This document shows, piece after piece, positions 1 to 64,000 of a stretch of 64,000 bases of DNA (position 1 is its first letter; each line of letters begins with the position of its first letter). The notes beneath the pieces were generated by a model. The model was not told the DNA's origin. It saw nothing but the letters and a program-made list of their open reading frames with translations, and did no database searches. The translations under genes and the position numbers were made by a program. The stretch is from Watersipora subatra. Its lineage: Eukaryota > Bryozoa > Gymnolaemata > Cheilostomatida > Watersiporidae. The stretch covers positions 27,276,558-27,340,557 of the forward strand of contig NC_088714.1 of assembly GCF_963576615.1 (NCBI RefSeq). The letters are read 5' to 3'.

Positions 1-595
1 TATCGGAAAGCCTGTATCAAATATAAATGCTCATTACTTTACAGTTTCGTTTCAGCTTGGTCTAATCATCTAGTCATAGTCTGATCATGTGATCCATATT
101 TTCTGCCAAATGGCGCGAACAACTTCTACAGCATTTGTCGATCATCACTGGTGACCAACAGGCTTCTCATGTTTATCAGAGAATGATATGCACACCCTCG
201 AGCTAAGGCTAAAAAATTAAACTACTATTTAAGCTCGGTTTTGAGATATCAGTGCTCAAAGTGACAGTATTACAATAATAATGAAATAGACAATAACAAA
301 AAACATGGTTTTATTGAATGCATGAAGTATATTTGTGAAAATAGTTTGACGAATAAGGTTGCATAAAAGTGTAAACAGAAGCACATCATTTTCAACTAGG
401 TAAAATTTGAGCTGTTTTGAGAGGGATTCCAACCTACGGACATTTTCATGATGGCTGCAATTAACCGTTCGTTTTTGAGCTTTTAAGAGCTTTTAATCAC
501 ATTTCCACATATTTTGAACCTACAACACAGCAGAAAAAAACATTGTGAACCTTTTAATACTGAATAGCTGTGTGATTTTTGTTGCAAGTCAACCT
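1..595. mobile_element. Family C element, truncated by window edge
   Basis: The end tttttgttgcaagtcaacct (about 576-595) and internal blocks (ccttttaatactga, gatggctgcaattaaccgtt, cggaaagcctgtatcaaat) match the complete copy at 28229-29132, in the opposite orientation. Confidence 0.55.
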
Positions 596-608
596 CTACT
601 GTAATATT

Positions 609-720
609 CAAATTGCCAACTATTGCCTTTGCTAATTGCCAACTATTGCATTTGCTAATTGCCGACTATTGCCTTTGCTAATTGCCAACTATTGCCTTTG
701 CTAATTGCCAACTATTGCCA
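609..720. repeat. 23-bp tandem repeat next to family C copy
   Basis: About five units of aattgccaactattgccttt plus GCT with single-base variants. Confidence 0.85.
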
Positions 721-1467
721 TGCTTGTTTGCTCGTATGAAAACTTATAAAACTCTAGAAACTCAATTGGTTTGATATTTTTAAAAGGCTGCAGACCTTAT
801 GTAAAATTTACCAAATTTACAATGATATTATTATCAACATGTGGGTATTATCTTTAAAACTTTACCTGTGTAACTTTTGGTTTAAACAGTTTGAACAGAA
901 TGAATATTTATAAACTCGAAGTAGCTCTCAGTTACACCATAGCAGAGGTTCTGCTTATCATAGTTACTAATTACCACCTAAATTTTTTTTCATTTTCAAA
1001 CACTTGCTACAATAGCTATGATTATTATATGCACTAGAAAGTCTATAAATTATAAAGATTTTTTAACCATGAAGTCCATTTTAGCTTTATACCGCAACTC
1101 CCACCTTGTAAAGAGTTGTTTCCCTTTGTTAAAAAAGAAGATAACACCCATTCTCAAATATATCTCAATGAGTCTATGGTTGCCTTCCTATTAAGCATTA
1201 AGTCACTCTCTTGCTAACAGTGATTACAAACTGCTACATTAATAGCAATACATATTTATTGTCCTCCGATCATCATAAATACTTATTGTTTTATTTGTTA
1301 TTGCAAAAAGGAGCGAAACTTTTACTTAATGAAAATGTATTTTGAGTTTAACGATTTGGTGAAGGAAACCCAACTGCCAAAAGATTTGAAGTTGTGAAAG
1401 AAATATTTTCATGCTCGCATATCTGATTTTTGTGTGTTTTAGTGTGCTGTACACTCATATGTTGCAG

Positions 1468-1638
1468 ATATCCCTGGCGGATGTCTGGTTGTACAGTTTT
1501 TTGGAGTTTGGATTGGCTGCCTTTCCAGAGCTAATGGACGTAACTCTGTGGGTAAAAGCATTTGTGGAGAGAGTTCGTAATACAGCTGAGATGCAGAGTT
1601 ACCTGGCAACAAGGCCAGCTTCTCCAATTGGTGTTTAA
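1468..1638 (+). CDS. Last exon of a sigma-class glutathione S-transferase (GST copy 1, rest lies left of window)
   Basis: A 171-nt terminal exon with a clean acceptor (gttgcag before position 1468) and TAA at 1636-1638. It encodes 56 residues starting ISLADVWLYSF and ending RPASPIGV, which is the C-terminal all-alpha domain end of sigma GSTs (the hematopoietic prostaglandin D synthase / S-crystallin branch). These enzymes conjugate glutathione to electrophiles in the cytosol. The exon has the same length and intron phase as the last exon of the complete GST at 11979-12149, and the peptides align without gaps. The gene is therefore a tandem paralogue. No earlier exon of it is recognisable in 1-1467, so it continues beyond the window edge. 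An AATAAA lies about 190 bp downstream. Confidence 0.85.
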   Translation: MSLADVWLYSFLEFGLAAFPELMDVTLWVKAFVERVRNTAEMQSYLATRPASPIGV

Positions 1639-3429
1639 TGCGTGAAAAGAATCTAGGCTATCAAAATCTGTCATAAGCTGAAAACATTAACTACAACATG
1701 TAGAAACGTTGGGCATCTTTTTATAAATCACTATAGTGATGCAGCAACAGGGAAGTAATGTTGACCATTGGGGTTGGGTCACTACATGTCTGTGCAATTT
1801 GATTGGCTATGTAATTATCTAGATTGAACAAATAAAAATTTCTTTTGATGTAATTTGTTTTTTTTGGTTTGAAGTAGAGTAATTCGTAACCTTTGCTACA
1901 ATAAGAGTTCTGTCCGTCTGTTCATCCGTCCATCTGTTTGTCCATCTATCTAAAGCCAAACTAACAGCGTTGGAAAAACACCACTCTCAACAAGATTCGA
2001 CCTTACAACTGTTAGTTTAGTAGACCGACAGCCTACCACCTGCACAACTCCAAAAACTCTGCTGCATTTTGTAACAATGTACACATAGTTATTACACATG
2101 ACAAACTCTCACAATGCACCGAACAACTAGGATACTATTAATAATAATTATTGCAATACAAACAATTTGAGATAAGATTTTCTTCAAGGGTAATTTGACT
2201 TCGTGTTCCTGCAAAAACTTATAATCATTAGTATAGTTGTTATACCAGACTCTCTCAACTTCAGACAAGAAACAATTAGAACAGACTGAAGATAATCAAA
2301 ATTAATATATTATAAGATTATATGGATTTTTAATGACATTGAGATATTTATTAAACATAGTTGAGTACACTTTCTCAAGGTACGTTAATACTGACTATAG
2401 CAAGTTTCTGATTCACGCTTTATGCTTTTCTCCTATTTAGTTGCTGCCTCAAGTAATAAACAAATAAAACAATAATAAGAGCCTTTGTGATGCCACTCAT
2501 TTAACCAAAGATTGTCAAGATTGTACAAAGATGACCATAGCGCTGCTATCGCATTATATACTATATCTTATATACTAAACCCTCCTAAAGCATTATAGCT
2601 GGTTAAACATGTTAACATACATTTGAAATGTCTTTATTTGAAAATTTATTTAGTTTTAAAGTTTAAAGCTTTGACATTTCACAATGTATTATGTTTAAAC
2701 ATGTCCACTTTTAAACATATTTACGATTTTTAAATTCAAACTATTTTTATTCATTGCAAAATGCACAATTAAAGATGTATAGTCATTTCCGACAAGCAAA
2801 TAAAACTATTAAAAAAAACATCATGAATTTGCTAAAAAGACTATATAGCACTTTTTTAGACTGTGATTTTATTATGTACCTGAGAACATGGCACAGCAAA
2901 CTTATATGCTTAACATTTTAATGCCTAAGTCTAGTGATTCATAGAAAAAAACACTACGCTCATAAATTTTTAATCAGCTTCTCAAAGTTACTATCACCAA
3001 TATATTTAGATCAAAAACAGAATACGACAGTCTAAAACAATTATGCTTCCCATCACAAAACTTTTAGCTGTTCAAGGTGAAATGTCTTGTTTTTATCCTG
3101 TCATCAACTTACATTTCACACTTTTAAGTTTTTAGGGATGCTATCAGTTTTGTTTTTTTACTCTCCATATACGCTGCTGTTACATTTTCAATTAATGCTG
3201 TGTCGTAAACCTGCTTGTTTCCATATGCTTTTTGGCAAATGTTATTGTACAATATGAATGTAAGAGTGACTTGTTTTTTGTATGCCATTTATTTTTTTAA
3301 CTTTTTTGTTTTTCCTAAAACAACTTTTGGTTTTCTGCTTCTTTCTATCTTGTTCATATTATCATGTTCAGCGCTTTCACTCATAGCTACAAAATACATA
3401 TTAAACAACTTTGCCTAAATTATCGGGGT
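1639..3429. other. Spacer between the two GST genes
   Basis: AT-rich. Apart from the polyadenylation signal at 1831 no exon, RNA gene or terminal-repeat element was recognised. Confidence 0.35.
1831..1836 (+). terminator. Putative polyadenylation signal of GST copy 1
   Basis: AATAAA 193 bp after the TAA of the terminal GST exon, followed by a T-rich stretch (about 1838-1866). Position and context fit a cleavage/polyadenylation site. Confidence 0.5.
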
Positions 3430-3917
3430 TGTCGTACCATACAAAATTGGTACCTCAAACAAAACAGCTCGCGCAATACGGGCTACTTGGGCGGAGCTAA
3501 GCACGTCTTGGGCGGAACTAGTTGCACTCTGCGTACTTCTGACGTTTCCTCAAATCGATAAAAATGTAGATTATCGCTTACGCTGTTAGCGGTTCACAGC
3601 CTGCCCACTTAGCCTATGAGTTGAGCTAAACTTGTGCACAACTACGGGTGATACGAGGATGGAAAAACGTGTGCGGTAGAAAGATATGTGTGTACTATTA
3701 CATATACTTGTACGTAGCTCATTTTTCGAGCTCCGTTCGACTTTACTCGCCCGTATTGCCGCTGCACCTGTGGGTTGTACTCGTAGGACTCTAGAAGACT
3801 GAGTTTTCTTTCACGCAATCGCTGCGGATCTGTACTAACTAAACATTCACCATTTTATCAGTTCTTTTCCTTGTACGATCCATTCTTCCTTCAATATAAA
3901 GTGCCAACGTTAGAAAC
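3430..3917 (+). promoter_or_regulatory. Probable promoter / 5' UTR of GST copy 2
   Basis: This stretch is visibly richer in G, C and CpG than its flanks. It contains two GGGCGG boxes (near 3490 and 3510) and lies immediately 5' of the proposed first coding exon at 3918. No convincing TATA box was seen. Assignment as promoter is inference from composition and position. Confidence 0.35.
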
Positions 3918-3979
3918 ATGCCTAGAACCAAAAGAAAAGCCGCAAGCTCTTCTAAGAGACAACCATCTGCAAAACAAAG
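3918..3979 (+). CDS. GST copy 2, proposed exon 1 (basic N-terminal extension)
   Basis: ATG at 3918 opens MPRTKRKAASSSKRQPSAKQ, then AG of a split Arg codon at the donor AAAG|GTTCGG (3980-3981). Phase 2 matches the next exon exactly. The peptide is rich in Lys, Arg and Ser, resembles a nuclear-localisation or disordered tail, and is not part of the GST fold. The donor is mediocre. If this exon is wrong, the start lies in another upstream exon, because exon 3 has no in-frame Met before the fold. Confidence 0.5.
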
Positions 3980-6900
3980 GTTCGGTATTATTTCAGATCG
4001 TTTTGCACGTTATTTTCCAAGGACTACTAACTAGCCGCTTGCAATTACCGTTTTTTTATGAAATTGCTTCTACTTTGGCTCCAATCATGGTTTCTTTAAA
4101 CATTGGTGATTTTACTTCCAACAAGTTTTTTTAATGTACTGAATCCTTTCAGAAGCAATATTACTTTAGGGTTTTCACAAAAGCCGATACCTCTGCTAGA
4201 TTTATATATGACCCACTATTCTGTGAGCTTATTATTTTAGCAAAGACATGGTTGTTTTAAAGACACGCTGTCAAGTTGCTAGGAAGACAAAACTATTTTG
4301 TTCGCTTCAAGGAGGTGGTCAGGGTGGCCTACCACTGATGACAATTTTCGTTTAGATGTTGCTCATTGCTGATTCTGTTAAGGTTATGATTTTTGCATCA
4401 TTTGCTTCAAAACAATTCGAGCTTTCAGATTGGCCAATTTTTAAAAACATCAGAACATGTATTATCATTATAGTTATCTCAATCATGACCAGAAACAAAA
4501 AATTACTTTTTGCTATATTTTCTTTAGGCTACATGTTGATCATTTAGTGTTTGCAGGATAAAGTGAATTACCAGCAAGGTTTTAACTAATTGAAAGAGAC
4601 TTGCTAGTGTAAGCTTGCTTTTTGGTGATGCTCATGGTATTTAACAATCTAAAAACTATTTTCGGTAGCCTAGTGCAAATGACGAAATAGCCTACACCAA
4701 AGACCCATTGGCCACACAATAGTAGGCTATAACGAGGAGCACTAAGGACTGGTTGTAAGTTTCACTGATAAAACCATTGTTTTATAACTAAAATACTATT
4801 TTATGCAGGAAAGAAGGAAAATCAGATACCAAAGCTGAGATCCCGGATGCTTCTGTCAAGGTACTTGTTATATTTCACATATCAACCACCATGTTTGTCT
4901 GCAAATAAAGCCTAGTGATATCTGAAAAGGAAGCTTATCATCATTTCGTATTCTTTGTAGTCTCACACAGCGTACACTTAACAATGGAACAACTAGCTTT
5001 CCGCTTCCTTAATCCATTAGTTTTCAATCGTCATGTAAGGCTTTGCTATAGTAAAATTAGTAAGGCTTCCATAATTTAAATCTGAAACCCAGGCTTGTTA
5101 TTTTAAATTAACAGTCATCTTAGTTACATCTTTATCACATTAGTCACCATTTTTCATGCTTAAACAGCTGTGCCAAGAAATCACAAACAGGCAAAGTGCC
5201 AAATAGTAGTTTTCCAAGGCACATATTGGGCCTTGCTCACTGTTTGAGATTCGCTAAGGTTCAAATATCGTGGAGCTTCAATGTTTTAAATAATGCTTCA
5301 TGTAAACCTTAATATTTTTGTTCGGACTTATAAATCAACTTTTGATTTGTCGAAGTTCTGGCTGCAAAGGTTTTGGAATTTTTATTCAAGGGAAAGGAGC
5401 TAGACACACTATTGTTAATAAATCACAAATACATGTATGAGTGTTTTTATCTGCATATTAAACAGATGTCAAATCCCAACAACTGATCATAATTTATGCT
5501 TATCACTTATAAGTATTTATAAAGGAGTTGTATGTCTTGGACTTTGGAGGAACTCAAATGTGTTGCCATATGTTCTTGTATATTAGCTCCAACGTATGAC
5601 GACCTTAGCAGATCTTGGAGGGAGTTCCCTTTCTATATTAAAGTAGTCATACCTCGACATACGAGCTTCATGCGTTCTGGTACTGAGTTTGTATGTTAAT
5701 ATGCTTTTAGCTTGATACAATATTTCCTATGTAAGATAACTACATGTAAATACAAATTATTTTGTTCCCATACTATGAAAAACCAACTAAAACAATATAT
5801 TATGATAAAAAGCATGTTTTTAATTGTTGTAATTCAGAACCTACACTCACAAAGCGAAAAAAATTATTTATTTAGTGGTTATGGTCTACAATAAAATGTA
5901 ACATTACTATGTACAGCACTGTATGGAGTTCTTACCTTGGAGACAGGCGTAGTGGCTGACAGCGTTGTTAGAGAGACTTTACAGCAATTTGTTCGGTAAA
6001 CTAGACTTCTGTGATGCTACGTATTAAAACACAAACTTTGAATATAAGTTAACTGAAATTTGCTTACTAAACACACACTAAAAGCTGTTTTGATCTTTTA
6101 GTAATCTTAACTTTAATTTTGTCGTCTTAATGTTTTATTATTTGTTTCCGGTTCGCGCCTTTTTGCCTCGCTTTTATGATTCTAGCTGGCCTTACTGATA
6201 CTTTTTTCAACCTGATTTGCCGAGAAAGATTAAGTGATGCTGTTCTTGATAGCCTCTTGCATGCCTGGCCATTGACTGCCCATCGAGAGCCAGCTCGTAT
6301 GCTCATATCTCAAAGATCTCTCATATCTTGATTTTCTCGTATGTTGGGGCATTGGAATGTCGAGGTATCACTGTATACGCAAAAATTCCCCTAGCGGAAA
6401 AACCATGTTCTGGAAAACTTAATACTGCCATTTGCTGGTTTTTGTTCTGTTAGTGGTGCAATCGATTTCTTAGTAGTTAACTATTTACACAGTGTTGTGT
6501 TTCCATACAACTCATGCGTCTGATCAATGGACACAGTCAAATACCTAAAATAATAAAAGCTACTATAATGCAGCTGTTTCAGCAAACCAAATGCATATTT
6601 TGCGGCATAACAAAGCCAAACAACATCATGTAGGCTGTGTGTATAGAACACACTGCTCTTTTCATTGCCATTGTTCTGTAATAATGTTTAAAAATCGATT
6701 CCTTGGTATTGTGTATATTGGCATATCCAATGTTGAAAACATCACTGAAGTTGCTGAAATCTTTTTGCGCTCTGCAGCATTAGCTTTCGAACTTCTTATG
6801 ATGGAATGTGGTTTTATATGCACCAACTTATCATTCTTGGTAGCTTAATAATGGAATATTGACACTGGAATTTCTTTAATTGTGCTGGCAATTCGATCGT

Positions 6901-9900
6901 GTGCATTCAATGTTTACAAAGCGGTCAGTTGTGAGGATGATGCCATGTAGCAATCTTCAAATCTAAATGTCCATAATCCTTTGCAGCTTGCGGAAAATAT
7001 TACACTAGGACGGAGGTTTGTACCGCTGCTATCAACCTTCGATCTCGTACAGAGCCTTTGTGTTTTGCCCTCTACTCGTTTGGCATCTTGCTCTGCTTTA
7101 TGATCCATTTTTTTATACTGCTCCTTTAAAAAAAGCAAAACTAGAGATGGAATCTAAAATGTAAATGCATGACCTTACCTTTGGACAGTAGCACACTCCA
7201 TTAACAATAAAATATATCACAAGACAACTTTGGTTAGTGTCACATATTTTTCTGCAGGTTACTATAAAGCCTTTATTTGTACGCCATTGCTCTCTATTTT
7301 TCAACCTTCCCCTAAGAATGGCGCTTTATTAGCAGTGACGTTCAAATGAATGGTGGCGTTGTATTTTTTCAACATCTCGTTAGAATATTGAGAAGATGAA
7401 TTTAATCTTTCACGAGTCACCTTGTCACCTATATTTTGCACTCTCCTTTAGGTGGTGCGACATAAACCTTTTTGTATCAAAAAAATTCGCTAACTTACCT
7501 CCAACTTGCCAAATATCTCTAAATCAAAATGTATGTAGAAACTAATGCATGTCTCTGCCAGTTGAGATCTATTGTTTGCAATTAACCTACGATGATCTTA
7601 TAGCCTGCGTTGTATTTTGTAGGAGCTTTTAAGTTTTTTATTTCATTCTAAATTTGAAGGCCAATTTTCATTTTATAACTATATTAAACAAGATTGCATA
7701 AAAGCCTATAGCACTTAAAGGTATGTTTGCTACAGTTTGCAACCAAAACTGGCTTTTTATGCGCAATCGAAGAGAAGTTCCATTGTAAGCCGAGTTCAGA
7801 TTACCGCACTGATGCCATCATGTAATATGCTATAAATCTGCAAATTTATAAGTTATATAAAAATCTATCAAATGTTACAAATATATATTCAAGAACAAGT
7901 GTCATAAACAAACCATGTTCATAATACATTCGGAAACAAAAATTAACATTTTTAAAACGAAAAGATTACCATTGTTTGCTCGTCCAGTTGAAAGCCTTCA
8001 TTTGAATACATTTCATATTCTTCTGGCTGTCCTATACCTTCCATAGTGTCTACTGACCTCAACTTTTCTGCACAGCTGAGCTAGTCGATATTAGCATCCA
8101 AAAAATTTATAGCAGGGCAAAACTTTTACGCAATGCACTTTAGAATATTGTACATGTATACACTTTTCATGCGAATAAAGAGTAAATGTGTGTAATCAAA
8201 ATAACCTCAGAATTTTAGTCTCAAAATATGTAGTAGCACAAATTCCATTGTAAATGCGAAACATTTTTCACATGCATCAAAGCACAAAACCGCATTAAAT
8301 AATGAACTATTATTAGCCTGATACAGTTACTAATCATTTCTTTGGTGTTGCATTCAAAGTTGTAATGATAAAAACCTTAAAGACTAAAGAGTTTAGAAAA
8401 CGGACTTCAATACGGACAAAAACAATGAATGAATTATTTGTTATCGATGTAATCGAATCATTATTAACTAGTATGGTTTTGTGGACAATTTTCTATTGAT
8501 CACTCGCTATTATGGGTTCGTAAAGATCAAGGATTGTCAAAGTGGCGGTCAAATGGAGGTGACCTTCAATTAGAGGGTGGCGCTTTGTTTTTTAATCCTT
8601 CTCTCAGGGTGTTGCTCAAACAGAGGTGGAGTTCAATTAGAGGTTTTACGGTATACTGTAGGAGGTTTACGTTCAACTCATTTCAACTTACATGATATGA
8701 ACTGATTGTGTACAAACTCCACCAATAATTTTGAAAGCATCATTGCTGGCTTCTTCAACAATCTTCAACCTAGTATCGCTCTTTTGAGCTTTTAAATGCT
8801 ATTTGTTAAAACATTTATTTGATTTTCGTGGCCCACTGTTGCCCTTTTTTTCTTTTGTTTCTTGTATGGCATAATTTGGAACATATTTCTGTTTGAAATG
8901 ACTTTATTGCCAATAAAGTAGTATGCGTGTATATACAGCTCTATGTATGTACGTTATAGGAGTGTCTACTGTACCTAGGCAGTTTTAATTCAGTGTCAGG
9001 GATTTTTTAAAATAAGAGATAGTGGTGCATCTTTATCAGTCTCAAATTGCACCAGCTTGAATGCTAATGCTTTAACTGTTTTATAGTTCTCTGTTAGTTT
9101 AATTTACTTACAAAAATTATTCATTTATGCAGTATTGCAAAATGGTCTTTTCAGGCAGCCGTGAAGGACAAGCTGTTGTACTTTGACGTGTATGCGAGAG
9201 CAGAGCCAACTAGAATGCTTTATGGCATCGCTGGCAAAGAGTATGAGGACCAGAGGATCAAGCAGATGGAGTGGCCAGCCATTAAAGCAGGTTGACGCTT
9301 TTCTCCTTATCACCTCCCCTTCCCATACCATCTCTTCCTCCTTTACCCTACCTTCAGCTTCCTTCTGTTTTCTTTGTTTCATCCTCAAGTTTCACATTCT
9401 TTTATGCCTTACTAGCCCATAGTCAGTCTAGTGTGTGAGAGATTGTCATGTGGGCCAATGAAGCACACAGAATAAGTATGTGTACAATAATTCTAAAATT
9501 TTCAAAGGGAAATGATTGGCGCCCGTGGCAGCGTGCCGTGCAGTGAAGCTGAATATCACAGGTTCAAGTTCTGTACAATGTAATATTTTTCTTTGAACCT
9601 CCAACCATGGTTTTGAACAAATGGCCGCGACGGGTTTTTTACATTCATTTTCACCTGTTCGTTTCTTGTTGCTTAGTACTTTTCTGTTTTTTCATTCTTT
9701 TTTCTCTTTTGTCTGAACTTTCTCACACTCTGTTTTCTCCTGTCATCATCTGGCAGTGCTGAACGTTGCCATGATAAAAAGTTAATTTTAACAAACCTGT
9801 TTGCATTCATAACTTTTATCTTGTTATTGAGAAGGCTCAGTTTGTATTTAACTCATATTCATTCTATTTCATTTCCGTAACTTTTTAGAACAACCATTGG

Positions 9901-12149
9901 GTCAGATGCCTGTCTTTGAGTGTCAACACGGAACTCTGGTTATGTCCAACACCATTGCTAGATATGTTGCTAGGGAACTGGGTAACTATATAATTTCCAG
10001 CCCTGGTAAATACGTAATGATTGGCTGTACAGGCCAACGTTGCAAACAGTTCTATCTAGTTTCTGTTCAGTCTAACTGCTATCTTAGTCCAAAACATGTT
10101 AGTGCTATGTTTGTTGTTACAGCATTCCTTGAATATCGAATTGTATATATTTTATTTATTATTGTCTGATAGATAGATCTCTCTGAGTTACATGATTCTG
10201 CGTTCTCAGCCTCTCATCTGTTTCCTTGTCAGCTCTACTTTCAACATTTTCATTATTGCAGACAACCTAGTTTTTACTCATTTGCAGGATTGGCTGGGAG
10301 CAGCTCCTGGGAGGAGGCCCTCAATGATATGGTGGTTGAAACGTGTTTCAGCTGCGCCGATGGCATCTCTGAGAAAATCTATGCCTGGAAGATGTTTCGC
10401 CAACCTCAGCCTGACAATTCGGAGAAGCTTATCGAGGAAATCCGAGAAAAGATTACTAAATCACTTAAATTTATAGAAGCTTTGGCCGATAAGAGAGGCA
10501 AAAAGTTTATCGTGTCGGACAAGGTATTTGCTTTTGTGAAGAGTTGTTAGTCAAAGTTGATCGCTTGTGACAGCTAAGGATTCTGTCTGCAGTGAGGTTT
10601 TCTCTGGCCTTTTGTTTGTTAGTAGCTCAAGGCATCAGTCTAGCTTTCGTAGTGGTGATGGGTAGTGGCTTTCACTACTTATACAAGAGTTAGGATGCAA
10701 AAAAAATCTTGCTTTTTGATTTGATGGGTTACTTGTCTATAATTTATGACCATAGTCACTTACAATTATTTGAAAACAAAAAAACTTGTGAAGGTTTTTG
10801 TATATACATCTCAATGTTTGTTTTTTGTTGGTTTGTCATCCATGTGTCCACTTATAGCCTAAGGTTAAGGAATGAAAAATCGGCTACATTGAGGGTTTGA
10901 TCTCAAAACCACCAGGCCTGCAGACCAGTAACTAGTCCTCTACACTACTTTGTCTAACTGACCATAGTGAAGAATGATTGTGATGGCATACATTACATCA
11001 GTTGAAATATTCATGCTTAAAGCCCTTGTGTTTATTAACTGGCACGTTTGATTGTTATGCGTTTGATTGTTATGCGTAACTTAATGATTATTAAGCTGGC
11101 TTCAAACACGGCTATCGTTTTAGTGAAGATTTAAACTACTAATTTTTGACGTAAGTTACTCAGATTCATTCGGTAATTATTTTATTACTTGTGCAATGCC
11201 ATTGCGTGGGCATTCAGCTAGTATATACATAAATCTCAGTGTTTGTTGATGTGTCGTTCCTGTGCCCAGTTACAGCGATAAAGTTATAGGAATGAAAAAT
11301 CTGCTTCCCAGTGGATTTGAACTTTCAACTTACAGTTATGCCGATAGACTATCCATTAAATTACATGCCCAACTGACATTGCGATGTAATAATTGTCCAC
11401 GTACTTGCGCACCTGCCAATCTTTAATGCTGATTGGTTAAAATAGCAGGCTTCAACTAACATGCTTGACAATCATGATTGCATGAGAGGTCATGAGGCAA
11501 TCGTTTTTCCTAACACTGGCTTCAGAGGGACAAACCTGGCTCTTATTATAGTAAAAATTTAGACTAGCTTAAGTTCCTCAAGTTCATTGGGTAAAGAAAC
11601 TTAGCCAATTAAAAATGGATTTTCTATGCAAAACCTTTATTACCCGTTGAATGCCGGGCATTCAGCTAGTAATGAATAATTCTAGGATGGATGGTTCTAA
11701 TCGCATTTGTGAATTGCCTTTGCTAAACCTGTTAAACAATTACTTTGAAGCTCATGTCAGAAGGAATTTTATTGTTATCCACCTATAAAATATCCCTCTC
11801 CGCCTAGCTGTGCATGCTTACGTTATAAGGACAATATGATAAAATAATTGAGAGACTGGCATTGTACCATTAAAGATAAAGTTGTTTTCTCATTGCATAT
11901 CGGTGTTATAGTTGGGCAACTACTAGATGATGAGCATTAGCGGGTAAGAGAATTGATGTTTTTCTTTTTAAATTGTAGATAAATTTGGCAGATGTTTGGC
12001 TCTACAATATGCTGCAATTTGGCCGTCCTGCTTTCCCTGATCTCATGTCCTTGACTCCTTGGGTAAAACGTTTTGTTGAGAGGATGGAGGCTGATGACAA
12101 GATGAAAAAGTATCTGGCTTCTCGACCAGCTTCTGAATTTGGAATATAA
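3918..12149 (+). CDS. Sigma-class glutathione S-transferase, copy 2, whole gene (6 exons)
   Basis: Exons 3918-3979, 4809-4860, 9155-9290, 9889-9981, 10288-10523 and 11979-12149 join with consistent phases (2,0,1,1,0) into 750 nt, 249 residues plus stop. The GST core is complete. The thioredoxin-like domain has LLYFDV, whose Tyr sits at the catalytic position of sigma GSTs, and RAEPTR. A glutathione-site segment reads GQMPVFE...SNTIARYVAREL. The helical C-terminal domain ends SRPASEFGI. Family members are usually about 200-210 residues; this model is about 40 longer because of a lysine/arginine/serine-rich N-terminus encoded by exons 1 and 2. Cytosolic glutathione conjugation or prostaglandin isomerisation is the family role; the substrate cannot be told. 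Intron 2 (about 4.3 kb) holds two MITEs. The exon 3-6 model is secure; exons 1-2 are less so. Confidence 0.8.
4809..4860 (+). CDS. GST copy 2, proposed exon 2
   Basis: A 52-nt exon between acceptor ttatgcag and donor CAAG|GTACTT. It encodes KEGKSDTKAEIPDASVK after completing the split Arg, and ends in phase 0, joining the GST N-terminal exon at 9155 (AAVKDKLLYFDV). It is a linker-like charged sequence with no known domain. The match of both phases supports it. Confidence 0.6.
5645..6373. mobile_element. Pogo/Tigger-like MITE (family T, copy 1), GST2 intron 2
   Basis: The left end tagtcatacctcgacatacg and the right end (reverse complement) cagtgatacctcgacattcc are inverted repeats, followed on the right by TA. 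The termini are related to those of the larger element at 32516-33759. About 730 bp, no transposase. Confidence 0.55.
7262..8651. mobile_element. TIR DNA element family A, copy 1 (GST2 intron 2)
   Basis: Right end aattagaggttttacgg followed by TA; left end ctataaagcctttatttgta is a decayed inverse. On the minus strand near 7960-8085 an open stretch reads LRSVDTMEGIGQPEE, and the other copies read similarly (RSEDIVEGIGQPED). The family therefore seems to keep a remnant of a protein, possibly a transposase C-terminus. Confidence 0.55.
9155..9290 (+). CDS. GST copy 2, exon 3 (start of thioredoxin-like domain)
   Basis: Acceptor tggtcttttcag, donor GCAG|GTTGAC. Encodes KLLYFDVYARAEPTRMLYG and then EYEDQRI...EWPAIKA, the first beta-alpha-beta unit with the catalytic Tyr position and the conserved RAEP(T/I)R turn. 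Confidence 0.88.
9505..9575 (+). repeat. tRNA-related short repeat
   Basis: Has a B-box-like GGTTCAAGTTC and an upstream TGGCGCCCGTGGCAGCG, in tRNA-like order, but no full cloverleaf and no known anticodon arm. Probably a SINE fragment in GST2 intron 3. Confidence 0.3.
9889..9981 (+). CDS. GST copy 2, exon 4 (glutathione-binding segment)
   Basis: Acceptor actttttag, donor CTGG|GTAACT. Encodes QPLGQMPVFEC and SNTIARYVAREL. The cis-Pro of the QMPVFE loop and the Ser of the SNTI motif bind glutathione in this family. The split Glu and Gly codons at both ends are phase 1. Confidence 0.88.
10288..10523 (+). CDS. GST copy 2, exon 5 (helical domain)
   Basis: Acceptor catttgcag, donor GACAAG|GTATTT. 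Encodes about 78 residues (LAGSSSWEEALNDMVVE... to KKFIVSDK), helices 4-6 of the C-terminal domain. Confidence 0.88.
10800..11222 (-). mobile_element. Helitron-like non-autonomous element H1 with internal tRNA-related segment
   Basis: The unit starts near tatacatctcaatgtttg and ends GGGCATTCAGCTAG, followed by T. A CTAG(T) end preceded by a GC hairpin-like stretch is the known 3'-terminus style of Helitrons. It carries, on the minus strand, a tRNA-like block (10850-10970) with a B-box-like TTTTGAGATCAAACCC. It abuts a second copy head to tail. It lies in GST2 intron 5. Confidence 0.45.
11223..11672 (-). mobile_element. Helitron-like non-autonomous element H2 (tandem with H1)
   Basis: Begins tatacataaatctcagtg and ends with CCCGTTGAATGCCGGG (a short hairpin), then CATTCAGCTAG and T. 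The minus strand of 11258-11378 is tRNA-like, with a B-box-like AAAGTTCAAATCCAC. It shares start, internal block and end with the preceding copy. Relatives occur near 31840 and 54490. Confidence 0.45.
11979..12149 (+). CDS. GST copy 2, last exon
   Basis: Acceptor aattgtag, TAA at 12147-12149. Encodes 56 residues, INLADVWLYNMLQFG... ending RPASEFGI, colinear with the last exon of GST copy 1 (same 171-nt length and phase). This shows the two genes arose by tandem duplication. Confidence 0.88.
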   Translation: MNLADVWLYNMLQFGRPAFPDLMSLTPWVKRFVERMEADDKMKKYLASRPASEFGI

Positions 12150-12471
12150 TTACGAACATATTGCATGAGCTGCTTGTTGGGTAATGCCAGTGTTGACATT
12201 CCCTCTAAGAAAATCCTTTGCTATAGTGTTCTTTTATATTTTATTCTGTATGAGTTTTCACAATCCTCTAGCCCGGTTTGATTATGAGCTAAATCAAAGA
12301 CATTAACTGCTTGCTTCTACTTTAGATGTTTTATGCATATATGTGGCATATTATAATACATAGCCTTATGTATATGGTATATGAATAATTATGTTAATAG
12401 CACACAATTACAGTTTATGCACTGCTATCACGCTGCTGATAGTCTTTGATATGCTCGGTCATCAACTCTAT

Positions 12472-12477
12472 AATAAA
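12472..12477 (+). terminator. Putative polyadenylation signal of GST copy 2
   Basis: AATAAA about 320 bp after the stop codon and before a T/G-containing stretch. Confidence 0.45.
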
Positions 12478-12902
12478 ACTGAATAATTGTTGGCCATTGT
12501 TTAAAACTGGCAAAGCTAACAGAGTCATTGATATCACTTGGCAATGAGTATCGCTTACTGTCGTTCATCCCTTGAATAGGCCCACAGGATTGCACATCAG
12601 TCATCGAGATGGATGATTGAATGGCATTTTAGTTGTTCATCTAATATTGTTATACGGAATTTGTACATTACTAGCAAGTTTACAGTAAGCGAAGTGCTAT
12701 TCCTGCATAATGACTTCGCACTGCTATCAAAGCGTAGATGGGAGTTATATCCTCCCTCAGATCCAACAGCAAGTGCAAATAACTCCTGCTCATGAATCCA
12801 TACCATCAAGCTATGTTATTTTAGCAATTATATAGCAAGTTATTTTGCTCTGCAATTATCACAGAATAGACTGTAGATACTGACCAGAATACTGTTTACT
12901 TA

Positions 12903-13048
12903 GTAGAATATAGAGAGTGCTTGGCTGTGAGTCAATCACTACAGACTTGTTTCAAGCAGATAATATCTGCTTATAGACATCTATATTATAGATGTTTGAA
13001 GTAGTTTTTTAGTAATTGGCTAACAGCCAAGTGCTCTTCATATTCTAC
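12903..13048. repeat. Small foldback element / MITE
   Basis: The ends are inverted: gtagaatatagagagtgct at 12904 pairs with agtgctcttcatattctac ending near 13048, over about 26 bp with few mismatches. The centre has a second palindrome near 12960-13000. It lies between the convergent GST2 and Rab40 genes. No coding potential. Confidence 0.5.
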
Positions 13049-14039
13049 ATTATACTATAATTCACTCTACACAGAGTGTATTGAGTGTTTTTCATTCTTA
13101 CCCTTTACAAAACTAGTGTTTTTAATGATTATCTATATATACATAATTATATATATATTATGTATATATATTGACCTAAAGTAAATAACATTCTATGATA
13201 TGAAACGCAGAGCTACCCATAGAAATAAATAGCCTAGGATTCATGCTATACTCTAATGAGATTAAAGTGTGCCAAACACGACATCGCCTTCTTCCTTGAC
13301 AGGTTAGTCTCAGGAGCAGAAACTAGTGTCAGTGCTGTCCTGTATCAAGTTTTAGTTTCTGTATTCCAGTCATGCAAAGCAGATCATACCCTGACATTAT
13401 GAAAAAATAGAATGAGCAGCGGCCACAAACAACACTTTAGCCATAGAGAAGAATTTGACCATTCGTAACTCATAATGCTCATGCAGGCTCAAAATCCAAA
13501 TAGAAAAAAAAAACAGCAGCAAGGACAGATTAAGCGCATGTACGTTCATCCACTCGTAGCTTTTAATCAAACAGTGTGAAAAAAAGTATATTTTTAACAA
13601 CATAATTTATGTGTAGTGTTTAATGATCTCATGTTTTGTAACCAACTTTGCTCTTTCAAAATAGAGTACAACTACGAAATATTAAAAAATACTTGTAAAA
13701 CACAATATAACCAATACCTAGTGTGAGGTATCATTGTGCCTGTTTTCAGTGAAACACAAAACCAACAGGTTTTCTTAGAGTTGTAAAAGAATACGAAGGT
13801 CAACCAGAACCCTGTGATAGTAAAGACTACTGCTGACGAAGAATATCATGCATTAATACAGCCAAAAACACTGCAGAAGTGGGCGGAGATATTGATAGCC
13901 CCAAATAACAAGGGAGGATAACTAAACTATGACTAGCTATTTAGACTAAGGTTGACAAAAACATATTGGCCATCAATACAAACTGTCCAGCTGACCTTGA
14001 CCTTGTAAAACATGATATAAATGCTGGATGTATGTGCTA
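13049..14039. other. Intergenic spacer between GST2 and Rab40 3' ends
   Basis: AT-rich sequence with a short TA palindrome near 13130-13170. No coding exon, RNA gene or terminal repeat was recognised. It probably includes the Rab40 3' UTR (minus strand), but no clear polyadenylation signal was identified. Confidence 0.4.
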
Positions 14040-14450
14040 TCAGCTAATTACACAGCTTTTTCTGAGCTGTTTTGGAGTTTCCTGGGGGTTAAGTATTTGT
14101 TTTCTAGCCCGATCAGGGGGCCTGAGGCTGGCATACTTATAGTTTCTGAGTCTACAGTCTGTTCGGTGAGTTAGTGAGTAGGATTTGATATCAGTTTTGC
14201 ACGCTGCCGGCAAGGGAAGTCTCTCAATACCATAGAGAGTGACCCTGTTAGCTAGCACTTTCGTGCATAAGTCATACAGGCTGGGCACTATACCCGTAGC
14301 TGGTGAGGAACGATTCATTCCGTTGCGCTTGAGAACGAGTCGAGACAACTCCGCGAGTGACTCGAGCACATTGAAGTCACAGAGAGAAGATACTTCGTAG
14401 AAGGCCATGTCATGTTTCTCCGAGTACTGCCCAGCTACAAACTCACTTAC
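14040..14450 (-). CDS. RAB40: RAB40 exon 3 (end of G domain, SOCS box, CaaX)
   Basis: Acceptor ttgtttgtag (minus strand) before 14450. Starts [20 protein letters not shown] and continues with [11 protein letters not shown], the G5-like region of Rab40. The SOCS box is SLYDLC...ERLPLP. Stop TGA at 14042-14040 follows KSCVIS. Confidence 0.92.
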   Translation of the reverse strand, partial: VSEFVAGQYSEKHDMAFYEVSSLCDFNVLESLAELSRLVLKRNGMNRSSPATGIVPSLYDLCTKVLANRVTLYGIERLPLPAACKTDIKSYSLTHRTDCRLRNYKYASLRPPDRARKQILNPQETPKQLRKSCVIS

Positions 14451-17400
14451 CTACAAACAAAGTTTAGTTTCATGCACACAGCAGATGTATGATGCCTGTA
14501 AACACGTGAATGTACATATGCACTGAGACATTCTGTACATACACTAGTATTATAGCTCTAGTTATAAACCTGTAAAAATTAGAAATAAAACTGCAAAGAA
14601 TTGAGGAAAGCATGGATATTGATGAAGTTGTTACACAGTCAGCCTTTACATTGAACGCACTCATAATGCTACTGGCAGCGAATAGTAACAAACAGGGAGC
14701 TGAAAGTGGCTCATGCCACGTGTCAAGCTGAGACAGGAATTTAAAAGTAAACAGTGTAGAGAGCAACGCGTTCTAAATTACAGCGAGTGAACACAGTGTA
14801 CAGTTTTTGGAAGGCTGACGAACATAGTATGCTCTATTCTCGTGTTGTGATACACAAACCTAGTAGAACTACTACTTGGCGTGATGCAAAAACAAGATCA
14901 TAAGCGCTGTGCTCCCATGCATCGAATTGGTTTGGCATTGCTTCCAATCCCAATCACAGAAACAGTAAAATCTGAACGCATTCAACTTCATTAAATTTGT
15001 ATCAAGGCACTTGCTGTGAATCTCAGAAACATCTATATAGTGCAATCATCACAACGATAGGGCGCAAATTCTTCAGCAGTGGACAGCTCAGAACCTACTC
15101 AAATCTTAAAAACACAGAAAAAACTGGAAATACATGGTATTAAGTAATACATTAGAAACTTTGTTTTTCGAGCATGCACTGCCTCTGTGATTGGTATCAG
15201 GATCTTAAATAATAAACATTTGGTCACTCTAAAGCCTAGTTCACATCAAGACCATCTACAGGCTTGAAAAACACCTTAACAAATCCAAAGTTAAATGACA
15301 TGGCATGTGGCTATTTGTTTATAAAATAATATAGCAATAGTAATCCTACTCAACGCAAGATTGCCCAAATAGAAAGTCTCTGTTTTCAACTGTCGAAAAT
15401 CCCCAATTGAAATGTTCGAGTTGTTTTACTTCTACGCTCTGTTTCATTATCGATCCTATGTGACTTGAATTTTTCAAACTGAGAAGTATTCGGTGTCTTC
15501 CCGTCTCACCACTCTATTTGATACAAGTTTCCCATTTCACCACTCCATTTGATACAAGCTTCCCATTTCACCACTCAATTTGATACAAGTGTGAAAGCAC
15601 TAGAATAAGTCAGTGAATATGATACACTATCTTCATTTAAAGATGAACTCACACAAAACTTTAGTAGATTTTATATTAGAAAGTATCGACATTTTTCTAT
15701 TATTTGTTTGTGATGTTTGAGGTGATCTGACCGCCTGGATGTTTCAAGATTAAAATCGACAAATTTGATCACGATTAAAGTGATCAGATCAAAAGGAAAT
15801 GCAATTATAGAACTATAGACATCATAATTGCATAATCGCGATATTTTGCACCTTTTTACGTTATGCGTCTCTATCCTGTTGGCCTTTTTGCAACTTTCCA
15901 AAAAGACCAACAGGATAGAGACGCGTAACGCTACAACTTGAACGCAATAGCCAAAATCAACTACAGCAACGATAGCAACTAGTGAAATTGTTTCTGTACA
16001 TATTTTCTTCTGAGTGTTTTAACCGCGATCAAGTTTTGTCCATTTTAACCTTGAAACATCCTAGCAGTCAAATCACCTCAAACATCAAAAACAATCGCAA
16101 TGATAGAAAATTACCAATACTTTTTGATAAAATCTACTAAAATTTTGTGAAAATTAATTTTTAACACCATCAAGGCTGGTTCCAGTACAAGGCGAAAATT
16201 ACACATTAATGTATACCTGTCTGTTGTATGCCAAGTGCAGACGATTGCCGATAAGTATTTTGGGTACCCCTGGAGCATGCTCATTCACTTCGGACAGCCA
16301 CCTCTCGATGCCTCCAAAGCTCCACTTGTTAGTGATGTCATAAACGAGGAGGATGCCCTGCGCGCCTCTTGAGTACGACCGTAGCACCGTACAAAACCGA
16401 CCTTGACCTTCAAATAATACTAACACATATGAAGCATAATTACCTTTATCAAAATCATTGCCAAGCAAATTGTTTGAGTACCTCATTGAATTAGTGCGCC
16501 TCTTCATTCTAGTCTTAAGAAGCTTGTTCAATACATACGAACTGTAAGAGTCATGACACACGAGTGTTATTTACAAAGGGTGATGATATCCTATGTTAAC
16601 CACCTTATACAAACTGCACACGGTATGGAGAGAGCAGCTCTTGTAAAAATCTTTGCTGGCAGCAATGATTTCAATAAACGCATTGCAATGAACTTTGCTA
16701 CGAAACAAGCTCTTTGGATAACAATAGAAAAAGCAACCAGCTAATCATGAATATTTTGCATAGCTTGTATCACAAAAGATTCAGCTTTTGCTTGGACCTC
16801 ATATGACTCAAGCAACTCATATGACAATGCATGTGTGGCTACTAACTATGAATACTGGTGAAGCGACATTTGGTGTTTACACATATTGCTACACTATTTG
16901 GTGTTGACATCAAATGTTTGCCTGTTTATATGAGAAGTTTATCTACTTTTGGTATTTTGCCAATTGATTTCAACTTGGACTTGACCAGGAAGAACATTTC
17001 TATGTAGATTAAAATGTATTTTACATAATATATTCAGTAGACGCTCCTACAAAGTAAATAATCCGTTCCAGAAACATGAGATGTTATAGTGATTTTATGT
17101 TATACAAAGTTTACAAACAGCAAAAACATGTAAATTACTTAATCTGTTCCAAAATCTTTTTAAACTCACACCTTTGGCTATACAAAAAGAAAAAAGCTAG
17201 ACTTAACTTTCCTAATTTGTTGGCTGTATCGTAACAGTAATATCATTAGTTTACATTGACAACTTGTCCCTATTTTTTACTGATCAACTTCACTGGTTTT
17301 ATATAGAATGATTGCGGTAATTCTACGATAAGTTGATGGGGAATGCACATATACATTTTCAATGATTTTTTTCGTTTTTCTAGACAGCTAAGTCTATTCT

Positions 17401-20400
17401 GAAAACTATTACTAATAACAATTATTTTATAATCTACAATAAAGCAAAACAAAAATATATTTTACTACTAGAAATTCCACTGTCATACAGCCCACGACCA
17501 AAGAGATATTGGAAAAAAAGAAAGGGTACTGATGGTTGAGAAATGCAATATTAGCAGTCAAATGGTACTGCAGTGCAATAGGATAACTGCAATGGTAGCT
17601 GTAATGTACTGGATGTGGGTGTTATTATATACAACAAATAGCAATAATGAAAGGAAAAGATTATATGTTTATATCTCTCCCCCTGCAATAGGAGAAATGC
17701 AATATTGGCCAATATTAGAAGTAAAATGCACTGATATTATTAGAATAACCAATATTATTAATATAGTAATAATATAAAACCAATACACAATTTTGTTTAC
17801 ATTTACAAACGTCATAGGTTTTATAATCTCATAAGTATAATCTCATAATCTTAAAATCTCATAATCGTTAGAAAAAAATATCATCGTCATTTCCTTTACT
17901 TACACTGCGTTGTACATTAGTTAGAATACCGAAGTACTCAAGAGTCTAAAATGTCTGTTACTTTGAAATCGGCAAAAATGAAACGATTTCAGTACTCCTA
18001 CGTTAATTACAGAAACCTTCGACAATGCTATAGACTGGTGAAATGTGCACATTATTTTTTCGTGAAATGCGCACGACTTTATCGTTCTATTCCCTGTCGC
18101 TCGGCGTTTCAATTTCCGGTCTTAACTTTATTAAACCAAGCTTTTCAAGCGTTTTGTAGCGATTTTCGTCCAAATTAATCTGTCTATTTGTGTATAATCC
18201 GATCAGATGGGTTAGTTTTAGGAATTTGCGGTAACCTTTCAAAGGCTTGGTAACATATTTAAATAGGTTTATATATGCGTTTTGTATCATTATTATACTT
18301 AAACGACTTAACTGAGAAATAGTTAAATTTGTTGATAGGATTTCGTTGCAAGGGTTTGGTGATGGCCATTAACGGATAATTTTTCGGGAGTTGTGTGCAC
18401 ATGTGCATTTATCATAAATCTCCCAATCAATCGCTTCGCTCTTGTTTGGTCGTGGGATAAAAACTATAAAAAAGCGGTGTCTACCTGTTCGTTGTCTACC
18501 TGTACCCTGGGGTCAAGGTTAGGATAATAGATAACTTTCGGCAATACTCGCAACTCGTAACATTCAGATTGGTAGACCGACACTGTAACACCTTTACCAA
18601 TCAATCGTCTTTAAGTATTTATGAACAATTGCGCAGCTACCTTTTCTCTATTTGAGCGACAGATCTGATGATCTATCATGACGAATTAGAATGTCATAGA
18701 AGTTGTATATATAGTATATATATATACCACTATATACATTTTTTTTCTCACAAGTGCGACGAGAGATGTCACCATTCAAATGGAATTGGAGGAGTTGCCC
18801 CTACTTGACACTATACAGTATATGGAATTTTTTTATGTAGTACGAAACAAAAAACTTTTTTACGCTATCTGGAATTTCCATTATAGGAGCGTCTACTATA
18901 TATATATATATATATATCTATATATATATAACGCAGAATGAAGCAGAGCTAGAATGCAGATTAATCGCTCTGGTTTATTAGAGTTATAACCTGCTTGCAG
19001 TTTTCCTATGCAAAATTCATCATAAAAGTTCAACACTGAAAAATCGCCAACAAAATTGCTTTTATGAAAACATACCGTTACATAATCATGCATAGTTTGC
19101 TATATGAGACTGCTTTCTTGCATAAAAAAATTATCTTTCCCATTAACTTAAATCAGCACTATCCCGAGAGACTGGTAATGAACCAATAATAAATGCATAA
19201 CTTATTCATTAAACGAAACTTTTATGGAAACCGCCTCCACAGATTGTCTCTCAGGAACAATTGTGAACACTCATAAAATGTCACACCAACGTATGGGAAT
19301 TCTACAATGATATTCTCGCCTGCAAGGGCCAAACTATTATCGCTGTTGAATCAAACTTTTCATGATTAAGGAGGCTTCATCAGATTGGGATGCGAAGTAT
19401 AAGGTGATTGATTGCTATCATGAAATAGTAGAAATGGCAATGCATGAATCACTAGCCTAAAGTTTACAGGAGATGAGTAGGCGGGATATTTTCAATTGTA
19501 AGCTCACACGTACCAGGTAACTATGACCAGGTTGACTGCACTCCAAATGACAGCAAATAATACGCCTGCACTGGGCTAATGCAATTTGTCAAAAAGAAAT
19601 GGTTTATTTGGGTGGGTACAAATTTTTCTTTAACATCTAGTGAGTTTACTAATTTCTTCTCAGCATATTTCGGCTTACTTGTGAATAACCTTCCTATGAC
19701 AATTAATATCAGTTATTCATTACCATCTGCTGGTCCAAATTGATGGGCAAAATGCCAACAGTGATAAAACTGCTCATGTAAACAGACAGACATATATTTG
19801 GCGTAAACACTCTTAAAGTAATTCCTTTAGTAGTATTTGTAGTTCTCTCAGTTGCAGCCAGTCGAGGTGACTAAGACTGTCTATGGTTGTGGCTTGCGTA
19901 TAATAACAGATCTCCAATCGCTCGATTACAAGCAGCCATCTACCATGAGTTTGTATTGATCTGCCTCCATTTTAATGATAGGCCTGCGCGTTTTAAGATT
20001 TTTACATTTGTCATCTTGTCCTGCCACTTGTGTTTATTATGTCACTCAAGTGTCTCATCACAACAGCATGTACATATCGTAAAACCTATAATTGAATGCC
20101 CTGTCGCTCTATTTTGCAACCCTTCCTCTGTAGTGGTGGTAAAATGGAGGTGGCATTCAAATAGAGGCTGGCGTTGTATTTTCAAATAGCTTGTGAGAAT
20201 GTTGGGAAGCTAAATGTAACCCTTTTATAGGCAAAGCGAATGCCACCGATATTTTGCATTCTCCTTCAGACAGAACGACATTAACCCTTTTGAATGAAAT
20301 AAATCAGCTAATTTACCTCAACCTTCTCAAAGATCTCTAAATAAATATGCATTGGGAAACCGAGAAATATTTCTACTAGTTGATATCTATTGCTTGCAAT

Positions 20401-23400
20401 TAATCTGCAATGATATTACAGCCTGTGTACCCTGATATTATAGCCTGTGTACCCTGATATTATAGCCTGTGTACCCTGATATTATAGCCTGTGCACCCTG
20501 ATATTATAGCCTGTGTACCCTGATATTATAGCCTGTGCCCGGATTTACAATTTGTTGGAGCTTTAAATTTTTTATTTCATTTTAAATTTAAAGGCATATT
20601 TTTATTTTATAATTTATTTTATAACTGTATTTAATAAAGTTGTATGAAAGCTCATTGCACTCATTGATATGTTTGCTACAGTTTGCAGCAAAAGCTGGCT
20701 TTTTATGTGTGATAGAAGCACTATGAGCGTCGATTCATTGTAAGTCGAGTTAACATAAACGCAAGAATGCTATCGAATATTATATGCTATGAATCTGCAA
20801 ATTTATAGGTTATAAAATGATAATCTATCAAATGCTACAAAATATATTCAAAACAAGTGACATAAATGAACCATACTCATAATACATGCAGAAACAAAAA
20901 TTAACAATTTTGAAACAAAAATACTAGCATCATTTTCTTGGCCAGTTGCGTTCTGATTGCTGCATTTGATGGACCAAACATCTTTTGGCTGTTCAATGTC
21001 TTCCATAAGGTCTTCTGACCTCAACTCTTCTTCTGCACAGCTGAACTAGTCAATAATAGGGTCTGAACATTTTTTTAGCAAGGCAAAACTTTTACGCGTT
21101 GCGATTGGCACAAACAATGAAAAACTTTAGGCCGGATGGGCACTAAGCACAACTTTTAGCCTAAAACTAGTCATTCATATCCCATCGTAAATGTAAATCA
21201 TTTTTCACATACATCGAAGTATCAAGACCGTGTTGGACAAGGAACTGCTATTAACCTGATGCAGCTATTAATAATTTTTATGGTGTTGCATTCAAAGTTT
21301 TACGGAAAAAAATGAAAAGCTTTAAAGTTGGAAAACGGACTTCTATACAAACAGAAACAGCGAAAGAATTAAATGTTATTGATGTAATCGATTCATTATA
21401 ATAACGATTGTTGTGGACACTTCTACTAATCACTTGCTATTATGGGTTCGTAAAGATCAAAGAATGTCAAAGTGGCGGTCAAATAGAGGTGGCGTTCAAT
21501 TAGAAGTGGCGTTCAATTAGATGTTTTATAGTAGGTTTTTTACTTGAGCTTGATAAATCATCCAGGTCTCCGTGACATATAAGAGGGTTGATAGAACCAC
21601 TGCTCGATACACTTTACACTTCACCCTGACTGAGTGAAACATGCTTGTTCTTCCAGTCTGCTGATGCTGGCTAAAGGCAGCACTGGCTTACCGATCCTTG
21701 CTTAGAGCTCCTTTTCAATAACAGAAGTGTTATATATACAGTGCTTTCAGTTGCTTTTCCAGTAAGCTTCATAGTTCCCCACATGTGCCTTGTTACTGTA
21801 GATGAGTCGCAGATCTGAACGCAATGAAAGGTTGGATACTTCCCGATACAAACTATTTAAAATATTCATTATTCGCTGATCACCTGTCCTGACGTTATAC
21901 AATGAGAGAATTTTTTATAGCAAAGTTTATTGCAATGTGCTTACTGAAATCATTAATGCCAGCAAAGACTTGTACAAGAGCTGCTCTCTGAATTACTCAC
22001 AGCATCAAAACACATTCATTATGTAATTCTATGCAAAAAATAAATGTAAAAACTAAATTATATGCAACAAAACTAAACTAATGAAGTAATAAAAATTGTT
22101 TTTATTGTTACTTTACTGTTATTGTTGCATGGTTTTCAGTATTTCTTCACTAGAGATACACAAAAACAGAAGTATAGACCCAGCAATGGGTAAGCTCAGA
22201 GGTAATGAATGATAGATACAAGTATAAATCACCCCAACTTAGACTAGATAAAATCAAAACTAACTTAACAATATAGTTTTGTTATTTTTTAAATGTCTTT
22301 ATGCTTTGTCAACTTTTAACATATTTGTTACTTGTATTTTACGAAAGTGTGGTCTTGTGAAAATTTGAAAGCCGCATTTTACAAAATCTTTTAGGTAAAA
22401 AGCTAAATATTGTCTAGATTAAACATATAAATAGCTAAATAAATAAATATATAAAAGCTAAATATATAAATAGATTCGCTAGGCGATATATGTCGCTATA
22501 TGGAATATGATATATGTCGCTATATGAAAGCAAATAGGCTAGCGCTTTAGGTCATGGCGTAAAGTCACGGAAAGGGGTAGCTTTTATGAGTAAGCTTACT
22601 CAAATTATCCATCGGCAATGTGCCAGGCTAATAGCTAGCGGCAGGCAACTCTCATTACCTCTTATTGTTTATAAGCTGATTTTTAATACCCAGGCAATGT
22701 CAGGTAGCACAGCTAGTTTTATAATATATGGAGGAAAACTTAATTGAGGCGATCTCAAGTAAAGGTTTGACTGCAATAAAAAGGTTACACCATACGGTTC
22801 AATCAATATTCAAAACCTTTTCTGGCATTGCAAATGTTGGTAGGTAACAAACAATAACAAGTTAATGCTTCGTAGTATAAACAAAGTAAATAAAAGAACA
22901 TCAGATGGGAGCGTGATGCAATACAAGTGCATTAAGTATTAATCTAACCAGGGTCCGTCTGTTTATCTTATACCGCAGCAGGTAGTAAAATAAATCACTT
23001 CTAGACAGCTTGGTTATGTTTGCTAGGCAGCAGTAAATCATACTCAGAGAAGTGATAAGTTTCTGAGGAATAACAAAGTATGTTTGTTGGCCATTTGTGA
23101 TGAAAGAACAAGGATTGGCTGACATCCACTACATTAGGTTACCATAGTGTGGATGATACAGATTTGGAGTTGTGTGCACGTTGAGTTACCGCGCGGTAAG
23201 TATTTAAAAGGATATTCATATGTTGCGGATTACTGCTAGCAATTTGTTAAAAAAGATAAGAAATTCTACGTTATAAGGTGGGGTGAGGCACATTGCAACA
23301 AAAATGCATTTTTGGCTACGATGTTTTTCTAAAATATTGGAATATATTATATAATGTAGATAATCCCAAAGGATGCAGAAAGATGTTTTACATACATGTG

Positions 23401-25239
23401 TGTATACCAAATGCCAATTCCGATGGTTGCATACTTTGAAAAATATCCCATATGTACTAATTGCATATTTGGTGTGCCAATGTGCTCCGGTAGGAGGTAC
23501 GTTGAAACACCCTAAGGGGCACATCGAAACGTCCTTGATTTTCATAGTAATTTTTAGTTTCAGAATTGTTTTCTTGAACTTATCTTCAGCCAAACAATTC
23601 AAATTTCCACTAATTATCTGAACAACAAAAACTTGAAAAGAGTTGGCTATGAACTACAGAGCACTGTGTACAACAATCACGACAAACAAACTTCCGTGGT
23701 ACTACAAAACATATATACATGTTGACCTAATGATCAAACTTTTCTTTCTATATGTTAGCATTTGCAGCCATGATATCAATTTTGGCCAGAAATTTAGAGG
23801 TTCATCATGAGGATTTACTTTCAGCTCTCATCAAGGTTTGTATCAAACCACAGCTTCAACGCTACTTGAGCTGTACCCCTCCATGAGAATAGTGGGCAAG
23901 TTGAGACACGTTGCAACTTGCGCCACAATTCTTATCATTAAAACGTCGCAACTTGCCCCATACCCTTGTTGTTTCAACGTGCCCCAAATGTCTCGAGTAA
24001 CCAAAATGTTCATCCAAACTCAAGATGATGCAACATCATGAAGTTGGTGGATTGTGCAAACAACATGTCTATAGCTGCTTCCACTGACTTTTGTTAACAC
24101 AGGATGACCTACAATGACGATATGCAAGTCTCTAAACTTGGATGTAAAAATAAAAGGGCAAAAAATTACCAATAAATTTTACAAAATCATGGCTCACCTG
24201 AATTGCTGTTCTTTTCATTTCATGCAATCGAGATATCTCATACGATAACCAAAAAAGCTCTTCAGTTAGTGAGGTAAGAATTCAAAATGGTGTAAAGAAG
24301 CAAGACTTTTGAGGAGTGTTTCAATGAGCCCCGCATTGCAATATGCCCCACTCTCCCCTAATTCATACCGATGCACTCCTGTCTCCTTTAGCAGCACACT
24401 TTTTAAATAAGATTGACTGATGCATGGAAATGTATAAAATGGAATAGCTTGCGCAGTATTTTTGTACATCATCCACAAGTGCTGTTTCCACCTTTCGCAA
24501 ACATGAAATATTCTATGCAAAGTTGCGAGTAACAAAACTCACTTGACTTGCAGTTTTTTGCCGTTTCCATCTTGCGGACGACGGAAACTTGCTGATTAAC
24601 CGCGCCATGAACGCATAGTGTATCCTCATGAACACATAGTGTATCCCCATGAACACATAGTGTATCCTCATGAACACATAGTGTATCCTCATGAACACAT
24701 AGTGTATCCTCATGAACACATAGTGTATCCCCATGAACACATAGTGTATCCCCATGAACACATAGTGTATCCTCATGAACACATAGTGTATCCTCATGAA
24801 CACATAGTGTATCCCCATGAACACATAGTGTATCCTCATGAACACATAGTGTATCCCCATGAACACATAGTGTATCCTCATGAACACATAGTGTATCCTC
24901 ATGAACACATAATGTATCCTCATGAACACATAGTGTATCCCCATGAACACATAGTGTATCCTCATGCTGGTTAGGAATTTGCTCTTATAAATAAACCAGC
25001 TCCACACAGAGCAAACACTATATAGTAGACAAACCTGAAGTGTCCCAGAGTTGTAGTTTAACTCGTTTACCATCTATCACGATAATGGTGGATTTGTGAT
25101 GAGAAGCCTTAGTCGAGTAAGGCAACTGAACAGCTGAGTTAGGGAGGCCGGCTAACAACTCCTCTTTGCCCACATCAGAATCTCCAACCAGAAGAAATTT
25201 CAAACTGTAGTCATACTCCTCATCTACCTGATGAGGCAT
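14040..25239 (-). CDS. RAB40: Rab40-type small GTPase with SOCS box, whole gene (3 exons)
   Basis: Exons 25239-25035, 16407-16217 and 14450-14040 (minus strand) join in phases 1 and 0 to 807 nt, 268 residues; vertebrate Rab40 proteins are about 280. The G domain shows P-loop GDSDVGK, then QLWDTSGQGRF (G3 region) and [15 protein letters not shown]. In place of the usual NKxD it has ILIGNRLHL, which is how Rab40 proteins read. After the G domain comes a SOCS box ([10 protein letters not shown], then ERLPLPAA, the Cul5-box LPLP), and the C-terminus is CVIS, a CaaX prenylation motif. Rab40 proteins are membrane-associated substrate adaptors of Elongin B/C-Cullin5 ubiquitin ligases. The start at 25239 is the first ATG in frame before the conserved [17 protein letters not shown]. 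Introns of about 8.6 and 1.8 kb hold mobile elements. Confidence 0.92.
14925..15118. repeat. Interspersed repeat family D, copy 1 (Rab40 intron 2)
   Basis: Shares ordered blocks with 52430-52640 and 56645-56931: a ...GAAACaGTAAA... segment, a cattcgctgtga-like segment, and a final caaattcatcagcag-like block. Class unknown. Confidence 0.4.
15661..16140. mobile_element. MITE family E, copy 1, with long internal hairpin
   Basis: 480-bp element whose first bases TTAGTAGATTTTAT are the exact reverse complement of its last bases; similarity between the two halves continues inward. The centre holds 32-bp inverted arms (15859-15890 and 15899-15930, two mismatches) around an 8-nt loop. No transposase coding seen. 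A related, more decayed copy lies at about 50670-51265 in LRR1 intron 5. Confidence 0.6.
16217..16407 (-). CDS. RAB40: RAB40 exon 2 (switch II to G4)
   Basis: 191-nt exon: acceptor tatttgaag, donor GACAG|GTATAC (minus strand). Encodes [18 protein letters not shown], then [12 protein letters not shown], and [21 protein letters not shown]. This is nearly the vertebrate Rab40 sequence through G3-G4. Confidence 0.93.
17035..18898. mobile_element. TIR DNA element family B, copy 1 (Rab40 intron 1)
   Basis: The left end cagtagacgctcctaca is mirrored by tataggagcgtctacta at the right end. Internal blocks (for example acctttggctatacaaaaag near 17171 and the segment 18480-18680) recur at 28140, 29440-29600, 30770-30960, 32060-32400 and 33900-34080. 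No intact transposase; a 60-70 codon open stretch at 18087-18290 (minus) is not recognisable. Confidence 0.55.
18893..18930. repeat. TA microsatellite
   Basis: Run of alternating TA/TATC directly abutting the right end of the family B element, as expected if a TA-rich target expanded after insertion. Confidence 0.6.
20077..21531. mobile_element. TIR DNA element family A, copy 2 (Rab40 intron 1)
   Basis: Left end tcgtaaaacctataattgaa; right end ttcaattagatgttttata is its inverted form. It matches the family A copies at 7262, 44748 and 59828 over most of its length. It contains an internal 22-bp tandem repeat (20410-20537) absent from the other copies. Confidence 0.6.
20410..20537. repeat. 22-bp tandem repeat inside family A copy 2
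   Basis: About six units of ccctgatattatagcctgtg plus TA, with one C variant. The flanking element copies have a single unit, so this is a local expansion. Confidence 0.8.
22480..22720. mobile_element. Possible Helitron-like 3' terminus
   Basis: ACCCAGGCAATGTCAGGT (imperfect hairpin) followed by agcacagCTAG and T at about 22688-22718 resembles Helitron 3' ends. A small direct repeat (gatatatgtcgctatatg) sits near 22485-22530. The 5' limit is not resolved. Confidence 0.3.
23276..24360. mobile_element. Putative TIR element family F (Rab40 intron 1)
   Basis: Left end ggtggggtgaggcacattgc and right end (reverse complement) gagagtggggcatattgc are imperfect inverted repeats. Several internal segments (near 23480-23530, 23890-23990) echo the same gggcacgttgcaac theme in both orientations. 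No transposase recognised. Confidence 0.4.
24606..24968. repeat. 21-bp minisatellite in Rab40 intron 1
   Basis: About 17 tandem units of tcatgaacacatagtgtatc plus C (the third base of the first codon varies C/T: cctcat or ccccat). The length is a multiple of three and no unit contains a stop in one frame on each strand. Long open frames therefore run through it on both strands (heptapeptides YPHEHIV on plus, MRIHYVF on minus); these are repeat artefacts, not genes. The array ends about 66 bp from the Rab40 exon 1 donor. Confidence 0.9.
25035..25239 (-). CDS. RAB40: RAB40 exon 1 (P-loop, switch I, G3 start)
   Basis: ATG at 25239-25237; donor ACTTCAG|GTTTGT at 25034 in phase 1. Encodes [20 protein letters not shown], then a loop with [16 protein letters not shown], and [11 protein letters not shown]. 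An open frame extends 21 bases upstream only through TTG, so 25239 is preferred. Confidence 0.9.
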
Positions 25240-26079
25240 CGCGAAAGTTGTCAATGTCAAGAACTGCTTCCTTCCATTGCATCAAAGGCTTCTGCAACAC
25301 ATTAACAACTCCATTTTTTTTCGTTCTAACAAAATATGAGCGACTAAGAGAAATAAAGCTGTGCTGATGGTGCAGAATGCTACTCATGATCTCTTCAAGG
25401 TGTACCATACAGCCTCCATTGAAGAGTTTTTATGACGCATGATTAGTGCTCTCAAGCAAGATTAATCCCATCTCTAAACCAAATGACAATGTGTTTGGCG
25501 ATCTATTGTCATTTGGAGGTCTATTGTCATTTGGAGGTCTATTGTCATTTGGAGGTCTATTGTCATTTGGAGGTCTATTGTCATTGTTTGAAGATGATAC
25601 AATAGTTGTAAATGTTAGCTAGACATATTTAGAAGATAGTAAAATAAAGCAAAATCTTTACATCTAAAAAATCAACTTAAAAACTTCAAAGGTTATTTGG
25701 TATTACAAATATATTAACTGGCTATGACTCATCACTGCCCATGAATTATGCAACATACTTAAAAGGAAACTGTTAAGACTATAATGTGCGCTTAGCATAT
25801 TTTTAGATAGGGAAGGTTTCACATTAACACAGAGAGCAGGTTCCAATGAAACCAATTCAGGCATGCACCCCGCCTTTGCATGATTTAATGTATGTCCCAT
25901 GAGAATTCCCAAAAATGAGTGCCGACTCCACAAGCAAACCAAAGCTTTTGATGTTAGAGAATCTTTTTAGGAAGAACTTGTTGAAGTAATCAATGATCAA
26001 AAACTTGTAACCAAGCCATGTCAGCCATTTGTGGTTTGGATTGTTCAGGCAGTTCTTAACTATCGTTAACTCGTGCTAC
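25240..26079. other. Intergenic region upstream of RAB40
   Basis: Presumed Rab40 promoter/5' UTR side; no core promoter motif stands out. Contains the 18-bp tandem repeat at 25499-25584. Nothing else recognised. Confidence 0.35.
25499..25584. repeat. 18-bp tandem repeat
   Basis: Five near-perfect units of aggtctattgtcatttgg. Confidence 0.85.
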
Positions 26080-26412
26080 GTGTATGTATTCATACTACAT
26101 GTATGTATTCATACTACATGTATGTACTCATACTACAAGTATGTATTCATGCTACATGCATGTATTCATGCTACATGTATGTATTCATGCTACATGTATG
26201 TATTCATGCTACATGCATGTATTCATGCTACATGTACGCATTCATGCTACATGTATGTATTCATACTACATATATGTATTCATGCTACATATATGTATTT
26301 ATGTTATATATATGTATTCACACTACATGTATCTATTCATGCTACATGTATCTATTCATGCTACATATATGTATTCATGCTACATATATGTATTCATGCT
26401 ACATGTATACAT
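26073..26412. repeat. 19-bp minisatellite
   Basis: About 17-18 units of gtatgtattcatactacat (variants catgctacatgtatg). Because 19 is not divisible by 3 and no unit phase gives a stop, all three plus-strand frames stay open for over 110 codons, with Cys/Met/Tyr/His-rich repeat peptides. This is a property of the repeat, not evidence of a gene. Confidence 0.88.
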
Positions 26413-27917
26413 TCCTCACAAATAGAACCACATTCAAATAAAACAGCACATTTTCCAAGGATGTTACATTTTTATGGTAGTAACACTTTCTAAGAGTTTT
26501 GATTGAATAATACATTAGCAATGAATGCAGATTCTCACGCTATCATATCATTATTTACTCACTAAAAAAATTTTGTTTTGATCTAGCTAAAGAGTGTTTG
26601 AAGGTACATAATTTGTGCACTTACGGACCATTGGTTTGAGGTTATGTAACCAGACCATAGGCTACCATAAACTACGCTTATAAAATGGTGTTCTATCTGT
26701 TAACTATTTACTGCTAGCGAAGATCTGTGGAGCTCATTTTTGATGTGGCTAAGCATGACTCGGTCTGACAGGTTGTCAAAATAGATAACCAGAAAGCTGA
26801 GAAGTTAAGGATAACTTCTATAAACTGTTATCAGTATACTTATTGCTAATACAAAAAGACTACATCTACAAGTAGCACTGATTCAGATTTCTGATGAGAT
26901 CTATCAATTTCAAATGACCAATATGCACAAACGTTATTACAAAATTGCATTTGTGAGAAACATTTGGCTTTAATGTCATGCACCAACTGCAAAACTCCTT
27001 CCATAGTATGAAATGAAGATATGTAGTTAAATTCATAAAAGTATTCAAAAGTTTACAGTGATGTATTAGGTTGTTCTGAAATACACAACAGATTTGATTT
27101 GAAGGAATTCAAGTGTTATCACCTATACAACTGAAATACGCAGCTTTTTGCAACAAAAAATACTTAGCACTATGCTTTCGTATGACTTTTTGGGTGAGAG
27201 ACCTTACAGGCACCTTTTGTACAGAGTGAAAAAGGTGAAATTCTACAGCTGAGATCAAAGGCATCTGCTACTTTTTTTAGAAAGTTAGTAGCTCTCCACA
27301 TCAAAAAAAAAACTTTCGGTTACCTAAACACGAATTTGTTTGCATTGCTCAGCAGGCTGCAGATTCACATAAATGCTATGCGAATCACAATCTCTACTAA
27401 CTCTGGCCGTGATCGGCATTTGAAGGTTTTGATAGCATTTTTAAACTGCAATTAAACAGCAATATTTATAGAAGGTAGAAAACTAATGGCGGTGACACTC
27501 TTGAATATAAATAGCAAAGTGACGAGCTTTATGTGCCAACTGTAAAAACCAGCGTCGGGTGAGTATTACAAAAGCTGCACATATGATTATTCCTAGTCCA
27601 ATCCAGTTATGTATATAACATATATGTTAAACATTCACCTGCCCACAAATACTGCATATAAATATCTGTGAAATCATATCACCTTGGCTCAATCTTGTAC
27701 AAAATCACATCACAAAACATTTGGTTGGTCTTTCTGTTCCCCATAGACACTGGCTGGATTCGATAATTGAAAATATATTACAACACTTCAATTAGTTGTT
27801 AATATACATGTAGCACTTTATTATCACAAAGCAAGCTTAGCTAACATGAACAGCAGCCCAAATTAGGCAAACTCAAATCATGTCTGCTAAGAAGCATTGA
27901 ATGGCAGTATACTAAAG
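26413..27917. other. Intergenic, nothing recognised
   Basis: AT-rich sequence without terminal repeats, splice-bounded conserved exons or RNA genes that I can recognise. Confidence 0.35.
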
Positions 27918-28009
27918 CAGTGGTCACACGACCTTTTCTAACTGCGGATCGGTCAACTCCTGACAACTTTATTATGGACTGGGTGGTTAAAATAATAATA
28001 AATGTGAAT

Positions 28010-29735
28010 CCTTCAGGTACTCATATAGAACTTTATTGGCACATTACTCCAACTATAAAAGATAGTTTACAAGTTTATAATTATATACAGGTTTACATTA
28101 TAGGGGTTTTACATTATATGAGCAGTAAAATTCACATCGATTGCCTAGTACGTTCTAAGATCTTTCAAAACCCATGCCTTTGGCCCTTCCAAAAAGGAAA
28201 AAACTAGACTTCACGTTTTTAATTTAAAGGTTGACTTGCAACAAAATTCACATTACGGTAATTTATACCAAAAGATTCACCCTGTCTTACTCTGCTGTTA
28301 TGTAAGTGCAAAATATATGGAAATGTGATTACAAGCTCTTAAAAGCTCAAAAGCGAACAGTTAATCGCAGCCATCACGAAACGCAATAAATTGGAATCTC
28401 TCTCCAAAACGGCTCAAATGGGGTGTAGGTGAACGCGATGGCTTCTGTTTACACTTTTATGCAACCTCATTGGTTGAAATACTTTCACAAATATACTTCA
28501 GACATTCAATAAAACCACGTCTATTGTCATTATGCGTCTATTTCATCATTGTTGTAATGCTGTCAATTTGAGCACTGATATTTTAAAACTCACCATAAAA
28601 ACTCCTTTAATTTTTAACTTTAGCTCGAAGAAGTGCATATCATCCTCTAATAAACATGACGAGTCTGTTGTTCACCTGTGAGAGCTGAATAATGCCACAG
28701 AAAGTTATCCTCGCCATTTGGCAGGAAGTATGGGTCACATGATCAGATTACGACTAGATGATTAGACCAAGCCGAAACAAAACTGTAAAGTAGGAAGCAG
28801 CTATGTTTGATACGGGCTTTTTGGTAGAACCCGAAGTGTTTTTCATGAACTAGTGCTACGAGACATTCTATATTGAGCCTTTCATTGTCTTTTAATTTCA
28901 CTTGATAACATCACGTGTCAAAAGGATAACCAGAATGTTTTAGGTCATCAAAATAAAAAGATTCCAAACTACGGTATATTCGTGATGGCTGCCATTAACT
29001 GTTCGTTTTTGAACTTTCAAGAGCTTGTAATCACATTTCTACGTATTTTGCACCTACAACACAACAAAGTAAGACATGATGAATCTTTTGATACCAAATG
29101 ACTGTAATGTGAATTTTGTTGCAAGTCAACCTTTTAAGACGGAACAGTAACTGTAACTAGTATTAATACATGTAGTTTGTTTTCACAAGTTTTTTATCTT
29201 TTATTATCAATTTCACTCTTATTATGGTTCGTGATAACGGTAATTTTACAAAAAGTTTAAGGAAACTCTTTCCTTCAATGTCAATTTAAATCTGTTCTTT
29301 TCATTGATTAGACAGCATTGCCTACTCTGCAAAGAAAAAATATTGCGAAATATTCTATGTACCCAAAAGTAAAACAAAAAGATGGCTTTACTATTCGTAT
29401 TAGGAGCAGGTGGCTGACTGACCGCCCGTCTCCAGGATTTGAGGTTAGTATAAAAAATAGCTTTCGAAGAGACTAAAACTTGTAACATCAAGCTAGGCAT
29501 ATCGACACTCAGACGCCTACACCAATAGATCACCTTCAAGTATTTATGAATAAGTGCACAGCTACTTATTTTATGTGCTTCGTCGACACACTTGACGATC
29601 TCTAACAGCGAACTAGATTGCTAAGGTATTAGTACATACAGAGAGAGCCCTACACATGCATCGTTTTTGTTTTAGACTTAAATAATAAATAAAACAAATA
29701 ACTAATTAATGAAATTAATTCTTGTGTAGCCCGGC
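28010..29735. mobile_element. Family B fragment inside the hAT element, split by family C
   Basis: 28140-28225 (catgcctttggcccttccaa... aaactagacttcacg) matches family B copy 1 near 17171-17210. 29440-29600 matches the B internal segment around 18540-18650. The family C element sits between them. Confidence 0.45.
28229..29132. mobile_element. Family C foldback-type element, complete copy
   Basis: Starts aggttgacttgcaacaaaat and ends with the inverted form attttgttgcaagtcaacct. The arms remain similar for over 100 bp (cacattacggt..., gtgattacaagctc...). About 900 bp, no coding. Partial copies at 1-595 and 42884-43326. Confidence 0.65.
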
Positions 29736-29939
29736 GCAGATTGATCCACGGACTGGTACCGGTCCATGGCCCCGGTAGTTGGGGACCTTTGTTCTTAAGT
29801 CTACAGACCCATTATAACTAAGAAATACAGCCACAATTTTCCAGTTGCATAAAATTTGTGGCTGCCTTCATAGCTCAGAATGTCCAAAATGACTTCAAGG
29901 TGGTTTTAGGCGGCTAGCGTAATTTAGGAATTTACCAAT

Positions 29940-30180
29940 GAAATGATTCTTGCTGATTCTGGCCCGGGACAGTTATACCAAACCAGCTGTGCCGAGTCTA
30001 GAAGGATGGCCAAGCCTCACCAAGCTGAGAGAAAATTGGGCTGCCCCTACCAGACCGAGGAGACCGGGACAGCTCATGATTTAATTGAGCAGGCTGAAAG
30101 CACGACCGGTCAGCCACCAAACTTGGTGACGGACCAGCCAGCGGGTCACCGAGCCGCCATCAAATAGACTGACCTGTTAC
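29940..30180. other. GC-rich block, unidentified
   Basis: Markedly higher G+C than the surroundings. It contains an open reading stretch of 74 codons on the plus strand (Gln/Pro/Ala-rich, starting MILADSGPGQLYQ) without similarity that I recognise. Compositional contrast suggests foreign or retroelement-derived DNA. It lies directly outside the hAT right end. Confidence 0.3.
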
Positions 30181-30504
30181 CGATCCAGCACTAAACCCGA
30201 GCTATTGTGACAACCGATGACATTTTCTTGCTGAGATCCTACAACTTTTTACCAATTGCTGGACTATGCTCTGAGAAGCTGCATAGCTATGAACAAAGGG
30301 TCATGCTAAGTCATTAGGAGGGCCATGGCTCGACTACCTACAGAGCAATCATCTACACTGTTCCTCAGAGCAACTAGAGGTCTAACAGTTCAAAACTGGG
30401 TAAGCTTAATTGCAGCTGACTAACACATTCGACAACTATATACAGCCTCATCGGCAAATATCACCGAAAATGGCCTGCAGTCTTATGAGCCAGCAAATCT
30501 AAGT

Positions 30505-31441
30505 ACAGTAGACCTCTTATAACATGAATCTCCTTTTATAAAAAAACCACTTAATGTAATGAATTCATATAATTTTTGTATCATACTACATAAGAAATTC
30601 TATATAACGTAAAGCATCAGGTTGCTACAAGTTCTCATATTTTATTTCAATAACGATTGTTCCAAAACTAGCCTTAAAAATATCATTTTCTTTTTTGCTA
30701 CACATGGAAGAGAAAATTTTGTATAGAGGTATCTCTATATTATAGACTAGTACCTTGGCTATCTGGTGCACCTCGAGAAATCGTCAGCTGCGCCAATAAA
30801 GCAGAAAAGAAGTAGTTACGGAATTATTCGTAAATGGGTGGTAAAAATAGAAATATTCAGGCAATCAATTGGTGCAGATGTTATAGTGTCGGTCTACCCA
30901 ACTATGTCACGATTTGAAGTCTCATTGAAGGCAATAGTTTATTCTCACCTCGAACCTGGTTCAGACATAGGACAAAATTGACAGACAGGCACACCTCTTA
31001 CTTATAGTAAGCATACATTTTTCTTTTTACATCATTTTAAACGCATGTAATATTTTTCTTGTCATTTTTTTTGCTGCATAGACTTTTCTGTGTCGAAAAA
31101 ATTGAAAAATTGATTTAAATTGACATTGAAGGAGTATGATCCCCTTAACCTAACATAAAATTACCATAAAAATGGACCCAAAGCGATGTGAAAATAATAT
31201 GATAAAAGGAAAAGATTGTCGCCACAAACAATACCAATACAATACCACAGTTACTGTACAGTCATTAAATTTAAACAGTAAGCGTAGTTTTTTTTAATTG
31301 CCAGAGGTGAGTTTGGGGAAATCTTGTAATATATTAGGCTATTTACATGTAGTTTGCCTTTTGTATAATCAAAGCCTTATAACAGTAATATTCTTGGAAC
31401 ATATTATTTACGATTTTACGTTGTAGAGGCATCTACAGTAC
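30505..31441. mobile_element. TIR DNA element family B, copy 2
   Basis: Left end cagtagacctcttataacat, right end acgttgtagaggcatctaca (inverted). The internal block 30770-30960 (cgtcagctgcgccaataaag, ...agtgtcggtctaccc) matches the other B copies. About 940 bp, no intact transposase. Confidence 0.55.
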
Positions 31442-31839
31442 TAGCTGTTAAAATGAATCCCAAATGAAATATAAAAAACTTCTAGTTAAAACTATTTATT
31501 TTAGGTTCAGTTGGGCATCAGCCAATTATTATAAGCCCAAAAATATTGGTAAAAGCAAAAGAAATGTGGCGTACAAACGCTTACTAGTTTTATATATATA
31601 TCTATATATATATACAACTAGCCAAATTCCCTGCGTTACATGGATACTAAAAAAATTGCCCAGTGAATTTGCGGAACCGCTTAGGAAGCTAGGTGATTTA
31701 GCCGTGTTTGGAGCCAGGTTAATAATCGTCATGTTACGTGTAACTATGTAACCATGTTAACCATGTAACCATACGATAACTAACCCGTGTAATGAATGTC
31801 ATGACAATCATTCATCGCTACTGTCAGTTGAACGACTGT

Positions 31840-31945
31840 AGTGTAGTGGCTTAGATCACGAATCTTCAGACCTGGAAGTTGTGAGATATAATCTCTGAAA
31901 AGTGGATTTTTCATTGCTAGAATTTAATCGCTGTAACTGAACAGA
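31840..31945 (+). repeat. tRNA-related repeat, family H type
   Basis: gtagtgtagtggcttagatc (A-box-like), then gaagttgtgagatataatct, then the shared tail gatttttcattgctag...ctgtaactgaacag, as in the antisense blocks at 10850 and 11258 and the block at 54490. Confidence 0.4.
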
Positions 31946-32515
31946 CGAACTCTGAGGTTTCTATAAGAATACCTCCTATAACGTAAATTCCAGAGGACAT
32001 AAAGAATGCATGCAAAGTTTAGCTTTGGACTACGTAAAAAATTTCTTATAATGTAGTGTCAAGTCAAGTTCTCAAATTCGATTCGAACGGTAATATATCT
32101 CGCCGCACTTGTGAAAGAAAAAGCGACGTACGTATAGCGTTGTTTGTACCTATTATACAAACAACTTCCATGACATTAGTTCGTCGTGCTAGATCGTCAG
32201 ATGTGTCAACAAAACAGAGAATGAGTAGCTGCGCAATCATCAATAAATACTTGAAGGCGATCGACTGGCGCAGGAGTTACAGCCTCGGTCAACCAATCTG
32301 AATGTAACGAATTGGAGTATTGTCGAAAGTTATCTGTTATCCTAAGCTTCACCGCAGGATACATATAGACGACGAACAGGTAGATACCGCTCTTTTATAA
32401 TAAAAATATTTTGGGTTTTGCTTTATTGTAGATGTATAAAATATTTGTTATTAGTTTTACTTTGTACAATAGACCTTGCTGGGTAAAACAAAACCAACAA
32501 ATCGTTGTATATATA

Positions 32516-33759
32516 CAGTAAGACTTCAACTTACGAGTGCTCCAACGTACGAGAAACTTGAGATACGAGCCAGCTTTTAAGCAAGTTTTAGCACTAACAT
32601 ACGAGCCATGTTTGAGATACGAGCACGTGAGTCAGTTGCCAAGTATGCCGGAGGTGTTTTATGAGAACAGCATCACTCTGTATTTTTCAACTGCTCAGGT
32701 TATACTTTTGTACCATGCTTTTTTGTGTGCGATTTTCAGTGCAGAATTATGTGAATTAAAAGTACTCTGCGTTGACCGAAAGTTTGCCAGTAAAATGAAA
32801 GATAATGCAAAGAAAAAGTGAATAATAACAGTTGATATTAAACGGAAAATTATTGAAAAATATGCAAAATGTGTATGCGTGATTGAGCTAGCTCAGCAAT
32901 ATGACAGAAATACATCCACAATTATCAAACCGAAGGATTATATTCAGGGCATTTAGTTCACAAAAGGACTGGCCATAGTTTCTAAACGGCGCAGCGATCT
33001 TCACGACCGCTGATGGAGAGACTGCTCAGGCATTGGATAAACAATTGGCCGGTGACAGCGTAACTGAAACGATGCCATATGAAAAGGCCGGTGCTATCTA
33101 GCAAAACTATAAAAATAGACATTCGGACAAGTTGGCTAGTGGTCGTGCATTAACCTTTTGTGACGACACCTGTGTTCATCCTAATCGCAACATGTTGAAA
33201 GGGCGACAAAGGCAAACGTCTTTAGATAGGATTATCTTAAAACGGCTGGCTAGTCGTGAAAGCGAAACAAAGGAAAAATTAGCTAACCAGCGAGAAACTT
33301 CAAAATACGATGCCCGAAGAAATTTTAATTACGTTAAGTTAAAAAAGAAAGTTTGCTTTTAGGTTTGCTTCTACGTTTGTCTTTTAAGACATTGATGAAA
33401 TCCAAATTTATCAAAGTCAACTGTTGTAATGAAGGATAACTTATATTTCCCTCTCTGGCAAATGCTAGCGTTAGCTGCTATTGTATGTATTTAATTTTAC
33501 ATTTTAATTAATCACATTTCCTTGCATTATTTTTAATTGTTGCTTTTTGAAAGCATTTGGTAAATTAGGACAATAACCAACACATTCTTTCTGTTACAAT
33601 ATCTTGTTTTGAGTGTTTTATTTGCATTTTTAGAGTATGGAAACCAATCAATATATATTTAATGGTTCTATACATAAATAAATTGCACCAACATGTGAGT
33701 AAATTAACATACGAGCTCAGTCTCGGAACGCATTAAGCTCGTAAGTCGAAGTATGACTG
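32516..33759 (+). mobile_element. Pogo/Tigger-like DNA transposon relic (family T, copy 2)
   Basis: Inverted ends cagtaagacttcaacttacg and (reverse complement) cagtcatacttcgacttacg, each bounded by TA. The plus strand keeps pieces of a pogo/Tigger-type transposase: an N-terminal helix-turn-helix (VDIKRKIIEKYAK, LAQQYDRNTSTI) at about 32796-32955, then decayed CENP-B-like helices (KQLAGDSVTETM) near 33040-33100. The DDE catalytic core is missing, so the element cannot move itself. Stops interrupt every part. Confidence 0.65.
32796..33362 (+). pseudogene. Broken pogo-like transposase (HTH and C-terminal tail only)
   Basis: Frame with a nonsense codon after MKDNAKKK, a psq/CENP-B-type helix-turn-helix, degenerate second DNA-binding region, then an open C-terminal stretch (33132-33362) containing QRQTSLDRIILKR. 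This resembles the PCNA-binding (PIP-box-like, QxxLxxhh) tail reported for pogo transposase; that comparison is inference. The catalytic region is deleted. Confidence 0.55.
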
Positions 33760-34078
33760 TATATGGAAATCAAAGATGTGTGTTCCCATCAACTTATTGT
33801 AAAATTACCACAATAATAGTCTATAAAACTAGTGAAATTGATCAGAAAAAAGAGAAAAGCTGTTAATGCAAATTAATAATATTGCAGTTATGACAGATCA
33901 GAAAAATTAAAAAGTTAAGTCTAGTTTTTCCTTTCTGTATGGCCAATGGGATAAATTTAGAAAGATCTTCGAACAGATTGGGTAACTAAACAGTATTGTA
34001 CTGTTTGTATAACATAAAATCCCTACAACATAAACGTTCCTGGAATGGATTATTTATGTTGTAGGAATGCCTACTGTA

Positions 34079-36396
34079 TATAGATAAAAACAAAGACTAT
34101 CTGTATTCTAAAAGATATTGAATGTTCAACAAAACTAAAAAGTCAACAAAAACGTAAAGTGCGTCGGCACACACTCACAAGGAATACATCAAAAATGCAA
34201 AACTGAAGTGATAAACAAAACTCTACTGTGAAGTAGCTACAAGTTTATCCTTTTATACTGAGCCATTGCTGTTGCTCCAAAACACTGAAACTGAAGTACT
34301 GCTTTACTTAGCCTACGCATCTTTACTTGACATTCATGCAAATTCTTAAACACTTCTAAACTAAGTAGTCTCACATAATCAGATAAGGATACTAAACACG
34401 AGTAGAATTGTCCAGTTTTAATCTATGCTTCAATATAAAAAAGAGAATTCGCCTTATTGTTTTGTTGCTCTGTTCCCTTCTGTCATAAAGTTTTATGTTA
34501 TGTGTCTGTGCACTTTGCAGCCCAATATACTAAGCGTGTGTAATTTGTAAATCGCAAAGACTGGTCAGGCAGTTACTCATCTCAGGTTAAATGATGATAT
34601 GATCTAACAGTAAGACCTGTACTAAATTGTTTTGAATGCACTTTAACAGCAAGGTATGTAGTGAAATTCTTTAACTTAATGCCTAATTCTATCACTTTAT
34701 CAGCCTAGATGTGGTAGAGTGACAGTTTGCCGGTCTGATACAGATAGCATAGATGTTCCATAATTTCACAAGCCAACTCTGTGTATTGGTTGGCATGAGC
34801 TTTTTAAAGTACTAAGAATAAACAGGCTGACTAATTTAGCCAGTTTAAAATCGTAAGCACCTGATGGGAAAAGCATTCTGTCATTGTGAAAATGGCTGGA
34901 GAAAACCGGAATAAATATATTTTTAGAGATCATTAAAAACCTGCTCAGCCAACTCTGTTGCCATGGCAGTGTAGTTAACTGGTCATGGCAATTTCCATTA
35001 CTTGCAATGGGTGTGTAGCCTTTGACCACTTACAATGTTCTATAGCACTTCATTGTTCGCTTCACGTCAAATGTCAAATCTATGAAGTACCAGTAAAGGT
35101 TCAGTAAACCTATTACCCTCACAAACCTCGTCTGACCATTCAGTTAATCAAATGGTCTTCTTTCATAGAATGAGAGATGATAGACTATCATCGATTTTTA
35201 GCCAGCTGATCGTAAATGGTCTGCAGCTACTAACTGCGGTCAGTCCACTGACAAGAAAGTTCTATAATTCCTTAGTTTGCTGATTTTTCCCAAGTTGCTG
35301 AGCAAGTGCTGATATATTCTAACAACTCGGTAAAATGAATATCTGTAAGGATACTTGTGCTCCCAGGGAGGTTTGAATCTTTTATGGAAGGTCTCTGTAC
35401 CATTTCTTCATCTGTTAGAGATGTGCTCAATCTAACTTAAATCTATAGTTAAACCGAGCATTAATTTACAAAAACCTTATCAAGCCGAGCACTTGATAAA
35501 ATACAAAAAGTTTGTCTTGCAACGTTCTTTGATATTTCAAAATAAAACAAACGCGTTGCCTTATTTTAGAAACTTATCAATAAGACACGCTTACTTTGAA
35601 GGAGCAAACCAAATTTAGCGAGAAATTCAATAATTTACCGTAGAAGAAATGTAAATATCCTAGCCTCTTGATTTCGTAAACAAATCTTTGAAAATACGTT
35701 ACAATTTATATTTTATTCAAAAATACTTGTGACAAAAGCTACTAACATCTGCGGTTTAGGAATCAGCGATCTAATGTCGAATCAAATAGTTGCTTTTCTG
35801 CAACGATCTCTATCATCATTATATATATAATATTGTTCCCGTCACCTGAATTGCTCTCATCATAAAAAAAACGATAAATTATTTAGGCCGTAGTCCTAAA
35901 AGAATAACGTTAGCTGGTCAAACGTTTCGAAGTCAAACTAGGATGAACAGCTATCAGTTCATGTTGTTTCGACGTCAAGTGGTTAGATCACAGGCTATAG
36001 AAGACCGTCACCTTGATAATTATTGAAGAGCCGTTGCAGCACATTCTGCGATAGATTCTGCGAAATTCAAACGCATTCCCATCGTTAATTATTAAAGAAT
36101 GCGTTTATTTTTTTGGCTGACAAACAAAAAATATAAACTAGTAACTCCTTGAGATAGTATTTTTATCGTCAAACTGAGTGAATTTTCAATTTTTGTCATA
36201 TCTCTTTCTCACTCGTGTTCATGATATAAATATACGAGTAGCAGGGAGAAACTGTTAGCTTTACTAACACGCCTGTCGCCAGACTACTGACCATAACGCA
36301 CGAGTCTCGATTTTTCTGTTTCAAGGCTCTTATTCAAGTGATCATTTCTGTAGTACGGCGATCAAATGGCACTAGATCACTACTACAAATTCATAT
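34079..36396. other. Intergenic, nothing recognised
   Basis: AT-rich. Open stretches of under 90 codons (for example 34766-35029, minus) show no conserved motif. No inverted-repeat element or RNA gene seen. Confidence 0.35.
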
Positions 36397-36402
36397 TTAC
36401 CG

Positions 36403-36526
36403 TGGAGAGAGGGAGGGAGAGAGAGAGGGGGAGGGGGAGGGAGGAGGAGGGAGGGGGAGGGGGAGAGGGAGGGGGAGGGGGAGAGGGAGAGGGAGAGGGA
36501 GGGAGGGAGGGAGGGAGGGAGAGAGG

Positions 36527-36571
<45 letters not shown>
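36403..36571 (+). repeat. Polypurine (GGGA/GA)n tract
   Basis: About 170 bases of pure G and A on the plus strand: mixed GGGAGG/GGGGGA units followed by (GA)n. Mirror-symmetric polypurine tracts can form triplex (H-DNA). The long Arg/Glu/Gly and Ser/Leu/Pro open frames are artefacts. Confidence 0.92.
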
Positions 36572-36573
<2 letters not shown>

Positions 36574-36593
36574 AAAGAACATAACCTACCTGT

Positions 36594-36755
36594 CAACTCT
36601 CACGCATTGGGCGTGAGACTCACGCAATCACCCAAAAGAAAAAATGAAAATGCGTGAGATTTTTGCCCCAATTTCCATAATTTTATGTATAGGCTACTAT
36701 CATTGATACATCAATTACCCCAAAACCAAATCTCACGCATTGTCCCACTCTTGGC
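36594..36755. repeat. Short interspersed repeat with CTCACGCATT ends
   Basis: actctcacgcattgggcgtg at the left and aatctcacgcattgtcccac at the right, with another tgcgtgagat in between. The motifs repeat in both orientations over about 160 bp. Class unknown. Confidence 0.35.
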
Positions 36756-37258
36756 TAGGCAGGCCTACTAAAGAAACAACTTTTAACCTCTAAAAATGGC
36801 AAGCAGTTAGTCAAATCCTATCTTGGAAATGTAAGAAACATCCATTTGTTAAAGGTCCAAGTATTAATTACGTTCAGTTGGGCCTTCACAACGCTAAAGG
36901 AAGAAATATACAACTAAAGAAACATTGCTGTCTGTGCTTTTCAGAGTGGGAAGCCTAGCAGAAAATCAGAGTGATCGTTCAGCTTTGCTTTATACTAATT
37001 TCGTTTATTGACCACTCAGAAAATATATGAAAACTTTTAGGTTCAGTGTACTTTGACTGGAATCTGCGAAAGACTGGTTGTAAAAGAGTTATACCAATTA
37101 TGAAAGCAATGCTAATTTGGTTGGACAGCTAGACTAGAGCTACGTCTGTCATGGCATGGTCTGGGTCTTTGTGACTATTCTGAATTTAAATCAGTTTCAA
37201 TGACTGTGGGATTGTTATAGTGAGGTATTTTTTATAGGCTGTGTACGGGTTTAAATGA

Positions 37259-37400
37259 GCAGATGAATTGAACTGTAATGTTTATTAAGCCATGTTACAA
37301 GAAAAGAAGAGAACTTGTCGTGCCATGAACTATTGTACACACAAACAAATAAATAGTGAACTAAACTATTCCAACATTGTAACATCACAATAATGCTACA
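37259..37400 (-). repeat. 3' LTR of gypsy element
   Basis: 142 bp, similar to 41501-41642. It starts TGTAGCATTATTG directly after the polypurine tract (minus strand) and ends CTGC. Contains GCTTAATAAACAT, a polyadenylation-type signal. Confidence 0.8.
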
Positions 37401-37410
37401 TCTCCCTTTA
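37401..37410 (-). other. Polypurine tract of gypsy element
   Basis: AAAGGGAGA on the minus strand, immediately 5' of the 3' LTR, the usual site of plus-strand priming. Confidence 0.6.
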
Positions 37411-37699
37411 CGTTCAGGTAGACAAATATTCTAACATGAATGAACAACAGGCTATTTTTGATTGTCACAAGCGGGCAAGACTTTCCTAACTCATGTTACA
37501 AATCAAGTCTCTGAGGTGGCCAGTGGTTGCGCTTACTATGACAGATGGGTTCTACCGGCTCGGGATCAGGAGTGGCTTGGGCATTCAGTTTGTCGGGTGT
37601 TGATGGGGTAACCAGGATGAGGTCACGGGTATTGCGACGTAATATTTTGTCTTCAGATTGAATGTTATATGAGCGTCCAGGTAATGTTTTGGTAACGGG

Positions 37700-38731
37700 T
37701 TCGGTCTAGGTCTGGTATGTAAACTGGGTCATTGACGTGTAGAGTGGGGCTGTGACTGTCGTCATGATTCCGCTTCATGTTTTTTTTATGAGTTCGCGGA
37801 AAACTATGTCAGCATGATCAGCGAGCTTCAATTGTAGTTTTGAGGGGTGGAAAGGTAAGTCTGTTTGTAATCGTCTACTCATTAGCAATTCCGCTGTGGA
37901 TTTCTCATTTCTGATTGGGGTGTCATGGTATGCCAATAGACCTAGATACGGATCTTCAACTTTCTTCAAAATGTTCTTAATAGTCTGAACAGCTCCCTCG
38001 CCGTTCGCTTGGGGATGATGTGGCGAGCTTGTTACGCATGGCAAGTCATAGAGTTGAGCGAATTCGTTGAATGCTTGGCTACTCTATTGTGAACCATTGT
38101 CAGATAGAAGAATTTCGGGTATTCCGTGGCGAGCGAAAATGGACTTCAAATGAGTTATAGTCATTAGCGAATCTGTTGAGTCGAGTTTAGCGACCTCTAC
38201 ATATCTAGAATAGTAGTCAGTAAAAAGTAAATATTTATGGCCTTTTCAGTAGAAGAGATCGGACGCTACTTGCTGCCAGGGTCGATCAGGGTAGGTGGTT
38301 AGTGCTAGTGGCTCCGTTGTTTTGGGTAGGTGTTTCTGGCAAATTTTATATGATTTGATCATTTCATTTCTATAGACAGTCTTGGCCACCAAACTGCTTG
38401 TCGGGCTCTTTCTCTGCATTTCTCAATGTTGAATTGACCATTGTGGAGTCGTCTCATCGTGTCCATGCGTTCAGAGATGGGTATTACGAGTTGTTTATCT
38501 TTCAATACTAAACCATCAACGAGGTATAGGTCACTTTGAGCATTCCACTATGATTTAAGGGCAGTATCAATATCTGATAATTACATCGGCAATCCATTCC
38601 TGAGAAAATCAATGACCTGGCGACAGTCAGTGTCATTCGATTGTTGGATTTTTAATTGTTGTAGGCAATTTTCTGTAATAGGTAGTTGAGTAATGTCAGT
38701 TATCATTCTAACTTCAATAGCTTGTGACAAC
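37700..38731 (-). pseudogene. Gypsy integrase region (broken)
   Basis: The minus strand keeps integrase catalytic-core segments: a VASDLF Asp, LSDNGSQ with the second Asp, and SSPHHPQANGEGAVQTIKN carrying the Glu. The open part 37775-38044 follows the Glu motif. Several stops and frame changes elsewhere. The domain inserts copies into host DNA when intact. Confidence 0.7.
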
Positions 38732-38735
38732 TTAA

Positions 38736-39429
38736 CTCTTTGGCTGGGTTAAAGCCCGGCAAAAAACATCTGAAAATCGTGTAATTTATTTTTCAATATT
38801 CAATAAAATCGGTATTTTATGAACATGCATAGCTCAAATCTTAAACTTATTTTTATGAACCAAATCTTTTGTACATAAACATTCATTTACGTATCTACTA
38901 CTTCAAAACAAATACAACCATGTGCAATTGTCCCTGTATGAAATGCTGAGAAGCATTTCTTTCGGTAGAGTCAAACGCTATAATGTAGCCATGCGAGCAA
39001 CCATAACGATCGTTTTTCTCTGTATATTCCAAGTATATTAAAAGCCCAAAAAGTTTACATCACTTCTATCATCTGAATTATTTTTATTCTGATCAGACAA
39101 AAATCACTAATGATCGCAAGATCAAATAAATTTGATTTTACCGTTTTGAAAGTCGAGCCGATGTTGACTGGTTTTTCCAACTTTTATTCTTTTCCAAGGG
39201 GCACGATTTCTTCAGCTTTTAGCACAAAGCAACGCCTCTCAGATAATCGTTTCATATTGTAAATCATCGACTAATATCTTGTTGATGATATATAAAACTT
39301 ACTAGTGTTCATATCCTTTGTTTAACATTACTAGAAGACAGCTTTATAAACGTCTACCGAAAGCGACACAAATTTTGTTTCCACACGCAACCGATAAACG
39401 ACATTTTGGTCATTTCCCCAGCCAAAGGG
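38736..39429. mobile_element. piggyBac-like MITE inserted in gypsy pol
   Basis: 694 bp flanked by TTAA on both sides (38732-38735, 39430-39433). Inverted ends are CTCTTTGGCTGGG and (reverse complement) CCCTTTGGCTGGG. TTAA target duplication with CCY-starting ends is the piggyBac signature. Removing it with one TTAA leaves the surrounding pol frame continuous. No coding inside. Confidence 0.75.
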
Positions 39430-39812
39430 TTAACATCTTCATCGGTTGGTACTCTTACTGGTTGTCGAGATAATAAGTCTGCTACGTAGTTCACTTTCCC
39501 AGGGATATAGACAGTGGTGAACGCGTATTTCATAGTACGTAGGTGTTGACTTTGTATACGTATGGTCAGATCATTGACGGCTTTGGAGTTGAATATTGGG
39601 ACTAGAGGTTTATGGTCTGTTTCGATTGTAACGTCATGATGGCCCAAAATGTACATTTCAAATTTGCTACAAGCCCAGGCGATACCAAGAGCTTCTTTTT
39701 TTATAGGCGACCAGTGTTGCTCCGTATCAGTTAGAGACCTAGATTTGGATGCTATTAAACATCTAATAGACATATTTTTGAATTTGAAATAGTGTTGCTT
39801 CGAGTCCGGCAT
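39430..39812 (-). pseudogene. Gypsy RNase H fragment
   Basis: The minus strand reads DTEQHWSPIKKEALGIAW, ETDHKPLVPIF and VYIPGKVNYVADLLSR, the RNase H and connection motifs of Ty3/gypsy pol. The frame then runs into the nested MITE. Confidence 0.75.
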
Positions 39813-39930
39813 TTGATGCGCCGCACATGATTATGATCGGTGGTTCTATATTGTACCAAGCTAGGCATGGTGCTTTACAGCCTTCTTGTTTCAGGTTCAC
39901 AGGTGCTTTTTGCTGCATAATATCTCACAA

Positions 39931-40648
39931 TCAAGGGGTGTTTTTCTTTAACAGCGCACGTAATGGTAGGGTTAGTTCGGTAATTCTAGATGAAAACTTG
40001 CTTAGTTGGTTGACTGAACCTAGCAAACTTTGTAGTTGAGTTTTATTTGTAGGACCAGACAACTCTTGAATATCTCTAACACGATCAAGATCGGGGGATA
40101 TGCCTTTGCTGCTGATGTGATGTCTGAGGAAAATGACGGATTGGGCTGAAAATTTACATTTGGCATGGTTCAGAGTCATGCCTGCCGATTTGACCTTGTG
40201 AATGCGCGTGTCGTGCTCCTCTGCTGGCGATACTATAAATAAGCAGATCGTCCATATGGCAGACAACTCCATCTAGTCCTACCAAGATGTCTTTCATGCA
40301 GCGTTGGAATATATCTCTTGCGCTCACTAGGCCAAAGGGGACTCTGTTGTAACAATAACGTCCGAATGGAGTGATAAATGTTGTTAACAGTTTAGATTCC
40401 TCTGAGAGCGGTATTTGATAATATCCAAAATTAACGTCAAGTTTAGTAATAACTGTAGCTCCTGTAATTTTGGCGAATGTCGGGTCTACGGACGGACTGG
40501 GGTGAGTATCTTTTTTAACGGCATGATTTAGGCTTGTCAAGCCAGCGGATATGCCAATTTGGTTGGGATCCTCGTTTGAAACTTGTACCCTCTCTGAGCA
40601 CCAATCAGTGGCTATAGTTACTTTGGATATGACACCTTTCGATTCCAT
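39931..40648 (-). pseudogene. Gypsy reverse transcriptase (frameshifted)
   Basis: Minus-strand motifs in order: TKLDVNFGYYQIPL, FITPFGRYCYNRVPFGL, then CHMDDLLIY, where HMDD replaces the usual Y(V/M/L)DD. A frame change near 40215-40240 follows, after which the thumb region continues (NHAKCKFSAQSVIFL, GHxxS-like HHISSKGI, LLGSVNQLSKF). Confidence 0.78.
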
Positions 40649-40684
40649 GTCGTCTAGCTGAAGTTTTACTACCTTGAGACGTGG

Positions 40685-41185
40685 TTAAGATGCTTCGTAG
40701 GTGACGTGTAAAGCAACTGGGCCCACCTCGTCATTTAGATTTATAGTGTAAGATTCGGATAGTCTACCCAGCCCTTGAACAACAATAGGGTATTCAAGTT
40801 TGAAGTTACAGTTGGGTGTGCTACAAACCGAATTATCAGAATCAGAAACACAGACAGAAACATTATCTACAAATTTGGTATTACATGTGATAAGGCTAAA
40901 AGCCACACAAGCTTGTTTACTAAGTAAATTGCAATCTTGGTTACAGACAATGTAAAGTTTCTCAAGAATACTGTCAGTATCAACCCTTAGTTTAGCATAT
41001 GCAAATCCTATTGTAGTAGGATCCTAAGTGTAGTTCCTGCTGGTCCTATGAGGGTTATGTCTCACTTTGATAGTTTATCAAACACATTGTTATTGTTACC
41101 ACATACAGTGATGTCAGCGCCGGTGTCTAGTTAAAACCTGCATGGCTGTTCATTATCACCACCATACGTTGTGTTGATTAGGGCA
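40685..41185 (-). pseudogene. Gypsy protease and linker (broken)
   Basis: The aspartic protease motif LDTGADITVCG lies at about 41100-41130 (minus), just downstream of a stop, with another stop about 25 codons later. 40685-40906 is an open linker toward the RT. Confidence 0.6.
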
Positions 41186-41274
41186 GTCCATGGTTTGGTT
41201 TGTTGTTTGGCCCATGTTGCTTCGCCGAGAAATGCTTGTTCGTCAGATTGTTCATACGCTTGTGAAACTTCTGA

Positions 41275-41500
41275 TATGGTTGAGGCAGATCTACATACGG
41301 TTTTCCAGTGGCCAATTTTGGAACAGTGATCACATTTGGATTTTAGTGCTGGACAGTCCTGTTTTTGTGTTTGTCATGACCGCACCAATGACTCTTTGAA
41401 GATTTGTCATTATTTGGCTTTAAGTCCGTTCTGGTTTGTGTCCGGTTTCTATTGCTTCTGGAATTATGTTGATTATTCCTGCGTTTTACCTTATCTACCA
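41275..41500 (-). pseudogene. Gypsy gag remnant (nucleocapsid zinc knuckles only)
   Basis: One intact CCHC knuckle, CDHCSKIGHWKTVC (41293-41334), preceded by a degenerate one (WCGHDKHKNRTVQH) and a basic stretch that begins right at the 5' LTR. Matrix and capsid coding is absent, so gag is deleted from its 5' side. Confidence 0.6.
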
Positions 41501-41642
41501 GCAGATGAATTGAACTGTAATGTTTATTAAGCCTTGTTACAAAAATATAAGAGAACTAGTCGTGCCATGAACCACAGTACACACAAACGGGTAAATAGTG
41601 AACTACACTATTCCATCATTGTAACATTATGATAATGCTACA
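41501..41642 (-). repeat. 5' LTR of gypsy element
   Basis: 142 bp, partner of 37259-37400. On the minus strand it is followed directly by TGGTAGATAAGG; a TGG start is what a tRNA primer-binding site shows, but the same bases could be gag coding. Confidence 0.8.
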
Positions 41643-41646
41643 ATGA

Positions 41647-42883
41647 CTAGCTGAAATTCTAGTTGTGGTTCTATTTGTCCATTAAAATATTTTATTTGTA
41701 CAACATTTTTCTTTATATTTTGCATTTTCAATTTTTCGACAGATACTGATATCTTAGCACCAACTGCTTAAATATTAATTCATTGAAATCAAATAGTTGA
41801 TGCTACTGATAATTGTAGAAAATACCTTTAATGAGTAATAAATAAATACCTTTAACAAAGTTTGAATGCAGCAAGTTTGAATTGCTGTTCTGAGCAACAC
41901 ACATATTTAGGGTAAATAAATACATCATTATAAAAAGTGTAAACCTGACCACTTATAAAGAGCATACTATTGGCTCCAACCAATCTTTACAGGTTATATG
42001 TACAGTATTTAGTAAAAAAATGACTCCTAACAACGTATAAGGTATAAATAAAATTTACTTTGTGAAGCATAATACTTCATATAAATCATATATCTCAATC
42101 ACCAGAAAACGAAGGTTCATTGCAATCTCTGATAGATTAAAGTTTTAAACAAAGACTGTTTGACATATTTTCTGCTTAATCAAAAAAGCAATGTTTAAGT
42201 AATTTGATGCGTAATACTGGTTTACCTTTCAAGTGACACACTAGCTCGCATAGCATCCACTTGAGGTTAAAGCCATTCAGTATTAATTAGAACATACTGC
42301 CCTAAGCAAGCAAAATACCCTATCTGTCAATCTTTTCACAATTCACTCCCTTGTGTTTATATGTAAGTTAGGTTGGGATCTAACGTGTCCCAAAATTTTA
42401 TACTTCTGAGACTACCAGAAATAGCACTTTTCACTATGTGCAAAATGCCCTATCAACATATAAGTTGGCATCATGAACAGCATTATCTAATCACATAGTA
42501 TATAAACAATGGGAAGCAAAACTGAAGCGGATATATTTTGTTGTTTCTAAGGCAGCTTTTACAAACTAGTGCAATTCTAAGTCCTCAATCCTATTGCTAT
42601 ATTTTTGACCATAATATATTTATTATGACAAGACAATCTCTAAGTGACATAAGTCAAGGTCCTAAATTCGGACTCAGAGATTTGATGTGAAGTTTGTTTT
42701 AATTACATGTACATAAAAAGTTTTGCTTTCTTGAAATACTGAAATTATGCCACTCAATTGTTTGATTTAAATTATTTTCCATAAAAGCGTTTGATCATAT
42801 TAAAACCACTATTTTACTTACTGCTTTCATTTCATAACATTAGGCTTGAATGAGATCTTGATTAGATCTTTGATCGTCTCATA
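41647..42883. other. Intergenic, nothing recognised
   Basis: AT-rich, no exon, RNA gene or terminal repeats recognised between the gypsy element and the family C fragment upstream of LRR1. Confidence 0.35.
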
Positions 42884-43326
42884 AAGGTTTACTAGCAACA
42901 AAATTCACATTACAGTTATTTAGTATCAAAAGGTTCACAATGTCTTACTGTGTTGTGGGTGAAAATTATGTGAAAATGTGATTACAAGCTCTTAAAAGCT
43001 CAAAAACGAACAATTCATCGCAGCCATCACGAAAGCGCTGTAGGTTGGAATCAATTTATTTTTTTTGATGAACTCAAACAATTTGGTTATTGTTTTGACA
43101 GGTGATGTTATCACAAGAACTGAAAGGCCAATTAACGGCTCAATATAAAATGTTTTGTAGCACTAGATTATGACAAACACTTCGGGTTCTTCAGAAAAGC
43201 CTGTATCAAATATAAATGTTCGCTACTGTATAGTTTTGTTTCGGCTTGGTCTAATCGTCTAGTTGTAATCTGATCGTGGGACCCATACTTCCTGCCAAAT
43301 AGTGTGAACAATTTCTGCAGCATTTT
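42884..43326. mobile_element. Family C element fragment upstream of LRR1
   Basis: ggtttactagcaacaaaatt, gtgattacaagctcttaaaa and gaaaagcctgtatcaaatat match the complete copy (28229-29132) in inverted orientation. The other arm is missing. It ends about 90 bp before the LRR1 start codon. Confidence 0.55.
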
Positions 43327-43417
43327 TAAACCTTTGTTTAAGAAGGGTTCACCAAAGCTTTTATCAAATTTTTGACCAATATTTATACTGTTTACTTTTC
43401 AGCTAAAAGCCTTCAAC

Positions 43418-43594
43418 ATGAGGTTGACTTGCGAGGTTCACCTAAGTAACAGGCTTCTACCAACACTTAACATGAAAAAAACTGGCAAAGCAGCTAGATG
43501 CCAACTAGTTCTGGGAAAAAAGCCAGCTTCTATAGACAAGACGATATATCTCATGGTAGCTACCAGCCAACACCCTAGTGGTACCATTCTTAAG
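43418..43594 (+). CDS. LRR1: LRR1 exon 1
   Basis: ATG at 43418; donor CTTAAG|GTTGGT, phase 0. MRLTCEVHLSNRLLPTL to SGTILK. A TTTTACTTTTCAG precedes by about 16 bp, so a 5' UTR intron may end just before the ATG. Confidence 0.9.
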
Positions 43595-46500
43595 GTTGGT
43601 CAGCCGTTGCTAATGATCAGTTAGTAACACAATGCATCCGTATATCACTACATTTACTTTCTACAAAATCCTTTGTAACAGAGGATCAGACACTTCGTAA
43701 CAACATTCATATGTTGAGAATTTCAGCTGTATTTCAGTGGGCAATTTAGCGGTATGTATGTATGACTTTTTATTGCCATTGATGATCATCAATAAAATGG
43801 TGTTTTTCGTTGCATGCCAAAAGAAATAAAAACAACAAAAGATATATACACAAATCAGGAATTAACGTGTTGAACAGAATTGTTTTAAAAGTTGGTAATC
43901 TAATAGCATTGCCGAGGAGTCGAGTAAATGTATGATGGTGTTGCCATGAACAATATTTCAACCTGTACATTTGCTATCCAAGTTTCAAGACTAATTTTAT
44001 TTCTACGACTAATTGTAGGTGTATCAGAATGTTCAGGGAGTGTTTTGCAAATTCGTTGAGCAAGGAAAAGCCAACATCAGGTTAAAGGAGCCAACGACAG
44101 ATGTGCTCATCAGTAAGGTGGGTTGTAAGACCTTTTTACCTTTAAACAACTTTAACACAACATGTTTGACGCATTTTGGGCACATCCCTTTATTTTTAAA
44201 AATTTCTTGTTCTACCAAGTTAAACTGACACTTTGCCGGTCCAATTGAGAGAATAGAACTACGAGACACCCTTAGGCAAGTGCTGTGTTGGAAATATTTG
44301 GGTAATGAATATGAATCATGAATAGATCTCTAAGCATTTCATCATTTTTCATCAACTGAATATATTCAAATTGATGTAAAAAGATTCACATTTCACGAGG
44401 GCTATTCAATAAATAAGGTGAATTAGTTTGTAAAAAGAATTCTATTATAATCAGAAGTTTACAATTTTTTTAAGGTTTACACCCTTCATCAACCAAAAAG
44501 TTGTTAACTGATTTCTGTTCAATTCTGGAGCGTGTGTCTCAGTCAGCCATTTTGGTACACCTCAAAAAAGGATCACATTATCTCCAAGAAAAGTTATGTC
44601 CATCATCAGTGAAGATTATTTAAACTTTAAAAAAAATTAAGCTAGATAAAATTGAGCTTATAATAGAACTCTTTTTATAAATAAAGTAACCTTAGTTATT
44701 CAATGGCCCTTGTACATTTTCATACACGGCTATACATTCCATACATACCGTAAAACCTCTAATTGAACACCACCTCTATTTGAACACCACCTCTATTTGA
44801 CCGCCACATCTATTTGACCGCCACTATGAAACAAGGGTTGAAAAATAGAGCGCTACCCTTTATTTGAACGCTACCTCCATTTGATCGCCACTTTGACTAT
44901 TTTTGATCTTTATGAACCCATAATATCAAGTGATCAGTAAAAAAGTGTCCACCAAATCGGAATACTAATTAATCGTTTACATCAATAAAAATCAATTCTC
45001 CCATTGTCCAACTCCAAAGCTTTTCGCATTTTTTGGTCAAAATTTTGAAAGCAATGCCATCGAAATAATTAATAACAGTCCAAGTTAATAATAGTTCCTT
45101 GTTTAATGCGGTCTTGATACCTCAAAGTGCATATATATAAAAACGGTTTACATTTATGATGGTAGATGAACGATTAGTTTTAGGCCAAAGGTTACGTTTA
45201 GCGAGTAGAACCTTTACGTGTTGCATTTTTGCTAAATGTAACTCGTAAAAATTTTGCTTGGCAAAAAAATTGATTAGACGCTAATATCAACTAGTTGAGC
45301 AGAGCAGAAGAAGAGTTCAGGTCAGAAGATATTGTGGAAGGTATTGGACAACCAGAAGATGTTCGTTCCATCGAAAGCAACAATCAAAACGCAGCTATTT
45401 GAGCAAAAGATGCAAATATTTTTGTTTTAAAGGCATTAATTTTTGTTTCTGCATGTAATATAAGTATGGTTTGTTCACGTCACTTGTTCAATAATATATA
45501 TTTGTAGCATTTTATAGATTATCATTATATAATTTATAAATTTGCAGATTTATATCATATTATTTGATAGCATCACTGCGGTAATCTGATCTTACAATTG
45601 ATCGACGTTTGTAACTCCTATTGCACATAAAAACCTAGTATTGGCTGCAAACTAGCAAACATATCGATGAGTGCAATGAGCTTTAATGCAATGTTGGTAA
45701 ATATAGATATAAAATAAAAATATGTATTCAAAATTGGAATAAAAGGAAAAAATTGAAAACTCCAACAGATTGCACAGCAGGGCACATAATATATATGGCG
45801 CTATAATATTATTGCAGGTTAATCGCAAGCAATAGTTATCAACCGGTAAAGATATTTCTCAGATTCCCAATGCATATTTATTTAGAGATCTACGAAAAGT
45901 TGGAAGTAAATTAGCAAATTTATTGCATCCAAAAGGTTTAATATCGCGCCACCGGGAAAACGAGGGCAGAATATAGGTGACATTTGTTCCGCCTGTAAAA
46001 GGGCTAAATTTATTTTCCCAAAATTCTGACGAGTCTTTTGAAAAATGCAGCGCCAGCCTCCATTTGAAAGCCGCCTCCAATTGACAGCCACTGTAGAGGA
46101 AAGGTTGAGAAATAGAGCGCCATGGCATTCAATTAGAGGTTTTACGGTGTTTTTTTTAAAACTATGTGGAGATAGAATTATCAAATCTGCAACCACTAGC
46201 ATCATAAAAGACCAAGTACCCTTGATTGATATCCATTTTCTAAAGAGGACATTGCTCAATGTCATGAGTTTATCGTACTATAAACTTTAGCAATGGCTAT
46301 CTTCATGAAAGTAAAACCAGAACCAACATTCTTTCTACGGTTATAAAAGGTGGTAGTAATATATATGTGAAGTTCACTATTTTGTTCGGTTCTGTTGTCG
46401 CTTTCTTTTTAGGCTCTAAACAAATAGAAGCGTGTTTATGGGATAGTAAAACAATTGTACAACTATCAGAATTGCGAATTGAATTTCTCTGTTTTAATAC

Positions 46501-49500
46501 ATGTACTATTTTTTTCCTCATATTAACTTGGTTATGTTCTGATTTATAAAGCGTTTCTTTTTAATTATTCTAATTTATTATATAATGCCTAGTACAATTT
46601 TTTCATACTTTAAAGATTCTATCCAACTATGAAGCGTATTTAGGACATCCTGTCCTTTCAAATGAGGAGGCTCTACACTTTACTGGTTGATTCCCTGCAG
46701 TTGTCCGCCGTTAATTTATGGTATTATTACTGGCTATATTATATGGTACTATATTATATTATTATCTGGTAGACCAGTGTTATTACTAGTTATATTATAT
46801 TATGGTATTATTACTAGTATTATTACATTATGGTATTATTACTAGTTATATTACATTATGATATCATTCCTAGTTATATTATATTATGGTATTATTACAA
46901 GTTATATTATATTATGGTATTATTACTAGTTATATTATATTATGGTATTATTATTAGTTATATTATATTATGGTATTATTACTAGTTATATTACATTATG
47001 GTATTATTACTAGTTATATTATATTATGGTGTTATTCCTAGTTATATTATATTATGATATTATTACTAGTTATATTATATTATGGTATTATTATTAGTTA
47101 TATTATATTATGGTATTATTACTAGCTATATTACATTATGGTATTATTACTAGTTATATTATATTATGGTATTATTATTAGTAATATTATATTATGGTAT
47201 TATTTTGCTATTACTAGCGAGATTATATTATGTTGCTATTACTAGTTATATCTCACAGGCTGATGTGAGTCAACTCAAGGCTTTTCTTCGGGCACTCAAA
47301 GCAGTTATATCAAAGGGAGTGCTGGAGGAAGCATCTGCAGGTTTGTGAGTACTAAAGACACAGCCAGATGGAAAATGTTAGATCGATTCAGTTGTTTTAC
47401 GATGACGTCCTGCATTCCTATCAAACACATGTTCCTGTTACGGAGCAGCAGTTTATTTGTAGTACTTTTTACATGTAAATAGACAGTTGTTATTAATCAA
47501 CAATATGTAACAAGTATTTACTTTTGTAACTGCTGAGAGATAAGACAGTCTTTAGTGAAACAGTCAAGGATTCACCAGAAATTATAAGTCAATGCATTAC
47601 CATTTGAATGTTTTTTTTTACAAATTTACCGGAAGCTTGTATTTTTTTCAGTCTGTTTACAGATTTGTTTCATTCAGTTAAAGCTTTATTTCTGTACGTT
47701 TAAAAATCTAAACTTTATATATTAATTCGTTTTGTGTGGATTCTATTTAATCCCTTTCACTGAATTAGTCACCCATCCAGTTTACGTTGCCAGTCACAAC
47801 TCTGCATGAAGTTGCTTGGTACTATTTGATGACACGCTTGACAATTGTGTCGCAAATACTGAAATCATTGTAGGTTGGTCTTGAAATAAAGGTAGCTTGG
47901 GATCTTGCTTGAGTATCCCAGCAAATAATTTGAAGAACTTCACCTCTAATGAATGCATGTTAATGTCTCATCAGCAAGGCTGTAGAATTGCATGTTTGGA
48001 TTGCTAGAGAAACCTGCATAAAGTCTGGTTCCCATATCGAATGCGAGACCCCGGTGGTAATCTCGCGCAGCAAAACATTTGCGGCGCTAGGGTCGACGGC
48101 TAATTTTCGCTTGAAGCTGGGTCAATGGTGATCGCATAAAAATGGCCGCTAGCCATGCCGTCTCGAAAGAGCTGACCTTCACCTGTACAGTGCATTCTTG
48201 GGGAAGTTTTTCCTGCGGCTCTTCGCAAAATTTGAACAGCAATGAACTCTTGCTTTACTCGGTCCTGCGGTGCTGTCATCGGTGTTTACGGCGTATATGG
48301 GAACCAGGCTTAAGTAACTTTTACTACAGATTCTTCTGAGGCTGCCTGCACCTATGAAACGGGGAAGGCAATTTTTTAAAATAGTGAGATGAAAAACACT
48401 TGACTACATTGTTGTTGGATAATTTGAAGATTCCACTGGTTTTTCATTACGTTGAACCAAAATAAGCATTGAAGAAACTATGAATGGTTGGTTTTTACCA
48501 TGATAAAGTTTAGTGAGGTGAAGGAGCTGATTTGATAGGTGTTCCAGCTAGTAACGTAAGCAGATTTAAACGTAGTTCTGAGTAGTTTGATTAAATATTG
48601 TTTCAACCTAAACTGTAATCTCATATTGGTTAAAAGCATCTGATGAAGTAATTTTCCTCAGTTCGTTTTACTGGTAGTAACGTACCAGCATTCACATGCA
48701 GTTGTGAAATGAGTTTATTCGTCTACAATAATCTGTAACCCTAGCTATTTATGCAAAAATATGTGAACCACTTGCTACGATGATTGAATTTTTGCTCTTT
48801 TCACGCTTTCATAAACTACATTCAGATTTCTTTTACAGATGACATGAAGTTAAGTTGCTTGACGCCTGCGACAGGAAAAGCTCTAGATAAACTGAAGACA
48901 AAAACTAGCATATTGGAGAGAAAAAACTATCCTATTATTGAAGGTTTTGTTCCTACTTTAGTACACTTGCAGGTGAGCTTTGCTTTCATTTCTGTCTCTC
49001 TAGTGTATGCATAGCAAGTCAATACTCTTGAACAGTTACACTCTATTTAGGCCAATGAAAGGTTTAATGATTGTATTTATTATGTTTGGTATACAGGCTA
49101 AAAGACCTCGTCTCCGAGGATAAGTAGCAGCAGCTTGGCTGACATGTTGGATATATACTGGTATAACATTTTGAAAACGTGGCTTCCATTCACCCAGTTT
49201 TAGTATTGCTTAATGTTACTGACAATTTAAAAACTAAATGACGGATCACATAATTAGTGATTTATCACAAGCACATCACATGACTAATTGGGTTTCCAAA
49301 AATATTATTGCTACATGTATTGTTGCCAAATGGCAGCTTTATCAACATTTTCTATTCACAAAAATAGACAAAAGGTTTGCAGTATTTTCAAAAGATCTAA
49401 CAAAAACTGCTGCAACACCGTATAATTATATTAAAATAATTTGGCTTCTGAACTAAATTATTTGAAAATTGTCTGTACAAATGCTTATTCATGAAAGCAG

Positions 49501-52500
49501 GGCATGCATTGATAGGTTTCAAACTGATGACCTTCGAAAATAATTAATGTTTAGTGAAAATTTTTAAAATTTTCAGTTTGTGTTTAAATAAGCAATGCAT
49601 GAACTTGCTACAAAGCTTTTTTTTCTATTTAATACAGATAAAGAACTGCAGTCTGAATGGACTTGATAATCATATACTAACCCTATTCGATACAGATAAA
49701 CAACTGCAGTCTGAATTGACTTGATAATATTATACTAACCCTATTTGATACAGATAAACAACTGCAGTCTGAATAGACTTGATAATCATATACTAACCCT
49801 ATTTAATACAGATAAACAACTGCAGTCTGAATAGACTTGATGATCATATACTAACCCTATTTGATACAGATAAACAACTGCAGTCTGAATAGACTTGATA
49901 ATCATATACTAACCCTATTTGATACAGATATACAACTGCAGTCTGAATAGACTTGATATTCGTATACTAACCCTATTTGATACAGATAAACAACTGCAGT
50001 CTGAATAGACTTGATAATCATATACTAACCGTATTTGATACAGATAAACAACTGCAGTCTGAAGAGACTTGATAATCATATACTAAACCTATTTGATACA
50101 GATAAACAACTGCAGTCTGAATAGACTTGATAATCGTATACTAACCCTATTTGATACAGATAAAAAACTGCAGTCTGAATAGACTTGATAATCATATACT
50201 AACCTTATTTGATACAGATAAACAACTGCAGTCTGAAGAGACTTGATAATCATATACTAACCCTATTTGATACAGATAAACAACTGCAGTCTGAAGAGAC
50301 TTGATAATCGTATACTAACCTTGAAGAATTTATCAACCCTAGACATGAGCAACAACAAACTCACAGCTGTACCTTCTGCTCTCCAAGATCTTAGCCTGTC
50401 CTCCCTAACACTTACCAACAACCTCATCGAAGTGTTTGATGAGCAGCTCTGTAGTGACAAGAGCAAGCTTTCCAGCTCTCTGAGAACACTAGATGTTTCT
50501 GGTATGTGAATTTAGTCAGATGTCTAAAAGCATTGGTGCTATTTCTCAGTTGAAACTTAAGGTGGCCGAAGATGGGCTGATTTTTTTAAAATGTAATAGT
50601 TAGTCTAGGTTCAAGTTCTTGGGACTAGTTTTCAATTTCCGAAAGGGTTGATAACATCAAAATTAGAAAAGATTCTTTACAAAATTTCGACCTTTTTTAT
50701 CATTTAAGATTTTGTTTGTTGTTTTGCGCGATCCGACTGTCAGTCGGTTTTAAGACTAAAATCAGCAAAACTTGATTGCGGTTAAAATGCTCTGGCAAAT
50801 ATGACATTTCCAGAAATGATGTCCATAGTTATATTTTACGTTAGTCTCTCACATTGGGACAGTGGCTATTGCCTTCAAGTTGCAGTGATGCGTGTCTCTG
50901 TTATTAACATGTATTTTGTTTTGTATTTGCTCGTGATTTTTGGAATAAAACTTAAAAAACAGCCTCAGATACATTGCTAAATGGTATATATAAATAGATG
51001 TTTCAAATAAGTTAAAAATAGGCTGGTTAGAAATTATCTTTTTGTTTCCATCTAATTCCTGTGTAAACATATGAGCAGCCGTTGCTGATGAGACTGTATA
51101 TTCATCACTTATTAACAATATGCACGAGTATTCACATCATTTTTGTAGAAATCTGGTCACATCTTTCTGATTTTAATCTTAAAACATTTTAGCAGTCGGA
51201 TCACCTAAAACAACAAACCAAATCTTAGGATAAAAAATATCTATACTTTCCAATAAAATATTTTAAATTTGACGCGATTAACCCCTTAAAAGGCTAAATT
51301 AACTGTTCTCTGCGGCTCGTTCAACATGCCAGATTGTCAGTCAATGAACAAAATGGTTGATATCGTCACTTGAACCAGTAGAAAATGATACTAATTCCAC
51401 TATTTAAATTGTTTGCTTTGGTACAACTATTTAAAGTTATTCTCGGGTTCTATAGAAACCTCAGATTTTTCTTGCTTTTACTTGATTGGCTGCCAAACCA
51501 TACTCATAAAGCTTTATTGTAATTATGCAGTTTTTACTGTAATCATCTGCAGTTCTTCTCCTGTAACTTTCCGTTAATCAGTATTTTTTATGTGCACTTC
51601 TACTGAAATGATTGAGTCATGCTATCCCAGGGCAGAACATAAAAGCCCTGAATTAGTCTGCTTAATATATTCTGTGTCCTTAATCCTTTGACATTTGTAT
51701 CTAATACTATCCTTCGATATAGTAGTTCATTGTTCATAGACCTTCCTTCAGTATGGGATTTTGGGCATTACTTCATAGCATGTTTCGTTTGTATCCATTT
51801 TGGCGTATGAAAAATAAAAATGCATTTTTCCATTCTTTATGAGATGAGATGGTTGTTTTTTAAAACGGTTTGAATATTTTATTTTCCAATTCATTGGTTT
51901 CTTGGCTCAGCGAGTCAAATATATATAAGGTCTTTGTTGTTTAAAAATGATGGAAGTTAAACACCTACTCTTTTGTATATGAGATATTATTAATATGTTA
52001 CAGACAACATTTCACTCATTCGTCTCCCATCAAGTATCGTCAATCTAGCTTCTCTTCACACACTGCGCTCAGACAGATGCTCTCTAGCTCATTTTCCATC
52101 ACAACTAGGGAATTTGTCTTCTCTGAAGGTTCTCAGCGTGTCAGAGAACAAGCTACAGACACTACCTTACAGGTACATATATGAGATGGTTAGGAGCTCA
52201 TTCTAGTAATCTTTCCAATAGTAGGAGTCGTGTCCATCTGTTGCCACAGCTAGATGCTGGGAAAAATACTGCATCGTACAGTATTAGAGTTCACAACATT
52301 TAGCATAGCAGTCCAGCATGCTACTGTCTGCGCCACTCCACATATCAGTAGTATTGCAGAATAATTTTACGCGTAGCTATTACACCTAATGATCTCTTAC
52401 AGTACACCGCAATGCCAGGGTACTAGTAGTTACTGGGTTTCCTTGCTTCGAATGTATTAGGAGTTTTTTCTACTCCGAATCGTTGAAACAGTAAAATCGG

Positions 52501-55500
52501 AACGGATTTGACGCTATTTCGCTTCGCAAAGTTTGTGCAAAGACATTCGCAGTGCGACTACTATTTTACATCACAGAAACGCTCACTGCGGATGGATTCA
52601 AATCGATAATACCCAGTTAAGCTTTTCCCAGTTGAGGTAAAGTCGTTCAGCGCATTTCATCACACTACCACAGAGGTATATTTTAAATAATATTGCCAAT
52701 CATAGATTACTCATACAACAATGATTAGATACTTATCTTTTTATTTCTTTTATTACCGTATTCATTAAACAACTGAACCTACCAATTGTACAGATTCTTA
52801 CTGGACTAGTGCTGACCTCTTCCTATGCTTAACTCTTCTAGTATACAAGTAACGAGACGTCTCATGTCTCGTTCCACCTCTAAGACAGACACTGCCATAC
52901 AGGTACATTTATGGTAGCTGTAGAATAGGTGTGGTTGTATATGGTTAGACAGACACTACCATACAGGTACATATATGGTAGCTATAGAATAGGTGTGGCT
53001 ATATATGGTTAGACAGACACAACCATACAGGTACATATATGGTAGCTGTAGAATAGGTGTGGCTGTATATGGTTAGACAGACACTACCATACAGGTACAT
53101 ATATGGTAGCTGTGGAATAGGTGTGGCTATATATGGTTAGACAGACACTACCATACAGGTACATATATGGTAGCTGTAGAATAGGTGTGGCTGTATATGG
53201 TTAGACAGACACTACCATACAGGTACATATATGGTAGCTGTAGAATAGGTGTGGCTATATATGGTTAGACAGACACTACCATACAGGTACATACATGGTA
53301 GCTGTGGAATAGGTGTGGCTATATATGGTTAGACAGACACTACCATACAGGTACATATATGGTAGCTGTAGAATAGGTGTGGCTATATATGGTTAGACAG
53401 ACACTACCATACAGGTACATATATGGTAGCTGTAGAATAGGTGTGGCTGTATATGGTTAGACAAACACTACCATACAGGTACATATATGGTAGCTGTGGA
53501 ATAGGTGTGGCTATATATGGTTAGACAGACACTACCATACAGGTACATATATGGTAGCTGTGGAATAGGTGTGGCTGTATATGGTTAGACAATTGTAACT
53601 TCTCCAATTTTACTGTTTGTTTGTTGCTGGTAGAATAGTGGCTTCTTGAGTTGTAAACATCTCAATAGCTTTATATTGCCATAGCAATATAGCTTTATAT
53701 TGATATGGCAATTTAAAGCTTTATTGTTGTAACATCAGTGTTAGCCCTATAGTGCCCCAAGTGACATGTTCCTCACAACAGTTTTGTAGAGTTGCCCTAC
53801 CATAAATATTCATTCAAGTGGAAAACTTCTGCTTCATAAAAAAGAGTATTCTGTGAGCTATACAATGGTATCATATTTGATTAGTTCAGAACAAGGCATG
53901 TAACCTTGAGCCATTTTTATGTAGTTCTCAAGATTTGAAGCAATTTGTTACGTACATAAGAACTATCGAGCTGGAGACATCATAATAGGTAGTGTAATAT
54001 TGTATATTGTAAACTAGTGTAATAATATAAGAATGCAATCTTTTTTAGTCGCAACTTGATGTTAATTTTCAGCTGAGTACTGAGGGTTAAATTTACTTCA
54101 CATTTTAAACGAAAACTACTTATCACAATTTTGGATATACCTTGATTGGTAGGATTTTTATAGCTGCGATCTTCAAGTATTGTAGAAGTTTGCTACTGTT
54201 AATTATTCCTACTTTTTGATAAGACTGTTTCACTTTCTTTATGTGTCAGCAAGGTGATTCATCAGAGTTTATCATACGGCAGTAGAGATTTCTGAAAACA
54301 TAGTGCCAACTGGAAAACCGTGTACATGTAGTTGCAAACATTTAGTTTGACCTGTTTCAAAGCCTGTGTAGGTAAACGGATTCGAGCAAAACATTATTAT
54401 TCTAGATTGAGCAAGTGTGCATATTTTACCCAATTGCCATTAAAGACTGACAGGTGTGATAAGTATGTGCACAATTATTTCATAGTATGGCAAGTAGGCC
54501 GTGTGGCGTAGTAGATAGCATGCCTGTCTGCAGAATTAGGGTTTCTGAGTTTAATTCCTGTGCGAAGCAGTTTTTCCATTCCTAAAACTATCACTGTAAC
54601 TGGACATATGGATAACAGGCCAACAAACGATAAACACTCAGATTTATACATATATATAGATCGTGTTAGTGGGTTATGTTTCTGTACGTAGCACCATGGC
54701 AACTGAGTGGCCAGTCTTTGTTTGCTCAAAGACTCTTGAGATTATGAATTATAAACACTAGCACAACCGCTGGCAGTCCCGCGAGCTGAGACAGAGATTA
54801 TCGTGTGTAATAACAATGTGCACAATTATTCTTAGTGGTTGCAAGTTGGTTGAGTGGCACAGATGGTCCAATCCGCAGTATGGCCCAATCTTGTTTCTAA
54901 TGCTTTCGCTGGATGACGGATGGATGGACATGATTTTTATCACTGTAAAGATTTTGTAGTAGGTCAGACTTATAGAGGGTGCATGCAGTATGAAATACTT
55001 TTAGCTTTTTATAAGCTTTTGATTCTGGCTGTGAAACTCCCATGATTACAATTCGTGCGAGCAAGACTTTTTCAATGAATGAAATAGCAGTTACATGGCC
55101 ACAAAAGAGTGACTGTGTAGAAAAAAAGACCTCTGACGAAACGTTGCAATAAGTGAACCACTGTTTTCGAGTGATCATATTAAGCATGTTGCTGCTATCA
55201 GAATGAACTGCTCTATCATTGGTTGATTTCCTAACCTCATGATGTCGGAGATGGCGAGCTGTAACAATAAATTGACAGAGTGAATGGTCAGCGATGAACC
55301 AACATCCGTTATCTTGGGACTAATCAGCAAAACAGTCGCGTAATCATGTCCATCTTTCCTGTTTGCTGGTTCGTCGACACCTAAACTGCTTTTTTTATTT
55401 TATGATAGTTACGAAGCTCTGTACGTCCATTCTACATCTATCTCGATATCAGACCATTGATTATGAAGGTCTTAGCAACCCCTTGGATCTAACACTAACA

Positions 55501-57257
55501 CATTGTATTTGCTGTAGTTTCCTTAAGTTGAGGTTAGATGAGCTAAACCTCTATGGAAACCCTTTCCTCAAATCCACTGAAGTCAAGTCCAGGCTCAGCT
55601 TTCCTAGCTTAGGTGAATTGTCAGCACGAGTCATCAAATATCACAAGTAAGGGTTTTTAGTATTGATAATAGGGTTGTTGAAGAATGTTCGTCAACAGCC
55701 CTTTTACTCACACTTTCCTCGGGTAACCGAGTTTTTATTGTTTGCCACCTTTATGTCACCCGTCGACTAATCTTTGCTTTTACCATATTTGTCCATGCAC
55801 TGGGGCTCTAGTTGATAGATATTAAGAACATAATCCATCGTTATTTCAGAGCTTCGCTTTACGGCTTCAGTACTTCGCGGGGTAATAAATATTCATCAAA
55901 GAATTCGACTATTAAAAATAACAAAAAATACGAAAACCAAAATACATGAATCTCTCTCATACTCTCCCTAGCGAAGTCCATTCATGAGCATTTTTGTGGT
56001 AGCAGTCATCACGACTCGCTGTTTTCTTGTGACAGTTTCTCAAGTGGAAAGGTGCGGAGTGCTTGTGATACACTTGTCACGCCTCTTAACACCTTCGACT
56101 CTCAACATTATCCAAAGAACATACGGAAAAAAGGAAAATGATTACAATTGATAAAAAAGTGACTTTATTAGATGAGTTTATTAATTTCTATTTTATGAAT
56201 TTGCAGTTTCGCGGGTCCTGATTTATTGTAAAAAATCAGGGTTTACTGCATTATAATGTAACTCTTCAGTAATACCTTAAAAATTGCAACAATGGCATCC
56301 TGTACTGTTTTCTAAGCCAGCATCAAACTCCAAGCCACTACACTATCATAATAGTAATTATTCTACATGTTGTATTAGCGGAAACACCTGTAAAGTTGTT
56401 CCATTAAGTTTTGGTATTAAAAGCAGGTTCTCAGTGGCATAGTCATATTTGTACTAGTGGCGTATTGCTATTCAGCTTACAAAAAAGGAGCAGTACTCTA
56501 GAAATTGATGTATTGTTGTACAGCTAGTGAGTTTTATTCTATATTGATAGTTGAAGTGACCTAACATTATTCATATCAGTTTATTACTTACCATGTTGTA
56601 ATTATTAGCAAAACACCAACTCTAGATACATGTATATCGCTTTTGGGTTGAGGCCATTCGCTGTGTTTCCTTGCTTCGAATGGGTTCGGAGTTGCTCCCA
56701 CTCGAATCATAGAAACGGTAAAGTCCATACGCATTCGATGCCATTTTGCTTCGAAAGATTTGTGCGAGGGCATTCACTGTGAGAAATTGAGTCCAATTTA
56801 CTAAGTTTTCTTTTGAGGAATACATCGCAAATCTTGGAAAGATCGACATAGTGCAACTTCAAATCATTAAAAGATGGGTGCAAATTCATCAGCAGCAGGC
56901 AACTCCGAATCTATTCGAAGCATGGAAACAGAGTGATAATGCATGTATTTGCTATAAGCATCTAGTTATAGCAATTTTGAATAGCCTCTCCTGTTTTCTA
57001 GGTTGGCTGTAAAAAAGGAATATATTGGTTTCGACCTTTGGACATATCTGTCAGCCGTCAAATGGTGTCCTTGCGGAAAACCTTGCTTTGTTTCCTTTGC
57101 GTGCTACTTAGCGCCAGTAGACCTACGGACGCTTGTGAACTCTTCCTGTCACTGCCTCGACTCGACAGGTGGCAGCACTGCACCACTGGAAGCCTACCTT
57201 TGCAGCCACCGCTGCCTCAGCCTTTATCGTGAGAACCCGAAGCGAAGGAAGTGGTAG
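43418..57257 (+). CDS. LRR1: LRR1 (PPIL5-type leucine-rich repeat protein 1), whole gene, 8 exons
   Basis: Exons 43418-43594, 44019-44117, 47259-47340, 48839-48972, 50276-50501, 52004-52172, 55518-55646 and 57002-57257 join in phase to 1272 nt, 423 residues (human LRR1 414). The N-terminus MRLTCEVHLSNRLLPTL matches the family's pleckstrin-like start. LRRs run through exons 5-7 (TLDMSNNKLTAVP, LKVLSVSENKLQTLP, LDELNLYGNPF). A BC-box SLGELSARVI gives Elongin-C binding, and the tail has a Cys cluster (CPCGKPC, YLCSHRC). LRR1 is the nuclear substrate receptor of a Cullin2 ubiquitin ligase, known for unloading the CMG replicative helicase at termination. Introns 2, 4 and 6 carry tandem arrays that touch or copy splice sites (see findings). 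Confidence 0.92.
44019..44117 (+). CDS. LRR1: LRR1 exon 2
   Basis: 33 codons between acceptor actaattgtag and donor AGTAAG|GTGGGT. Encodes FCKFVEQGKANIRLKEP, the most conserved N-domain block of LRR1 (human FTKFVDEGKATVRLKEP). Confidence 0.92.
44748..46147. mobile_element. TIR DNA element family A, copy 3 (LRR1 intron 2)
   Basis: Complete: ccgtaaaacctctaattgaa at 44748, preceded by TA, and ttcaattagaggttttacgg ending 46147. 1400 bp, reverse orientation to copies 1, 2 and 4. The plus strand near 45300-45400 keeps an open stretch (EELRSEDIVEGIGQPED). Confidence 0.65.
46726..47258. repeat. LRR1: 28-bp AT-rich tandem array ending at the LRR1 exon 3 acceptor
   Basis: About 17 variant units of tattattactagttatatta plus TATTATGG. 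The last partial unit (ctattactagttatatctca) runs straight into the CAG acceptor at 47256-47258, so branch region and acceptor context are array-derived. Confidence 0.85.
47259..47340 (+). CDS. LRR1: LRR1 exon 3
   Basis: 82 nt, acceptor tatctcacag, donor GCAG|GTTTGT, phase 1. ADVSQLKAFLRALKAVISKG aligns with the family segment after the N-domain. Confidence 0.85.
48022..48310. mobile_element. 289-bp MITE with TAA target duplication (LRR1 intron 3)
   Basis: Ends agtctggttcccatat and atatgggaaccaggct are inverted (one mismatch) and flanked by TAA (48019-48021, 48311-48313). The interior is GC- and CpG-rich compared with the intron. No coding gene. Confidence 0.65.
48839..48972 (+). CDS. LRR1: LRR1 exon 4
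   Basis: Acceptor ttcttttacag, donor TTGCAG|GTGAGC, phase 0. SCLTPATGKALDKLKTKTSI and then FVPTLVHLQ, matching human LTPV...FKTKMVI...YSLEHLQ. Confidence 0.92.
49633..50333 (+). repeat. LRR1: 58-bp tandem array of LRR1 exon 5 3' splice modules
   Basis: Twelve units at about 58-bp spacing (acceptor-like ACAG near 49637, 49695, 49753, 49811, 49869, 49927, 49985, 50042, 50100, 50158, 50216, 50274). Each reads TACTAACCCTATTTGATACAG, that is branch-box, short pyrimidine run and AG, followed by ataaacaactgcagtctgaa and agacttgataatcatatac. The last unit is the true start of exon 5. Unit 1 is preceded by a strong T-rich tract (gctttttttttctattt) that the others lack. Units vary at a few bases (GAATAG, GAAGAG, GATATA). 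Confidence 0.92.
50276..50501 (+). CDS. LRR1: LRR1 exon 5 (first LRRs)
   Basis: Starts INNCSLKRLDNRILTLKNL after ACAG at 50272-50275, in phase 0 with HLQ of exon 4 (human HLQTSYCGLVRVD), then TLDMSNNKLTAVPSALQDL and SLTLTNNLIEVFDEQLC. Donor TTTCTG|GTATGT, phase 1. Only this last array copy continues into the LRRs: entry at copy 1 meets TGA within copy 2. Confidence 0.92.
50670..51265. mobile_element. MITE family E, copy 2 (LRR1 intron 5)
   Basis: Left part (ccttttttatcatttaagat, gcgcgatccgactgtcagtc, ttgattgcggttaaaatg) and right part (cattttagcagtcggatcac, aacaaaccaaatcttaggat) are inverted to each other and resemble copy 1 at 15661-16140. The termini are decayed. Confidence 0.4.
52004..52172 (+). 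CDS. LRR1: LRR1 exon 6
   Basis: Acceptor tatgttacag, donor TTACAG|GTACAT, phase 2. DNISLIRLPSSIVNLASLHT, HFPSQLGNLSSLKVLSVSEN and KLQTLPY: two to three LRRs. The last 20 exon bases and first intron bases are the parent sequence of the 64-bp array at 52885-53590. Confidence 0.92.
52235..52355 (-). repeat. tRNA-related short repeat (LRR1 intron 6)
   Basis: The minus strand reads gtggagtggcgcagacagta...ttgtgaactc, in A-box/B-box-like order. Weak match; probably an old SINE fragment. Confidence 0.25.
52430..52640. repeat. Interspersed repeat family D, copy 2
   Basis: gtttccttgcttcgaatg, gaaacagtaaaatcgga, cattcgcagtgcga in the same order as copy 3 at 56645-56931. Confidence 0.45.
52885..53590 (+). 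repeat. LRR1: 64-bp tandem array of LRR1 exon 6 5' splice junctions
   Basis: Eleven units at exact 64-bp spacing (CAG|GTACAT junctions at 52903, 52967, 53031 ... 53543). Each holds acagacactaccatacag then gtacatatatg. The genuine junction at 52155-52184 differs from this by a single base over 29 bp. The rest of the unit (gtagctgtagaataggtgtg..., tatatggttag) partly matches the start of intron 6. Confidence 0.92.
54490..54650 (+). repeat. tRNA-related repeat, family H type (LRR1 intron 6)
   Basis: gccgtgtggcgtagtagata (A-box-like), tctgagtttaattcctgtgc (B-box-like), then the common tail tttttccattcctaaaac...ctgtaactggac and aaacactcagatttatac, the reverse of the H1/H2 left end. Confidence 0.45.
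55518..55646 (+). CDS. LRR1: LRR1 exon 7 (last LRR and BC-box)
   Basis: Acceptor tttgctgtag, donor CACAA|GTAAGG, phase 2. SFLKLRLDELNLYGNPF completes the LRR domain; SLGELSARVIKYH fits the BC-box consensus (S/T-L-x3-C/S-x3-hydrophobic), as in human TLLESSARTI. Confidence 0.9.
56645..56931. repeat. Interspersed repeat family D, copy 3 (LRR1 intron 7)
   Basis: Longest copy: gtttccttgcttcgaatggg ... cattcactgtgagaaattg ... caaattcatcagcagcaggc ... tcgaagcatggaaacag. Relatives at 14925 and 52430. Confidence 0.45.
57002..57257 (+). CDS. LRR1: LRR1 exon 8 (C-terminal Cys-rich region)
   Basis: Acceptor tgttttctag; TAG at 57255-57257. WCPCGKPCFVSF and LEAYLCSHRCLSLY correspond to human ICVCGRFCLNSF and ISYFCSLGC. 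The paired Cys suggest metal binding, which is inference. Confidence 0.9.
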
Positions 57258-59134
57258 AGGAATTTTGTTTTTATCAGATTTCATCTCTGAACCTTACTTA
57301 TGACATTGTACATAATCTGCATATCATAGTGTGCATATTTTATAGTCATTGTAAAAATCCATATAGCATATATGCAGCTAGTTACGTGTATATATCCTAC
57401 TAATCAGCTACATTACTTTGTTACTCTTGCATTTAGACGAAAATGTTTGTATGAAGTTTGCCAAACTAGCTATGACACACACGCTTTCTAGTATTGCCTT
57501 CCCGTTATCTACGATGTAATTTGAATTTATTTTTCACTTTTATAAACCTTTTTGCTATGACAGCGGTTGAGAATTGACTTAAGAAGATTGGGTGCTATTT
57601 CCATCTTCTAATTTCTTATGTTATGATTAGTTAATTGTTGATGTCGAACACAGCGTATTGAAATCATACACAGTTTTGTATTGTTTGATTCTATTTGTCA
57701 AGTAACTGCATAATTGGGAGTTCTCCTAAGAATGTTGCTTTGATTTAGCAAGTTAAATCCGTGCGTGCAATCATTCTGTAGCCAGTTTCCTCAGGCCAGT
57801 AAACTATATTTATAAAAACCCAATACACATGTTTTTAGAAAAATAGTTTCTTTTTTATTTTTACTAGTAAACTTTTTTCCTTAAAATAAAACATAAATCC
57901 AAAAGTTATGCTTTCAGTTATAAAAAATCAAATATTTCATCTTCATTTTAAAATTTGGAATAGTTTCCCAAATACAAAATTTTATTACATGTAAAATAAA
58001 AGCCGATCTATATTTTGGTAAAGCCTTCGAACACGGTGCAGTTCTCAAAAGAATGTGTTTTTAACACTCATAGAACACTCGATCATTTTATGGGTTCAAA
58101 GTCCTGCTCTGACAAGATTTCTATTTACGTTCAATTCTACGTACTATATTCAACGGGCTTTGATTATGAAAAAAATCCATCGGTACATTATTTCAAAACT
58201 GCTCGGAACTGTGAAACATAAGTTGATCTCACTTGAAAAATTTCCATAACAAACTGAAATCTAGACTAACATGGCACAGCCAGTATAGTTAATGCCGGAA
58301 ACCAAGTATTGCCGTCTGTCATGACGCATTGCCGTTGCGAATTAACCTTTTGAATTTCTATTAAGGAAATCTCCAAGGAGATCCGATTACCAAAGGTAAA
58401 TAGTTCCGATATTCCTTCTGACCTCCACTGATCGTTATCATATTACTTCACATAACAAATCAATTCTAGCATCATTACCTGCTGCAAAATATTTTAATGA
58501 TTTTCATTAGTCGCTTGATGAGCTGCGTGTGGTTTCTCGAGTGGATTTTGCTTTCAAAGCTCACATTTAACTCGGTTATTGATATTCTTTCAAGGAGGTA
58601 CTCAATATTTTAAAGTGGAACGTGATCAGAGAGGCCTGCTACTTTCTATAACTGAGCCTACTTTGAATTGAATCGCTGGAATCATTTGCATTTTCTGTCG
58701 GCAGTACAAGTATCGACATCCCTGTAAGTAATAAATAGACACCAATTATGAAAGTACTTACAAAAAGGATATTTCACATTTGCGTACTCGCTTTCTCTTG
58801 GAGATTTTATTGAACTCCGATTGGTTAGGTCGTTATTAGATTTCCAGCAGTCCTTTGGATACACTATAGTTGCTAACCTCTTAATGCCAATAAAATTTAT
58901 TTTATTTTTATCACAAAATCATATTTTCATGCAGAAGTTTAGTAGCATTTGCAGACTTCTAGCTGATGTCAAAAATGAAAACATCTTCATACTTTCATTT
59001 TATGCGCTAAATGTTTTACATCAATTATAGTTTTCAACTTATGAGATACGAAATAATTACGTGTAACCTCTAACAATTATTTTGAAAATATTATTGCTAG
59101 ATTCTTAAACTATCCACCTGAGAACCGTTTCCTT
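57258..59134. other. LRR1 3' flank / intergenic
   Basis: AT-rich; open stretches under 70 codons show no conserved motif. No terminal-repeat element recognised. Confidence 0.35.
57885..57890 (+). terminator. LRR1: Possible LRR1 polyadenylation signal
   Basis: AATAAA about 630 bp after the stop; a second one at 57995-58000. Which is used cannot be told. Confidence 0.3.
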
Positions 59135-59237
59135 AACAGAAAAAAGTATTTCTGAACAGTGCATGTCAAATTATTGATTTGTATTTTAGATGAAATTATT
59201 GCCAATATAAAAACATATATCTGTGTGTATATACATG

Positions 59238-59271
<34 letters not shown>

Positions 59272-59386
59272 ATATGTATAAAACAGAAAAAGGTATTTTT
59301 GAACAGTGCATGTCAAATTATTGATTTGTATTTTAGATGAAATTATTGCCAATATAAAAACATCTGTGTGTATATACATGTATATA

Positions 59387-59395
<9 letters not shown>
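59135..59395. repeat. Tandem duplication of about 145 bp with TA/TG microsatellite
   Basis: The segment acagaaaaaagtatttctga... atgaaattattgccaatata... at 59137-59250 recurs almost unchanged at 59282-59390, each copy ending in a (TA)n/(TG)n tract. Confidence 0.8.
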
Positions 59396-59417
<22 letters not shown>

Positions 59418-59575
59418 GTGTGTATATATATGTATGGTATATATTGTGTGCATACACAATATATGCAATACGCATGTGTGTATGCATATGAAATGTGTGT
59501 ATGCGCGTGTGTGTATGTATATTTATATATTTGTATTTATATAGTTGTGTATATCTATATATATACTAGTTAGGC
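59396..59575. repeat. TATA/TGTG microsatellite cluster
   Basis: Alternating purine-pyrimidine TA and TG/CA runs; short Ile/Tyr-rich open frames on both strands are artefacts. Confidence 0.8.
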
Positions 59576-59827
59576 TTTGGACAGAAAATTTATTTTTATT
59601 TAACATATACAACATTTATGATTCTCACTTTTAAACTTCATATCATGAGTAAAGTGTTTTGTGCAGTTCTAATAAATTAAGAGAAAAATAAAACTGCTGT
59701 AAAGGTTTTTAAATGTGAAGTAAATAGCAAGTAATCGCTAGATAGTCTGTTTTGCCACAATGATTACCATGAAAAATAATTTGGCACCGATTATTATTAA
59801 CTGAGAAACAATTAAAAATCATGAGTA

Positions 59828-61117
59828 CCGTAAAACCTCTATTTAAACGCCATGACACTCAGTTTTTCAATCCTTCCCTTAGAGTAATGCTTTATCAGAG
59901 GTTGCGTTCAAATAAACGGTGGCGTTGTATTTTCCAAACACCTCGTCAAAGTATTGAGAAGGTAACATTAATGTCTGACATGTCTGAATGTCGACATTAA
60001 CTGAATGTCGCCTATATTTTGCACACTCCTACGGCCAGAGCATCATTAAGCCTTTGAGTAGGTATCTGCTAATTTACCTCCAACTGGTAGATCTCTAAAT
60101 AAATATGCATGGGAAGCAGATGTCTCTATCAGTTGATATTTATTGCTTGCAATTAGCCTTCGTTGATCTTATAGTCTGTATTGCAATTTGTTGGAGCTTT
60201 CAAGTTTTTTATTCAATTCCAGATTTGAAGGCATATTTTTATTTTATAACTATATTTAACGAAGTTGTATAAAAGCTTATTGCACTCTTTGATATATTTG
60301 CTACAGTTTGCAGCTAAAACCGACTTCTCATGTGCATTAGAAGAGGAGTTATGACCGTCAATCTATTGTAAGCCGAGTTCATATTACCACAACGACGCTA
60401 TCAAATAATATGCTATAAATCTACAAATTTATAAGTTGTATAATAATAATCTACCAATTCTACAAATATATATTCAAGAGCAAGTGACATGAACAAAACA
60501 TTTATAATACATTCAAAAACCAAAATTAATATTTTTAAACATAAAATATTAGCATCGTTTGCTCAGCCAGTTGCATTTTGATTGTTGTTTTCGTTTGGAA
60601 CCATTTCATGTTCTGGCTGTTCAATACTTTCTACAGTGTCTTCTAATCTCAACTCCTCTTCTGCACAGCTTAGCTAGTTGATATAATCGTCCAAAAAATG
60701 TTTTAGCAGAGCAAAACTTTTATGCAATGCACTCTAGAATACACCAATACACATTCCCGTAAATAAAGAGAAACTGTAATCGAACTAGCCTCAAATTTTT
60801 AGCCTTAAAATACGTAGTAGCGCAGATTCCTTCGTAAATTTGAAAACTTTTTTACATGCATGAAAGTATCACGTTAAAAATGAACTACTATTAGCCTGAT
60901 ACAGTTATTAATTATTTCTACGGTTTTGCATTCAAAGTTTTAATGAAAAAACTGTAAGGAGCTGGAGTTGGAAACCGGACTTGATTACGAACAGAAACAA
61001 CGAACTAATTAATTGTTATTGAGGTATTTGAGTCATCATTGATATGGTTTTGTGGACATTTTTTTACTGATCACTTGCTATTATGGGTTCATAAAGATCA
61101 AGAATGTCAAACAGTGG
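59828..61117. mobile_element. TIR DNA element family A, copy 4, right end lost
   Basis: Left end ccgtaaaacctctatttaaa after TA at 59826-59827. Colinear with copy 1 through cttgctattatgggttcata and aagaatgtcaaacagtgg, then similarity stops at a TA-rich satellite. Confidence 0.55.
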
Positions 61118-61154
61118 TACAAATACACTTGTATGTAATCTAATAACTATTAAA

Positions 61155-61300
61155 TACAAATATATATGTATATATTTATATATATATATATGTATATATA
61201 TATGCTATATGTATATATATGCTATATGTATATATATGTTATATGTATATATATGTTATATGTATATATATGTTATATGTATATACATGCATATGCTATA
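61155..61300. repeat. TA-rich minisatellite (about 18-bp unit)
   Basis: Repeated tatatgtatatatatgcta / tatatgtatatatatgtta units; begins where family A copy 4 is truncated. Confidence 0.8.
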
Positions 61301-61883
61301 TATATGATATACATTGACTTTTATGTCAACATTTATGATATACATTGACATACATGACATGTATGTGTATGCTGTAATTATATATGTATATATGTATGGC
61401 TTCATTGTTAATTTTTGGAAAAGCTAGATGTAGTCTCTTGAGTGGTTTTCGATTCAATTTAAAATATCAAATTTCCTTAGAGAATAGAAGGTAGTCTAAC
61501 AGTGAGTCATGACAGAATGTCAGTTTATCGAATCTATTCTTGTCTCACTTGAATGGCTTTCCTGCCTATGGAGGGAGGGCCGAGAGTGAGAATAGATTAG
61601 CTTTTCATATCCGTTTGCCTGCCATAGATTAGAATACCGTGTATGACTGCTCGAATTCAATGCTGCTTCGACCATCAAAACACGCAGACTTATTGATTAA
61701 GCAGAGTGAGAGAGAATGAAGCTTTTATACATCTGTTCATTCCGCATTTGGTTTCAGGGACAGTGACATGTAGGTTGGTTCTCTATTGCAAAGGATACCC
61801 TTGTACAATCACCTTTCACTTATCGGATTCGCTACTCTGGTAAGAGTGAAATTTTTGTTTAGGTTGTACAAATATTAGTACTT

Positions 61884-61960
61884 TATGAGAGCAGCCATGA
61901 CCTAGTGGTCTAGGCATCTGACCTGTGAACAACAGGACGGAGTTCAATTCTCAAAAAATG
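61884..61960 (+). repeat. tRNA-derived sequence (SINE head or tRNA pseudogene)
   Basis: TGACCTAGTGGTCTAG (A-box-like) and CGGAGTTCAATTCTC (B-box-like) about 45 bases apart, with cctgtgaacaacaggac between as a plausible anticodon arm. No clean acceptor stem, so not called a functional tRNA. Confidence 0.4.
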
Positions 61961-63300
61961 CCGCTAGTGGTGACAGGAATGACATTCAGCATTAACTTGC
62001 TATCTACAGCTGCGCATGTCTCCAGTCGTCAAGGTTCCCTTACAGCTGGATTCAGACATATCCAGTCAAGATCATAAAGTCATTGTTCATGCATCAATCC
62101 TCGTAAAACACGGACAGCCTCTACTCGAAGTAAACAAAGTTGCTATCATACTCGGTCTTCAAAGAATTCATCACATGTTCACACAGTATTCCGTTCATTC
62201 ATTCCTATCGTTAACATCTCACCAACCATAATTAGAAAACAGATATCTGTGCAAAAATTGATCCTAGAACAAGATCAATGAACTGACAATCTGTTTCTTT
62301 TCCATATTAGACAATTGCATATTCAAAGTAGTTACATGTATTTAAATTTGTTAGGCATTTGCATATGCTAGTTATAGTCATATGCTGGATTATACTGCTG
62401 TGCCAATCCATCGTTTTTTATGTCTTCAAGCTGTTTGCACATGCGCTCGTTCACAAAAAATCCGCCATATTGGTAGAAAACGATCGTTATTCTTTTATTT
62501 AATTAAACTTTTTGGGGTTGTTTTGACACTATAATAAAAAAAATTCAAACAAAAACATCGTTTTAAAAAATTCATTGCAAAATCTTCGTGTTTTTAACGA
62601 TAAAATTGTCTATAAAGATTGCCGACAACGATAAAATGGCGTCACGAATAAACGAAGGATTAAACATTTTACAGTATGCTAGCTAGTTGTTTGCGCCTAT
62701 GCTAAGTTTTCCAATTAACTAAATCATTATGCTGACTAACCAACAGCTTCTAGACATTTCTTGTGATTTGGGTTCTTGTATATGCTTAACACAATGTTTG
62801 GTCTCTGGCTGTAGAGTCAGTAACTGACATTGAACAAAAGTCTGAAATTTACTCCCAAGCCAAGGTTTGGTTAGGGGAAGTAGGGAGACAATGTCTTTTG
62901 AAAATGGTTCTTGATTACACAAAATCTCAAAAGCATAAAAGGTGGAAATTGGAGTTTGTCATAAGTGAACATCATAAAATGAAGCTGATTCATGTAGGTT
63001 GCATGTCCGTGAAACTAAAAAAACTGGTTACCAATTTTATATTGATTAATGTGAGAAACGCGGGCAAAGTGACTGGAAAATTAAAGTTTGTGCAGACGGA
63101 ATTGTTGGCCATGTAAATGATCAGACTCAGCAATAGATTTATGCTGTCAAGAAGTTTTGTTTGTCCGGCAGGTAATTAAGACTGATGCTAGAACTACCCA
63201 AGAGACGTCGCAGCAAATCATTACCCTATCAAAATTTTTTGCGGTAAATCAGTATTGCACATTGAACAAAAAAATGAAATCTTTTTTAAATCTTTAATTT
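61961..63300. other. Intergenic, no supported gene
   Basis: Contains an ATGGCGTCACG context near 62637 (short open stretch MASRINEGLNILQ) and unrecognised open stretches at 62016-62231 and 62719-63116. None shows a known domain or convincing splice borders. Confidence 0.3.
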
Positions 63301-63309
63301 AAAAGGAAA

Positions 63310-63480
63310 GCAGTTTTACCGGGGGAACGATTGTCCTATAAAGGCAATTATCCAGGAGGAGGCAATTTTACTGGAGGCAGTTGTTCTATGAAGGCAATTA
63401 TCCAGGAGGAGGCAATTTTACTGGAGGCAGTTGTTCTAAGAAGGCAATTGTCCAGGGAGGAGCACTTGACCGGAAGGGGG
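63310..63480. repeat. About 55-bp tandem repeat, degenerate
   Basis: Three units of aaggcaattatccaggagga / ggcaattttactggaggcag / ttgttctatg, the last diverged. Confidence 0.75.
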
Positions 63481-63750
63481 TCAATTTTTCCTGGCACAGT
63501 TGTCTAGATGCTGATATTTTCTAGGCTACATTGACATAACTAACGCAAAAGTTCATATGTTAAGTTAGTATTTTATGGGGCAGTGCAGTCGCCTTATTTA
63601 AGTTGTCGAAAGCATTAGAAGATCATTCTCATCACCAACTCCTGTCTAGACCCTTAATAACAATTTTTAATTCTTAATATTAATTTATTACTTAAGGCTT
63701 AGTTATTGCATTGTTCAAAATGAATCATAGGATTTTAAATAATGCCGACA

Positions 63751-64000
63751 GCTGCTATACCATTGCAGCTGCTATACCATTGCAGCTGCTATACCATTGC
63801 AGCTGCTATACCATTGCAGTTGCTATACCATTGCAGTTGCTATACCATTGCAGCTGCTATACCATTGCAGCTGCTATACCATTGCAGCTGCTATACCATT
63901 GCAGCTGCTATACCATTGCAGCTGCTATACCATTGCAGCTGCTATACCATTGCAGCTGCTATACCATTGCAGCTGCTATACCATTGCAGTTGCTATACCA
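63751..64000. repeat. 17-bp minisatellite running off the window
   Basis: About 15 units of ctgctataccattgcag with occasional C to T change (cagttg). Not ended at the window edge. Confidence 0.92.

Follow-up and report, generated by a model that had tools for sequence, protein, structure and literature searches.

Two tandem arrays, each derived from one of the gene's own exon-intron borders, occur in the LRR1 gene of the bryozoan Watersipora subatra; one adjoins the acceptor of exon 5 and the other, situated in intron 6, carries copies of the exon 6 donor. Tandem repeats across an exon-intron border have been named mirages in amphioxus, where the passages drawn on here from two reports describe them in Adh3, BflGb6, BflGb9, troponin C and PGBD5 (PMC3087553, PMC3902484). 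The LRR1 arrays are likely two mirages that were produced by local tandem duplication and are tolerated through the choice, under exon definition, of the shortest exon.

Gene model

The analysis covered a stretch of 64,000 nt (GC 35.6%), referred to below as the window. An LRR1 gene was assigned on the basis of homology, frame, and a PH domain, with the following features (a slash marks the exon-intron border):

43418..57257, + strand, LRR1 gene with 8 coding exons
43418-43594, 44019-44117, 47259-47340, 48839-48972, 50276-50501, 52004-52172, 55518-55646 and 57002-57257, + strand, LRR1 coding exons
48839..48972, + strand, LRR1 exon 4, with donor CAG/gtgagc
50276..50501, + strand, LRR1 exon 5 (226 nt), with the acceptor of array unit 12
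52004..52172, + strand, LRR1 exon 6 (169 nt), with donor CAG/gtacat

Exons 2-8 share one frame, and on reading the sequence exon 1, which begins with the ATG at 43418, is in frame with them. The predicted product of 423 aa gives a 39% match to Haliotis LRR1 over its length, aligns with the PDB LRR1 chains 7shk (residues 1-415) and 7plo (residues 1-411), and contains the PH domain PF25344 PH_LRR1 (E 1.8e-32); judged by these comparisons, the gene is a full LRR1, presumably a CUL2 substrate receptor. The Haliotis alignment and the two PDB chains backed both the donor of exon 4 at 48972 and the frame of exon 5, as proposed in the initial annotation. Residue Arg176, whose codon lies in the exon portion of unit 12, is conserved in the four other aligned sequences, and just two of the 11 upstream decoy units (6 and 9) retain it. 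This pattern, which concerns one residue only, agrees with unit 12 alone being coding.

A full-length W. subatra LRR1 was not found in the protein collection among 7992 candidates sharing most words, and the product truncated by entry through unit 1 had no match at E 0.001 among 411 candidates from the protein collection. The missing LRR1 entry is uninformative, because the collection may lack a gene model for it or the model may exceed the limits set on length. The acceptor-side array may have broken the public LRR1 gene model.

Acceptor-side array

49625..50320, + strand, acceptor-side mirage, 12 x 58 bp, acceptors at 49638 + 58k
49605..49637, + strand, probable ancestral end of intron 4, with the sole long T-run, now before unit 1

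Tandem Repeats Finder (TRF) placed this array (array 1) at 49625-50320 with a period of 58, 12.0 copies, 94% matches, and 0 indels; its score of 1245 was the second highest among 41 rows for the window. From 49638 to 50276 the 12 acceptors follow one another at exact intervals of 58 nt, in keeping with the twelve 58-bp units described in the initial annotation. Any two units are separated by 0-7 substitutions, with none among units 3, 5 and 7, and the 11 decoy units have a mean pairwise identity of 94.4%. Array 1 is a real tandem array, and given its length and identity, chance cannot account for the structure.

Each unit is composed of 13 nt of intron end (…ATACAG; consensus CTATTTGATACAG) followed by 45 nt of the start of LRR1 exon 5, so that it spans the intron-exon border, and the array adjoins the authentic exon 5 border. 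ATACAG directly precedes the acceptor in 12/12 units, as had been claimed, and two other motifs described as common to all units proved less uniform: TACTAAC is exact in 11 of the 12 (unit 8 has TACTAAA), and the fixed sequence reported before each acceptor is exact, as CCCTATTT, at seven (units 3-7, 10 and 12). TACTAAC lies in the exon-derived part of the unit, where it codes for Ile-Leu-Thr, and could supply a branch adenosine 16 nt upstream of the next acceptor, a distance that is short but possible. As to the proposal that every unit provides a branch box to the acceptor after it, a box at -16 is present at acceptors 2-12, as TACTAAC at 10 of them and as TACTAAA before unit 9. Being coding sequence, the motif need not have arisen for splicing, and the window contains 13 further occurrences beyond array 1.

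The two edges of the array differ. The sole long T-run, TTTTTTTTCTATTT, precedes unit 1, where the pyrimidine fraction is 0.71 vs 0.57-0.62 at the other 11 acceptors; the earlier suggestions that this is the only strong pyrimidine tract and that unit 1 keeps the ancestral intron end were thus supported, the long T-run being confined to the left flank and the exon continuation to the right flank. This asymmetry is what would be expected if a stretch ending …ACTAACC had been tandemly duplicated. No bases are shared at the two breakpoints, as judged by eye on the flanks. An origin by tandem duplication across the acceptor, also put forward in the initial annotation, is well supported by the 58-nt periodicity and the edge pattern. 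When array 1 was searched against the rest of the window (E up to 1), no outside match was obtained, as the real border is formed by the last unit of the array itself.

All 11 upstream entries lead to a predicted stop within 7-28 codons, including the TGA in unit 2 that had been predicted for entry at unit 1, and of the 12 acceptors 50276 alone yields LRR1, the last unit being the only one that continues into the LRRs, as first noted. From frame and homology we infer that 50276 is the sole acceptor used. A coding repeat was ruled out for array 1, because 58 is not divisible by 3 and each of the 11 entries upstream runs into a stop. No known RNA family was found in the 64,000-nt window at gathering scores.

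Donor-side array

52883..53591, + strand, donor-side mirage of 11 x 64 bp within intron 6, every unit with the end of exon 6 and its donor

This second array (array 2), with its 64-bp unit, was absent from the initial annotation of the region. Its unit contains 18 nt from the end of exon 6 and the 11 intron nt that follow them (…CAG/gtacatatatg), and matches the real region at 52155-52183 in 28/29 nt in seven of the 11 units and in 26-27 nt in the others. For comparison, matches to 16 arrays were sought in the window outside each array (E up to 1), with at most nine matches listed per array. Thirteen of them had matches outside themselves, and among the matches listed array 2 was the sole one to match an exon border. 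That border, the exon 6 donor region (E about 1e-7, 28/29 nt), was also its only outside match in the window at E <0.4 among the matches listed. One array 2 unit scored 27/29 when compared with the 14 LRR1 borders vs at most 21 for 200 Markov-sampled units. The donor CAG/gtacat is present in 11/11 units, and its 9-nt core is identical to that of the real exon 6 donor. If the real donor is read through, a stop follows at 52204, so use of the decoy donors of array 2 would also truncate LRR1. As an observation apart, a 64-nt unit could in principle be excised as a tiny intron.

Array 2 starts about 710 nt past the exon 6 donor and does not touch the border. An insertion between exon 6 and the array, as the cause of this displacement, is a guess. 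The intervening intron contains a segment of 125 nt (52433-52557) that is 76% identical to 56661-56784 in intron 7 and belongs to a dispersed repeat. No direct repeat of at least 10 nt was found in 52173-52900, a search that shorter target duplications would escape. A weaker match to the dispersed repeat of introns 6 and 7 lies at 14907-14982.

Other features

46780..47204, + strand, 28-bp minisatellite in LRR1 intron 2, unit without exon sequence
14043-25239, minus strand, Rab40 gene with three coding exons, protein identical to Watersipora subatra Rab-40C-like

The intron 2 array is a third splice-adjacent array in LRR1 and is intronic only; within 46780-47258 the 28-bp repeat is followed by a degenerate similar stretch reaching to -8 of the exon 3 acceptor, and the array matches 15 nt just before exon 3 at E 0.077. 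Several minisatellites are present in the Rab40 introns, and the comparison of 16 arrays (E up to 1) gave no match on Rab40 exon borders among the matches listed. The Rab40 protein of W. subatra is present in the protein collection in which LRR1 was not found. Frame pieces resembling a Ty3/gypsy-type retroelement were recognized by eye at 37778-41373 on the minus strand. A dispersed family based on a 17-bp repeat (ACCTCTATTTGAACACC-like) occurs on both strands, at 21470-21521, 44755-44817, 8540-8644 and 20132-20175. The array of 17 copies of 21 bp at 24606-24966 has open frames on both strands, because 21 is a multiple of 3.

Comparison with known systems

The initial annotation had held that no named system of this kind was known. 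That claim fell, since the cited passages on amphioxus mirages describe arrays of just this kind (PMC3087553, PMC3902484); the LRR1 arrays belong to them and are notable for the phylum, the copy number, and the presence of a donor-side partner in the same gene. As in amphioxus, a short border-spanning stretch is repeated in tandem on the acceptor or donor side, many copies have splice signals, and splicing presumably takes place at the authentic border. Both LRR1 units are minisatellite-sized, and at 58 and 64 bp fall inside the range of 10-160 bp given in the passage cited for mirage units, many of which, although not all, retain splice signals (PMC3087553); in LRR1 they are retained in 12/12 and 11/11 copies. 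The differences are that the bryozoan gene has 12 and 11 copies, whereas the parts of the amphioxus reports used here give 2-7 for BflGb6 and PGBD5, that its acceptor units carry the exon-derived TACTAAC, and that its donor array is shifted about 710 nt into the intron. For amphioxus PGBD5, arrays of 60 and 108 bp at splice sites are described, with 7 and 6 copies in one build (PMC3902484). No earlier bryozoan case was found by title or abstract in open-licence papers, among the best 10-20 of hundreds or thousands.

Two other systems are related. Human boundary repeats, found in duplicated genes, also consist of a minisatellite at an exon boundary, with copies either kept or spliced out; in the portion of the report cited they average four copies of ~30 bp, lie in recent primate duplicates, and have transcript evidence for alternative forms (PMC2812944). 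In Rogers-model intron gain (AGGT or proto-splice sites; Drosophila), a tandem duplication likewise contains splice signals and copies become intronic. The cases in the cited passage begin within exon sequence and create a new intron (PMC2891723), whereas in LRR1 the duplication copied a border that already existed, and a new intron is not seen.

The amphioxus text cited suggests, from RT-PCR of globins and from Adh3 data, that regular splicing is undisturbed by mirages; its authors also allow cryptic use of the copies and propose mirages as a source of new introns (PMC3087553). The public lancelet PGBD5 model treats repeat units as exon, without transcript support according to the passage cited (PMC3902484). 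Because of the human boundary repeats, the cryptic use allowed in amphioxus, and this PGBD5 model, our assessment is that copies at borders are not always silent.

Splicing and alternative explanations

Splice sites were scored with approximate metazoan matrices. On these approximate matrices, the decoy acceptors scored 4.16-5.85 vs 5.16 for the real acceptor, with units 1 (5.74) and 11 (5.85) above it, and the donors scored 5.85 for the real site and all decoys. Since the decoy scores bracket that of the real acceptor and the donor cores are equal, position rather than strength should decide. Exon definition is expected where exons are short and introns long, and with internal exons of 82-226 nt (n=6) and introns of 424-3345 nt (n=7) it should apply to LRR1.

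Under this proposal the copies would have arisen incidentally, through slippage during replication or repair and through unequal exchange, and exon definition would pair the acceptor and donor yielding the shortest exon. The outer acceptors would be silenced, as they would make exon 5 284-864 nt (units 11 to 1) instead of 226 nt, and so would the far donors, which would make exon 6 899-1539 nt instead of 169 nt. If the shortest exon is chosen, a single rule would silence both arrays, and no special regulation would be needed. Units 10 and 11, the decoys closest to the real acceptor, would be expected to leak to some extent, the products being cleared by nonsense-mediated decay (NMD). The probable reason why array 1 is tolerated is that the copy touching the real exon is still the only one used in splicing. 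Among the points against this picture, unit 1, with the longest pyrimidine run, a score of 5.74 and the earliest transcription, would be favoured under a kinetic model, unit 11 also scores above the real site, copies at borders are not always silent, and array 2 is separated from the real donor by about 710 nt.

The decoys might instead be regulatory, as the initial annotation had considered, with some transcripts spliced upstream, gaining a stop and undergoing NMD, so that copy number sets LRR1 output. All 11 upstream acceptors have ATACAG, score near the real one, and lead to predicted stops, and each copied acceptor may use the branch box in the exon part of the preceding copy, the -16 box of acceptors 2-12 being supplied in this way (TACTAAC in 10, TACTAAA before unit 9). 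There are also parallels in the passages cited, namely alternative transcripts from boundary repeats in human genes (PMC2812944) and a C. elegans minisatellite enriched near regulated exons (PMC4039745). Such regulation nevertheless seems unlikely, as entry at nine of the 11 decoys needs an exon 5 of at least 400 nt and the cited text suggests that the amphioxus globin and Adh3 arrays are silent (PMC3087553). Nor did the decoy cores show significant excess conservation over the remainder of the unit: substitutions numbered 0 vs 1.3 expected in ACAG (P 0.39), 1 vs 2.3 in TACTAAC (P 0.37), 3 vs 2.0 in CTATTT, and 0 vs 2.3 in the array 2 donor core, none of the four being significant in a test that is weak because substitutions total only 19 and 16.

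Splice borders may be preferred sites of array formation, as the two highest-scoring arrays of the window both derive from borders; the chance of two array seeds inside the gene falling at borders was estimated post hoc as about 0.040 x 0.046. It is doubtful, and we would give it little credence, that such a preference is combined with decoys tuning a replication gene, varying among colonies, in a process common to distant phyla and shared with lancelets.

That the arrays are intermediates in intron gain or sliding, the copied borders being raw material for a new exon/intron border as in the Rogers model, is very improbable. In its favour, the CAG/GT in the donor units gives every 64-nt unit a GT at one end and an AG at the other, the same model was proposed for the amphioxus globins in the passage cited (PMC3087553), and for human genes the part of PMC2812944 used reports that introns have formed from boundary repeats. 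Against it, the LRR1 frame passes through the expected borders with no new intron in the gene model, and the acceptor units are without a good donor (best GT score -0.87 on the approximate matrix). An assembly artefact can practically be dismissed: tandem arrays are prone to misassembly, and one amphioxus mirage was apparently aberrant in the draft genome according to the cited text (PMC3087553), but the array 1 units are not identical and the W. subatra assembly was built, as its report states in the portion cited, from PacBio HiFi reads of ~6 kb mean (13.30 Gb / 2.20 million; PMC12902671), although the exact array copy number could still be off.

Should mirages be present in bryozoans in addition to lancelets, they would be more than a lancelet oddity. 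They would then provide a natural series of 11-12 near-equal splice sites that compete, at known spacings, within one conserved gene, and so a direct test of exon definition, as well as possible raw material for intron gain.
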